The position numbers and the translations under genes were made by a program. From the NCBI RefSeq assembly GCF_026151205.1, contig NC_087076.1, positions 11,446,902 to 11,510,901 on the forward strand: a stretch of DNA of 64,000 nt, read 5' to 3'. Source of the DNA: Bolinopsis microptera (lineage: Eukaryota > Ctenophora > Tentaculata > Lobata > Bolinopsidae). Below the pieces are notes generated by a model. The model made no database searches and was not told the origin of the DNA. It saw only the letters and a list, made by a program, of their open reading frames with translations. This document shows, piece after piece, positions 1 to 64,000 of this stretch. Every line of letters starts with the position of its first letter. Position 1 is the stretch's first letter.

Positions 1-44
1 TTTAAGTTTTAACCCGCCATAATTAAACGAACTAAGGTATTCAG

Positions 45-156
45 ATTGAAATTGAATGCTGGCTCCGCTAGAGGAGATTCTGAAGTAATTTTACCGTCAA
101 GAGAACTTAGAGAATGTCTCAATCATATACGAAAAACTACCATCGAAATCAAATAA
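45..156 (+). CDS. possible 3'-terminal exon of an unknown gene entering from the left
   Basis: After an acceptor-like CAG at 42-44, a frame reads without a stop from 46 to TAA at 154-156, 36 codons with varied composition including GDSEVILPSRELRE. A second stretch at about 210-230 in another frame reads YDSEVIL, which may be a decayed paralogous exon. An alternative is that the exon stops at the GT after DSE, near 85. I do not recognise the product. A frame this short is not rare by chance in AT-rich DNA, so the call is tentative. Confidence 0.22.
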
Positions 157-343
157 AAGTGCTTTATTTTGAAATCGAACCCAAAACTCCAGCAGAAACA
201 TATGATTCCGAGGTGATTTTAATTTCAACAAACAGAAGAGTTTTGCTTTTGATCTATGGCTGCGGTTTAAAGCTTGTACCACTGGCTAGTTACAACCCGC
301 ACTTTAATTTCAACCAATAAAACTTGTTTCAGACCTGTTACAG

Positions 344-694
344 GTTCCACCCCAATCATATATCTTGACGCGAATAAAAACTACGTCATGGAGATAAATG
401 ATGATAATGAAAATCTAATTATTATTGGCTGCAATGAGCGTTAGTATAGTAACAAATAGAGATAGAAACAAACTACTATCCGTCAAACCCGAAGAAATGT
501 GTAAATGCGATTTTCTGAAGAATATCTGTCTTTTAAGAGAATGTTAACGTCACTATTTCATCAACTTAGGCTTAACCACTGGTTTGGATTTCCTCTTTTA
601 AAAATTTAATTACATAATTTTATTATAGGAGAAATGCAATATTCAAACAATATAAAGATAATTTGAAATGTCAGCAGGCATTGTCCAGCTATGA
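344..694 (+). CDS. possible two-exon 3' end of an unknown gene
   Basis: An acceptor at 341-343 is followed by an open frame containing IIYLDANKNYVMEINDD. It either stops at TAG 442-444 or is spliced at a GTTAGT donor at 440. A second acceptor at 672-674 opens a tiny exon that ends in IVQL and TGA at 692-694, and the phase matches if 439 is joined to 675. The same tiny exon, also ending IVQL then stop, recurs at 5378-5400 with related 3' flank. That recurrence is the main support. The product is unknown. Confidence 0.2.
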
Positions 695-707
695 GGTAAG
701 ACACTCT

Positions 708-789
708 TTACTGGGCGGCGCTCAGCCTGTCATTCCGCCGAATCTCTATAATATGTTTATGAACATTATAGCCTGGGGTCCCCAGGTAA
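708..789 (+). mobile_element. 82-bp hAT-like miniature element, copy 1
   Basis: The element starts TTACTGGGCGGCGCTCAGCC and ends CCCCAGGTAA, so its tips are short imperfect inverted repeats. It is flanked on both sides by GACACTCT (700-707 and 790-797), an 8-bp target duplication as made by hAT-type transposases. A related sequence at 5400-5420 has a single GACACCCT and no insert, so it acts as an empty site. It has no coding capacity. Confidence 0.75.
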
Positions 790-1012
790 GACACTCTCAA
801 CAGTATATAAAGCATTTTAAAAATCAAATAAAACAGTAACAAATTAAGAAAATTAGGGTAGATTTTATAAAAAACCTCCTTGTAGTATTTATATATGGGT
901 TTTTTATAAATTTAAAAATAGACTTTTCTATTCCGATGATATATTGCAGCACAATTTAAATGCCCATTGCAACGAACAGTCTAGGCACCCCTGAGCATTT
1001 ATGTTTTAAACA

Positions 1013-1090
1013 TCGTTCACATGAATTACGTGATCACTTTTTGGACAATTTTAAACCCCCTCCTTCCCCCCTCCGTAATCAATTTTACAC
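1013..1090 (-). mobile_element. relic of the TTAA-flanked MITE family
   Basis: The stretch from TCGTTCACATGAATTACG to the CCCTCCGTAATCAA block matches, in order, the terminal 75 bp of the intact element at 26658-27114. One end and the flanking TTAA are lost. Confidence 0.4.
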
Positions 1091-1232
1091 ATATCTATTG
1101 TGTCAAAATTACACTAGCGTAATCATTTGAAAAGATTGGTCCAGATCCAGATTGCAGTAGGTTGGAGACTTCTCACCCCTCTGAATCCCATGATGAATAT
1201 CAATGGGTTACACTCTGAAGTCTGAAGTATAG

Positions 1233-1705
1233 TCATTGACAACTGGTCAATACAGAAACACTGTTGAAGTGCTCAGCAATCACCAGTGACGTGGGTTTGT
1301 CTTCTGGAGGAACGCTGTTGGAGTGCTCAGCAATCTCCGGTGAGTTGGGTTTGTATTCTGGAGGAACGCTGTTGGAGTGCTCAGCAATCTCCGGTGAGTT
1401 GGGTTTGTATTCTGGAGGAACGCTGTTGGAGTGCTCAGCAATCTCCGGTGAGCTGGGTTGATCAACTGAAGGAACACTATTGGAGTGCTCAGCAATCTCC
1501 GGTGAGCTGGGTTGATCTTACTGGGCTGCGCTCAGCCTGTCATTCCGCCAAATCTCTAATGAACATGATAGCCTGAGGTCCCCAGGTAAGGTTGATCAAC
1601 TGAAGGAACACTGTTGGAGTGCTCAGCAATCTCCGGTGAGCGGGGTTGATCTTCTAGAGGAACACTTTTGGAGTGCTCAGCAATCGCCGGTGAAGTGGGG
1701 TGAAC
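1233..1705 (-). repeat. 54-bp minisatellite encoding an 18-residue receptor-tail repeat
   Basis: About seven to eight tandem units of 54 bp. Read on the minus strand, each unit gives SPEIAEHSNSVP plus six variable residues. The units nearest the receptor (1590-1705) are translated as its tail. Those at 1236-1517 lie beyond a transposon-supplied stop but still keep the same sense frame down to a TGA at 1233-1235. That TGA was probably the original stop of the receptor. Confidence 0.85.
1518..1589 (-). mobile_element. 72-bp hAT-like miniature element inside the receptor tail, copy 2
   Basis: Same family as 708-789 (TTACTGGGCTGCGCTCAGCC to CCCCAGGTAA). It is flanked by GGTTGATC at 1510-1517 and 1590-1597, a clean 8-bp target duplication created from one minisatellite unit. 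It supplies the TAG that now ends the receptor frame (stop at 1556). Confidence 0.8.
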
Positions 1706-3224
1706 TTTCTGCAGATGTGGTAGTGTTCCGAGGATTGTATTCGAGTTGTAAATTTGCTGCTCAATCTCATTATCAACACGATATTGAACTCGCTCCTTGA
1801 TTGTCGCAAAACATTTACTCCCGATTGTCCACATATATGAGGTTATATTTTTATACATATCACTGTAAAAGATTGGGTTCAGAAGACTGTTGATTGGGAT
1901 CACGATCAGAGCAAATATCTCAAACATTTTTGCCGGAGGATTTATACCGGCATAGGTCAAGATGATGACAGTGGCTATGAAAGAGACCCAGCTGACCAGT
2001 TGTGAGATTATCATGAGAGACAATTTTACTGTCAACTGAGAAGTGTTGTCATTATTGACTGCACCAGCTTGCTGACGGGAACTTCTTGTCTTGAAAACTA
2101 TGATGATGTAGGATGCTGTGATGGCCGTAAGCAATAAAGCCACAACTACGCAGTAGATGATCTTGTACGTGTGATAGTTACCTTGCACCTTAAAGACGTT
2201 GGATATACACAGTGGGGTGTTACCGTAGTATCCTATGTCTGCAACATTAAATATCGTGTTATCGGAGGTAATGTTGGCATTTCTAAGGTCAGCTAAGATC
2301 AAGATTGTATCTGTTGAAGAACTGTTATTGAAATAGTGGCTGTGGATCCTTTGGACATCTTTTATCATATCAGGGCCTTCTCTTGATGTTATGAAGGGAT
2401 TTTTGTCCACAGCTGTTAGGGTCATGCTTGTTTGTCCGGAAAATGTTCTGGAGCTGATGAATAGGTAAAATGGGAACAATAGAATGAACAAAGCTGAGAA
2501 TAAAAACAATGACAGTAACAATCCTGACTGTATTCTTCGAAAGTTCAAAGGAGAACCCCAGTGAGCACTTTAAACACCTTAGAATACTCATAATGCCAAT
2601 GACAATCAATGAGCTATGAGAGGATACAGAGAAAATAACTCCTAGCACCATACATGCTACACTTGCACGCCAGTCTTCATCAAATTGACAGTAATCTCCT
2701 TTAATCTTTAGAACAATTGATGCAACAATCATGAAGAAAAGGTATACGCCCATTAGAAAATCATAAAAACATATTGAAAGCCGTAAAATCCTATCTATTT
2801 GAGCTGCATTTGAAGTTGGATTTTCGTGATAAGTTGTAAGACCAACAGATATGTTAATTATCATGATACTCAGACCTCCAAATGTAGCTAAAGCAGCGAT
2901 GAGTTTAGATTCCACCATAAACTCAAAAGAACCATCCAGGGTGCAGCCTGAGCACTCATCTTTTCCATTGTTACAGTCTTTCTTTCGGTCACATACCAGA
3001 CTTTCGTTTATCCAGCTGCCAGCTTTATCGACAGAGCAGTAAAAACGTCCTGGGCAACCCAACTCGTCAGCACTGTTTAGACAGTGTATTTTACCATCAC
3101 ATAAAAAGTCCACCGGATAAGAATTATTTGAATGAGCTACTGAGTCATTTTCGCACTTGAAGACCATGGAGTGGGGCATAGTCCGACTCACACCTCCAAT
3201 TCTTATGGCCGTACTCAAGCCGTT
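1556..3224 (-). CDS. LDLa-containing rhodopsin-type GPCR, frameshifted and tail-truncated (5' exons missing)
   Basis: A cell-surface receptor of the class A group with extracellular LDLa modules, as in cnidarian receptors and molluscan GRL101. The ligand is unknown. The upstream frame (3224 down to a stop at 2370) shows two Cys-rich LDLa-like modules, with CDGKIHC, NSADELGC and CDRKKDC, followed by TM1-TM4. TM5-TM7 are in a second frame (from about 2569 to 1556), with YYGNTPLCISNVFKVQ before TM5 and NSLLNPIFYSDMY (the NPxxY motif) in TM7. The two frames differ by one base and overlap at 2370-2570 across TM4 and the second extracellular loop, so there is a one-base indel there or a sequence error. 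No signal peptide is present. An acceptor-like TACAG precedes 3224 in the sense direction, so earlier exons are expected upstream but I found none. The tail ends in repeat units and then in transposon sequence. It may be a pseudogene. Confidence 0.72.
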
Positions 3225-3470
3225 CTGTATTAACTAAAAGTGTACACTGTACATGAAAGTATGACATTTTTAGCCCTCCCAGTGCTGAGAAAATAGACAA
3301 AATTTACTAATACATATTTACAAATAGTAATTAAATAATAGTAATTTACTAATAGTAAATTTTACTGTAACCATTTTGATGACTCAGTAATACTGAGTAA
3401 GTATGATCTCAGGTTTGGTTCCGATGCAGAGAATATTAGCTAGAAGGCTGGTGTTGTGGATGTACTCGGG

Positions 3471-5400
3471 ATGGAGCTAGTTCTTCAGAAGAAGTTCCAT
3501 GTTTCACTGCTATTCTTTTGTCGGCTTCGGAAATCCGATAAAACGGGTAAGTTAAATCTCATCACCAAACTACGCATCAAATAAAAAGCAGTCGTTCATG
3601 TCTGGTGAGAATTTACGTCGATAGCATCGAGTTTCATATTTCACATCGACTTACTCTCAGCAAAAGTTCGATTTGTTATAAGATAAATTTTGGAGTACAC
3701 TGTTCAATGTACAATAGACCGATTTGTGATAACTGAGTCCAGAGTCGTAACTGACTTATTTAGACTATACCTATTACATTTTGTTTCTAAATATAACTGT
3801 AATACATTGATGTAAAGTTTATTTGAATTTTGAAATAAAACGAAGGAAACACACAATGTTAGGCTTGAATCCTTCGTAAAAAACTACATTTTAGAGCCTG
3901 TAAAACAGAATATAGAATACTAGAAACCCGCCGCTAGTCGAAAGCTTTGTTCGAGGAAATTTTAAGCATCAGTTATGTTTTAATTTCTCTTCATCATATA
4001 GCCCCAAAACAATACTTTTTACCGCATCAAAAAATTTCAATCACAACCAAAGTTATAAATATATATAGGTATTTATCGGTCATCGCTAGTCAATGGTCAA
4101 ACAATCCAACAAATATGCTTTAGTTCCCGAACCCTGCTTCACTGAAAATATATGAATTACACATTTGAATCATTTCGGTAAATGTCAGGTCCCTCATCGT
4201 CTCATTTGATAGATCTGTTCAAATTGAAGTTTTTACGTATGAAAGAATTGTGATAAATAAAAAAGGAAATTTGTGCTGAATGAAATTGGTAAAATGACAT
4301 AATCTATCAAATGACTTTAGATCCTAAATCAAATGGTTAATAAATGGATATTTACGTAGGTTGACAAAACGTTAATTCAAAATTATTATCATTATATGAA
4401 ATTATTATATGAAAATTGATTGCTATGAAAATAAGTAATAGCTAGTTATGAAGACAATCCTTGAACACGGGATTCTTTGCAATATTGCCCCGACTTGACA
4501 GCACCAAGATATCCTTAGGATCGTGTGTTCTTGACAAAGCTTTGTTCGAGGAAATTTTAAAAATCAGTTATGTTTTAATTTCTCTTCATCATATAGCTCT
4601 GTTATACTGTAGACATAATGGAATTTATCTAACAATGGCGACAGCGTTGTTAGTATTCGGATTCCCAAAACGATACTTTTTACCGCATCAAAAAATACCA
4701 ATCACAACCAAAGTTATGAATATAAGTCATAGCGTGAGCGTAAATGTGAGCTAGTTTTGAAATTATGACGTAGCATACAGCATAACAACGCGCGTAGTTA
4801 AGATGTTTTTGCTCGCGCACGTGCATTTTAACGTTGCTACGCAACAGCGCAGTAAACCTTTGCTAAAATAACGACATTATTCTAACGGTTATTTTACCTC
4901 ACTTCCGACGTTAATTATAAAAAATCTAAAGCCTAAATCAAAATTCTAAGAATGCTATAGCCTATTCCTATCCTTTTTCTACAACCCTGCTAAAAATGGC
5001 GAGGTTTCAATTCCATTTGCGAGCTGGGTTTGATTTCACCAGAGGGTCATTTTGAGGTCGATTTTCGGTGTTTTTTCTTCTATGTCCCCGTTGCCGGGGA
5101 AATTTCGTCAAGTTTAAATTATAGTATAGATAGATTGTCCGAATAATGCTCAACCTCTCAATTTAGAAGATCATTCGTTTACTATTACCATTGATTTAAA
5201 CTCCATTAAATTTCAGGGTTCCCATGTTCTGAGGAAGAGAGTATGCAATTAGGACATGATAATGAAGATACTAAGTACTGCTACAGAGTTACTGCTACAT
5301 TAGTAGACCTAGACCGACCAGGACCAGGTAAACGTCATTAATATGAAATTATTCTGACAACATACAGACAATTTCAGCAATGGCCATTGTCCAACTGTAA
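3471..5400 (+). CDS. possible small three-exon gene, unknown product
   Basis: Exon 1 (3471-3546) starts MELVLQKKFHVSLLFF and ends at a GTAAGT donor. Exon 2 (5217-5327) lies between TTTCAG and a GTAAAC donor and contains HDNEDTKYCYRVTATLVD. Exon 3 (5378-5400) follows ATTTCAG and ends IVQL and TAA. Both junctions are in phase (1/2), giving about 70 residues with a weakly hydrophobic N terminus. I do not recognise it. Exon 3 has a relative at 675-694. The 1.7-kb first intron and short exons make chance assembly possible; exons 2 and 3 are better supported than exon 1. Confidence 0.28.
3941..4740. repeat. pair of diverged direct repeats
   Basis: About 120 bp at 3941-4060 (AAGCTTTGTTCGAGG onward to AAAGTTATAAATA) recurs at 4537-4720, where roughly 60-75 extra bases interrupt it. 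The shared core ACCGCATCAAAAAAT is close to the reverse complement of part of the dispersed family at 19755, 33495 and 54410. I found no gene in 3547-5216 apart from this. Confidence 0.6.
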
Positions 5401-6008
5401 GGTAAGACACCCTCACCAATAGTCGATAAACAATTACAAACCAATTTGATAAATTATATAAAATAGTGAAACTTTAACACACAGTTATCTGTAATCGGAG
5501 TCCAGGTGTGAGGGAGATTGGGTTAAATAAGTAAATACACCAGTAATGTGATGCAAAGATCAACTTTTATTTATTTTGTCGATCCAGATTCCAGTTAGAC
5601 TTAGAAGTGTGAAGAATGTGCACGCTACTACTTTGATATAAGTTTTATTATTTTAAGATGTGACAAACCTTTAGTGATTCCTAGTTTAGCAATGGTTCCC
5701 ACTTTGCTATGATGTGGAATGTGGATTCTTTCAACATAATTCTTCAGGCCTATGTTTGTTTCGTTATGTATGTATTGTATTTTGTTTTATAGTGAGCGGA
5801 GACTCTCAATTCGTCGCGTCAGTATGAATAAACAATTTTATCAACCTATTCACATCGCTAATCAGACTCATTACATTTAATAGAACAGCCACCCTCGTGG
5901 GGATTGGGGATATGATTCAAATAGATAACTTTTAACCCCCTTACAAATTAAAAGTAAGGAGATATATCAAGCGTACTCTAATCTGTTTAGTCCTGCACCG
6001 TCAATATA
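5401..6008. other. gene-free stretch
   Basis: I see no coding frame or structured repeat. The last bases (about 5990-6008) look like the degenerate outer edge of the 68-bp satellite that continues after the next element. Confidence 0.5.
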
Positions 6009-6816
6009 CCTTACTCGGGATTATTACGACGGGTTTATTAACGACCGGTTAAAATATGGTTCGGGAAAAATATGGCGAAATTGCTCAAAACCCACCACAT
6101 TTTCCCGGTCGCCATTTTACCGGTGTCCAACCTTTCAATTTTAGATTCAAAAATTTTGTCTCAGATGTAAATTTCCTTATTAGAGATAAGCAAGTTTAGA
6201 AATTTTCGCATTGCTAAAACTTGTGAAACAAGTCAAATTATCAATAATTGTTGAAAGTAGACAGAAATAATGACTCGTGGTTAATCAAACTAGATGGAAA
6301 ATAATTTTTAACATTTGAAGCGTAACAACCAGATCGATATTAAGATAAAGGGAGAGCTGTTTAGTCTTCCAATAAGTTGTAATCATTTTCGTTATCTTCA
6401 TCTGGATCATCCCTTTCATCAGTTTTAATTAATTCAAGTTTTAATTTAACTGTTACTTTTACTTTGAGTCCTATTTCATTATGTAGAGATAGTCAATACC
6501 TAAGAAATTAAAAATTGGCCTATTTAAATCAAATTTGACAATAAGGATATATGTGATATGACAAGAATTGGGCAAAAAGGTGAATTTTTTGCAATTTTAG
6601 CCAAATGAAGTCGAAAAACCTACAACAAGTGTCCCAATAGTCTTCTTTAGTGAATATAAGACAACGATTAAAATATGAGCACCCATACCCCTTGGGAACC
6701 CTATAAGCTGAGTAGGCGGGTTTATTAACGACCGGTGAAAATGTGGTTCGGGAAAAATATGGCGAAATTACCCTAAATCCACCACTTTATCCCGGTCATA
6801 ATAATCCCGAGTAAGG
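6009..6816. mobile_element. 808-bp TA-flanked inverted-repeat element (Tc1/mariner-like target)
   Basis: The left end CCTTACTCGGGATTATTA is mirrored by the right end TAATAATCCCGAGTAAGG, with TA on each side. Removing the element and one TA joins GTCAATA to TAGATAATATTTTACAG, which matches the satellite unit sequence. The insertion therefore landed in a satellite monomer. Near each end is the same direct subrepeat (TTATTAACGACCGGT, at 6033 and 6721). The family is inferred from the TA target only. Confidence 0.75.
6361..6490 (-). pseudogene. coding remnant inside the TA element (possible transposase C terminus)
   Basis: On the minus strand a frame of about 42 codons follows an acceptor-like TTTCTTAG near 6497. 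It reads GLKVKVTVKLKLELIKTDER and then an acidic tail ending NDYNLLED and stop (6361-6363). Its position inside a transposon suggests the end of an element protein. No catalytic motif is present, so the family cannot be named. Confidence 0.3.
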
Positions 6817-9800
6817 TAGATAATATTTTACAGTTAGGACACCTGAAAGCGCTGGTTAGCTACTAGTAGACCACCCCGTCTATATAGATAATATCTTACA
6901 GTGAGGACACTAGAAAGCGCTGGTTAGCTACTAGTAGACCACCCCGTCTATATAGATAATATCTTACAGTGAGGACACTAGAAAGCGCTGGTTAGCTACT
7001 AGTAGACCACCCCGTCTATATAGATAATATCTTACAGTGAGGACACTAGAAAGCGCTGGTTAGCTACTAGTAGACCACCCCGTCAATATAGATAATATCT
7101 TACAGTGAGGACACTAGAAAGCGCTGGTTAGCTACTAGTAGACCACCCCGTCAATATAGATAATATCTTACAGTGAGGACACTAGAAAGCGCTGGTCAGC
7201 TACTAGTAGACCACCCCGTCTATATAGATAATATCTTACAGTGAGGACACTAGAAAGCGCTGGTTAGCTACTAGTAGACCACCCCGTCTATATAGATAAT
7301 ATCTTACAGTGAGGACACTAGAAAGCGCTGGTTAGCTACTAGTAGACCACCCCGTCTATACAGATAATATCTTGCAGTGAGGACACTAGAAAGCGCTGGT
7401 TAGCTACTAGTAGACCACCCCGTCTATATAGATAATATCTTACAGTGAGGACACTAGAAAGCGCTGGTTAGCTACTAGTAGACCACCCCGTCAATATAGA
7501 TAATATCTTACAGTGAGGACACTAGAAAGCGCTGGTTAGCTACTAGTAGACCACCCCGTCTATATAGATAATATCTTACAGTGAGGACACTAGAAAGCGC
7601 TGGTTAGCTACTAGTAGACCACCCCGTCTATATAGATAATATCTTACAGTGAGGACACTAGAAAGCGCTGGTTAGCTACTAGTAGACCACCCCGTCAATA
7701 TAGATAATATCTTACAGTGAGGACACTAGAAAGCGCCGGTCAGCTACTAGTAGACCACCCCGTTTATATAGATAATATCTTACAGTGAGGACACTAGAAA
7801 GCGCTGGTTAGCTACTAGTAGACCACCCCGTTTATATAGATAATATCTTACAGTGAGGACACTAGAAAGCGCTGGTTAGCTACTAGTAGACCACCCCGTC
7901 AATATAGATAATATCTTGCAGTGAGGACACTAGAAAGCACTGGTTAGCTACTAGTAGACCACCCCGTCTATATAGATAATATCTTACAGTGAGGACACTA
8001 GAAAGCACTGGTTAGCTACTAGTAGACCACCCCGTCTATATAGATAATATCTTACAGTGAGGACACTAGAAAGCGCTGGTTAGCTACTAGTAGACCACCC
8101 CGTCAATATAGATAATATCTTACAGTGAGGACACTAGAAAGCGCTGGTTAGCTACTAGTAGACCACCCCGTCAATATAGATAATATCTTTCAGTGAGGAC
8201 ACTAGAAAGCGCTGGTTAGCTACTAGTAGACCACCCCGTCTATATAGATAATATCTTACAGTGAGGACACTAGAAAGCGCTGGTCAGCTATACTAGTAGA
8301 CCACCCCGTCAATATAGATAATATCTTACAGTGAGGACACTAGAAAGCGCTGGTTAGCTACTAGTAGACCACCCCGTCAATATAGATAATATCTTACAGT
8401 GAGGACACTAGAAAGCGCTGGTCAGCTACTAGTAGACCACCCCGTCAATATAGATAATATCTTACAGTGAGGACACTAGAAAGCGCTGGTTAGCTACTAG
8501 TAGACCACCCCGTTTATATAGATAATATCTTACAGTGAGGACACTAGAAAGCACTGGTTAGCTACTAGTAGACCACCCCGTCTATATAGATAATATCTTA
8601 CAGTGAGGACACTAGAAAGCACTGGTTAGCTACTAGTAGACCACCCCGTCTATATAGATAATATCTTACAGTGAGGACACTAGAAAGCGCTGGTTAGCTA
8701 CTAGTAGACCACCCCGTCAATATAGATAATATCTTACAGTGAGGACACTAGAAAGCGCTGGTTAGCTACTAGTAGACCACCCCGTCAATATAGATAATAT
8801 CTTGCAGTGAGGACACTAGAAAGCGCTGGTTAGCTACTAGTAGACCACCCCGTTTATATAGATAATATCTTACAGTGAGGACACTAGAAAGCGCTGGTTA
8901 GCTACTAGTAGACCACCCCGTCAATATAGATAATATCTTACAGTGAGGACACTAGAAAGCGCTGGTTAGCTACTAGTAGACCACCCCGTTTATATAGATA
9001 ATATCTTACAGTGAGGACACTAGAAAGCGCTGGTTAGCTACTAGTAGACCACCCCGTTTATATAGATAATATCTTACAGTGAGGACACTAGAAAGCACTG
9101 GTTAGCTACTAGTAGACCACCCCGTCTATATAGATAATATCTTACAGTGAGGACACTAGAAAGCACTGGTTAGCTACTAGTAGACCACCCCGTCTATATA
9201 GATAATATCTTACAGTGAGGACACTAGAAAGCGCTGGTTAGCTACTAGTAGACCACCCCGTCAATATAGATAATATCTTACAGTGAGGACACTAGAAAGC
9301 GCTGGTTAGCTACTAGTAGACCACCCCGTCAATATAGATAATATCTTTCAGTGAGGACACTAGAAAGCGCTGGTTAGCTACTAGTAGACCACCCCGTCTA
9401 TATAGATAATATCTTACAGTGAGGACACTAGAAAGCGCTGGTCAGCTATACTAGTAGACCACCCCGTCAATATAGATAATATCTTACAGTGAGGACACTA
9501 GAAAGCGCTGGTTAGCTACTAGTAGACCACCCCGTCAATATAGATAATATCTTACAGTGAGGACACTAGAAAGCGCTGGTCAGCTACTAGTAGACCACCC
9601 CGTCAATATAGATAATATCTTACAGTGAGGACACTAGAAAGCACTGGTTAGCTACTAGTAGACCACCCCGTTTATATAGATAATATCTTACAGTGAGGAC
9701 ACTAGAAAGCGCTGGTTAGCTACTAGTAGACCACCCCGTTTATATAGATAATATCTTACAGTGAGGACACTAGAAAGCACTGGTTAGCTACTAGTAGACC

Positions 9801-10080
9801 ACCCCGTCTATATAGATAATATCTTACAGTGAGGACACTAGAAAGCACTGGTTAGCTACTAGTAGACCACCCCGTCAATATAGATAATATCTTACAGTGA
9901 GGACACTAGAAAGCGCTGGTTAGCTACTAGTAGACCACCCCGTTTATATAGATAATATCTTACAGTGAGGACACTAGAAAGCGCTGGTTAGCTACTAGTA
10001 GACCACCCCGTTTATATAGATAATATCTTACAGTGAGGACACTAGAAAGCACTGGTTAGCTACTAGTAGACCACCCCGTC
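6817..10080. repeat. 68-bp satellite array, about 48 units
   Basis: The monomer contains TCTTACAGTGAGGACACTAG, AAAGCGCTGGTTAGCTACTA and GTAGACCACCCCGTC. Units vary at a few fixed positions: TCTATATAG/TCAATATAG/TTTATATAG, GCGCTGG/GCACTGG, GGTTAGC/GGTCAGC. Rare variants (TCTTTCAG at 8187 and 9345; CAGCTATACTAG at 8287 and 9445) recur at a spacing of 1158 bp, which is 17 units plus a 2-bp insertion. Part of the array was therefore copied as a 17-unit block. There are no spacers and no coding frame. It is not a CRISPR. Confidence 0.95.
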
Positions 10081-13000
10081 TACTCGACATATAAACGTTC
10101 GCTCTCATAATCTCAAGACAATCCTTACACGGTGTAGCTCTCGATGTAATCACTTGATTGGCAATTTTATAAGCCGATAATTGCCACCATCAGTGAAGAG
10201 CTCCAAGTATGATAATGGCGGGGAACGAATAATTTGCTCTTATGAGCCGTGATTATACTGCTTATGTGCAGAGTACACTGTGTACTCCTTGTTTAAAGCA
10301 CATGCCCTGCCTTTTGTTTACTTCAGAAATGAGTTTTCTTGGATTGAGCGAACAACCTCCCGGCGCGCGTCATGTCACGGTAAACGTTGCATAATCCCTT
10401 TTATCTTGCTGTATATCTACTAGTTTTCCCATAAAAGCCTCCCTTGCGTTTTGTTGTACTTCATTATAACGCCTCCCGTAGATCTTCGTTTATTCTACTT
10501 TCGTTCCCTGTGTACGTGGCTTGCTCCAAGATGACTAATACTTCGACTTGGTATTTAAATTGCCGTGGAAAAGAGAGAATAGCGGATTGTTTATCATTGT
10601 CTTGGTACTGAGCTTTTAATCAATAAGATTTGGAAACATTGTCTTCTTTAATTATGGTATTCTTTCGCTTATGCGTGTCATTCGTCATTCAGTTGGTATG
10701 ACTTTATAGTTTATCCACGACTTTACCATGATTGTATACAACACCAGTTATTCTGCTTTCTGTAACACAATTTCTATTGTCAGTGTCTTGCTCAGACTAA
10801 TAAGAGTAAAACATGTTCATTGTTCATTTGAAGGTGAAGATATTGGTAAACAAAAAAGTAGCGTTTTCGACATTAGTGCCATAATTTTGGCATCTATAAA
10901 CCTAGCATGTTCAGAACTTCTGCACATTAGCCACAATCCATACTCCCATATGCACTGCTCAGAATATTTACTTTTGTTAGGCACTATAATGTTTAAAATG
11001 TTACATTTTTTTGTGTGACTTTGTTAACTATAGCTGCCCAGTTAGTATTTTTTGGACGGAAATGTAGTCAGTAGTACTAGTAGATTAAGTCAACCTAACA
11101 ACTGTTAGATTGGGCATGGATCCAACTGTTATAAGGCAATATTTCGTTAATTTTGTCACGTTTTTAATACTTTCAACACTACTATGTAACAAATAATTTG
11201 AGGTATCGAATTATTACAAAATAGTTGTTTAGTTTTTTTAAGAACTGACAATTTGTCATTTTGTTCCTTCGGCCCTTGATCTTTCTAGCAGGGTTTATAA
11301 CATGGAAAAGATGGAGTCGGACTTGAAAACAATCTTGAGTTATACACTGCCAAATTACCTAATTATATAGCAAATCTGTTATGAGGGGAGAGAGAGAAAG
11401 AGAGCGAGAGTGGGAGAGTACACACATACACACTTTAGTACCACATTTGGATCACAAAATGATCAATTAAACCGATTTGAAAAACCGTGATGATTTGGCT
11501 TCTTCAGAGTTTTGTCGGCACTATACCGAAAAAACTAGCCCAGTAACTCTTACCGTTTTCTTGATCAAGCCGCTCGAAAATTACACGCGAACGAACGAAC
11601 ACACACACACACACATCTTGAGAATATTAGTATTGATTGTCATATGTGCCCATCCTTACAACTAGAGTCTTGACAATCAAAATTTGTTAAAAAACGGCAG
11701 TAAGGGGTCCATAATATATAGTGTGAAAATGTAAACATAAATCCGTGCCGGCCGTATTTAGGCGATATCTTATCACCTGATTATGTGACAAAGTTTGCCT
11801 AGCAGATGAGACGATTATCCTAACCAACAATTAGGGTTTATATGTTATCGTAGTGTGACAAAGTTAACTACACTTCTTTTTAATAGGGTTGTATATTTAC
11901 CAATATCCTCAAATGAACATGTCTATTAAACCGACGAAAAGGATCAGAGAAAAGAGGATGTCCTAATGCTTTTTCAATGCCATAATACAGAGTACAGACG
12001 GAGTGCCACAAAACCCGTCTATTACAGCTTCCGATTCGAATAATATTTTCATCGTTATCCTGCATTTTTCGACCATATTAAATTTATGGTCTAGATTCAT
12101 CATTCAAATGCATCGGCAGATGTTCCTTTTGTTTGAAATTTTATAATTTGTATGGATAATTGAGATTTTTACGGTATAATCATTGTTGAATCATTCTATT
12201 GTGCGGCAATTTCCAAAGTTAATTTCAAACAATAAAAAGTTTCATCTCATTTAATTTTAACCGTCGTATGTGTGAGAAAAGCTCCAGTATTACAAAATCA
12301 CTGGTATCGCGAATAATATCTGTGACGTTTCTTGATTTTTCATTGTGGCCCATATTACTAACTACCCCGTGCCCTTTTACCACTACTATAGAAAACTGAG
12401 TTTCACTGGTTTGAAATTACTATTTGAGCTATTGTCACGAAACATGAATGGCAGGGCGTTCCTATTGTTATAAATGAAACTAGTTTAGTGACAGAGAAGA
12501 AATTATTAGATAGAAATAAGTGAAACAAAGAGTTATAACTCTTTATAAATAATACAAATACAACTTTCTGTGCAAAACCTTTTGACTCGATTGTAGACTC
12601 ACTCGAAGGGGTCTATTAGATTGAGCTAGCAAGGATTGCCTTAGATTAGAACTTTAGAACTAAGAAAAATGTAGGTTATAAACTCGCACGCTTGTCAATT
12701 CGTATCCATAAGATTATAGTGATAAAGTTAACAAGAAGTAAGTTTGGTCTCCACCGCTTTTCAGACATATACTCCAAAACTGCAACGCCACCCTGCTTGA
12801 CGGTGCAACCCGGCCAATGAGCTCCCGACTATAGTAGCCTCACTGTAGTCGCGGGGACTAACCACAACCCGAACACTATCGAAGTTGTGTTTTACTATCC
12901 TGTCAAGTGACCAAAACAGTTTTTGGCCGTTACTCGTCAGGGAAGCATTTTTACCCTACGTCATGGGGGGTTATTCGGAATCAGCATCCAAAAATACACC

Positions 13001-16000
13001 GAGATAGGTTACTATAATACCCTTAGGGTCAGAGATGTGTTACTTTTAGGCGGAGGCGGTCTGACTATGAGATATCCAAACCGGGGTCTGTGAGGTGTAG
13101 TTAACTGTGTACATGATAATTTGGTTGTGTAACTGATGTAGATGAATCGATTTCTTAATATCACTCTACATCGAAGAACTAATTTATCGTTAACCTCAAA
13201 GACCGCGGTCTGGGTCAAAATTTCGCGGCGGCGGTCTGGGTCAACATTTCTGCGAATCGCTGTGGTGCACGTCTCTGCTTAGGGCCTTTTCACAAGGTTT
13301 TAAAACATTTGGGCGAGTGATTTAGTGGGAGCGATTTCTTATACACCCGAAACTACAATAAACCGTGTTCCATTAATGCCGAAACTATCTCCGTTAATAT
13401 TACACGCACTTTTAACCGTTAGAAACGCTATATAACGTTTAAATTTTAATACTTTAGGCTACAACTAAAATCTCCTTAAAGATATCTCTAAATATCATTC
13501 AACAACATACTAAAAAGAAGTCTCCATTTCAAGGATATCACAATCTTGAATCTGGCATCGGCTCTGTAATAACAAGGCAAATATATATTATATACCCTTT
13601 GACGGTTTAAAGTCTTTAAGAGGCCGGAGAAGCAATTTACTGGGGATGTACCGTGTTTGACTGTTACACTGCCTACACTCTGTCTATTATTTAGCCTATT
13701 CATAATGCAATTGTCTGATGGTAAGCTTCATCTCAGCGTGCCACTAACAATGGTATGGACATGAAGCCCCAATATTAATTTGAGGAGCATTTTTTAGTCA
13801 CCCGTCTATTATTGTATCGTGTTAGATCAAGATGCCATCGTGGAGTAGATCGTATCCTGCACCTTTTCCGCCTCGACATGGTGAAAAAACCCCGTCTATT
13901 AACAAATACAATGTAGGCTAATTAAAACAGTAACCAAATCCAATTAACCTTGTCATGTCGATATGTGATAACATTACCACAATCTTTTGTAATCTCGGCA
14001 GTTACAGCCCTCCTTTTTCTCTTACAGTGTGATGACCGCCTTTTGGCTTTGCTGATAGCCACTGTTAAAATTAGGTGTTATAATACTGCCGGCTCACGCA
14101 GCAGCTATTAACAATTCGTCTTGCTACTTTTAGTTGATTTGTACCTTTAAATACTTTAATAAGATTAGAGGTCCCATGTTTTGCTGGGTGGTGTGACTAA
14201 TTGTATACGGAGTTAACCATTGTGAGGATATTAAGTTAATTAGACTGTGTGAATACCACAATTAATTGTTACGGATATTGGCTGGATTGGTGGGTGGTGA
14301 AGAATTATTTCAATGTCTAATAGTTGTACTGGTGGTGAGAGTAAGCTAACAGATCTGTTAATGAGGAGGAAAGTGTTGCCAGGATGTTGGCGGTCGAGCC
14401 CCGCAATAATTGACCTGCTTAATATTATACCCAGAATATATGCTGTATGATGGCCGGGGAGGGAGCCACATTCGTTCAATCTACACTTCCGGTAAGGGGG
14501 GTACAGAGCACCTGATCGCTACCCAGCCACACATCCTATCACTGCTCAGTGCTCACTTTATACTAGAGTGCTTGTGCGGTGGTTCTTTGATTTTATTAAT
14601 CTTACCGTCGAGCTGCGGGGTTATTGTTTGGCTTAGTGTTACTTTAAAGCTTATCCATCGTCACAGAGTTAAAGTTAGTATAGTTTAAAAGCGCTAAAGT
14701 GTCCCCCTTAGTCCAAACAGCCCTCACCTCTGGATTAGTCAGGTGCCACACATCGTCCATTTCTTATCTCACAATGCTCAGAGGATTAAAATATTTCCTA
14801 AAGTTAGTTGTTGAAGTTTTGTTTCGTAGGGTTAGAGTTTCAGTTATTTGAGGATTAACTTGTAGAATTGTGAAGCTGGGTTTCATAGTCTATAAATCAA
14901 CAAACTGTGTATACCATCTCAACTTTATAAAGCTAAAAAGCGGCATTCACATGGGTTATGCGAGAAATTTAAAATCACTTATTAAAACTATTTTAATACG
15001 CATTTCTTTAATGCGCATTCATCACAGTGCAATGCAAGACGCCGCTTCGAATGTAAAAGAAACTTGAAATCCCATGCAGCACTTTGAATTCGACAATCCA
15101 TAATAAATTTAAGGGATACTGAATGCTGATACATCGAAATTTGCTGATTAGACTTACTAGTCTTATAGTACGAATGATTGATTTAGCTACGTATGCAATC
15201 ACACAGATCGTTTTTGAACTTAACATCGATCTTAAACGGGAACCAGAATATAATTAATCATTCATCCTAAAAAACGCATACTTTAAAGTTAAATTTACAT
15301 TATTAGTGGTGATATCCGACACCTAATTTTCTCACTCCATCTTTTAATTAGTTTTTAATACTAAACATTGTTTGTAAGCCTGCGAGCAGGTAGTATTTTA
15401 GTAGTTATATTATCGAGCTTATGTACAGTAAGCTATTTCTGCGTCGTCGCAACTGTTGCCGTTTAACTTAATTGACGATTTAGTCGTCTGTGAGTTTTTA
15501 GACCATTTACAGTGGCAGCTAGTCGTATGCATCATTAAAACAACATGTAACTACTCACACGACTGTAGAAGTACTGTTGATTTACCAGCTTCTTTAGCTT
15601 CGTCTGTCAGAATTTAGTCCATTTTCTTGTCTCGCGTTCGTTACTCTCCAGTTTATAAGCTTACATTTTGTGTATCATGATAAACTTAATAAACCCAATT
15701 CTTGTTAAGTAGAAAAATGATCAATCCCTTGTATATAAGTATGTTGAGTGTCTTAGAATTCAGAGGTATGATCTACATTCTACATATTCCCCTCATCGTA
15801 GGAACGAACACACATTCCACACAAACGATGTCGATAAAATTTAAACTGTGACTCCTGTCACTCAGTCACTGTGGCAATTAGAAATGTATCTGTCACTATC
15901 TCTTGTAATGCTCATGAAAGGGTGTGTTAGCTTGAGCACCATCATTCATCTTCGTTACGTTATGCTGTTATGGCAATAATCATATGAAGTGGTTAGCCCC

Positions 16001-17414
16001 GCAGTTCTTGTGTTTTAAAGCAATGTCATTTGAGAATTAAAATCTTGGTACGACCCGTATCTTGGGCTAAGTACGGGTACCTGAAATTTCATCCCTCGAC
16101 ATTTTAACTTCTTTTGTAGATTTAAATTAGGTTTAAGGTTTGGGCCAGTGTAATTGAATTGGGATTTGGAGGGCGTGCAGAATGTTATCATGGGGCTTTT
16201 CCGCATCTTTCAGTGTTAACTCTTTTACAATTTATATTTGATCTACCAAGAATTGAATTGTAGGAAAATAAATTTAACATACGCTTAACTGCATTTTAGC
16301 CAATCAGGAACTTTCATTTTAATTATGCTACCAACATTTTATACCAGTTTTTATTTGAAAACCTATAATCTGGATTAACTTTATTATCTATACCATTTAC
16401 AACTAGTGTATAAAAATTGATAGCACCATGCCACCATAAGCAAGTGAAATTCCTCGTTCATATTCATGTGGAACTGGAACATTTCCAGGTTTGCCAACTT
16501 GGTTACGCTTGCTTGGCTTACCATCTCCTTCTGTTTTACGCGCAACATTTATACAACTTCTTTAAAATTTCCTCTACTATTGCAATAATTTTTCGCTCGT
16601 TTTTGCATGATTTCTATGATGCTATCAAATGTTTTTTTATCATGCACCCGTGTCTCCGATAATACGATTCTTCACCAGGATTGTGATTCAATACGAAAAC
16701 TGTTAATAATTCGACACGATTATTTAGTGCACGAGCGAATCTTAATTTCTCGATCTATCATCAAGCCTTAAGAGTGTTCTATTTAGCAGCACAGTTACAG
16801 TTACATAGCTGCATACTGCATAGTTAGAACGCAAGAGGGAGCGGTCTAGTCGCTGTTAAACTTTCGTGTCCGTTTTTCACGTTTTTCCCCGATTTTCTAA
16901 TTTTCTAAATCGTTTGATCTCCCTTTCTTATATTTTCTGAATATTAGATTTTCCTCTCCAGCGTTTTGTTTATCTAGATCTTAACATCTGTTAATCTATT
17001 GTACACAATGTAACATAGTAATGCAGGCCTGGTGCTGTGTAAAAGTATCCCAGTATGAAGTTGCATGCATTACCTTGACTAAAGTACTTGTAGAGCTAAT
17101 TAGCCCCATAATACGCCTACTAGTACTCAATATTGAGCTGGTAGCGTAACCACGGGGACTACAATATATTACGTTCTGACATGACAGACTACAATTAATC
17201 TAGCTTAACCCAGGTAAGGACGCTAATGCACTATTGACGTGTACCTCGATCAAGTTATAAGGCATATTTATCAAAGGCCGTAAATCAACGCTGTGCTGAG
17301 TGCTCACGTTAGATATTAGCTCCAATGGAGCTAATAATATCTGTATAATATTAAGATATTAGAATAGTTTTGTACCTATGAATTGGTGCAATGCTTTATG
17401 AACACTCATCTTTA
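10081..17414. other. long gene-poor stretch
   Basis: I found no frame with convincing protein character. Visible items: a purine-rich tract at 11385-11425 followed by CA repeats, ACACACACAC near 11600, a relic near 11185-11230 that matches the loop-side part of the 30994-31274 hairpin element, a duplicated GCGGTCTGGGTCAA motif at 13204-13245, and a small palindrome (TTAGCTCC...GGAGCTAA) near 17310. The open frames here, including 96 codons at 10728, have low-complexity composition and no splice context. Confidence 0.5.
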
Positions 17415-18046
17415 GTCTTCAATAAAGTACACTCCTCTCTGGTACGTCCTCATTAAAGAACACTCCTCCCTGGTCCTCAATAAAGTGCACTCCTCTCTGG
17501 TCCTCCCTGGTCCTCAATAAAGTGCACTCCTCTCTGGTCCTCACTAAAGTACACTCCTCTCTGATCCTCACTAAAGCACACTCCTCTCTGGTCCTCACTA
17601 AAGTACACTCCTCTCTGGTCCTCACTAAAGTACACTCCTCCCTGGTCCTCACTAAAGTACACTCCTCTCTGGTCCTCACTAAAGTACACTCATCTCTGGT
17701 CCTCACTAAAGTACACTCCTCTCTGGTCCTCGCTAAAGTACACTCCTCTCTGGTCATCACTAAAGTACACTCCTCTCTGGTCCTCACTAAAGTACACTCC
17801 TCTCTGATCCTCACTAAAGTACACTCCTCTCTGGTCCTCACTAAAGTACACTCCTCCCTGGTCCTCACTAAAGTACACTCCTCTCTGGTCCTCACTAAAG
17901 TACACTCCTCTCTGGTCCTCACTAAAGTACACTCCTCTCTGGTCCTCGCTAAAGTACACTCCTCTCTGGTCCTCACTAAATTACACTCCTCTCTGGTCCT
18001 CACTAAAGTACACTCTTCTCTGATCCTCACTAAAGTACACTCCTCC
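17415..18046. repeat. 27-bp minisatellite, about 23 units
   Basis: The unit is CTAAAGTACACTCCTCTCTG plus GTCCTCA. Because 27 is a multiple of three and the unit lacks stops in several frames, long spurious frames appear on both strands (up to about 200 codons). The two or three units at the left edge are irregular (AATAAAGTGCACTC variants). Confidence 0.93.
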
Positions 18047-19754
18047 CACGGATGGTATCGTTCTATTGTAACCTCAGGTAAAAATAGAACGATTCTATTC
18101 TTGGAGATAGTCTATTACGATAAATTATGTGTAATTAATGTTTCTTTCAAGAGGATTACGTGTAAATGTTGTATAGTGTAGTTATTCCGTGCTTTCCTTT
18201 TGACTGCACTGAATTCTTCCTTTCTTCTCCAGAATCAGGGCCGTGTATTATAACAGCTGACCTAAATAAAGGCCTCGTAGCACACATCACCACACACATT
18301 ACAACATGTGCATTTAATCAGCAGTTTTACCACATCAATAGTAATGAATACTGAATAGTGTCCGTAACTCCAGGAAGAAGCCAGGTTTCTGAGCCGGGTC
18401 TCTCCCAACTACAAAGTGTGGCCACACAACAAAGACACGCTTACCCCACAGTACAAAGTGTGGCCGCACAACAAAGACACGCTTACCCCACACGGACTAT
18501 TCTTGGTTACCTGGCCGCCTTATCGTTGAAGAGCTACCATTTTGGACTCATCCTTTCCGTTTAGCATAAAATTACTTTATGTCTTTATAGTTTGACTGTA
18601 TTGTGTCTTAACTCTCAGTTGTATTGTGTCGTGGCTCGACAGTCTGATTGCTTTCTCCATTAGCTTGATTTTATTTTGTCTCAGTTTAACTTTGCCGTGC
18701 CTCAGTTTGATGGTTAATTGTTTCGTAACCCATTTTCATAAAGTCGTATTCAAAATAACTTGGAAAATGTGGTATTAACGAATACCAATAATAAATTACT
18801 AACCATAACTTCGGTTCTGAAGGTCCCAGAGCGTTCCAGTTTAATCCAGATTAATTGTTTAGGCTGTCCATTTTACTTCATACGTACTGTAGATTTAACA
18901 AACCTATTCATTTTGTTAATATCTAGGAGTACGATATCGATAAATCTAAAGATAGATTCTTTCATAAAGATGTGGAAATTCAGCGTACAGTCAACTCCAA
19001 GTTAAGTCTGTCTTCTTAGTTAAGCAAGAGCAGCTGCAGCTGCAGCATGCCTCTCTAAGTATTAGTGTAGAACAGACTATGGTCGAGGGATATCACTGCT
19101 ATCTACTGTGCGGATCTTCTTCAGTCTCTACCAGACTGATAATTCTCCTTAAATCTGAGCTAAAATTAAAAGGAACAAATCTGTCTCGGGTCTCGGGTAA
19201 CATCTTAAAGATTACAAGCTAAATAATCAGTGTGGTCCCGCAATCTTCCGAGACCAAGTGAGAGACATTCAAAATCAGGGTATTTAGGATAATATATTAT
19301 GGAGCACTTAGAATTATTCAGGATCTCAATTAGGGTTTCAAATGACACTATAACTCCACCGGGACAGCCACCTGCACCACATCTGGGACGTATAGATAGT
19401 AGATACCTAGTGTACACTGTGGATATGTTATGTGGGTCTGCAGTCTCGAACTTCGAGTGCTTCATCTATTTTATTCTATACATTCGTATATATTATACAG
19501 GACCATTCACTGACTTGCTGCATTACATTTCTATTTATGTCAATCTTTTATGCGCTCAGAGATAGTTTCTTAATGTATATTAATGTCTGTAGTTTTTTTT
19601 TCTCTGTTTCGGAATGTACCATCTTCATTTCATGAGGTACACACATTTCATATCTTTTGTAAAACATTTCATATTTTTCTAAGTGTAACTGTTAAATAGT
19701 AATGTTGGTGCTACTTGACGGCTTGACTCATGGATATGCCCCACTCTTTTGCTG
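18047..19754. other. gene-free stretch with a 42-bp tandem duplication
   Basis: At 18411-18493 a 42-bp segment with ACAAAGTGTGGCC and ACAAAGACACGCTTACCCCA occurs twice. I found no convincing coding frame. Confidence 0.5.
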
Positions 19755-19997
19755 CAGGATCTATCTTACTTATAATTCAAAGAATTATGTTTGTCTGTAT
19801 GTAGAATGTATAGATGTACGACCGCCCACGTGCAAATAAGATAAGAAATAGGATGTTGCATAGTAACCATGGCATTTGGCAACGGTGTATATCCGGTTGT
19901 GACGGATATTTTTTGATGCGATAAAAACTGACTACCAAAGAATACTATTAGCTTCCTCCCTGTGACCACGGGCTTTCTAGTATAATATAATGATGCC
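19755..19997 (+). mobile_element. dispersed repeat family E, copy 1
   Basis: The segment carries the family landmarks in order: TATAATTCAAAGAATTATG, GTACGACCGCCCACGTGCAA, TTGTGACGGATATTTTTTGA and CCTGTGACCACGGGCTTTCT. Two head-to-tail copies lie at 33495-34085 and fused copies at 54410-54715. It is non-coding. It has no clear terminal inverted repeats, so its class is uncertain. Confidence 0.65.
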
Positions 19998-22900
19998 TGG
20001 AGTGGCAAATTCTCACTCATAAGTCATAACCGTGTTGTCTTTCTGAGTTAATATACCCTATTTCTGTATATTAACAAACCCCATCTGAACTGGATAATTT
20101 AATTTCTTAATACCCTTTTGGAGCCCTTTCAGAGACCTTTAAGGTTTCTTTTGATTGGGTATGTCAATCTCTCGCAGCTCGTAACTCCGCAGCTCGGAAC
20201 TCAAACCATGTTCGGATAGTGCAGCGTAGTACAAAGGTTTCTATTAAAAGATAATTTGATAGTCCGTAGACGATAAGTGCCGTATGTAGTGATTTACTGG
20301 ACTAAATTAGGTGAACAGTGTGCGTGCATCCAATCTGGAGGTCCATTTTATATTCATTTCTTATATTCATATTTTATATTCATTTCTCAAAATATTTTTC
20401 CCGGATCATCCCACAGCTGCTATTTTTTATCTTATATTCTAATTTTCTTCGACAATGCATAATCTTAACAAAAAAGCATATGCCTTCAAATTAGGCGCTT
20501 ATATGCCCTTATCTGGCTCATAACTCCTTTTTTCATTTAATATGGATAAAGATTAAAGATCTTTATAACTGTGTATGTGGTTATGTATGTACCTTTACAA
20601 TCTGCATAACATATTCTATATAATCTATATAACACTATAACAGTGTATACGACTATACGAGCTCATGAGGGTATGTACGAGCTAGCTTGTTGGTCAATAA
20701 CTATATTGAGATCAAGTTCTACAACAATTTCAGGCTGAATTCTCCTTTATAAGTTTAACAGTCACGTTATAGATCTCTAGTCATGTAATGTGGCTCTATC
20801 CACATTACATGCTCCTATTAAGCTATTACTTCATTTCATGCACTTATTTGAAGTGTGAGCCTGAAAGTAGGAAGCACATAGCTTGTCACTGATGTTGTGT
20901 TCGGTTATTTCTTAGTTGATAAGTTGATAGTAGCTCCGTAGCTCTGTTCTTGCTTGTTCTCCGACGTAATAGTGTATTCCCTCGCACAATTGTTGATTTT
21001 CAGATCTCTGACTTATCCCACGTTTTCTAAATTCCTGAAAGTAAGTTCAGACCCAGGTGCTATCCAGGTCTCCTTAGTCCTAGTCAACATACTTAACTAG
21101 TTCCCAATTAAACGAGAGTTCTCTTACTCCATTACTTGTGGAATGTATTTATGTTGCTCATGTTCGTACTTATTCGTAACATGTTGATGCATAGCTTTTA
21201 TCTGTCATCCTATTTTCTGAAACTCCCAGTCCCCTGGAGACTGACATATCCCTGCACTTGTCGGCTCAGAAAAGCAGCATGTTGCTTACTGACTGTCGGA
21301 AGTCTCTCCAAAACTCGTATTTGCCATCGTTTCTAGGTTCGACGTAAAATTTCAACAACAGTTTCAATTATCAGATGTTTATTTGTAACGATCTTATCAG
21401 TCTCTGAAAATACGTTGAAAATCTTATAAGAATTCATCTCAACATGTATCTGTTTAATAACGGAGAGGTGTGAAAACTGATATGTGCTAGAGTTACAATC
21501 CAGCAATGTGAATGATGAGTAGTAGCAGCCAGTACTGGATCGGAGCCACTACTAGGCACTAACGACAGTCTCGTAGTCTCTCCTAACTACTGCAACTATC
21601 TACAGCTAGTAGAGCTAGTTATAGAGCTGGTAATACCCGTCTAGTGGTAGCTGATCGAGTGATGATCCTGGGTGTTGGGTTACATTCTCTAATACTCTAA
21701 TTTAGCAGCGCTGTCACCTGATCTTTGTAATGCGGTTAGGTTGTGGGTATTTTGTGATGCGGCTAGCGAGCTGACCTGTAACCTGTTTCTGTACCTTGCC
21801 TCTATACTCATTAACTTCTCGTCATCTCTTAGGAGTTGTGCTGCCTCTTAGAAATACTCCCCAGTACGTGCGAATGGTGAGCTCTTGTGCTTGATTCTGT
21901 TTGTGTTTTAGGATGTGTAAAAATCGTTTCTTTACCTTGGGTAGTTTTATATTTCCACACTTACAGAACTTCCTTTACTTATTCCCACGTAGTTAGGGTC
22001 AATACGGATAAATACAGTATCTCCTGGGAACTTGTTTGCCATAATCATTTCTGTACAGTTTTTAGAGTTGCAGTCGATGTAATAGAGGCTTCATAAGTTG
22101 TACTTATGAAGTTGTAATTGTATATTTTATATTTTATAATGTACTGTATATAATTTAGCCATTACGAACATGTTGTACCTTTTCAGAAGTATAACCTACC
22201 TATATTTCCTTTAAATTCGCAAAAATCAGTTATTCGCTGATAATTCGAAAAGAAACTGTTTTAAGACTTATGTTGCTCCATAAGTTGTATATAAATGTAC
22301 TAGTTGCGACTATTTTGCTCTAATACAGAAGTTGATTTCAATTTTTTTCAAAAATTAAAATATCTCGATTCGAAATGGTCTGAGCATTTTCAAACTATCA
22401 TTCGCCTGCCATGATATGACTATTGCGGTCAGTTTGCACACCCTGTTGAGCTTCAGAGTGCATTCCTAGGGGCAAAAACAAATTTTTAAAGTTTGTTAGC
22501 AGGCGTCTGGAGAAAATATGCTCTAGCTAGTTTTGTGCATTAGATATACTTTTACAACTCTTTGGGTGGTTCCTGGGACTATAAACAACACATTCCTGCA
22601 CAGAAATGCTTGTGGCAAATTAGTTCCCAGAAATATCCATAACACCCTACAAATAATGGGACAACTTGTTGAAAAGGGGTTGATGTAATGTCAAACAGAT
22701 ATAGTTTCCAGAACCAAGATGTTAGATCTAATTTCTTAGGTAAACGAAAATTGCGTCTGTTTTGAATTGACGATTATCATTAATGTTAAACCATGAGGAT
22801 GCTTTCCATGTACTCCATAACGTCTGTGATGTGGTATTTAATCCGGAAACAAATTTTTTAAAAGCAAATAAAAAGTAAAGCAACGAAAATGGTAGTAGTA

Positions 22901-24327
22901 TAAGTGGCTTTCTTAGGACTTCCTTATTTCAGTTCGACTTATAACATTAAGTTTTTAACTGAACGGTGACTATCTGAATACTTTTACTAAGTTAAACTTA
23001 TATCTTGTTGTTTACTTACCAACAGAGGTAACATATAGGTGCGGTAATGTTTTGTTCATAGTGCGATTCCGCACATGCCCAAATTCTTTTTATGTGCGGA
23101 AAATTTGGAGACAAAAACACACCGTAATTGAGCTGAACAATCCGCCAAATTTGCAGCCTTTTAAGTACTCTCAGGTTCGATTATTCAACACCGTAGTATA
23201 TAACGTTGCCTTGCACCATTGTTGTATTTAACATTAACACGACAATTGATTTACAATCATGTGTCTCACGTAATGTCATACGCTGAATTTCTTGACAATA
23301 CAAGATGGTGATAAACATAATTGAAATATTCAATACCACAACTTTATAACTTTACAATACCGTAGATCCCAACATACTGTGTATAAACGACTAACGTGAG
23401 TAAAGTGACTCAATTCCGATCTGTTGAGGGATTGCGATCTAGCTTGGCAAGTTATTCATTTGCCAAAATCCAATAAAGGACTTCTGGGAATATTTTTAGG
23501 AATATAAATTGTTCCGTATAAGTTTTTCCTGATTTTAAACTTGTTCCATATATTTTTTAAAATCGATTCTGCTTTCTGATGTTTTAATGATACGTCATGA
23601 AAAACGTTTGACCCCGAACATAGTTATGGGCATGTATATTGCATATCTTATTTGACCAAAACCCATAATTGGGTAGAGTGGACCGTTGCCAGTGTCTGTA
23701 CTTCCCAAACAAAAGTAAATGATGTTAATTTGAATTACCGTCCGCAAATGCACAATGATACCGAGAATGAAATCGGTCGGTAATCTAAAAGATTCGTCTT
23801 ACCAAGCTGATTACGATTCTGTAAAAATTTTAATTGATAATTTTTGAGTTATAGGCATTTTCAGCCTTATATCTGCCATTTTTTACCCTTTTTTACGATG
23901 AATTTTACTAAGTCCTTTGAGGCCAGATTTCATACCTTAAAAACTCAAAATTGAGAGAAATCCTGTTCCAAAAAGTTGGATATGATCATCAGCTACACTC
24001 ACAAGAATTTTTGAAGCGATATCTTATGACCTGGGTGATTGGTAAAATGTACAACTTTAATAGTAGGCAAAAATTTCAATTTTTCTTCTCTCGACCTTGT
24101 AGTTGTTCGGCCTGTAACTTCGTCATTTATTATTCAATTGTGTAATCCTTTCGAGGACGTCTTGTACGGATTGCAAATATTAATAATGTTCAGTAATAAA
24201 ATCAGCCATAACACTTTTAAAATTATTAAATTATCGGTATTTCAGTAACAGACTTCTCAAAATTTCAAAAAAGAATTTTTTTTTTCAAAAGTGCGTACTC
24301 TCAAAAAAATGTTCAATGCATCAAATC
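19998..24327. other. gene-poor stretch
   Basis: I see no supported gene. The only structured content is a split copy of a repeat shared with the furin-like gene's first intron: 22858-22930 and 23400-23640 match, on the opposite strand, the flanks of the element at 34721-36353. The other frames are short and biased. Confidence 0.45.
22858..23640 (-). repeat. inverted, interrupted copy of the repeat that hosts the 34721-36353 element
   Basis: Read on the minus strand, 23640-23593 matches 34560-34607 (GCATGT...CGTTTTTCATGA), 23440-23405 matches the stretch at 34640-34670 (CCCTCAACAGAT), and 22926-22860 matches 34680-34720 joined directly to 36356-36375 (ACTTTTTATTTGC). This copy lacks the 1.6-kb element but has about 470 bp of other sequence at 22927-23400. 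Confidence 0.6.
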
Positions 24328-24662
24328 TTATTTTTTTAAATCTATACTTTCATAATATGAAGTCAAATCCCGAATCTCGGCAAAAAAGGTTTTGATGTAT
24401 GTCCCCTTAACGGCTGCTTGGTAGACTATACATTTGGCCAGACACTGCATGTCCTTAGAGGGGGCACTTTGAGGCGTCTCTGCAATTGCACTCTTTTTCC
24501 GGAATAGATATACTTCACGACAATCTGTTTTAAAACAGGGGTTCTCATTGTGCACAGCGATACAAATTTGATAGAACGAATAACGGCCGATGGTGCAAAA
24601 GAGTGCCGTATTACTATTAGGTCAATAATCAATATATTTTTCCTCTGTATACTGTGTATCAT
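24328..24662 (-). pseudogene. decayed retroelement fragment with a Penelope-like Cys motif
   Basis: On the minus strand one frame reads KECNCRDASKCPL and then stops. Shifted by one base, the reading continues as KDMQCLAKCIVYQAAVKG. The pattern CNCR-x4-CPL-x-C...Y-x-A-x-V is the Cys-rich linker ahead of the GIY-YIG endonuclease in Penelope-like elements. No intact reverse transcriptase or GIY-YIG domain is visible. It is an inactive remnant, and the class is inferred from this motif alone. Confidence 0.4.
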
Positions 24663-26234
24663 CTAAAATGAAAGGGTGTGGAGCTCCCAGAATTCAAAGT
24701 CAGGGGCTGGTTTAAAATTATAAATGTACCCAAAAGTTGGTGGTAGGATGCGGCTAATTTGTAAAATTGGTGGTTCACTTCTTAATAAGACTAAGAGGAA
24801 GTATTGATCACAATTATGACTAAATTTTGGTAGAAAATTGGGTCCCCCGTGTATTAATAAAGTAAGAAACATTAATTTCCGCAAAAATTAAAGCAATTTC
24901 TGATAATTAAGATATAATTTTTACCGTGTGAGTGTAATATAGAATGTAATAAAGAAACAAACAATGCTTTGATAGATTGAAACTTTATGAATGATTTTCC
25001 CGTCGATGACAATTGTGACAATTGTTGGTAGTGAATCTTTTTCGTTGACCAGGTTCAGTTTATGTTCAGTTTTTAACACAGAAAATATAATTTTCAATTT
25101 GTCGCATGATAGTTTGTATTTCATAACCTTAAAGGGATTTCTATTAATGAGTAACTATTCTAATTAATTTTAATGTGTCAGTGCCGCGTTCTTACTTCGG
25201 TCAGGGCTCCTTAATCAATATATTTATTATAAGTGTGCAGTGACTAGATAGGCTTGTCGGCAGGACCACTAATTTCTTTGCCTAATTTGGACACTTTTCT
25301 ATGAATATTAATGTCAACTCATTACCTTAATTCAGGATTTCTATCCTGCGGGGCTGCGGTACTCAATTTACTCAAACCTTATAGTCTTATATTTTTCTTT
25401 GAGTATCTTACCGAAAGTTATTGTGTTGCAGATCTCTAAGGTCAAGCTCCTTGTTATTGATGATTAAGTTTAATGGCCGTTACTCCTTCTCGTGTTGTGA
25501 GTCTAAATCCAATACAAATACAATTCCCTTCAGTATACAAAGCGTATCCGATTAGCCGGGGGTATCCGCAGATTCTGTTCTTGAGCTCAGTTTTTAAGGC
25601 TGTACTTTCACATCCACTAGACTAAATTTCAGATTTTCACCAAACAATCCCTCGGGTAATTAAAGCGTCGTATCACCACTGGGTACAATTGAAGAGGAAT
25701 TCGATTAGTTCGAGTTAGAGAAGACCGCCCTTTGTCTATCCAAGTGTATAGTAATCTAACTCTAAGTACCTCAATTTCGTGTGAAAAGGTCGGGCGACTG
25801 CAGCACCAACCTTCTGGGATACCACCCGACTTTTCCTCTGTTCTCTTAATTTGTCAGTCATTTTGCTGCTACTGCTTCCATGCCTGAATAAATGTATTCG
25901 TTACGCCTCATATCTTGCTATTTATAAAGCGAGACGATGTATATCTTTTGCTATTTTACTGACACCGCGACATAAACTTTAACACGACTTTCCGCGAAAA
26001 CCGTGAAAGATAAACCATCGAATATTCTTTCAAAGAATCTTTGCCTGAGTCGAATGGTTTTATAGCCTTTCGAGCAGTGTGAAGAAATAATATTGGCCAC
26101 GGAATAAGAACTTTAGGACCAACAATAAGAACTTTAGGACCAACAAGTGGTGTCAAAATCTCAAAATAAATAAATATTGTTGTCTCTTGACACCACTTTA
26201 GAGTTGGAAATGCAAAATGGACGGATTCCTGCTG
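24663..26234. other. gene-free stretch
   Basis: Nothing with coding character. A 21-bp tandem duplication (AAGAACTTTAGGACCAACAA) lies at 26106-26147, and GTGGTGTCAA near 26147 pairs with TTGACACCAC near 26188. Confidence 0.45.
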
Positions 26235-26243
26235 TATATATAA
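26235..26243 (+). promoter_or_regulatory. TATA box of the single-pass membrane protein gene
   Basis: TATATATAA lies 56 bp before the ATG at 26299, a spacing that leaves a short 5' leader. It supports 26299 as the first exon and argues against a missing upstream signal-peptide exon. Confidence 0.5.
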
Positions 26244-26298
26244 TAACGTTTAACTAGATTAAATTAAATAAATGATTGATAACCAAATCCCCTAGAAA

Positions 26299-27798
26299 AT
26301 GGCTACAGAGGAAGTAATAAAGTATTGCAAGCTATTCCTTCTGAACGACAAATGTGTAGACACTCTATTAGCAGCAGATCAGGCGATAGGCAAATTGAAT
26401 GTATCACACTGCAACACAGAAGAATTCCAAGGCAAAGATTCTATAATTGATTTCGATAAATTCAAGTATTTTGAGAAAGAGGAGGATAATGGTGATGTTA
26501 GCTGCACGCTATGGGAGAACCCCGGATACTCTCCAGCGAGCATCATCCTTCCTGTCATCATCTTTGTTTTATTGTGTTTACTACTCTTTATCATGATGTG
26601 TCAGAACTTGTAAGTTTTTTGTCATGATCTTCTTTCTGGATGTTTACCTTCTTTTAAGGGGTCGTTCACATATTACGTAATCAGCCGAGGGGGGGGGGGG
26701 GCTGCTTACGGTTGATTACGGGGGGGGGGGGGGGGGGGTTTGGTCGTTGATTTCGTATAAATCAACATTTTCTTTTTTGCCCTCTAGAATAATAATAATC
26801 AATTTTACTCTGATAGTGATACAATTTAGAAATTGATCGAATATCCGGCTAAAATAGTAAGTAGTTTAGAAGGTGCTTGGCCGGATATCATAACGTAGTC
26901 GTAATGATTTTTACTGGGCGGCGCTCAGCCTTTCATTCCGCCTAACATCTATTCGTTTATGAAAAGTAGGGAAAAGGTGAAGGGGGGGGGGGGGGGGTTA
27001 AGGCCATGATTACGTAATATTTCGGGGTTGGGTCTTGATTACGGTTGATTACGGAGGGGGGGGGAGGGGGTAAAAATTGTTAAAATATTGATTACGTAAT
27101 ATGTGAACGACCCCTTAAAGCTGAGACGACTCTAATTTTATTTAAGTTGTTTCAGTAATAATGGGTCGTTTTGATATAGTCTGACTCCATCATATTCGTA
27201 CGCAGCAATTAAGAAATAATATATAGTAATAGAGTGGTAGCCGATTTTGGTTCAATATCTGGGCCAGAACCATTCATTAGAGGTGACAAGTCGCCAAAAT
27301 AAACAGTAGTATAGCAGTTTTCCAGTTTAGTCCGACAATAAAATATGTACGCGGAGTCTGGTTTGTTCGCCACAGCCTTAGTTTGACTTGCAACTGTAAA
27401 ATCCTTTTAAATTCGTGGCGATTCAACGTGAATATGCCGTGCAAATATTGATCTTGGATAAGGCGGGGAATCTATAGCAGGAAAATATATGTAAACCTTT
27501 TATGTCATAGACCAATTATAAATACTTTCCCATTCAAACAAACTCTAAACTAAAGAAAATATTTCCCCGCAGAAGAGAAAGGTCGTCGATACGAAAGCAT
27601 TTCTTGGCTAACTACAAAGAGCTAGACCCAACAGATCCTAACGACAAGAAACCGAGCAGAGTACCCCAACAAGAGTTTACATGTGGAGGGGTTACTATTA
27701 ACTTCCAGATGTGCAGTAACCTTGGTAACCAGAAGAAACCTAATGAAGTGAAAACAGAGCAGCCGCCTCCACCGGCACATGATGAACTGAAAGTATAG
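26299..27798 (+). CDS. small single-pass membrane protein, unknown function (2 exons)
   Basis: Exons are 26299-26609 and 27573-27798. The donor CTT|GTAAGT and acceptor CCCCGCAG are clean and the phase matches, giving 178 residues. Residues 1-78 form a small domain with Cys at 10, 19, 38 and 69 and an NVS sequon at 34. One membrane segment follows at about 79-101 (ASIILPVIIFVLLCLLLFIM), then RERSSIRKHF and a hydrophilic tail with TEQPPPPAHDELKV at the C terminus. The basic stretch after the membrane segment puts the tail in the cytosol and the Cys domain outside, without a cleavable signal peptide. The intron holds a TTAA-type MITE. I do not recognise the family. Confidence 0.7.
26658..27114. 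mobile_element. 457-bp TTAA-flanked MITE (piggyBac-like target)
   Basis: Perfect terminal inverted repeats of at least 25 bp (GGGGTCGTTCACATATTACG onward) are flanked by TTAA at 26654-26657 and 27115-27118. The interior has long G tracts (26692-26739, 26981-26998, 27055-27070) and no coding frame. It lies in the intron of the 26299 gene. One end of another copy is at 59530-59578, and relics lie at 1013-1090 and 58945-58996. Confidence 0.8.
26911..26960 (+). mobile_element. hAT-like miniature element, truncated copy nested in the TTAA MITE
   Basis: TTACTGGGCGGCGCTCAGCC matches the left end of the 72-82 bp family. The right end (CCCCAGGTAA) is missing, so it is a decayed nested copy. Confidence 0.6.
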
Positions 27799-27908
27799 CC
27801 GGGTTGGCGGACTAGTGGTCATTTCAGAAACATTTGTTATATGAACTATGATCTTCAGTACAATCTGACTTAATGAAATTGATAATGGAAAGAAGGCGAT
27901 GGCGTGAG

Positions 27909-27914
27909 AATAAA
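27909..27914 (+). terminator. polyadenylation signal of the 26299 gene
   Basis: AATAAA lies 111 bp after the TAG at 27796-27798. Confidence 0.5.
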
Positions 27915-28953
27915 ATGACTGATTATTTACAGCTTGTTTTCGATTTGTTATGAACTTTCCTTTCGAGCTTTATATTTTGTTGCTAATTATTTGACTGCAG
28001 AATCTTTATGATTCTAATTCCGTAGCAAAAGTATAAGAAGGTTTGTATAAGAATATATGTATAAATATAATATTAATAAAAAATTTAGGAAGATTCTGGT
28101 TTTTGCTCACTCATCTAAAGAATCAGCGAAAGAACAAGATGACAGATGAGTGGGGCATTTTTGAAAAGATTTTATTAACTCCAAATGACGATCCTGTAGA
28201 ATTAGAAAGCGATCAAAACTTTACATTTACTTTATGTTCATCCTATTACTTTAATTATCATAATTCCTAATGCTATCCACATGATCAACAGTGAACAGTA
28301 TCCGAGTTTTAAAAGTAATATTACATTTTGTGATAAAATCAAGCTCAAACTAATTTACACTAATTTTTAGTTGAACTTAAACTTGTTTCACATTCAGGGT
28401 AGTTTTAATTTTTCTAGATTTTCTAGATTTATTATAATACATTTCTGATCATGATTGCCCACGGTTTAGGCATAAAAAGTTTTTATAGTTTTACAAAGTG
28501 AAACAGATTTGAATACACTTAAAGTTAATCAACTTCGCGAACGGGTTTGTAATTAAAGAATTTAAATTGTGTCACTAAAACAATGTCAAATTATCGAAAT
28601 TACTTTACTCAAATAAGATTGCGTTCAAAATCATATACTGATCGTTTTATTACTTATTAGTCATCTCAACAATATACTTCTAATGTCCAATTTGAATTCC
28701 TAAAAGTAAAATCATCAAATAATTTAAGATTTATACACTAAAAATCTTTAGATATTAAAACCTTTTAAAAATTCCTCTCCTAATGAAACGGACAATCTTT
28801 TGATTTTTAGAAAGACCTACGTTACGAGATGATATACATTACTTACGTCTTAATCTACAATTTTTACAAATATTTTGCCAAAACTACACTTAGTGCTACT
28901 GCTAAAAGAGACATGGGGTCTGGAAGAAGGAAAAACAGGAAGAACGATTTACG
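27915..28953. other. gene-free stretch between converging genes
   Basis: AT-rich, presumably 3' flank of the + gene and 3' UTR of the convergent convertase gene. Open frames here are short and low in complexity. Confidence 0.5.
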
Positions 28954-31900
28954 TTAAGTAGGTAAGCCATGGTTTCTTTTCTTTAACTCGTCACTTCGAC
29001 GTTTGAGATCAACCTGAAAACAAAAATATAAGTTTGTGTCTTCATCAGTTAACTGAAAGGTCGATTCAAAGGATGATTAAAATATTTGGTCTATAAAAAT
29101 TCTAGATATATGTCATGCGTTTTACTGTTTACGGATGCTATCCGTCCAAATAATGTTTCATCATGTGAACTTGAAGAACTGTGGGACAGGTCTCAGCAAG
29201 CAAGTTGTTATCACTATCAGTATGATAAAAAATCAGTTTACCTGCGCGCGTCCTTTTTAACCACTTTTGTTAATTTCACTGTGTTACTGTTATAAATACT
29301 TATAAGTATAACAGTAACACAAATAACTATTTGTTATGAATGTGCCAAATTGAAGTATCATGAAACAAATGGTTACATGATCACTGAATCATTTAACGGG
29401 TGATACTCGTAAAATATCTGTTCCATATATTACCGTCGACGAGTCCAACTCGGCGCGGCGCGCGTCCTGGTAGGTTGTAAACCTACAATGTATCATTCGT
29501 AAAAATTGTATTTCTCGGATGATGAATTGATTGACAATGGCAATTGGCAATTGTCAATTCTTTGAACAGATTGTAGCTCAGCTCACGAAATCATATCTTA
29601 TCCAGCTTGAATGGACAAAAAGGTATTCGTGATCGTGATAATTTTGGGGGACCCCAGGCTATATAATTATAAATGTTCAGAAACATATATCGAAATTTGG
29701 CGGAATGGCAGGCTGAGCGCCTGGCGCCGCCGTCAAATTATTTATGGTAAGCATTAAGAATTTCAATTTATAATGACTTTGCTACTGCTAATTGCTAGAT
29801 GGTCATTCAAGAAAAATTTTATCTGCAGGCACGTCAGTCCCAATGCGTGGCGCTCTTTTCGAGCCTCTCTCATTATTAGTCATTATACGTGCAACGTGAA
29901 AGGAGCGAGTAATAGACTAGCAAGCTAGGTAAGAAAAATTCAGTCTAAACAGCGAAGGCTGAAATTTTAAAATGTCCGACATATTCAAAAATCTCTTCTT
30001 ATATTCTGATTATTTTCCGTTTATCAAAGCTTTCTTTGGTGATAGAACTTTCAGTGCCTCAATTGTGTCTTGTGCCATTCTCAGTGACCGGGACCTTGCT
30101 AGATCATGGTCATTCAAGACAAATTCAGTCAAAACAGTGAAATTTGGGTCGCGGAAGGCTGAATTTTTAAAATGTCCTACCGGTAGGATATTTTCAAAAT
30201 TTCCATTCCATCAAAGTTTTCTCCGGATATACAGCTTCCAGCACCTTGATTGCGACTTGTGTCACTCTCACTATCCTCACTGATAGTGATTGGTCACTGG
30301 TCAAAAATTCAGTCAAAACCACGAAATTTAAGTCAAGGAGACAGCAGAAAAGCTTCGCTTCAAAAATTTCTTTTTATATTCTGATGATTTTCCGTTTATC
30401 AGAGCTATCTTAATCGTGCCACCCTAGTGACCTACATACTATTACTATTAGATTTTGAGTCCTAGTTTATGTTTGCTTTTCATCGCTTTTCATAATTTCA
30501 TGTCCCCTCACCACTTGCTCTAAATAACAAATAAACAGACTTTCGGCCTGGCCAGTGGCCAGTGGCCCTACTTGCGGAAGAGTGTAGCTTCATATAAATA
30601 ACTTGACATACGTTGCATGCCACTTTTCGCGCGCGAAGCGCGCCAATATCTCTGATATTGGGATACAAAACATGTATCAATAAATAACAAAAGTTAATAA
30701 TTTGTGTCGAACAAATTCATTCGGAGCTCACCTTGACTACATCCATGCACTTGGCGCAGCGATTAGCGGAGTCGTAGTAAGCGTGTTCTGCCATATTGCA
30801 GAGAGAATCACAAACCTGGAAAAAGTGTGATAAACTTAAAGACTATGGTTATAATTACTTTAGGTTTGGCTATGTATTACTATTAAATACCTAGTTACAT
30901 TACTGATTATGACATTAGATATAGTTACAGGAACCAAGTGACAATATCAAATAACGGAGTAGTTCGCTGTTTATTAGTCTCATGATTGAAATACTGATAT
31001 CTGGATATTATCCGGTTGGAAGAGACAAGGACAAGTGAAACAAGGAAGTTAGGAGTAAGGGCAAATTTTCGGCGTCAACGCCATCTTCAGGCTCAAATTA
31101 TTTGTTATATAGTAGTGTTGAAAGTATTAAATACTTTCTAATACTTTCAACACTACTATATAACAAATAATTTGAGCCTGAAGATGGCGTTGACGCCGAA
31201 AATTTGCCCTTACTCCTAACTTCCTTGTTTCACTTGTCCTTGTCTCTTACAACCGGATAATATCCAGATATCAGCAAGTGACAATATGATATAAGATATA
31301 GTATTTAATAGATTATCACTAAGACTAAGAGGGTTGGTACGCATGAAAAGAACTAAGAAGGACTAAGAACTAAGATATACAGTGTACAATGTACATCTCA
31401 ATACATGCGTGTGTACATCTTAATACATGCTTGTGAGCCCTACTATACATTGTACATCTTAATGTCTGAGTTTGACTTATTACATTTCGAATTAGTCTTG
31501 TTCTGGGATATAGAACTACATAGTACATAGATTATTAGTTATAGTTACACTAATCTAGTGACTAATGACTATCTACGTCATGGTGCTTATGCTATGATGC
31601 ACTTAAAACTCTGCCTGGGGAGCTAAGGCTTAAATGTTTGCAGATGTTATATATTATATATTAAGATGGCGGAGTCAGAGGCCGGCCGTGTTCAGTAATT
31701 ATAATTCTTAAGTTAAAGTGCAGGTCAACCTACCGAGGAATCATCAGAACTGAAGACAGGAATACTCGGCTCATGCGGAGCGTTTTCCGTACCGAACACG
31801 TCAAGGAACATGTTTTCAAGTTCTGCGATGTATTTGCCGTGGTTCTTGATATGCACGGTCCAAATACCTGTGATTTAAATTAACATTCGTTAAAATCAAA

Positions 31901-34900
31901 GATTACAAATTTAAGAGTCGTTGTTTCTATAGTAGTTTCAGAAGGATCTTTCATGGTGAAATACTAAATCTAGTGAGTTTATTTATAACCTAATCACGTT
32001 CTTCATTTACTTACCATCGGGATTTTCACCGAAGAGGAACACAGTCATAAGTCTCCAGTCAACGAATCCGACAACATCACTATCATACTGCCTGGTGCTG
32101 ATGAGTCTCATCTCAGTTCCTGAAGGTGATATCATGTCGATTGACATGTCACCTCTCCTCGGTGTTTTCATGGTGATCTGCAAGTAGACATGTTCCATGG
32201 ATTTTACCTCGTTGTTAGTGTCATGGCATCCGTCGAAGGGTATCTCTATAGTAATACCCTCATGAGCTGTTATCGCTCGGTTGTATGTTAGTTTTGGAGA
32301 CTGACATCTGTGATCTGGTCCCACGTTAGTCCAGTTCTTAGCAATATTGATCGCCCTATCTGTGTCTATGATACCATACCCGAAGTTGGTGTGGGTTGCA
32401 CGGTTAGCAGCGTTTCTAACCCACCCCTCGTGATGAAACAGCTTGTCAGGCACAGCTGCTCTGACTACCACATGCTGAACATCTCTCCAATGTAGATCAG
32501 GGTTCGCCTGCAGAACTAACGCTAAAATCCCAGCGGCTATTGGAGCGGCTGCGCTGGTTCCGGAGTGTTTTTTAGTGCACTCTCCATGGATATCAGTTGT
32601 AGCGATACTGTGCACAAAGCCGCTACTAAATGTAGAGGCTAGAGCAGAGGCACATGGTTCAGCGTAGTAGGGCGTGTCTCCATTGAGTCCCACAGCGCTG
32701 ATGCTTACACTCCATCTCATCGTCTGATAACCATCAGCGTTGCAATCATCATTCTTCCCTCCGTTACCTCCGGCCCACACGTAGATGGTCCCTTTTCCTC
32801 CTCTTCCATTTTTCATAGCCGCTTCCAGAACCTCGGATGTGATCCCTTTTGGTCCGTCCATGGACTTTCCGTTATCAGGAGGTCCCCAGGAAGCTGAGAA
32901 AATGTCAATGTAATCAACATTGAATCCGAGAGCCTTGCTCTCCATGATACGGGTAACCGGGCCGTCTAGGATCCTGATGCCTCCAATTTTGGAATCAAAG
33001 GCCACCCCAACCCCGCACACGCTATTGTTCCTAGCCGCAGCAATCTCCCCCGCACACCGTGTACCGTGCCTGTTGGGTTCGTTACTGGCGTACCGAGGCG
33101 AAGGGTCTTCATCGTCATCCTGCATGTCGTAGCTTGCTAAGGGGTCGTAGTTGTCAGCCAAATCTGCGTGATTTTTCTCGAGACCATCGTCAATGACACA
33201 AACCACCACCCCGCTACCGTTGTAGCCCTTGTCCCAGGCTGGCTGGATGTTGATATTGTACTCGTACCTCTCAAACGGTCCTGCGTCTTCAGAGTTTAAA
33301 AACCACTCATTCGCCCATATAGGGTCATTGTACAGCTCGTGCTTACTGTCGATGGAATGATTTAAAAAATCACAAATTTACCATTAAAGGCTAACCTACA
33401 ATCATGATTGACATTGAATCTGATAAACTTCTACAATCTTACAATAAGGTTCGTAAAGGAATTTACATTTTTAAACCCGTCCCCTGAATAATCGTTACTT
33501 ATAATTCGAAAGATTATGTTTGTCTGTCTGTAGAATGTAATGTACGACCGCCCACGTACAAATTTGCTGAGAAATAAGAAGTTGTAAAGTAACCATGGTA
33601 ACGGTGTTAAAAGTGCACTTGCACGTGCAAGGATTTGAGAGGGGCATTTTGATCAGTTTTTTGTTATTACGTGGTGTTCAGTGCGAGCTATATTTTAATT
33701 GGCTGTATCTTCGGTTGTGATGGATATTTGTTGATGCTATAAAAACTGACTACCAAAGAATACTGTTAGCTTCCTCCCTGTGACCACGGGCTTTCTAGTC
33801 TATAATATAATTCGAAAGATTATCTCTGTCTGTACGACCGCCCACGTGCAAATTAGGTAAAAGGCAAAAGGTTGCATAGTAACGGTGTTGGAACGCGCAC
33901 GTGCACATGCAAAGATTTGCGAGCGACATTTTGATCGGTTTTGTGTTATAAAGTTGTGTTTAAAGTGTTTTAGTTTTACATTGAAATGGGCTGTATCTTC
34001 GGTCGGAATGGATATTTTTTGATACGATAAAAACTAACTATCAAAGAATACTACCAACTCCCTCCCTCGGGCCTTCTAGTTATATTATAATTATACAATA
34101 AAGCAATAATTACATGATCACCTGATTCGATTTCCTCGCTTATCAAGCTGTAGGACCTCATCCTGCTCGCTGCTCTCGATCATCTCATGTAGATTCAGCT
34201 GATTAGTAACATCACGTCTGAGTCTGGAGTGCCTCTTTTTTAGTTCTTTGTGTCGGAAGTGGTAAAGATTGTCGAAGTGTCTCTTGTGCAGCTGAAATAA
34301 AGGAAATGTTGTAATAATCTTAATGCTTTAATGTTAATACTTGATATGGTTGCAGTAGAAGAGACAAAATGAAAGTGTGGTAGAATGGTTATAGAAGTGT
34401 GCATAATACCACCATTGACCTAATAATAGTATACTATTATAATATTATACCTTAATACCGCACGTTTTTGCACCATTAGTGATCTGCCGTTATTTGTTCT
34501 AACTTCTATAAAATTTATTTATTTCAGCTTGGTATATCGTTGTATACGATGAGATAAGAAAGACATGCTCATAACTATGGTGAGGGTCAAACGTTTTTCA
34601 TGAAGTAACATCAAACTCAAAGACATCGGAAGATCGCAATTTAATCCCTCAACAGATTAAAATTGAGTCAATATGGAAGTCCTAAGAAAACCACTAATAC
34701 TACTACCATTTTCATCGTTACGGGTAAACCGTCCCTAAAACGTCACCTGTTTTTTGGGCCCAGATTGCCGAGTTAGGGCTAAATTTACAGGGTTCTGAAG
34801 TGTCTAGGAATAATATTTAAACCTTTTTCTAGCCTGCCAGGAAGATTTGGAGATTTGAAAATAAAATCAGGTACAATTTTTTTGACGTTGAAATGGAGTC

Positions 34901-37900
34901 ACTTTTAAAACACCACCCCTAAAATGTCAACTCTATATGTGTGATAATTACAAAATGTACAGGAGGCCTGATTTATCTTTTGTCACTAGTACTATTTGTT
35001 TTGTCTTATTAAAACATTAAGCTACTTGAAAACATTCACTCACTAAAGGAAGTACCTCAAAACCGTAATCAGCCCCTAAAATGTCACGTGCACCACCCCT
35101 AAAACGTCAGCTAAAACAGGTTGTGTAGCACTCAGAATGTAGCTCAATTATTAATTTTAATCACTTCTGGGACAAATATAACCTATTTCTGAGAGGTGTC
35201 GACCAGAATTTCTCTCTCTGTTGAAAAAAAATGGTGGAATTTAGTCAATTTACTTTTTGTGACATTTTGGGGACTTTTTTTTGAATACCCAGAACTTACG
35301 GCAAAACAGTAACTCAGTCAACAAAATTTACACCTGTAGTTAGATTATCTAGTTATAAACTAACAATTTGCACAAAAGAAATGGATTCAATGTGATTTTA
35401 ACCTAGTGCAAATTGCATGTTTTAATTGCATTTTTTGGGATTTTTAACATCATCCTGCATTTTGGCAATTGTAGTGACCTGTAGTTAACTAAGCCAACCC
35501 AGTAATCGATCTGACCTTCTCTATAGACTAGATTTGACTGCTTTTAGCAAAATTGAATGTCAAAAACTACGGTTTTTGGTACTTACTAGTTTATGGTAAA
35601 CCTATGATATGCCCCCTAAAATGTCATTTTTTCTCCCCTAAAATGTCAAATTTGTATTTTGTTCGCATGGTGTGCGATAATAGCTCTTGTTTTGGCACTT
35701 GTTAATTATTAACATCAACTATTAATGAAATGTGAGTATGCATTGCATCTTAGGAAAAGCCTGAGTAATTTGATCAGGTTAAAATGACATTTTAGGGGGG
35801 ATAATTAGACATTTTAGGGGATGTTTATTGCGATTAATAAAATAAAACTAATTCCTTGAGCTGCCAAAGCTTTCCAATATTACCATTAGATGCTAAATAT
35901 GATGTTTAATAGGCTGGTACCTCCATTTTATGGTGCTTGTAGTCTCAAAGCCAGAATCTGATAAAATTACATTTTAGGGGGCGGCCAGGTGACATTTTAG
36001 GGGAGGGTAGTAATATTGAGTAATGTATAACTTTCCATATCTCCAGTCATATGTACAAAGTTGCTAAAATATGTAAATATCACTATCCTAGACCAAAACC
36101 GAGTTAATATTAATGAATTCCAGAGTTATAAAATTGTGCGCTTTTTTTCAAAAGTAAAAAATTCGTACAAAGTGAAAAAATGCCCTTATGGCATCATTTA
36201 GATTCAATTTCAGGATGTGGCAGGGTCTGAATGATATTTTTTTATGTTTAGGAGTTACAAATGATTAGGTAATATACTTTCTAAGAAGATGGGATCCAAT
36301 CAATCAAGAGTGGCGTTTTAGGGGTGGGTGACATTTTAGGGGCGGTTTACCCGTATACTTTTTATTTGCTTCTATTTATGACCTCCTTCCCCCCCCCCCC
36401 TCATCAAAGTTATAGAGATTTGTTTCCAGCGGTACTGCTCAGAATTACACAATATGTAGTTAATTTACAGAGAACAGTGTACATAGTACACGGAATACAA
36501 TATCCTCCATGTTCAATACAATGAGCAGGATTTCTATTGTTTAGGCACTACGTGTAGTACTAGTAATAAAGCACACGTACTACTTTTTCGATCAAACCTA
36601 TCTGAGTGTGTTAAATCACTCTACCATCTACATTTGAATGTCGAGATTGTTTCAGAAGAAACGTTGGCATGGCATTTTTTCTGGACGCTTCTTCCGAATC
36701 ACTCCGCATGACATGGGCGCAATTAAACTGTTTTGATCACGTGACCGGTGACATGCTAATAAAATGAAGTACGTCAAATATGTCGCAAGTTAACCATATG
36801 AATGCGAGGGTTGAGTGATTTAATCATGACCTGATGATCTTGTCGCCATATTTTCTCATAGATACATGTACGTCTATCAAATATATTTGCTATCAAATGC
36901 CACGTGAATTAATTTTAATAAGATTGACCCCATGATCAATATCTTAACCAAATTAAATTGTGAACATATGACATTAGTGATATATGATCTTTAAATTCTA
37001 TTCTCCAAGTGTTTGTTTTGGGTTGCGAAAAGGAAAGGGCCTATATCTCATTACAGTTACAATCTGTTGGTCAAATATTTCAGATTCTTAAGACCAACAA
37101 AGAAAAGAGCCCGATATTGAGTCACAACCTCCATCACAATGCAATGATCTTAATGACCAGCCTGCTACACGGGCATCATTACTTCTCATCACAATAGTCT
37201 CCTAAGATCGGACAATGAAGAATGGAGCAATACTTGACGGATGATTTCTTCACAACGATCGCTGCATTAATAGTTTGCCAGCCAACAATGAGCTGAAAGA
37301 TGTAATGATATTGGGCTATGATTACAAATACGTGATTAAATAACTCGACCGTAATCTCACAAAACTCCACAGAAGCACTCCTCCTTTTCAAAGGAACGTT
37401 TCCTCTACATAGCAACAATCAAAATGTGAGAGTAGTGAACTGAAAACTACAGTCATCTCATGTTATGATAATTTTTTCAATACACTTACAGACATTTACT
37501 TCACACATATGTTTACTTCAAGGCGGTGATTTTTTCCCTACTCTTGCCGAAGGCAAAAAGATCGTAGGGAATAAGTAATCGGGTTTAGATATATGAGGTG
37601 GCCCGATGGACCTGCGATGACGACAAAAGTCTGCTCCTTCGTAATATAGACCACTCCCCTATAATTGAGTGTATAGGAAGCGTCTGTTATGCTGCGCGCG
37701 ACGCTAGCCATGTGTTAATTAATTACAGTGAAATTCCTCCTTCGCAAAGTTATTTTCCGCAATTTTCTGGATTCATTTATTGTTGATGCAAGGCGCTGCA
37801 TTGGTCAAATAAATCGTCAAATTTTACCATTAACCATGCACGAATCCCACTGGTTATTTATAAAAAACATAGTATGTAAATATGGTGCACTTTTTTCCAG

Positions 37901-40567
37901 TCACACTTTTCACTCAAAAGAATTAATGCCATAATGGTATAAGTACATGGTAGAGAAAATTGATCGTGCGTGGTTTAACCGCGGCGAAATTCTTGTTAAT
38001 GAACCGAACATCGTGACGTTAGGGCCTTCTCGAACAGGGTCCGTCATAACAAAGGTTGTTTCAATACAACTTCTGAGTAAATAGTCGTATAGCCTGCAGC
38101 CTGTATAGAGTGTCACTGAAAAGTGTACGTGACTTCTTAAGAATTGACACGTTTTTCTTCCAGTTCTCCTCGAGAGCAAAATGAAGAACGTGAGGAATTT
38201 CACATAATATGAATTGGATCTGGCTCCCACACAAGTTACAGTGTACCCCAATTTCAGGGTGCCCAATTGATGAAAATTCACAACTTCTCCCAGGGCTCGG
38301 GTCTTATGAAAATTTTTTCCAAACCCTTTGTGAGTCAGACCACCAGATCAACAAGAGGGCCTGCTCAAAAGTAAACATTTTAATATTTTAATTTTAATAA
38401 CTTCAACACAGCTATAATTGACTTCTACACAGTACACAGATATTTCTTCAACACAGATATTGACTTCAGATATTGACTTGAAGACAATAATCTATCACAC
38501 ACCTGCTGTACCAACAAAGCAACAACATTGAGCTTTGCTACGTGGACAATTTTATGTGTGCTTTTTATTTTTCCAGTTTTCATTGTTTAATAAACTGCCA
38601 ATCTAAATATCAGAATCGTGTGAAATCATTTCCATTCTTTTCCATTCTTTCTGCAAAACACCAATCCCCATAGCCACCCTCCTATCCTAAAAATTGTGCA
38701 ATAATCCGCCCCAGACATAACTATGGCTAATTTCACACTCTTCCAGCTGCTGACACGAGCTAGACCCAAGTCAGGTACCTCTGAATTATAATTTGAATTC
38801 TCTGCTCCACTAACTAGGCGGAATAACATGCTGGTTACTGGTTTACTGGGTATAACAGTGGTACTGGTTAACTAGTTTACACCTGAAAGTTGCGTACTTT
38901 GCTTTATATAATACTCCCCTCTATTACGAAAGTTTTAATGACAGGCTGCACCATTGTAGTGAGAAGAAAAAACATTGTAGTGAGAAGAAAAAACATTGTA
39001 GTGAGAAGAAAAAACATTGTAGTGAGAAGAAAAAACATTGTAGTGAGAAGAAAAAACATTGTATTGAGAAGAAAGAACGTGGTAATTACTTACATTAACT
39101 ATATTATATTTAACATAGTTTGCCGGAAAGAAATGTCCTGTTAAACTTAAAGTATGTTTTTTTGTGCTGGCTTTATAATTATTAAACTAAGGGACATATA
39201 CATTACACAACTCTGTGTTAAACAGGATATTAGAAAACAAATTCCCTCCAAATATTTCCTACGATTCAGATCCGTGTCTGCAACCTCCATAAAACAAAAG
39301 AACTCCGGGAATTCTATTTTTATTTATTATTTGTTAGTCTTTACTGTACACTATACACACTTGTACACTGTACATCTAACAGCACAACACCCCATGAGGT
39401 TGTGTGAAACAAGCCGAGATGCAGTACGTGGATTGAGGAAAAAGATATATGGAGCCACTATCAACCCTGTTGATATATGGAGCCACTATCAACCCTGTTG
39501 AAGAATATTTTTTAAGTTCACATTTATAAATTTAAAACACTGGCAAAACATGCTACGTGAACAAGAATCCTCGTCAGAAGAAACAACACACAGAAGACTT
39601 GTGTATAATTTTACATGGGGGACGTGGGGTCGAAATTAAATACAATCTAATCTTAAGACTGCACATGCCATGACTCTCAAACTTATTAAAACATATTTCC
39701 CGTACATGTATAGTGTATACTACATAGCATGGACATATGACGTGCAGCATGAAAACAATGCAACCATATTGTGTGTAACCTACCCTCCTAACCATCCATC
39801 ATCATGTACACAATTAAGAAGGCCGAAAAGGAATTTAATTTGACATTTGACCCTTAATAGTTTTTTTGGCTTTTGAGTTTTGGGGCTTGGATTTGAGTTG
39901 TGATAGGATCAGGCTGGCGAAGTTTACCGTTGGGTAATGTAAGGTGGAAGTCGAGAGATAAAATGTTCAGAGGTAAATTACACTCCTTAATTATTATATA
40001 TATTGTTATAGGTAACATTGGATATTTTTTAGATTTGAGAACTTCTGAAAACTTTTCGATTCGTTTCACTTTCACTTATCGAGTATAAAACGCAGAATTT
40101 AGCGACAGTACATCATATTTCGCGATCATACATTTCTGAATAAGTGAAACCATGATCACCACAAATGTATAATGTACATTCGAAAAAACATCCGAGTACA
40201 TTAATTTGAACCTCGGGCCGATTATCGCGGGAATACTATTACTACAGGAAACGTCGTATGTACTTAAAGTTAGGGGACGGTTTGTATTTCTACATAGTGG
40301 TACCTTTCAATAAAGATATACCTCACTTAAATACAAAGTGTACGGCTGTCAAAATAACCAGCCAGTTACTATGACAACAAGATGACAAAGTGACCACGTT
40401 ATTGTTACCTGGCCGAGATTCTCAAAGTTGTGGAGCTCCGCCACGGCATCAGGGTCAGCTCCCCTCTTCAAACGAACCGCCCATTCGTTGGTAAAGATGC
40501 CCGCAAGACTCGAGCAAATCAGGGCAAATAATATCGTTCGGAAAAAGATTGCCTCATTATTACTCAT
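28954..40567 (-). CDS. furin/kexin-type proprotein convertase, complete, 6 exons
   Basis: A subtilisin-fold (S8B) endoprotease that cleaves secretory precursors after paired basic residues. Exons are 40567-40409, 34291-34122, 33345-32015, 31867-31734, 30815-30732 and 29013-28954. All junctions are GT-AG and in phase, giving 645 residues. The start is ATG at 40567 before a signal peptide (FFRTILFALICSSLAG). The prodomain begins FTNEWAVRL and ends at LDKR. Catalytic residues are Asp162 (VIDDG), His203 (NRHGTRCAGE), Asn304 (WAGGNGG) and Ser374 (HSGTSAAAP). Asn at the oxyanion site excludes PC2, which has Asp there. A P domain follows to about residue 600 (DWRLMTVFLFGENPDG, then WTVHIKNHG). The last two exons add four Cys (VCDSLC, CAKC) and a basic end, RRSDELKKRNHGLPT. 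There is no membrane segment, so the enzyme is secreted or luminal rather than furin-like in anchoring. A TATA box lies at 40783-40790. Confidence 0.95.
29641..29745 (-). mobile_element. hAT-like miniature element, diverged copy in convertase intron 5
   Basis: The reverse orientation of the family is visible: GGGGACCCCAGGCTAT near 29647, TTTGGCGGAATGGCAGGCTG, then GAGCGCC. The ends are blurred and no target duplication is evident. Confidence 0.6.
29770..30420. repeat. degenerate tandem repeat of about 200 bp in convertase intron 5
   Basis: Roughly three copies share landmarks such as ATTCTGATTATTTTCCGTTT (30003 and 30376), ATTCAGTCAAAAC with GTGAAATTTGGGTC or ACGAAATTTAAGTC (30124 and 30308), and GGCTGAATTTTTAAAATGTC. 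The 103-codon open frame inside it is a by-product. Confidence 0.55.
30994..31274. repeat. near-perfect 136-bp-arm hairpin in convertase intron 4
   Basis: The left arm 30994-31129 and right arm 31139-31274 are reverse complements with a 9-nt spacer and, by eye, a single mismatch (GGTTGGAAG against GGTTGTAAG). The arms begin CTGATATCTGGATATTATCC. A diverged single-arm relic lies near 11185-11230. It could be a foldback transposon or a dsRNA-forming intronic element. No coding frame. Confidence 0.9.
33495..34085 (+). mobile_element. dispersed repeat family E, two head-to-tail copies in convertase intron 2
   Basis: The landmarks TATAATTCGAAAGATTATG, ACGACCGCCCACGT, GGATATTTGTTGATGC or GGATATTTTTTGATAC, and GGGC(T)TTCTAGT each occur twice in the same order. 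The junction lies at about 33795-33812. The copies differ by several indels. Confidence 0.7.
34721..36353. mobile_element. 1633-bp TIR element with mirror-arranged subterminal motifs, in convertase intron 1
   Basis: The tips CGGGTAAACCGTCCCTAAAA and GGGGCGGTTTACCCG are inverted repeats flanked by TA (34719-34720 and 36354-36355). The motif CCCCTAAAATGTCA occurs six times in one orientation in the left half (34732, 34915, 35072, 35095, 35612, 35635) and six times inverted in the right half (35786, 35808, 35969, 35991, 36313, 36330). No coding frame of note, so it is non-autonomous. The flanks join into a repeat whose element-free copy lies at 22860-22926. Confidence 0.85.
38000..38391 (+). repeat. 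about 390-bp dispersed repeat, copy 1
   Basis: Colinear with 44370-44750: CGTCATAACAAAG, AACTTCTGAGT, TTCTCGAGA(A)GCAAAA, ACAGTGTACC, CAACTTCTCCCAG and TGTGAGTCAGAC/TGTGAGCCAGAC appear in the same order. Divergence is high. The 123-codon antisense frame within it shows no conservation in the second copy. Confidence 0.6.
38950..39079 (+). repeat. 21-bp minisatellite, six units
   Basis: The unit ATTGTAGTGAGAAGAAAAAA plus C gives a spurious VVRRKNI frame because 21 is a multiple of three. Confidence 0.9.
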
Positions 40568-40782
40568 AATAGGAAACAACAGAACGATCAGTCAAATTAC
40601 GCAGAAACCATGATTTTGAAGATTGCACAATTCAACAACAAAACGAATAGTAACCGAACACGACCAGCCTCTCACAATCGCTGCAAAACAAAGCCGATAT
40701 CAATCCAGGTGCCTTATCCAACAGCTCGTACAAACTCTGTAATAATTAGCGAGCAACTGATGTGAGGAGCTTACACCACCTG

Positions 40783-40790
40783 TTTATATA
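40783..40790 (-). promoter_or_regulatory. TATA box of the convertase gene
   Basis: TATATAAA on the minus strand lies 216 bp before the start codon. It is 304 bp from a TATA box in the opposite direction at 41095, consistent with a divergent promoter region. Confidence 0.45.
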
Positions 40791-41094
40791 GTTTCTTAGT
40801 TTGACACTAACTCGCACCACGCCTCTAAATGAAACCAGATCGAAACTCGTCAAATTAAAAAGTAGAGACGCGCGAACATAACTCGTTAAGGCAAGGTACT
40901 AGCAGACCAGTAGGGAGCATGCTTTTGATTGGCTAGTGTCATAGCAGCGTCACTGCTATACAGATGTACTGGGCTATTGTGTGCCTACCACCTGACCAAC
41001 ACGTGATCAATTCTTCACACAAAACATACGGTGGATCCTTTGTCTCCAGTTTAAGGAGTGCACGACACGTGGGGTGGTACATTACACATATGCT

Positions 41095-41102
41095 TATATA
41101 AA
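41095..41102 (+). promoter_or_regulatory. TATA box of the first TMEM272-like gene
   Basis: TATATAAAGG lies about 90 bp before the proposed first ATG at 41192, followed by a plausible transcription start region. Confidence 0.45.
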
Positions 41103-41191
41103 GGTTCATTCTTCTTCAGCAGGATTAGCTTGGACTGGGCAGGCGATAATTCACGTTTAAGGCTTGTTAAAGGCTGGTTAAAGGGGAGTTA

Positions 41192-43719
41192 ATGCGAGCA
41201 AAGGAGATGATTATGCTGGTAAACGGAGCATTACCAACAAAATGTTATGCAACATCAAACTCAGTCATCTAAATATGATGTTAACCTACACTTACATTGT
41301 TTGTACGGTTATATAGTATAATTGGCTTATACTGTAATTAGATGTATATCATTATTGATTTCAGCTAAAGTACAATCGGCAAAACTGAAGGGCCAAGAAG
41401 CAAGGCCTTTATTCGATGATGCAAAACAGTGACAAAACATTTCATCTGATGACGTACCACTATGGTCTTCTCCGACCTCTGGTCAGCTATACACTTACAG
41501 TGCAGTATTAGATATCGACCGGTCTTTGGTTTTGACTGCTAGACCGGAAACGGCCCGATATAAATATATTTTCCGGTACAGGATTTTGGCCGCTAAGCCA
41601 TTTCATATGGTCTCATAACTACTTACCAAAACGACATAACCTTGATTCACGATGTCAATCCTTCGCATCTCGCCGATCTGGTTGCGAGAAGAATTATTTG
41701 CCGATCTGGTTGCGAGAAGAATTATTTGATGCGCGGCGCGACCCAGTAGTGCATCGCGCTACAAGACATAACCTTGTCTGCTTCTAATTCTAAAGCCTAG
41801 TTTGATCTAGGAGAAGCAGGGCATTCATTTAAAATAAACCCAGCTCTGTTTTCAAGTGTCAGCCTTTTTGTGAGAGATTGTGTCTTTTGTCTACTGTTGA
41901 CTGGATTACCAAGAAGTCTAAATGCCAGCTCGTTATTCTAGAAAATACGGACACTAACAGTAACTCATGAGTTGGTTGAGGTACATTTTTACAATCGGAG
42001 CATTATTACTATCCGTTCGTTAATTTCCGTCTTTCCTAGGTTGAAGAGCTGACGTTTAGGACTATATTAATCTGGAGTGACACTTTCTGAAAGAGAAATG
42101 TTTACTGTTTAGTCCAGTAGAAGATGTCTTCAGTCTATTTGGACTGGTGAGTTAGTTGAGAAATTCATATAATCTTATAATCAGAGCTTTCATCGGAAAC
42201 GAATTTTGTCTAAGATCATCAGTTGAGTTTGACTAAACTATCGTCCAGGCTTGTAAAGGTCTGATGAAGAAATAGTGGCTAAATCAATCTACTTTACTAA
42301 TTACTTAAAGGCCGTTTGTACTCCATGGATAACAAATCCAGTCGGGCAAGCTGCCAAAAGAGGATTTATGGTCAGCTGTTCGGTACGTGATTTTCAGTAA
42401 GTGGTTACAACAAATGCTATTGTCACTGTCAGCCACATATCCTGACCAAGTGGGTGGAGGACACAACAATGACCCCAATAATTCTACACAATTGGTCAAG
42501 ATACAGTTTACCTGTACGGTGTTTTGACCGGCAATTAGACCTTTTCAGCTTTACGAAGTGCCTGCAAATCAAATTTAAGTGAGACTGAGAGCACAACAAT
42601 ATATCTTATCTGTTATTTGTTTGAGTTGCGCAATTTTAACGTTATGCGAGACAGCATCTTTACTAGGGTTAGTAACTAATAGCTATATTAAGTATTGCCA
42701 TCAAATAACGGAATCGAAATGAACAATTTTTTAGTCTTAATTATTGAGGGTTCAAACAAGCTCAGCACAAAGTGCTCAATTTATCTATGATCTTTGGTTC
42801 CAGGTTCTTGTGAAACCTAACAAATTGTTTGGCAGGCGCGAAATGCCCGGACGGGGTCTGATGATCTGGCTACTTACTGTAACAACATGGCACCTATCAC
42901 CTTTAAAGTGGGTTTCCAACTGTTCGTGGTTGCATTGGTAGCTCTGATGATGGCTATTGGCATCACCCATCTCAACGAATGTCCTATAAATTGTCTGATC
43001 CCCATTTACCTGGTAAGTAACGTCTTCGTTGGACTCTTCTTTCTTTGGACTTCGGGTTTTCACAAAATTCAAACGCCGGAGTAATGATCAGTCGATAAGG
43101 GCTATAGTTGATCAGACTTAAAGTTTGGTTTGCCGTTCGGACAAAATATTTAATAAAGCTTTATATATCTTAGTATCTTACGACGCTTTCAAAGCGACAA
43201 TTCGACAAATAACTTTGGGCTCCACAGATAGCAACCGGAGGGCTGTATATTGGCTGGTTGGTGCTTGAGATGGGCTGCGAACAATGCGATTTTCCCAATA
43301 TCAAGCTCTGGCTCAGAATTCTCTTGAGCCTCTCAGCCGTTGGATTTTTTATCGCTGGTAAATTTTTTAGATATTTCAATTTTAGAAATTTCTACATTTC
43401 CGTGTTAGACCTTCTAATTAATTTCAGTCCAAGTTTAACCAATAATTCCAGTCAACTCTCATCAGGCAACATCTGGGTGTACGGGGCATGGGAGGAGGTG
43501 GAAACAAGGAAACGTTTCCTAAACAATGACGAGTACTGCAACCCGTGGGTGTACTGGGTGGCCTTCTGTACCATCACCATCAACACCGCCCTCACCATTA
43601 TAGGCCTGTTCAGTCTGATGGCCTGGTGCCTCCTAGCCTGCTGTATCAAGTTGTGCTGTAAAGGGGTGATAGATGAGACCACTCCACTTACTGCAGCTCG
43701 TAGTGACAGTCCTGCGTAG
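41192..43719 (+). CDS. TMEM272-like four-pass membrane protein, gene 1
   Basis: Exons 42836-43012, 43228-43357 and 43466-43719 are well supported. They have clean acceptors and donors and matching phases (0, then 1/2), and are homologous exon by exon to the gene at 46322. The family signature is present: ECPINCLIPIYL after TM1, FFIAGNIWVYG before the long loop, then YCNPWVYWVAF in the last membrane segment. A first exon at 41192-41218 (MRAKEMIML, phase 0, GTAAAC donor) is tentative and rests on the TATA box at 41095 and on phase. The protein has about 195 residues with four membrane segments and a short tail. Unlike gene 2, it has no intron in the TM1 region. The last intron (108 bp) is stop-free in frame. 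The molecular function of the family is not established. Confidence 0.75.
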
Positions 43720-44369
43720 AGGCAAAACAGTCCTGCTTAGAGGCAAAAGTCAGTGAAGATGAGGACGATAAGATTGGGAGACTTACCTACCGGAAATTTG
43801 CCTTCGTCCGTGTTTGGGGTTTTTTTCATCGGGGTTTGACTGTAGTTAGACGGGTTGAATGTGAACTTATTTTATATGCCTTAATTTTTATAGCACCAAC
43901 TTTTGCTGTGTAATTTTTGAAGAAAAACCGCAAAATTATGAAGTTAAAAATTAAAAATTGTTGATCCGGTGGGCTCTTTGTTTTGGTTATTTGTGTATCG
44001 TTTTGACAGAAACTGAAATATGTAAAGAATTTGGATTGTTGATATTGAAATATTTTGAGGTTAACATGTCAATATTATAATTATCTTCCTTCCAGCATAT
44101 GCTTTTATTTTCATATCTCATCAAATATCTTAACATCATAGCAAAAAATTTCTTTGCTGCCCTAGGCCTAAGTGTTACGGGGATAATATGCGATTGGGTA
44201 TGGCTTACATATTATGGCCTACAATGTGAGTGTTACTGGCACTGCACATTTAAAATTAGCAAAATATTTTACCGTAAGGGCCTTACTACACGAGTTGGTA
44301 ACAAAGGTGCGGATCGTTATTTCCATATTTTAAGAAATCCTGTAAGTTAGTGCTCAGTTTTGAGAGTCG
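43720..44369. other. gene-free stretch
   Basis: 3' flank of the first TMEM272-like gene. Nothing further recognised. Confidence 0.45.
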
Positions 44370-44750
44370 GATATACTCGTCATAACAAAGACGAAAGCGG
44401 TTGTTTTAATGAAACTTCTGAGTTAATGCTGATTGCTGAGTAGAGTTTCACTGTAAGTATCTTGTTAAGACAATTCTTAAGAATTTACGCGCATTTCACC
44501 CATTTCTTCTCGAGAAGCAAAACCATAATAATAGACGTTGGGAATTTTACCTAATTGGCTCCAGCTTCCGCACTACTGACAGTGTACCACAACGTCTGGG
44601 TGACGTTTTTTAGTTTCAGAACTGAAAGTAAAAACTTCTCCCAGCAGTCAGCACCCAGGTCATATGACAATTTCTCTGTGAGCCAGACTACCGCTACCAG
44701 GTGAACGAGAGGGCAGAGGGCTGCTCTAAAATAAGCATCTTCAGACATAA
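44370..44750 (+). repeat. about 390-bp dispersed repeat, copy 2
   Basis: Diverged partner of 38000-38391 in the same orientation (see the shared landmarks there). Confidence 0.6.
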
Positions 44751-44796
44751 ATAAAGGACATTAATTGTTCTTTTCTTGTGTTATTTTCTTGTGTTT

Positions 44797-46038
44797 AACA
44801 CTTACAAGTCTCGTAACTGCTTAGTTGTAATGCACGTACGGAACGTTCACTAAAAATATTCTGTACATACGTTCACTAAAACTCATCTCACGTTCTGAAC
44901 GTTATGGATAAATTACTACTGGTGTTCAGTAGGATTCACGTACTCTAGTTCGACACGCACTATAGTTCGACAAATTAATTTCGCCAGATATCGCCCCTGC
45001 CGTACTTCGGTACCTGTCGAACTAGAGTCCAGGTAGCGTACTCTAGTTCGACAAATAGTTTATGCTTGTGATCCAATGGCTATTGCTGGGCCCTATTCAT
45101 AGGATCACAGGGTTCAATGGCAGATAAACAAATTTTCTGACATCTAGCAACCATGAGCGGTTAGAAATTCCAGAACCTTTCAGTATAGTTTTAATTCTCC
45201 TGTTTGCCACTCAGTTCTGGTCTCTAGCTAACAGGAAATAGATTGATATCCGACTATTTTCGATTCAGCAGCCAAATCTCTAGACCGGTACTCGGTTACT
45301 AGTCGTTTGTGATAATAAAAAGTATGGTATGTGGTTGATATTTATATACAATATAGCGTACTCTACAATCTAGATCTATAAAACGGAGTACGAGTTACTA
45401 CGTTAGTCTTTTATCTCTCCGCTAAGTCTACAGTTCTGCTAACTAACAATTAACTTATGAGTAGAGGACAATTAAATGTTCATAGATATGGAATATGCAT
45501 TATAGAGATTACATTCACACATAATTGAACAGCATGAGACAAGTGGAAAGCAAACGAATAGATTACAAGCTCGTAAAGGATCGTTGCTTGAGACCGGAGA
45601 TTTCAAAACTCTAGTTCGACAGTCGAAGTTCTCTTGTCGAACTTTAGTACGTGTCGACTGTCGAACTTGAGTCCAGGTTGAGGTAGCGCGCTTTGGTTCG
45701 ACAGAGTCGAACCTTAGGGTTTGTCGAACTACAGTACGTGTCGAACTATAGAGTGCGTGTCGAACTTGAGTACGTGTACCTTATAACTTATTGATAATAA
45801 TATTACCCTTTTAATCTTAATCTTTTGTGCACAGAAATAGGATTGCTTCATTTTGGGAAAATTAATAATTATCAGTTGGGGAAATTAAGATTTCAAAAAG
45901 TTTATTTTCATAATTTTTTGTTTTTGATAATCACTGACGTTCACTAAAAACGTTCAATAACGTTCACTACAAAATGACTGGAACGTGCGTTCAATACGTC
46001 AAAATCCACCGTTCACTACAACTAAGCTCGTAAGTGTT
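44797..46038. mobile_element. outer TIR element with ACGTTCACTA motifs, host of a nested element
   Basis: The ends AACACTTACAAG and CTCGTAAGTGTT are inverted repeats; further in, CTTAGTTGTA and TACAACTAAG also pair. ACGTTCACTA-type motifs occur just inside both ends (44843, 44869; 45943, 45960, 46009 as variants). It is interrupted by the element at 44937-45776. No coding frame. Confidence 0.6.
44937..45776. mobile_element. 840-bp inner TIR element rich in GTTCGACA motifs
   Basis: The left end CACGTACTCTAGTTCGACAC matches the reverse of the right end (GTGTCGAACTTGAGTACGTG). TGTCGAAC/GTTCGACA occurs about a dozen times, all within roughly 180 bp of one end or the other. The target duplication is unclear. 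It lies wholly inside the outer element. Confidence 0.7.
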
Positions 46039-46321
46039 AGAAACACCAAAAGAGGAGATAATAATGAAACGCTCATATCATGACTCACTCAGCATCTGCC
46101 ACCTTAGAGTACACATCATAATTTTACTGGAGACTTTTCTGTAATTTGCTTCTAGCTATCTCTTGTTGCTTGAGTTTGTAGTAATGGTTCATTGATCGAA
46201 AAGTAACTTTGTCCAAAACTGCTTTATTAACTATAAGTTGAACGAAGAGGAGATTTCCTGCGCATGAAGAATCACAGTGGCAGAAATTCAGCACTAAATT
46301 TAGTAACAGTATTTAGTAAAC

Positions 46322-49300
46322 ATGACGGATGAACAGGGTCCCAAGAAGGGATTCTGGGAACAGGTTGAAATTGTAGAGCTTTTATTGAAATGGGACCTAT
46401 GACTGCACAGTGCACACCAATGCAAAAGTTCTTCTAAGACATCTACGCAACGTCTTTTTAACAAGATGACTCTTTTACTTTCCCAAAATTCCCAACTGGA
46501 ATATGATGATATGATATCGCCGAGTAAATATAGTTTTTATTTCAGGCCAGGGAAGCCCGTCATAACTCAGACGGATGGATTAAATACTTCATCACCATGG
46601 CAACAATAACGTCGGTCACCGCTTGTGGTAATGCATTTTATTGGTTACGAATTGTTTTTATAAAACACGCCCAAATTGCTGAACAATCGGATTGTTTGAT
46701 CGAATCAATTGTCAATTGATCCAGATAGTCAGTATCATAGACAGTACCCGGCAAATGTCAAATCTCCACAAAACTTTACTTGATTCTGTACTTACCTCAA
46801 CAAACTATAACCACAACTCCACAGGAACTTGTCTAATGGTGATAGCACTTCTGGTACCTTTCCTAGCTGTTATTATAGGTGTAGCTAAGATAGACGACTG
46901 TCCTGTTAATAGTATGATACCCATCTACTTGGTAAGTCCAGTCAGTGGACATTTTAATGGGGACCGAGAGCAAAATAGTCATATGACATATCTAATTCGA
47001 TATTGTATTACTTATCCATTTTGTTACATTCATTTCTATTGCTATTGAAGTAATTTTGTTGGTTTGAACTTAACACGTTGACAATACTGACACAAGTTTA
47101 TGTTAATAATTATTAAATGGCTTACAAATTTATATCACTGTATAACAATACATGTAAGTAAAACATCAACAAACACAATAAAAGATCCTCCATATCAATT
47201 TGGCAAACGGGGGAAACTCTGGAGAAAAAAAACGATAAAAATAATAAACACACGTATTATCATAAACACAGTTACACTAACAAAACAGCTTCCTGAGAGA
47301 AGACTACGACAACTTCTTAAACCCCGTGAAATTGGCACATATGTTCATGTTTACAGATCCCATCAGAGCACCTCACAGTGCCCGTAGGACATTTCCCACT
47401 ATTACTATCCTCACAGAGACTACAAGTTTTCTTACAGTTCTTAGTCATGAAGCGGTGATACTTGCTCCCCTTCTTACAGTACCTAGTGAACTTCCCACAG
47501 TACACATCCCTGCTCAGATTCTTGCACTCTGATCCGGAGTTGTCGTTGAACTGTTCCTGTTCCTGTTTGTTGAACTTTGGAGGGTTACAATTCCCGGTGC
47601 ACTGCATTACCGGCCGGTAGACGTAGTCAGAGATCCCACAGTTGCTGGAGACGTCTCTAGAGATCCTGATGTAGCCTTCATCTCCCCACTGGGTACCCCA
47701 ACTGTTCCTCACTCTCCAGTAGTTATTACCTCCTGTATTTCCGTATCCTACCACTGAGACTGCGTGGTTTGGTTGTTTACCCCAACATCCTGAGACGTCC
47801 TGGTAGATGCCGTTTTTGTACACGTGGAAGGTACTGCCGACGTAGATAGCAGCGGAGACGATCCCCTTGGTGACACCAGAGAGTAAACCTGAGTCTCCCC
47901 TGTATGTTTGGTAACCGGTAACTCTGGCTTTGGTCAGGGAGTTGGCAACTCTGGAGTAGGAGCAGGAGCCGTCTCTTTCTTTGTAAACTTTATCTCTGCT
48001 GTTGGCTAAACGTCGGGCCTGTTTGACGTAGTCAATAGGTTGGCTCAACCATCCTCCTTTGCATCCATCCCTCCCTTCTCTCTCGTATGTGCAGTCCAAA
48101 AGTTCTTGCTCGGCAAAAGAAATCCGATCTCCAGTAGTCAGATAATAGGTACTCTCGATGGCAGAAACGGTACCAAATGCCCAACAACTTCCACAACCTC
48201 TCTGATCCTTCATCGGAGGGTTCGCTCCCCTCGACACCCAGTCAACATATGTGGGTTGAGAGCTAGTTGGAAGGATTGGTTCAGTAGAGAGGTGCATATC
48301 TGTCTCTTCCTCCGCATACTCGGATATGTTAAGACCGGTGTACTGCCTCCTTTCTGCTTCAGTCAGGGTGCTGAACATGTTCACCTCCGCACTGTACGGG
48401 ATACTGTCGTCTCCGTTAATATGGTCTATCTCTGCTTTGTACTGCTTGAAGTTGAGGAATCTCTCTCGTTCTGTCGTTCCATCTCCAGCAGACATGAGTC
48501 CTTGTGTGGTTCCGTGATACTTCTCCATCGCTTTGAAATACTCTTCCACCAGAGATTCGCTAGCAGCGAGGGTGATGGTGAGAGCTAGAAGAAGTGAGGT
48601 CCTCATAGTAGTAGTGTTACTGAACTGGAAGTTGCTGTGAACTGATGATGAGGGGGGTTGTGAGGTAATATTTATACTGGAGTAGGCGATTAGAGTGAGC
48701 TTTTGTTCTTTTGTTTATCTTGTTATTGATAAGGACGGCAGGTAATTGCGGCAACTTGTGACGATTGACCGTGGTTTATAGAATAGGTTCAGGTTTCGTT
48801 TGTTAAAGCATAGTCCTGGTTAGTGACAATGACATTCCATTTCCATTATTTATTGAGTGACCTGTTAATTTTGACGAGCAAATTACACTAACCAACCCAC
48901 TGAGCAGAAAGTAGCTTTGTCGAGGGTACTAAGTTGCAAAGTATGGGGGAATTTACAATAAATTAGGGTCATAATTTTGAAATACATCAGTAGCTCATGC
49001 TATAATGTCTCAACGAGACTTATCAAGATTTACTGTCTCTAAGCAACTTGCTTTCTATTTGACACGTTTTCGCTAAAGATTTTTTCCTTTTCACCCTTTT
49101 GAAAAAAGGCAATAGTGAAAGGTTACGAATGGAGGTTTTTGCAGAAAAACGTGGATTTTGGAGAACGAGATAGGTGGGTTTAAATATGTCGTGTGTCCTT
49201 CCTTCCTTCCTTCCGTTCGTTACCATGCAACGAAAAAGTTGGGCGCGCGCGAGGATTGCTTGCGGAGATGTGATGTATAGATAGCCTGTGATTTATGAAT

Positions 49301-51847
49301 GCGCGGCGCGACTGTGTTTTAATGTATAGGATACAAGGATACAAGGATACAAGGATACAAAAGTGATAATTATTTTATTGAATTCACAATAGTTATGATT
49401 CTGAAATAATTTAAGGTTACACAATTCTAGTTATTTACAGATGTGTAGGGATAAAATAGAAATGTTTAATATAATACTATTTTTGAGGTCCTATAGCATT
49501 ATGCATTGGCCAGTATTTGAGTGGAAATCTGGGCTCTTATAGTAGGCTGTAAAATTTTCGTTCACAGAGAGAATTGAATGGATTGCTCTTGCTGTGGCAG
49601 TAAATTTTGTAGGGTCTAGTGTTTTATCGGATAGCAAACCGGCTAGGTCAGTAATATTTTTGGGATGGAAGTTAAATTTTTCTCTAACTGAGGAGTAGAG
49701 TAAACAGTCAGTTAGAACATGAATTTCGTCCTCAATAGGCTTAAGCCCCTTGCTGAAAAAGCAAAAAGTGCACCATCGATATGATGCATGTAATGTATAA
49801 TATTACTATTAGGTAATACGCCCAATTTGTACGTGGCACGCGTAGTGTATTGATGTGTACACGAGTATAGTTTACCTTTGCTGATAATTTCTTGAATTAC
49901 AGATACAAGTTAAGTTCTACGGCAATTGAACTGAATTTCAAGTGTTTCCCGTATTTGATGCATAATTTATCAATATTATTATCATGAAGATTGAAGTGAG
50001 CTGATTGGAGCTTATACTTAAATTTATAGTAAATGTGAAATGGAAATCTAGCGTCCGCCAAAACGAAACAACGGGCGCAATTCTTGTTATTGATAACCTG
50101 TAAGACGTACTTCAAAAATTTATCCGAGGACCACGCATCGTAACAGCTGGCGATGTTGTAATTATGAGTCTTTTCGCAGTACGAACCAAGATACAACTAT
50201 ACAACAATCTATACTACATACCTTACCAGTTGACCAGCCACTAGGAGACCGTTTCCAGCCGGCAGCATATTATATCTGATAACTATCATCCATCTAGCTG
50301 TTGGATTTCCATTTTTATTCAGGGCTTCTAATAATTAACCTGAAAATGCATTAATTCTCTTAGTTGCGATAAAGGGTAGTTTACATGATACAAAATCAAA
50401 ATTTTGGTACTTCAACCCTGATAATCGCCCTCCTAAAATGTATCCCCTGCACATCACTGCTAACATAAATTATCTGTTTTTACCTGTACTGTATAATGTA
50501 CCTGTTTGGGCTGTTTATCATACTACACTACATTGCGATATTATCACATCTCCTCCAGATAGCAGTTGGTATAATAGGTGTTATCTCCTCCAGATAGCAG
50601 TTGGTATAATAGGTGTTATCTCCTCCAGATAGCAGTGGGTATAATAGGTGTTATCTCCTCCAGATAGCAGTGGGTATAATAGGTGTTATCTCCTCCAGAT
50701 AGCAGTGGGTATAATAGGTGTTATCTCCTCCAGATATCAGTTGCTATAATAGGTGTTATCTCCTCCAGATAGCAGTGGGTATAATAGGTGTTATCTCCTC
50801 CAGATATCAGTTGCTATAATAGGTGTTATCTCCTCCAGATAGCAGTGGGTATAATAGGTGTTATCTCCTCCAGATAGCAGTGGGTATAATAGGTGTTATC
50901 TCCTCCAGATAGCAGTTGGTATAATAGGTGTTATCTCCTCCAGATAGCAGTTGGTATAATAGGTGTTATCTCCTCCAGATATCAGTTGCTATAATAGGTG
51001 TTATCTCCTCCAGATAGCAGTTGGTATAATAGGTGTTATCTCCTCCAGATATCAGTTGCTATAATAGGTGTTATCTCCTCCAGATAGCAGTGGGTATAAT
51101 AGGTGTTATCTCCTCCAGATAGCAGTGGGTATAATAGGTGTTATCTCCTCCAGATAGCAGTTGGTATAATAGGTGTTATCTCCTCCAGATAGCAGTTGGT
51201 ATAATAGGTGTTATCTCCTCCTCCCTGGGTTTGTGGAGACAATGTGCTGGAGTGGAGGACATCAAGACTCAGCGTTGTATTGCTTGTCTCCAGATCCCTC
51301 TAACTCTCGTCTGGTTTGGATTCTTCATCGCTGGCAAGTCGCAGATTATTAAAATACATGCAATGTTATCACATTTATGGAGAATGAAATCAGTAAATAC
51401 GCCGTAGTAAACAGTTATTGAAATTTGGATATGGGCACTCTTTAGTCTCTAAGTATGTTTTGCATTTTCTACTCAAGAATATTACAATTATTATAACCTT
51501 GAAAATGTTGATGTTCGGTTACGACAGGAAATGTGTGGGTGTACGGGTCGCTGAAGAAAGTAGAGACGGATGAAGAAATGAGGGTGTTAAAAGGAGCCGG
51601 AAAAATCCCGAACCCCAACTATTGTAACGCTTGGGTGTATTGGCTTGCTTTCTTCATGATAACCATGGTGTATGTCATGATAATCCTGATGTGCTGTCTG
51701 CTCTGTGCTCTCGGAGCCGCTATTTCTCGAGGTAAGAGCGAGGAACAGGCACCGATAGTGCAAGATAACGAAGCCCCAAACTACACTGAAGAAGGGGGCG
51801 CTGCACCTCAAGAAGCGGATCTGGAAAATACAGAGAATCCCGCCTAG
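46322..51847 (+). CDS. TMEM272-like four-pass membrane protein, gene 2, hosting a nested gene
   Basis: Five exons: 46322-46363, 46546-46627, 46825-46931, 51189-51333 and 51528-51847, all phase-consistent, 231 residues. The start MTDEQGPKKGFWEQ is the first ATG of a short exon with a CAG|GT donor. Family signatures are DDCPVNSMIPIYL, FFIAGNVWVYG and PNYCNAWVYWLAF, with four membrane segments and an acidic, proline-containing cytosolic tail ending TENPA. Exon 4 is reached through the last of 19 tandem copies of its acceptor. Intron 4 starts with GC (CTG|GCAAGT), a GC-AG intron. Intron 3 (4.26 kb) contains a complete cathepsin-ShKT gene on the other strand plus a LINE relic. The alternative is two partial genes, but exons 1-3 and 4-5 supply exactly complementary parts and no second 5' or 3' half is visible between them. 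Confidence 0.8.
47317..48606 (-). CDS. papain-family cysteine protease with C-terminal ShKT module, intronless
   Basis: A secreted or lysosomal C1A endopeptidase of 429 residues. It has a signal peptide (MRTSLLLALTITLAAS) and an I29-type propeptide with an ERFNIN-like helix (ERERFLNFKQYKAEIDHIN, 47-65). The mature domain starts near 120. Catalytic residues are Gln135 and Cys141 in QRGCGSCWAF, His281 in NHAVSVVGYG and Asn301 in NSWGTQWGDEGY. A linker leads to a six-Cys ShKT module (361-398, ending CKKTCSLC), then a Cys-rich end with CPTGTVRCSDGIC that resembles half an LDLa repeat. ShKT tails on enzymes are common in cnidarians and nematodes. The gene has no introns, its own TATA box at 48669-48676, and lies inside intron 3 of the + strand TMEM272-like gene. 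Confidence 0.97.
   Translation of the reverse strand: MRTSLLLALTITLAASESLVEEYFKAMEKYHGTTQGLMSAGDGTTERERFLNFKQYKAEIDHINGDDSIPYSAEVNMFSTLTEAERRQYTGLNISEYAEEETDMHLSTEPILPTSSQPTYVDWVSRGANPPMKDQRGCGSCWAFGTVSAIESTYYLTTGDRISFAEQELLDCTYEREGRDGCKGGWLSQPIDYVKQARRLANSRDKVYKERDGSCSYSRVANSLTKARVTGYQTYRGDSGLLSGVTKGIVSAAIYVGSTFHVYKNGIYQDVSGCWGKQPNHAVSVVGYGNTGGNNYWRVRNSWGTQWGDEGYIRISRDVSSNCGISDYVYRPVMQCTGNCNPPKFNKQEQEQFNDNSGSECKNLSRDVYCGKFTRYCKKGSKYHRFMTKNCKKTCSLCEDSNSGKCPTGTVRCSDGICKHEHMCQFHGV
48669..48676 (-). promoter_or_regulatory. TATA box of the cathepsin-ShKT gene
   Basis: TATAAATA on the minus strand, 63 bp before the start codon, giving a leader of about 30 bases. Confidence 0.6.
48677..49490. other. 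gene-free stretch with a short tandem repeat
   Basis: Three to four copies of an AAGGATAC/AGGATACAA unit at 49327-49360. Otherwise nothing recognised. Confidence 0.45.
49491..50340 (-). pseudogene. C-terminal remnant of a LINE-type retrotransposon
   Basis: On the minus strand, 50196-49897 is an open frame with SCYDAWSSDKFLKYVLQV and ADARFPFHIYYKFK. It continues after a stop and shift as YTTRATYKLGVLPNSNIIHY, then after a one-base shift as a frame of about 100 codons. That last frame carries CTFC...EDEIHVLTDCLLYSSVR and ends at 49491. The C-x2-C...DE-x-H-x-L-x2-C-x2-Y-x3-R pattern is the zinc-knuckle-like end of many LINE polymerase proteins. Fragments upstream (to about 50340) look related. 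It is inactive and the clade is not determined. Confidence 0.55.
50549..51223 (+). repeat. 35-bp minisatellite made of a 3' splice site, 19 copies
   Basis: The unit is ATAGCAGTTGGTATAATAGG plus TGTTATCTCCTCCAG. It consists of the polypyrimidine tract and AG of intron 3 of the TMEM272-like gene 2 plus the first 24 bases of its exon 4. AG dinucleotides recur every 35 bp from 50558 to 51188. Only the last one opens the coding frame; from any other acceptor the reading meets TAG after 12 codons. Variants GATATCAGTTGC and GGGTATAAT are interspersed. Confidence 0.95.
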
Positions 51848-52732
51848 ATTCCGATATTTTGTGACTGTATGAGAACATTGATTGTTGACGAATCATTATG
51901 GTCATGACTCGACAGCTGGAACTGCATTCAGGACAAATATAACTATCTCATTGTCATATTTGAGAGCGGCAGTCAATACTTTGGATGGGAAAATAGTTTT
52001 TGATACTAGTACGGCCACGTATCCTGGTAGTAAATATACGGCTTCGCATGCACCCCCGCTATCGATGAGATGATTGGTAGGGCAGCGTTTCAGACAAGGA
52101 AGCGATTGATAGACTGGAATTCCAACAAAATTATGTAATTTAAATAGTTTTCAACCAAATTTAATATGCATCAATAGCTAAAATTCATTCCCAACAAATA
52201 TTTTGTATAAATTAATTACAAAACTGTCAGAGAATCATATTCAATATCTTATAAACCTTGTTTGTCTTGTAAATTGAATAAAATATATGGCACTTTTTCG
52301 ACGAAATAAGTATTATCCGATACCGTGCCACATCCTAAATCCTGTTCCAAGATATTTTCATCAGGAGTTTGTGGCATAGTACATTCATTTCAAGATCATG
52401 CAAAGTCGCAGACATAAAGTATAAACGATATTTGCAGATATAATGATAGCTGTAAACGCCCTCCCTGATGTATTAGGACAGTTAAAATTTCTTTTTATCT
52501 TGGAAATTTGGTTCCCAACGATGTTTTGGAAATTTTCAGAATTTAAATTTTTGGCATATTTCACCGGTTCAAAACACTTTCCTGTCATATTAGAACTGAT
52601 TACTTATATGATAGATCAGTTTAAGGCTGTTTCGGGCGATATCTGAAAGTGAGAAAATGTCTCCATTTTGAGGAATCATTATATCATGTATATTATGCAT
52701 TTGCAGCTAGATTCGGGTTGGGGATCAATTTA
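51848..52732. other. gene-free stretch
   Basis: 3' flank of the TMEM272-like gene 2. No coding frame with protein character. Confidence 0.45.
52277..52282 (+). terminator. polyadenylation signal downstream of TMEM272-like gene 2
   Basis: AATAAA lies 430 bp after the stop at 51847. It is the first canonical one I see. Confidence 0.35.
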
Positions 52733-53861
52733 GTAGGGACTACGGGTGGAAGATGAATAATTGAAATTCCAACAGCATCTTGTTCCCTTCATTGTGCTGA
52801 TTCCGTGAAGCATTCTGTTTACGCTCTCATCATTTTGTAGAATGAGATATCGTTCATTTAAAATTGGGTAATTATAGGCCTGTCAATGATTGCAGCCCAA
52901 TTAAGAGCTGATCAATTGCAGCTCCTTGTGCCATATAAGGGATAACTGAGGTCACGTGACAGTCGGTCCTATCACGTGACCTTGATTCGTTAATCCTCGA
53001 GCACGTGATCACATTCGTAACGTGTCGTATGCCGACTAGGATATTTTGTGACGTCACCAGAGCTCAAGTTACTTGATCAGGCCTTATATGGAGTAATACA
53101 GTGTTTCGTGTGTAATTGGACCCAATTAGAGGAGCTGAACGCTCAATTATAACAGCATCTGGTACCACCTTCTGAAACCCAGCAAACAGCTGGCTCAGAG
53201 AATCGAAAATAGAAGGATTTTTTATGGATGAAAATCGAAGGGAAAACCTTGTAACGCTACATTTTCGATGACGCTGAACAAGAATAAACTGGTCATAATT
53301 ATCATACTCTCGTGTAACGTACTTGAAATTTGAATCATGCTATCAATTGTAATACAATTTGTACAATAAGCTGAGCTGCTTAACGGCTGGTATTCCTGGG
53401 CCGCGCTCATCCCAGCTTGTCATTCCGCCTCAGCTTCACTGTTTGTGAATATTACAGCCTGGGGTCCCCAGGTAACGGCTGGCACCGCAATCTCTTCATA
53501 ATCTCAGTTTTTGTAAATAACGAAGCCTCTAGTTCACAGCCAATGAGCGGGCTTACGAAGGAAAGATCTCGAGTTGAGAAGACGAAAGAAATTTATCCAA
53601 ATATGTGCTAAAGATTCAAACGAATACGGATAACAACCAATATCGAGAAGGACTCCCAATGGATTGTATCGGGACTTCTATAAGCGTTATTTCAAGTCTT
53701 TATAGCGGTTTTAGGATGAACTAACGGTATTTTAGGATTGTGTTAGGGCTACTTACGAGTAGGTTGACACTCCTGTTATGAGAATGTTCCCCTTCCGTAG
53801 AATGAAGGGAACAAGTTGCTGTTGGAATTTCAATTATTCATCTTCCACCCGTAGTCCCTAC
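52733..53861. mobile_element. 1129-bp TIR element with 6-bp target duplication
   Basis: Terminal inverted repeats of nearly 60 bp (GTAGGGACTACGGGTGGAAG onward to TTGTTCCCTTCATT) are flanked by AATTTA at 52727-52732 and 53862-53867. There is no transposase frame. A copy of the 82-bp hAT-like element is nested inside. Confidence 0.8.
53391..53472 (+). mobile_element. 82-bp hAT-like miniature element nested in the 1129-bp element
   Basis: It runs from TATTCCTGGGCCGCGCTCAT to GGGGTCCCCAGG. The flanks share TAACGGCTGG on both sides (53381-53390 and 53473-53482), which includes an 8-bp duplication. Confidence 0.7.
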
Positions 53862-54404
53862 AATTTAGGTTCGCACATGTGCGCGGCTTCGAGGGCATAA
53901 GTTAATTAAGATATGTGCAGTCTAGCTAGTGCACTGCGCGCGATTTAGCGCTACTTGAACTGACCAATTTGCATTCGGCGCCAGCTGCAGAAGGAATTCT
54001 CAGTATTCAATTTTAACTCTCTTCCAGTATATTTCAGGGCAACGTTTTAACGTGCACATAGCAAATTAATGTTATGAAATGATAAATGAATTTCTTATTA
54101 TGATATTAATCTGCAAGCACATTCATCCGGTCGAACTTATCTAATGTAAAATATACAGCAGGGTGTCAGAATTATTGGCGTGTTCGAAATTTTATGTGTA
54201 TTTTATGATGAAATCAATATTTTTCAACGGGTCATAACTTTACTTCTGAAAAATTACAAAATTCAAAAACTGGTCTGTTGTTTGAACTTTTTCTTAATTT
54301 CAGAATTTTGTGTTGATGTACCTCAAAAGCCATAATTTAGGCCGTTATTTAAAGGGTCGATTCCATACTTGGTTAGATTTATGAAGGAGCAAGGGATTTA
54401 TGTG
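53862..54404. other. gene-free stretch
   Basis: No coding frame. A GCGCGCGATTTAGCGC patch lies near 53935; otherwise AT-rich. Confidence 0.4.
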
Positions 54405-54409
54405 TAATT

Positions 54410-54715
54410 TATTTTCGGTTGTGATGGATATTTTTTGATGCTATAAAAACTGATTACCAAAGAATATTATTAGCTTCCTCCATGTGACCACGGGCTTTCT
54501 AGTCTTACTTACAATTCTGAAGATTATCTTTGTATCTCTGTCTGTATGTCTGTACGACCGCCCACGTGCAAATTAGGTAAACAAATAAAAGTTGTGTAGT
54601 AACCATGGTAACCTTGGTGAACGCGCACGTGCAAAGATTTGCGAGCATTTTGATCGGTTTTGTTGTGTTGAGTGCGATTTTAATCGGCTGTATCATCGGC
54701 TGTGACGTGGATATA
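54410..54715 (+). mobile_element. dispersed repeat family E, end of one copy fused to start of another
   Basis: 54410-54503 matches the last third of the family (GTGATGGATATTTTTTGATG to CCACGGGCTTTCTAGTC). 54507-54715 then matches the first two thirds (CGACCGCCCACGTGCAAATT to ATCGGCTGTATCATCGGC). The order shows a head-to-tail junction, as at 33795. Confidence 0.65.
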
Positions 54716-54755
54716 ACAAAAGTAAAAAGTCTACATTTAAAGGGTCCTATCAGTT

Positions 54756-55091
54756 CTAAGAATCTGTCTTTGCACCTTCCTCTGAAGTCACGTCCTCTTT
54801 ATTTTCCCCGTCTTGTTGATCAGGTATCAGACCAACTCCTAGAGATCTAAATAAGCTCTCATTTGACAGACTATTGGCCCACTTTAATCTGTTGAAAGTA
54901 ACGGGCAGATACCCCTCTCTGTTTACTGTGAACTCTACACCGTCAGGTAGTTTAATGTGCAGATTGTCTGTGTTAAAGGCTGGCAGCTGGGAGGGGTCGG
55001 TCACCTGTTCTGACACGTGGTGTTCTGGGAAGGAAGGGTTTACATCGCTGTCATTCTTAACGAAGTCTAGAAGTTCGTTCCAAGACGACAT
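54756..55091 (-). CDS. small hydrophilic protein of unknown function
   Basis: A single-exon frame of 111 residues, starting ATG at 55091 (MSSWNELLDFVKNDSDVNP) and ending TAG/TAA-side at 54756 with EEGAKTDS. Composition is balanced and soluble, with no signal peptide or membrane segment. The middle reads LHIKLPDGVEFTVNREGYLP, compatible with a small beta-rich fold, and the tail is acidic. An acceptor-like TAG lies 4 bases before the ATG, so a 5' non-coding exon may exist. I do not recognise the family. The repeat-family-E sequence ends about 40 bp beyond its stop. Confidence 0.55.
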   Translation of the reverse strand: MSSWNELLDFVKNDSDVNPSFPEHHVSEQVTDPSQLPAFNTDNLHIKLPDGVEFTVNREGYLPVTFNRLKWANSLSNESLFRSLGVGLIPDQQDGENKEDVTSEEGAKTDS

Positions 55092-55456
55092 TACCTAGCA
55101 TTAAGAAAGGTATGATAAGGCAGTAGAGTTTAGATGTAGGTTAAAATTTATATTATGGAGGAGTATCTTAATTGGAGAGATAATTTATTGAATAATATAC
55201 ATGATATGCACTGAATATGCTATCAATTAAAGCAATAATAAAACAATGTAATGGGAATCATAAATAAAAGAAAAATAATTTATTTACACAAAACGGATCA
55301 CTTCTAGACAAAAACACAAATCTTATCTATATAATACACTTTATACACGTTCTAAACAAAATTCTCAATATTAAATCATTCACATCAAGTCATAGGATCA
55401 TAAATCTAAATCCGAGCAAGTTCCAAACAAGTTATTTAATCTAACAAGTGTCCTCC

Positions 55457-55571
55457 TCACTGAGCAGCGGACCACGCCCCGGTTCCCGGATAATAAGGTC
55501 CCATGTAGAGGCAACTATTTCTCAACTTCCTCTGTGTCTCCCACAATTCCTTGTCCAATACACTGTCACTC
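55457..55571 (-). CDS. possible 3'-terminal exon of an unknown gene
   Basis: After the acceptor CTTTTCAG, a frame of 37 residues reads SVLDKELWETQRKLRNS, then GPYYPGTGAWSAAQ and TGA at 55457-55459. It is GC-richer than its surroundings and rich in aromatic and charged residues, as real exons are. It needs two bases from an upstream exon. I did not find that exon in 55600-62000. A GTGAGG donor overlapping the stop is an alternative end. Confidence 0.4.
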
Positions 55572-58339
55572 CTGAAAAGATTGTGTGTTATTCACTAATT
55601 ACTAACTAATTACTAACTAATTACTAACTAATTACTAACTAATTAGTTAGTAACATAGTTACGTCTCGCCACTGACACGTATACAAACGACTTAAACCAT
55701 TTTCTTATACTTTTCTTATAAACCTTCACTCTAAATATACAGCTATGTTATTCAAGTTTTCACCAATTCTGTGATTTAGTTACTCGGGAACAAACACATG
55801 ATCTCTGTCTTTATGCAGCATAACGGCAATATAACAGCAGTAAAGTCGGCCTGTTACCACGGACAACTCTACCACCGAACTAGGGGGAGATTGTGAGAAT
55901 CTTGATTCCTGATGCCAAGCGCCAGCTGGTGAGCTGGCATTCCGTGAAAACATTCATTGAAGAAATCATGCATTAAGATGTTATATACATAATGAAATAT
56001 TTAGAATTTATAAGTAAGAAATCGTATGATGCTGCTTCTTTTGAATAATTGGTAGTGCAATCGCTCAACCAATGCTGAGATATCATACGTTTACAAGTGA
56101 AGTTGTATTTCGCGTGCACGCATCTTATTAATCTTTTACACGTGCCGCGTGTCACGTGATGTAATGTACTTGACGAGAATTTGTTGTTCAATAATCGATT
56201 TTCTGCTTGACCAGAAAAAATAATATGGATAATAAAAAACAATCCGAAATAATTTCAGGAAAAAACAACGCACTGAAAATTCTGTTAATAAACCATAATC
56301 AAGATGGTGGGTATATAGATGTGGATTCTGGTGGGGGAGAGAGGCATTTTGTACAGCAGTGAACCAATTAGCTTCCACTATTGAACAATGAAACTCAGAA
56401 TCACTTTCACGTGTCAAATAAAGCCTCGTCTCACCAGAATTCACATATATATTAAGATCCCGTTAGTACATATAATACTCCATTTTGCCCCAATTTAGGG
56501 CTGAACAGAATTGTTAGAAGGGAAGAATTCTGTTGGGGTCTTGATTTGCTGCTTAGGAATATATTATCAGCCTTGCATATTACAATATTTTAGGATTGAG
56601 AGTTCAGATCACTCGATTCATTGGAGAGAAATTCAGGTATTTCAGTGATAGTTTCAACCACCAGCAAACAGCTCCTACTTTTGTAATGTGTAAAAAGATA
56701 GTCGCGCTTGCCAGCACTGTTATAGCAATATAAATCAGATAATATGGTTATATCAATTACTAGTTTCTGTATCTACAAGAGATTTCGTTCCTATAATGTA
56801 CGGCTGGTAAGTAGACAGTTTAAGTTTGTGTAATTGTTGAGAGGTAGTAACTACTTCTCAACAATTACACAAACTTAAACTACCTCAGGTAGTTATTTCA
56901 TGCGTCTGGAGTGTAGACGTTTAAGATGGACGTAAACAAAGAGATGGTTGCTGAGTAATGAGTTACGAAGAAGACCCTTACAAACAATGAGATTGAGCAA
57001 TATACCGCCGTGGCTATTTCATGGGAATAACAGTTCAACAACAAGGAGCAGGAATATTAAAACAGAGGTTTAACAGTCACAAAATATACCAGTCACAAAA
57101 TATACCAGTTTATAAGATTTGATACCATATGTAGTATCATTACAATGGATATTGATATCGATTTTTAAATGATAACTTCTAGCCAGCCGATAAAAATATA
57201 CATTAATTGGTGTTGACTTAACTAAAACCTATCGTGTTTGTATTCCTTTTTCCCTTCCTAAGTTTTATCAAAATTAAAATAACTTACTTAAAGCCTAGAA
57301 CGAGTTAAAGGGGCCGGGGTCTTCATCAAAAGCCTTACGAGTTAAACTCAGTTAATGTCTTCATTATCACTGAACCAATCCAGCCCAAATCTTTCAAGAT
57401 AGCTACAGATATAATTCTTATTTCAAATTTCAGAATACAGAGGAATTATATAACTCAAAAAATAAAAGAGGAATTATATAACTCAAAAAATAAAAAGTTT
57501 GGGACCTTTATTCGCCCACATTAGTGTGCCCATTCCGGTCATTTTGACGGGTTCGTTGACCTCAATTGGTCAATCAGAAGCCGAGTAAGACACATTTTCA
57601 GTCCGTGTCAATCGCGATTTGGTAACCCAACTTCAAAGCATCCTGTAGGATTATGCCCAAGATAAAATAGGTGCATCCGAGTGAAATTGAGTTACTAATA
57701 CCTTGATGAAAGCCTGTGCTTCAGGAAAAATACTTCTCACATCGTGCAGATATTCTACAGCTTTTGTGCATATATAAATTTTATTATACCCTCTAAATGT
57801 GACCTGTTATATATGTGTTTGTACGATAATAAAGTATCTGAAGCACCCTACAGCACCCTACAGCACCTCGGCAATTACACCTCAACACTTGCACAGTTTA
57901 GCCACTTTCCTATCATCTAATTCTATTTTACTGAAAAACCTCTCCTACGATCTTCCACGTGCCTGCATCACCTGATTATCCATAATTTTCTTTTCACCTT
58001 ATCAACTTATCCAACCTTTAACCTGCCACACGACACGATCATCATTTTAAATCTTCAAGCTACGCTACTCTGTACTCGCTAAAACACATTAGCCCATAAA
58101 TTGCACGCATTAGAAATTACCATCACAGGACAACATGAGACTTTAAAACTTTGAACATAACACGAGGAAATATGGACAGAACTGAACAAGAACAAAAACC
58201 ACATTCAAAGACTGAGGAATCAGGAGGACTCTGCAACCCAGGAATCAACTAATTAGCTATCATCGCTCAATAATCGGTTTGGTAACGACGTTACATATGC
58301 ATACTTTGATTCTCCGACTTTAAAGCTGACTTAAAGAAA
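55572..58339. other. gene-poor stretch
   Basis: Contains an 11-bp tandem repeat (ATTACTAACTA) at 55592-55643, a perfect 26-bp-arm hairpin at 56817-56881, small direct duplications at 57075-57110 (CACAAAATATACCAGT) and 57440-57500 (AGAGGAATTATATAACTC), and a 26-codon frame at 58171 starting MDRTEQEQKPHSK. No supported gene. Confidence 0.45.
56817..56881. repeat. perfect 26-bp-arm hairpin
   Basis: The arm 56817-56842 (AGTTTAAGTTTGTGTAATTG onward) is the exact reverse complement of 56856-56881, with a 13-nt spacer that itself can partly pair. Confidence 0.85.
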
Positions 58340-58344
58340 CCAGG

Positions 58345-60720
58345 GAATTAATATTACCTTCCTAAAATTAAATCGTTGATTTTATTTCTATATCACTTTT
58401 TATTTTTATTTTTATTCTTTCAAACAATCCAGTACATTGTGCCAGAAAGTTTGAGATTTAAATTTTGGAAGCATGTAGGGCTAGAGATCTGATATCGATC
58501 GTAAATACTAAAAATAATCTACCACAATTGTTACTGCAGTTTTACAGAACTCTAAATAATTAATGAACACACTTGCAGGTACCACCCGTATTCCCACTCA
58601 GAACTGAGTTTTGTAATTTTCCGATACGAGATTGGGGACAAACAAACAAACAACTGTTTATGGAGTCTTGTCCCTTTATTTGTTTTATGTTGTATAAAAT
58701 AACTAGATATATCATGTTGTATATTTGAGATGTTCCGTAATGTTGTATAACATATAAGTTTTGATTTGTTTATTTAGCACTGACTGATCTTTGAATTTCT
58801 TCGGAATACAGAGGAGATCTGTTAGTAGCCGCGATAATTTGCCTACCTGAACTGAAATAGCAAAGTAATAATGATATAATATGGAGATAAACTGACAAAT
58901 AATTATCAGTTTATTTTCTTCTCTTATTATTACTACATTAAACTACTTACTTATACTATTATAGCCGGATATTCGATCAATTTCTAAATTTGATCACTAT
59001 TAGAGTGAATCATTGCATTCTTCATGAAATATACGAACACTGAACAGTGAACACCCACCACTTATAATAGTAGTCAATCTCTTAAATTTAGCCTCTACTA
59101 AATTAGCCTCTACTAAATTCCTCTTTAATTGTACTCCAGTTGTATCGGTGCAGAGTTGAGAGTTGCCAACTTTCCAGACTTGGCAAACTTCTAAACTTAA
59201 CTACTTCGGTGCTCTTATTAAGATCCAATTGTTAAGATCTCTATAAAACTGCTACTTGCCAGCTCAGTAACAATAAGTTTGTAAAGCTCAGTAACAGCTA
59301 TCTCTAAGTTTGTAAAGATGTGGAATATTTGATGATGATGAGGCGTCAAAACATGAGCTCATGAGGCCCTACCACATACCAGTAATTTAATATTACCTTC
59401 CTAAAATTAAATCGTTGATTTTACTATCACTTTTTCTTTCTTTTTGAGTGGAATTTGAATTAAAATATTGTCAAATTGTTGTTATTCTAGAGGGTTTTAA
59501 AAAATTGTAATCAACCATAAGCATTTGAAAACCCCCTCCCCTCCCCTCGGCTGATTACGTAATATGTAAACGACCCCTTAGTTAAGAGTTGACTTATGGT
59601 CAATACTGATATAAAATGTAACATTATTAATAATATGTAATCTGTGATGAAAACAATTGTCAAAATTCGGTGGTTTATTTTAAGTAGTATTCCTCTATCA
59701 CCTATATAAACTATATTACTCTTTCCTCATAAGTGACACTATAATCATTGCATTCTTCATGAAATATACGAACACTGAACAGTGAACACCCACCACTTAT
59801 AATAGTAGTCAATCTCTTAAATTTAGCCTCTACTAAATTAGCCTCTACTAAATTCCTCTTTAATTGTACTCCAGTTGTATCGGTGCAGAGTTGAGAGTTG
59901 CCAACTTTCCAGACTTGGCAAACTTCTAAACTTAACTACTTCGGTGCTCTTATTAAGATCCAATTGTTAAGATCTCTATAAAACTGCTACTTGCCAGCTC
60001 AGTAACAATAAGTTTGTAAAGCTCAGTAACAGCTATCTCTAAGTTTGTAAAGATGTGGAATATTTGATGATGATGAGGCGTCAAAACATGAGCTCATGAG
60101 GCCCTACCACATACCAGTAATTTAAAATTACCTTCCTAAAATTAAATCGTTGATTTCACTATCACTTTTTCTTTCTTTTTTTTCTTTTTTCTTTCAAACA
60201 TTCCTGTACATTGTGCAGAAAGTTTGAGATTTAAATTTTGGAAACATGTAGGAATAAAGATCTGACATCGATTGTAAATATACTAAAAATACTCTAGCAC
60301 AATTGTAACTGCAGTTTTACAGAAATCTAAATAATTAATGAACACACTTGCAGGTACCACCCGTATTCCCACTCAGAACTGAGTTTTGTAATTTTCCGAT
60401 ACGAGATTGGGGACGGGTTCTATAAACAAACAAACAAACAAACAACTGTTTATGGAGTCTTGTCCCTTTATTTGTTTTATGTTGTATAAAATAGCTAGAT
60501 ATATCATGTTGTATATTTGAGATGTTCCGTAATGTTGTATAACATATAAGTTTCGATTTGTTTATTTAGCACTGACTGATCTTTGAATTTCTTCGGAATA
60601 CAGAAGAGATCTGTTAGTAGCCGCGATAATTCGCCTACCTGAACTTAAATAGCAAAGTAATAATGATATAATATGGAGATAAACTGACAAATAATTATCA
60701 GTTTATTTTCATCTCGTTAC
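58345..60720. repeat. rearranged segmental duplication (blocks A-B then B-A)
   Basis: Block A (58345-58920) recurs at 60122-60710, and block B (59016-59400) recurs at 59748-60122, with a few percent difference by eye. The order is A, spacer, B, fragment of A, end of a TTAA MITE, spacer, B', A'. The spacers (58945-58996 and 59456-59578) are pieces of one TTAA MITE, so the block was inserted into that element. A short insertion (GGGTTCTATAAACAAAC region, 60415) distinguishes A' from A. Confidence 0.8.
58712..58846 (-). other. open exon-like frame in block A, duplicated at 60504-60638
   Basis: After an acceptor-like TTTCAGTTCAG, 44 codons are open (VGKLSRLLTDLLCIPKKFKD and onward) to TGA at 58712. 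The copy at 60504-60638 is equally open and differs at three bases, all changing the residue (K/E, L/F, K/E), which argues against purifying selection. It is probably a chance frame. Confidence 0.15.
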
Positions 60721-62563
60721 CATTAGCTCCTCACTAACCTTAATTCTCTTTTAATCAGCCAACTGGTCTGACCAACTTTCCATGTGTGTAATTGAAAGTT
60801 TCTAGACTACGTTTGAACTAGGTAGACTAATGTTTGTATAATTAAAACAATTATTAGAGATGTTTAGAAAGAGACAGTACAGGTGATGATGAGCAGATAA
60901 CAATGATGCAGCGGAACCTGGTGAGGGTGAGCCAGCCCCATGTGGTGACACCACCCCTAATTACTTTTCAATAACCCAACCGAGCGGTGGGGACCAGAAC
61001 TCAGTTTGTCAAAGTTCGATCACTGTTGAGGCACGTTCAGGGTGTAGGAGTAAATCTCTTTGTGGGGGGGGGGGGGGCTAAAATTATAGAGTTTTTAAAA
61101 TGTAGCGCGCTATGCGCCTGAATTTCTAAACAGCGACTGCGAAACATTCAGTGTCAACCATACTATTTACTTTGACTAGGTGGTATTAGGAAATGATGCG
61201 ATGAGGGAAAGTATCGACTGACTCCGAAAAAAAAGACTTAAAAATTATTAAGAGCTTACGGGTACAAAACCAACATAGATACAACTTTGAAGGTGAGTAA
61301 ACAATTGCACTGCCACAATTGAAATTTGTATCTGATGAGGGCGGTAGTAAACTGACCACATCTATGCTTAATAAACCATGTCATTTATAATTTAGTACTA
61401 AACTTTGAACTTATTTTCGATTTTTCACGTTTTGAGTACGCCTTGAGTTGATCAGTACGATTAGTAAGTTTTTCGTATAGAAATGCTGATGGGTGTGGGC
61501 AGGAAAAATTAGTATGCGACTGATTTAAACAGTTGGTCAACAGAGTTCAGTTCACCGAGGTACTAATATTAAGGAGATTAGCAAAGTTTTATTGTTAATA
61601 AAATTGATTTGAAACAAAAATATTTGCCAAAATTCACGTTACATTTCTGCTGACGTCAGCAATGCTCAGACCCCCCTCCCCCCTCCCGTCAGCGACCGTC
61701 AGCATTTCCAAACCCCCCCCCCCCCTACCTCCTTGTTTGCTGACATCATATGTGAACACTCCCATATTGTATTCTTTGGAAGAATTTCAGAAAGTTTGCT
61801 TTCACGATTGAAATATAGCAATGTAAAATCACAAAGTGAAATTATAAATCAAGCAAGATTTTGGCTTTCCTGTTTAGGGGTCAAACGATAAAGTCCTTTA
61901 AATTTTGAAAATATACTTTAATTAATAGGTCTCAAAAAAGGTGCAAAGAGAGATTCTGCAATTTTTTTGGACAATTTGCTTTAAAGGAAGGAATTCTAGC
62001 AATGAAGAATATAAATTTGGACCACTCTAAGTCTTTAGCAGTAAGGCAATTTGGATAATGCAATTTGCAGATTGGCCAAATGAGCCAAAAAATGTTGGCC
62101 CCTTTCGGCCTTTCCGCCCCTTGCCAAGATTTTATGGGGGGGCGGTCGCCCCCCCCCCCCCCCCCCTCTTCCTACACCCCTTGGCACGTTGACAGGAGTG
62201 GCGTAGAGACCGTCCCCGCTACCCCCGCTACACAGTGGGGCAGCATTTTCCCGAATGTTAGAGTTTTTCAAACGTCCGATTTGTGTATTATCCAGTTCAC
62301 TTAAACGTCCGGTATTTGAGGGTACAAAATGATTCCATGGATTATGGGGCGGCAAAAAGCTGTAGGGGCGGCAAAAAAAAGGCCTGAATTTTTTAGGTTT
62401 TCAGACAAATTTAAGGTGGGCGGCAAAAACAATGAGCGGGGAGGGAGGGAGGGACACTTGTTCATAAAATTTTGATTAAGTTTTAAGAATTACGTAACTC
62501 AAAAATTGATTTTTGTTGTAATAACTTTGTAATCCTCACTTTAATCTAGCACGCTACATCACG
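60721..62563. other. gene-free stretch with G/C homopolymer tracts
   Basis: G tract near 61062-61077, C tracts near 61673-61726 and 62150-62166, a CAGC-rich MITE-like patch at 61632-61768 (TGACGTCAGC and TGACATCATATGTGAACACT), and three GGGCGGCAAAAA motifs at 62347-62430. The two open frames crossing the C tract at 62150 are low-complexity artefacts. Confidence 0.45.
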
Positions 62564-64000
62564 ATGCGGTTCTTTCTGTTTCTCGTTGTTGTGCTGGCTT
62601 GTGTTGCCCTCACTACAGGCAAAAAGGATAAGTCCAAATCAAAATGCAAGAAGTTGGAGAAAAAGATCAATAAGTGTTTCAAGAAAGGCTTCTCTCCAAA
62701 ATCTCTCGAAGGTTGCAAAATAGAAGATAAAAAAATTAAGAAAAGACCCGCTAAGAAATGCGAAGCACTGGAAGATCAGGTCATCGCTGCAGGTTGCAGC
62801 ATTAAAGCATGTAAAGAACCTGAACCTGAACCTGAACCTGAACCTGAACCTGAACCTGAACCTGAACCTGAACCTGAACCTGAACCTGAACCTGAACCTG
62901 AACCTGAACCTGAACCTGAACCTGAACCTGAACCTGAACCTGAACCTGAACCAACTGGTCCAACTTGGTGCCAACACGAGAACAGTTTCCTGTACAGCTA
63001 TGCTGGAGCATCCTACAACAGTCTAGAAGATGCTAAAAATGCTTGTTTGGAGAACGCCAAATGTAATGGAATCACTCAGGTTTGTTAAAACAATCAATTT
63101 AATAATATACGACTCTATTTTTTTCAATATTACTTACATATAATATGCTTATTGCTTTAAAATATAAAATACTCAAATATTTTTGAAAAAGTTAGCTCTC
63201 CAATTATTCTATAAGTACGACCTTAAAGATCTCCATTTTTAAATAATTTTCAACTTTTCAGGAGCCTTACTACAGTAACCGATATACACAACGAGTTGGA
63301 CCTGAAATACACGACTGGAGCCCTACCGGTGAAACTTCTTGGACAGTCTGTGATGAACCAGAACCTGAACCAGAACCTGAACCTGAACCAGAACCTGAAC
63401 CAACTGGTCCAACTTGGTGCCAACACGAGAACAGTTTCCTGTACAGCTATGCTGGAGCATCCTACAACAGTCTAGAAGATGCTAAAAATGCTTGTTTGGA
63501 GAACGCCAAATGTAATGGAATCACTCAGGTTTGTTAAAACAATCAATTTAATAATATACGACTCTCATTTTTTCAATATTACTTACTTATAATATGCTTA
63601 TTGCTTTAAAATATAAAATATTCGAATATTTTTGAAAAAGTTAGCTCTCCAATTATTCTATTTAAAGTACCACCTTAAAGTATACGTTTTTTCAGAGTAT
63701 AAAGATCTCCATTTTTAAACAATTTTTAACTTTTCAGGAGCCTTACAACAGTAACCGATATACACAACGAGTTGGACCTGAAATACACGACTGGAGCCCT
63801 ACCGGTGAAACTTCTTGGACAGTCTGTGATGAACCAGAACCTGAACCAGAACCTGTACCTGAACCAGAACCTGAACCAACTGGTCCAACTTGGTGCCAAC
63901 ACGAGAACAGTTTCCTGTACAGCTATGCTGGAGCATCCTACAACAGTCTAGAAGATGCTAAAAATGCTTGTTTGGAGAACGCCAAATGTAATGGAATCAC
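62564..64000 (+). CDS. secreted modular protein with Glu-Pro linkers, 5' part (runs off the window)
   Basis: Exon 1 (62564-63079) encodes a signal peptide ([19 protein letters not shown]). A Lys-rich domain follows with six Cys (28, 38, 51, 66, 78, 83), then a pure Glu-Pro run of about 23 EP pairs and the first half of a module beginning [18 protein letters not shown]. Exon 2 (63262-63528) completes that module ([24 protein letters not shown]), adds a short EP linker and starts the next module. Exon 3 (63738 to the edge) repeats this. All introns are phase 0, so modules can be added freely. Each module has four or five Cys and the A-x2-AC...C-x-GIT...R-x-G...ETSW-x2-C layout of PAN/apple-like domains, an inference from layout only. 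It is probably an extracellular structural, adhesive or mucus-type protein. Confidence 0.85.
62815..62952 (+). repeat. GAACCT hexanucleotide tract coding Glu-Pro
   Basis: About 23 perfect GAACCT units in frame. The later linkers (63356-63402, 63833-63880) mix GAACCA and GAACCT, so this tract looks freshly expanded. The antisense frames (RF and QV repeats) are by-products. Confidence 0.95.
63080..63737 (+). repeat. tandem duplicated intron/exon unit of about 476 bp
   Basis: The first intron (63080-63261) and exon 2 are copied as the second intron (63529-63737) and exon 3, with introns nearly as similar as exons. The second intron has about 27 extra bases (around 63660-63705). Intron conservation indicates recent duplication of the whole unit. 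Confidence 0.9.

What the first reader, a model, noticed from the sequence alone, without database searches (positions are those of the whole stretch)
50549..51223. Nineteen tandem copies of a live 3' splice site in front of a coding exon
Seen: a 35-bp unit made of the intron's pyrimidine tract and AG plus the first 24 exon bases is repeated so that AG acceptors recur every 35 bp from 50558 to 51188. Only the last acceptor opens the frame. The others hit a stop after 12 codons. Each unit also has an AG|GTGTTA donor-like site, so units could act as 19-bp microexons. Either the splicing machinery skips 18 equal-looking acceptors, or the locus makes many non-productive transcripts, which would let copy number tune expression. 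A minisatellite that multiplies an active splice acceptor is something I have not seen described.
Basis: partly seen in the sequence, partly recalled or inferred. Interest (0 to 1): 0.85.

Follow-up and report, generated by a model that had tools for sequence, protein, structure and literature searches.

The report
Minisatellite of an exon's splice acceptor
An animal gene, probably of a comb jelly, carries 19 tandem copies of one intron-exon boundary of which only the last is expected to give the protein; this type of repeat was described before in amphioxus as "mirages", and in this genome it recurs at exon ends of several other genes.

Summary
In detail: 19 identical acceptors (TCTCCTCCAG) stand exactly 35 bp apart (50558-51188) before a coding exon of a five-exon, 231-aa membrane-protein gene, and a neighbouring paralogue has the same intron position. 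Of 69 AGs tested, only the last acceptor and one pyrimidine-poor site keep the frame. A second, error-rich copy of the locus elsewhere in the assembly also has 19 units in a matching order, so the array is unlikely to be an assembly accident. The claim that this is undescribed is wrong: tandem repeats spanning exon/intron boundaries are known from amphioxus as "mirages", at both ends of introns, reportedly without disturbing splicing. New here are the host, probably the ctenophore Bolinopsis microptera (inferred), and the apparent frequency: similar arrays lie at exons of aminopeptidase N, FIG4, nucleolar GTPase 2, a homeobox gene and others, and three tandem perfect donors give 431 matches against 0 for the reversed control. 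Best reading: a tolerated minisatellite whose extra copies lie on the intron side and leave with the intron when the exon-proximal acceptor is used. No transcripts were available; which acceptors are used, and any effect of copy number on expression, are untested.

The parts
50549..51223 (+). 35-bp minisatellite, 19 copies; each unit = 24 coding bases of exon 4 start + ATCTCCTCCAG (pyrimidine tract and acceptor AG)
51189..51333 (+). exon 4 (145 nt), opened in frame by the last acceptor at 51188; followed by GC donor GCAAGT
   Evidence: paralogue exon 43228-43357 read
46322..46363 (+). exon 1 (42 nt, start codon)
46546..46627 (+). exon 2 (82 nt)
46825..46931 (+). exon 3 (107 nt), donor gtaagt at 46932, partner of the array's acceptors
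51528..51847 (+). exon 5 (320 nt, with stop codon)
46932..51188 (+). intron 3 (4257 nt) holding the array at its 3' end, a nested gene and a retroelement-like stretch
42830..43718 (+). neighbouring paralogue with the same intron 3/exon 4 junction but no array
47320..48606 (-). single-ORF papain-type protease gene with a ShK domain, nested in intron 3 on the other strand
   Evidence: PF00112 6.6e-57, PF01549 2.1e-4

Best explanation
The array is a 'mirage'-type minisatellite: a 35-bp stretch across the intron 3/exon 4 boundary was duplicated in tandem, helped perhaps by the 9-bp direct repeat ATCTCCTCC that lies both at the intron end and 35 bp further in the exon, and then grew by unequal exchange of one or more units. 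It persists because extra copies of a 3' junction lie on the intron side: if splicing pairs exon 3 with the acceptor nearest exon 4's donor (51188), the other 18 acceptors leave with the intron and the protein is unchanged. The exon-derived half of each unit also supplies a branch-like TATAAT 19 nt before the next AG. Shown: anatomy, frame outcome, the same architecture at other genes of this genome. Inferred: duplication route, branch point, exclusive use of the last acceptor.
For: Exact array and frame logic. Boundary confirmed by the paralogue. A second, error-rich copy of 49155-53375 on contig C10 aligns colinearly through 19 units: 15 of 19 have the same type, 2 are undecided, 2 differ, against about 10% random error. 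Same architecture elsewhere: aminopeptidase N exon, 37 bp x 9.9, unit = 24 exon + 13 intron bases; FIG4 exon with acceptor array 26 bp x 9.0 and donor array 35 bp x 7.5; PDZ exon with acceptor array 28 bp x 7.1; NOG2 exon end, 38-bp donor unit; homeobox exon end. Amphioxus mirages are reported not to disturb splicing. In a human data set, sites with a long upstream and short downstream intron behave as under exon definition, favouring sites nearest across the exon (PMC9225289 abstract and section 9); here the introns are 4257 and 194 nt.
Against: No transcript was seen. The same human data show a general preference for the upstream of two competing 3' sites, only reduced under exon definition. 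The exon 4 donor is GC, expected to be weak, which would weaken exon definition. No full yTnAy branch motif occurs in the unit, only 4-base TnAy matches.
Confidence: 0.8

Rival explanations
1. Leaky decoys: the upstream acceptors take a share of splicing, giving exons 35 to 630 nt longer with early stops that are degraded, so that array length lowers or tunes output of the gene.
For: All 18 upstream acceptors give a stop after 12 or 16 codons; the last 10 bases of all 19 acceptors are identical; upstream 3' sites are generally preferred in human pairs.
Against: Amphioxus mirages are reported to give no aberrant mRNA; arrays of this kind also sit in conserved genes such as FIG4, NOG2 and aminopeptidase N, which suggests tolerance.
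Confidence: 0.15
2. Splice junctions of this genome are a mutational hot spot: tandem duplication starts there more often than elsewhere, rather than merely being tolerated there.
For: Triple tandem motifs: AGGTRAG 7181 matches against 1785 for the reversed pattern, TTTTCAG 615 against 186, CAGGTAAGT 431 against 0. Single-motif ratios in tandem-masked sequence are only 64:57 and 110:63.
Against: Counts are overlapping matches, so long arrays weigh heavily. At array level on C1-C3 it is 23 acceptor arrays against 5 control arrays, P = 0.028 given the 110:63 baseline. Selection alone could give the pattern, because arrays inside exons are purged. 0 of 28 RRM loci, mostly long single-ORF genes, had a junction array.
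Confidence: 0.3
3. The gene is a pseudogene or not expressed, so the array is meaningless.
For: No expression data; no Pfam family at the gathering cut-off for the protein.
Against: 231-aa frame intact over five exons with plausible splice sites; exon positions shared with the paralogue.
Confidence: 0.04
4. Assembly artefact: the copies were made by the assembler.
For: The assembly, if it is that of B. microptera, was built from long noisy reads with gap filling (PMC10232365 passages).
Against: The read-like C10 copy also holds 19 units, 15 of 19 of the same type.
Confidence: 0.02

Closest known systems
Mirage minisatellites of amphioxus (Adh3, BflGb6, BflGb9, TnC; boundary repeats in PGBD5)
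   Same: Minisatellite-like tandem copies of an exon/intron boundary, acceptor or donor; copies keep AG/GT signals; homogenised units (PMC3087553 and PMC3902484 passages).
   Different: Other phylum (if the host is a ctenophore); regular splicing was shown there by RT-PCR and is not shown here; 19 copies here against 3 and 6 in BflGb6; here also three other arrays, of another gene, with a related unit.
Intron gain by tandem duplication of AG/GT segments (Rogers model; boundary repeats in human duplicated genes)
   Same: A short tandem duplication multiplies splice signals (PMC3087553; PMC2812944 passages).
   Different: No new intron: intron 3 is at the position seen in the array-free paralogue.
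NAGNAG and other close tandem acceptors (recalled)
   Same: Neighbouring acceptors compete.
   Different: 35-bp spacing, each copy with its own pyrimidine tract, 19 copies.

Membership tests
Mirage minisatellite | Tandem repeat whose unit spans an exon/intron boundary | tested here: met
Mirage minisatellite | Repeat copies retain AG/GT splice signals | tested here: met
   19 of 19 copies keep TCTCCTCCAG
Mirage minisatellite | Both acceptor and donor boundaries of the genome are affected | tested here: met
   acceptor: window, L027, L073, L084; donor: L084, L089, L098
Mirage minisatellite | mRNA is spliced regularly despite the copies | not testable with these tools
   no RNA held
Mirage minisatellite | Length instability between haplotypes or cells | tested here: inconclusive
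   the only second copy (C10) has the same 19 units and may come from the same haplotype
Intron gain by tandem duplication | A new intron arises inside a former exon | tested here: not met
   the paralogue without array has the same intron position and phase
   0 of 6 chain lengths (1 to 6) open

The most novel reading that the evidence does not exclude
In this ctenophore lineage exon ends are repeatedly seeded as minisatellites, perhaps in hundreds of genes, by a process tied to the junction itself; each array is a natural competition among tens of identical splice sites, won by the exon-proximal one, and array length sets how much productive mRNA some of these genes make.
Probability: 0.15. 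Interest if true: 0.85.

Novelty: new member of a known kind. Interest (0 to 1): 0.58.

Why it matters
Arrays of near-identical splice sites in conserved genes are ready-made tests of how the spliceosome picks one site among equals: the copies share sequence and differ only in position. If the genome-wide signal holds, an animal far from amphioxus has taken the same route on a larger scale, which bears on where minisatellites start and how intron ends move. Iso-Seq data for B. microptera are mentioned in print (PMC10232365 passages), so, if that is the host, the question can be answered from existing data.

Tried and rejected
Rejected: assembly accident (the read-like C10 copy keeps 19 units). 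Rejected: a true second gene on C10; differences there are 144 substitutions (36 transitions, 108 transversions) and 247 gap openings, at similar rates in exons and introns, which looks like raw-read error; part of its flank also recurs on C10 at 97% identity. Rejected: microexons. Rejected: a dispersed element behind the unit; the 22 specified bases of the core occur, with up to 2 mismatches, only in the arrays on C5 and in the C10 copy (84 matches).

Led nowhere: Pfam for the protein, nothing at cut-off. A codon score for exons next to arrays had no power: known exons of the window gene scored from -3.0 to 4.5, and 3 of 23 downstream against 1 of 23 upstream stretches passed; I then used family and PDB matches, which give positive cases only. 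No PDB match for the desaturase-like stretch beside L083. The donor search was too abundant to count arrays (100 of 7181 rows listed, three arrays).

Results against a strong genome-wide claim: 0 of 28 RRM loci (28 of 150 matches) have a junction array. Of 23 acceptor arrays fetched, 2 stand before an exon known by a database match (L073, L084), 2 before an open frame with no database support (L083, L070), 1 is an in-frame coding repeat next to a homeodomain (L085), and for the other 18 I established no exon. Of 9 donor arrays, 2 follow a family-matched exon (L098 homeodomain 2.7e-13; L093 WD40, weak, 8e-5), 3 an open frame only (L091, L092, L097), 4 nothing (L094, L095, L096, and L099 whose start was not reached). 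L033 could instead be a coding heptapeptide repeat, since its 21-bp units stay open in frame.

Correction of my own work: one search placed exon 5 one base off, so its last row and its 'productive AGs' line are void and replaced; its stop counts for the 18 upstream acceptors lie inside the array and stand.

Full report
What is there. The window lies at C5:11446902-11510901 of a 264.65-Mb genome in 232 contigs. At 50549-51223 a 35-bp unit is repeated 19 times; 19 acceptors TCTCCTCCAG lie exactly 35 bp apart from 50558 to 51188. Only unit positions 4, 9 and 11 vary, giving types A, B and C in the order AABBBCBCBBAACACBBAA; the block CBBAA occurs at units 8-12 and 15-19, as if several units had been copied together. 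The unit begins and ends with ATCTCCTCC, which is the intron end at the first copy and the codons ATC TCC TCC in the exon after the last copy; this 9-bp direct repeat is a natural seed for the first duplication (inference).

The gene. Five exons (46322-46363, 46546-46627, 46825-46931, 51189-51333, 51528-51847) give 231 aa with introns of 182, 197, 4257 and 194 nt; exon 4 ends at a GC donor. The protein looks like the TMEM272-like four-helix family (recalled; no Pfam model at cut-off). A paralogue at 42830-43718 has the same junction, IPIYL then IATGG, same phase, no array. The acceptor is therefore a real, conserved one.

Frame outcome. Use of any of the 18 upstream acceptors meets a stop after 12 codons (14 of 18) or 16 (4 of 18). 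Of 69 AGs tested as acceptors, only 51188 and 51137 leave the frame open to the natural stop; the second has no pyrimidine tract and would add 51 nt. Chains of one to six 19-nt microexons never stay open (0 of 6).

Is it an assembly accident? Contig C10 holds a copy of 49155-53375 at 90% identity with 144 substitutions and 247 gap openings, at similar rates in exons and introns. That pattern is what unpolished long reads give, and the likely source assembly used gap filling with long reads (PMC10232365 passages). The copy aligns colinearly through 19 units; by the three diagnostic positions 15 of 19 are of the same type, 2 are undecided (9, 17) and 2 differ (11, 18); all four C units agree. 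So a second sequence supports the array.

Related arrays. The array DNA also matched three arrays on C5. They belong to two copies of another gene, L004 and L005, whose exon APGGSPSARRRR... is preceded by 36-bp units x 21.9 and x 31.9 (in L004 a further block of 8.9 lies upstream) and whose next exon end is repeated with its donor in 66-69-bp units. A third, 33-bp repeat of exon end plus donor (2.8 copies held) opens L005, before a PDZ-like exon (20.6 bits, under the 23.2 cut-off). The 36-bp unit and the window unit share a 24-base stretch with one difference; their local alignment score of 22 was reached by 0 of 5000 dinucleotide shuffles (highest 16), and the core occurs nowhere else in the genome at up to 2 mismatches apart from these arrays and the C10 copy. 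I take this as common origin of the two units; direction unknown.

How common is it? Four samples. (a) PDZ exons: 30 loci of 44 matches, 26 distinct stretches. L027 has an acceptor array, 28 bp x 7.1, directly before the PDZ exon; L033 has a 21-bp x 71.7 array at the exon end, read as donor copies, though it also stays open in frame; L016 and L021 have degenerate short repeats starting at the donor. (b) RRM: 28 loci of 150 matches, 0 junction arrays; these were mostly long single-ORF matches. (c) Acceptor motif TTTTCAG three times in tandem: 615 matches against 186 for the reversed motif. From the first 100 rows I counted 23 arrays on C1-C3, and 5 for the reversed motif on the same contigs; against the single-motif ratio 110:63 this gives P = 0.028. 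Of the 23, two stand before a database-supported exon: aminopeptidase N (Pfam M1 4.2e-17, PDB 3.2e-18; 37 bp x 9.9, 24 exon + 13 intron bases per unit, the same plan as in the window) and FIG4 (PDB 3.6e-12; acceptor array 26 bp x 9.0 and, after the same exon, a donor array 35 bp x 7.5). Two more precede open frames without database support, one is a coding repeat, 18 are unresolved. (d) Donor motifs: AGGTRAG three times, 7181 against 1785 (singles 64:57); CAGGTAAGT three times, 431 against 0. The first three arrays all follow an apparent exon: L089 is nucleolar GTPase 2 (PDB 4.2e-14; 38-bp unit, with a 2.1-copy acceptor repeat before the same exon), L088 lies between two exons of an alpha/beta-hydrolase (4.8e-8, the match lying mostly in the exon after the array; ABHD17-like is recalled), L087 has an open frame only. 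Of nine arrays, two follow family-matched exons (homeodomain 2.7e-13; WD40, weak, 8e-5), three an open frame only, four nothing. These counts are of overlapping matches and partial lists; they show recurrence and a strong excess of donor arrays, not a genome-wide number.

What it is. [quoted passage not shown] PMC3902484 passage). The finding fits the structural definition; the splicing part cannot be tested here and length instability is inconclusive. It is not intron gain, since the paralogue has the same intron.

How it works, most likely. Extra copies of a 3' junction fall in the intron if the exon-proximal site is used, and extra copies of a 5' junction do so if the first donor is used; both kinds are found here. 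A human survey found that the choice follows proximity across the exon when introns are long, and that a long-upstream/short-downstream class behaves like exon definition, although upstream 3' sites are preferred overall (PMC9225289 abstract and section 9). With 4257 nt before and 194 nt after exon 4, that predicts the last acceptor. Each unit brings a branch-like TATAAT 19 nt before the next AG, so each acceptor is self-contained. Whether some transcripts use the decoys is open.

Host. Thirteen chromosome-sized contigs and 264.65 Mb fit Bolinopsis microptera (13 chromosome-scale scaffolds with 97.23% of the assembly; PMC10232365 passages). Searches for print on ctenophore minisatellites at splice junctions found nothing relevant in the listings; wider searches found the amphioxus work and human duplicated genes; one search added nothing. 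Papers outside this open-licence library were not searched.

Verdict. Observation right; not undescribed; a new member of a known kind, made more interesting by its recurrence in conserved genes of this genome.

Noticed in passing
window 47320-48606 (-): Papain-type protease with C-terminal ShK domain in one open reading frame, nested antisense in intron 3. Nested intronic genes are reported as frequent in the ctenophore Hormiphora (PMC8527503 passages).
   Followed up: partly
L003 (G000 C10:18224 kb region): About 4.2 kb of error-rich sequence duplicating window 49155-53375 between unrelated flanks, as if an unpolished read had been placed in a gap.
   Followed up: yes
L004 about 2212-8283 (G000 C5:18.7-24.8 kb): A stretch of about 6.1 kb with long inverted ends, its own minisatellites and GTTAGG/CCTAAC runs splits the 36-bp array, apparently with a short target duplication; it looks like an inserted inverted-repeat element (by eye).
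   Followed up: no
window 49330-50200 (-): Broken frames and an 8-bp tail repeat (AGGATACA) that look like the 3' end of a LINE-type retroelement in intron 3 (recalled motif, not searched).
   Followed up: no
window 1257-1701 (-): 54-bp repeats that read as an 18-residue coding repeat next to a receptor-like gene on the minus strand (by eye).
   Followed up: no
window 6817-10082: 68-bp unit x 48 copies flanked by a sequence that recurs near 6000, possibly inside a mobile element.
   Followed up: no
L085 (G000 C3:19257400-19258270): 33-bp repeat that reads in frame as SKDSPAPFSFQ before a homeodomain (6.3e-11): a coding repeat that imitates a tandem acceptor.
   Followed up: partly
L084 (G000 C3:15876520-15877480): One FIG4 exon with an acceptor array on one side and a donor array on the other.
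   Followed up: partly
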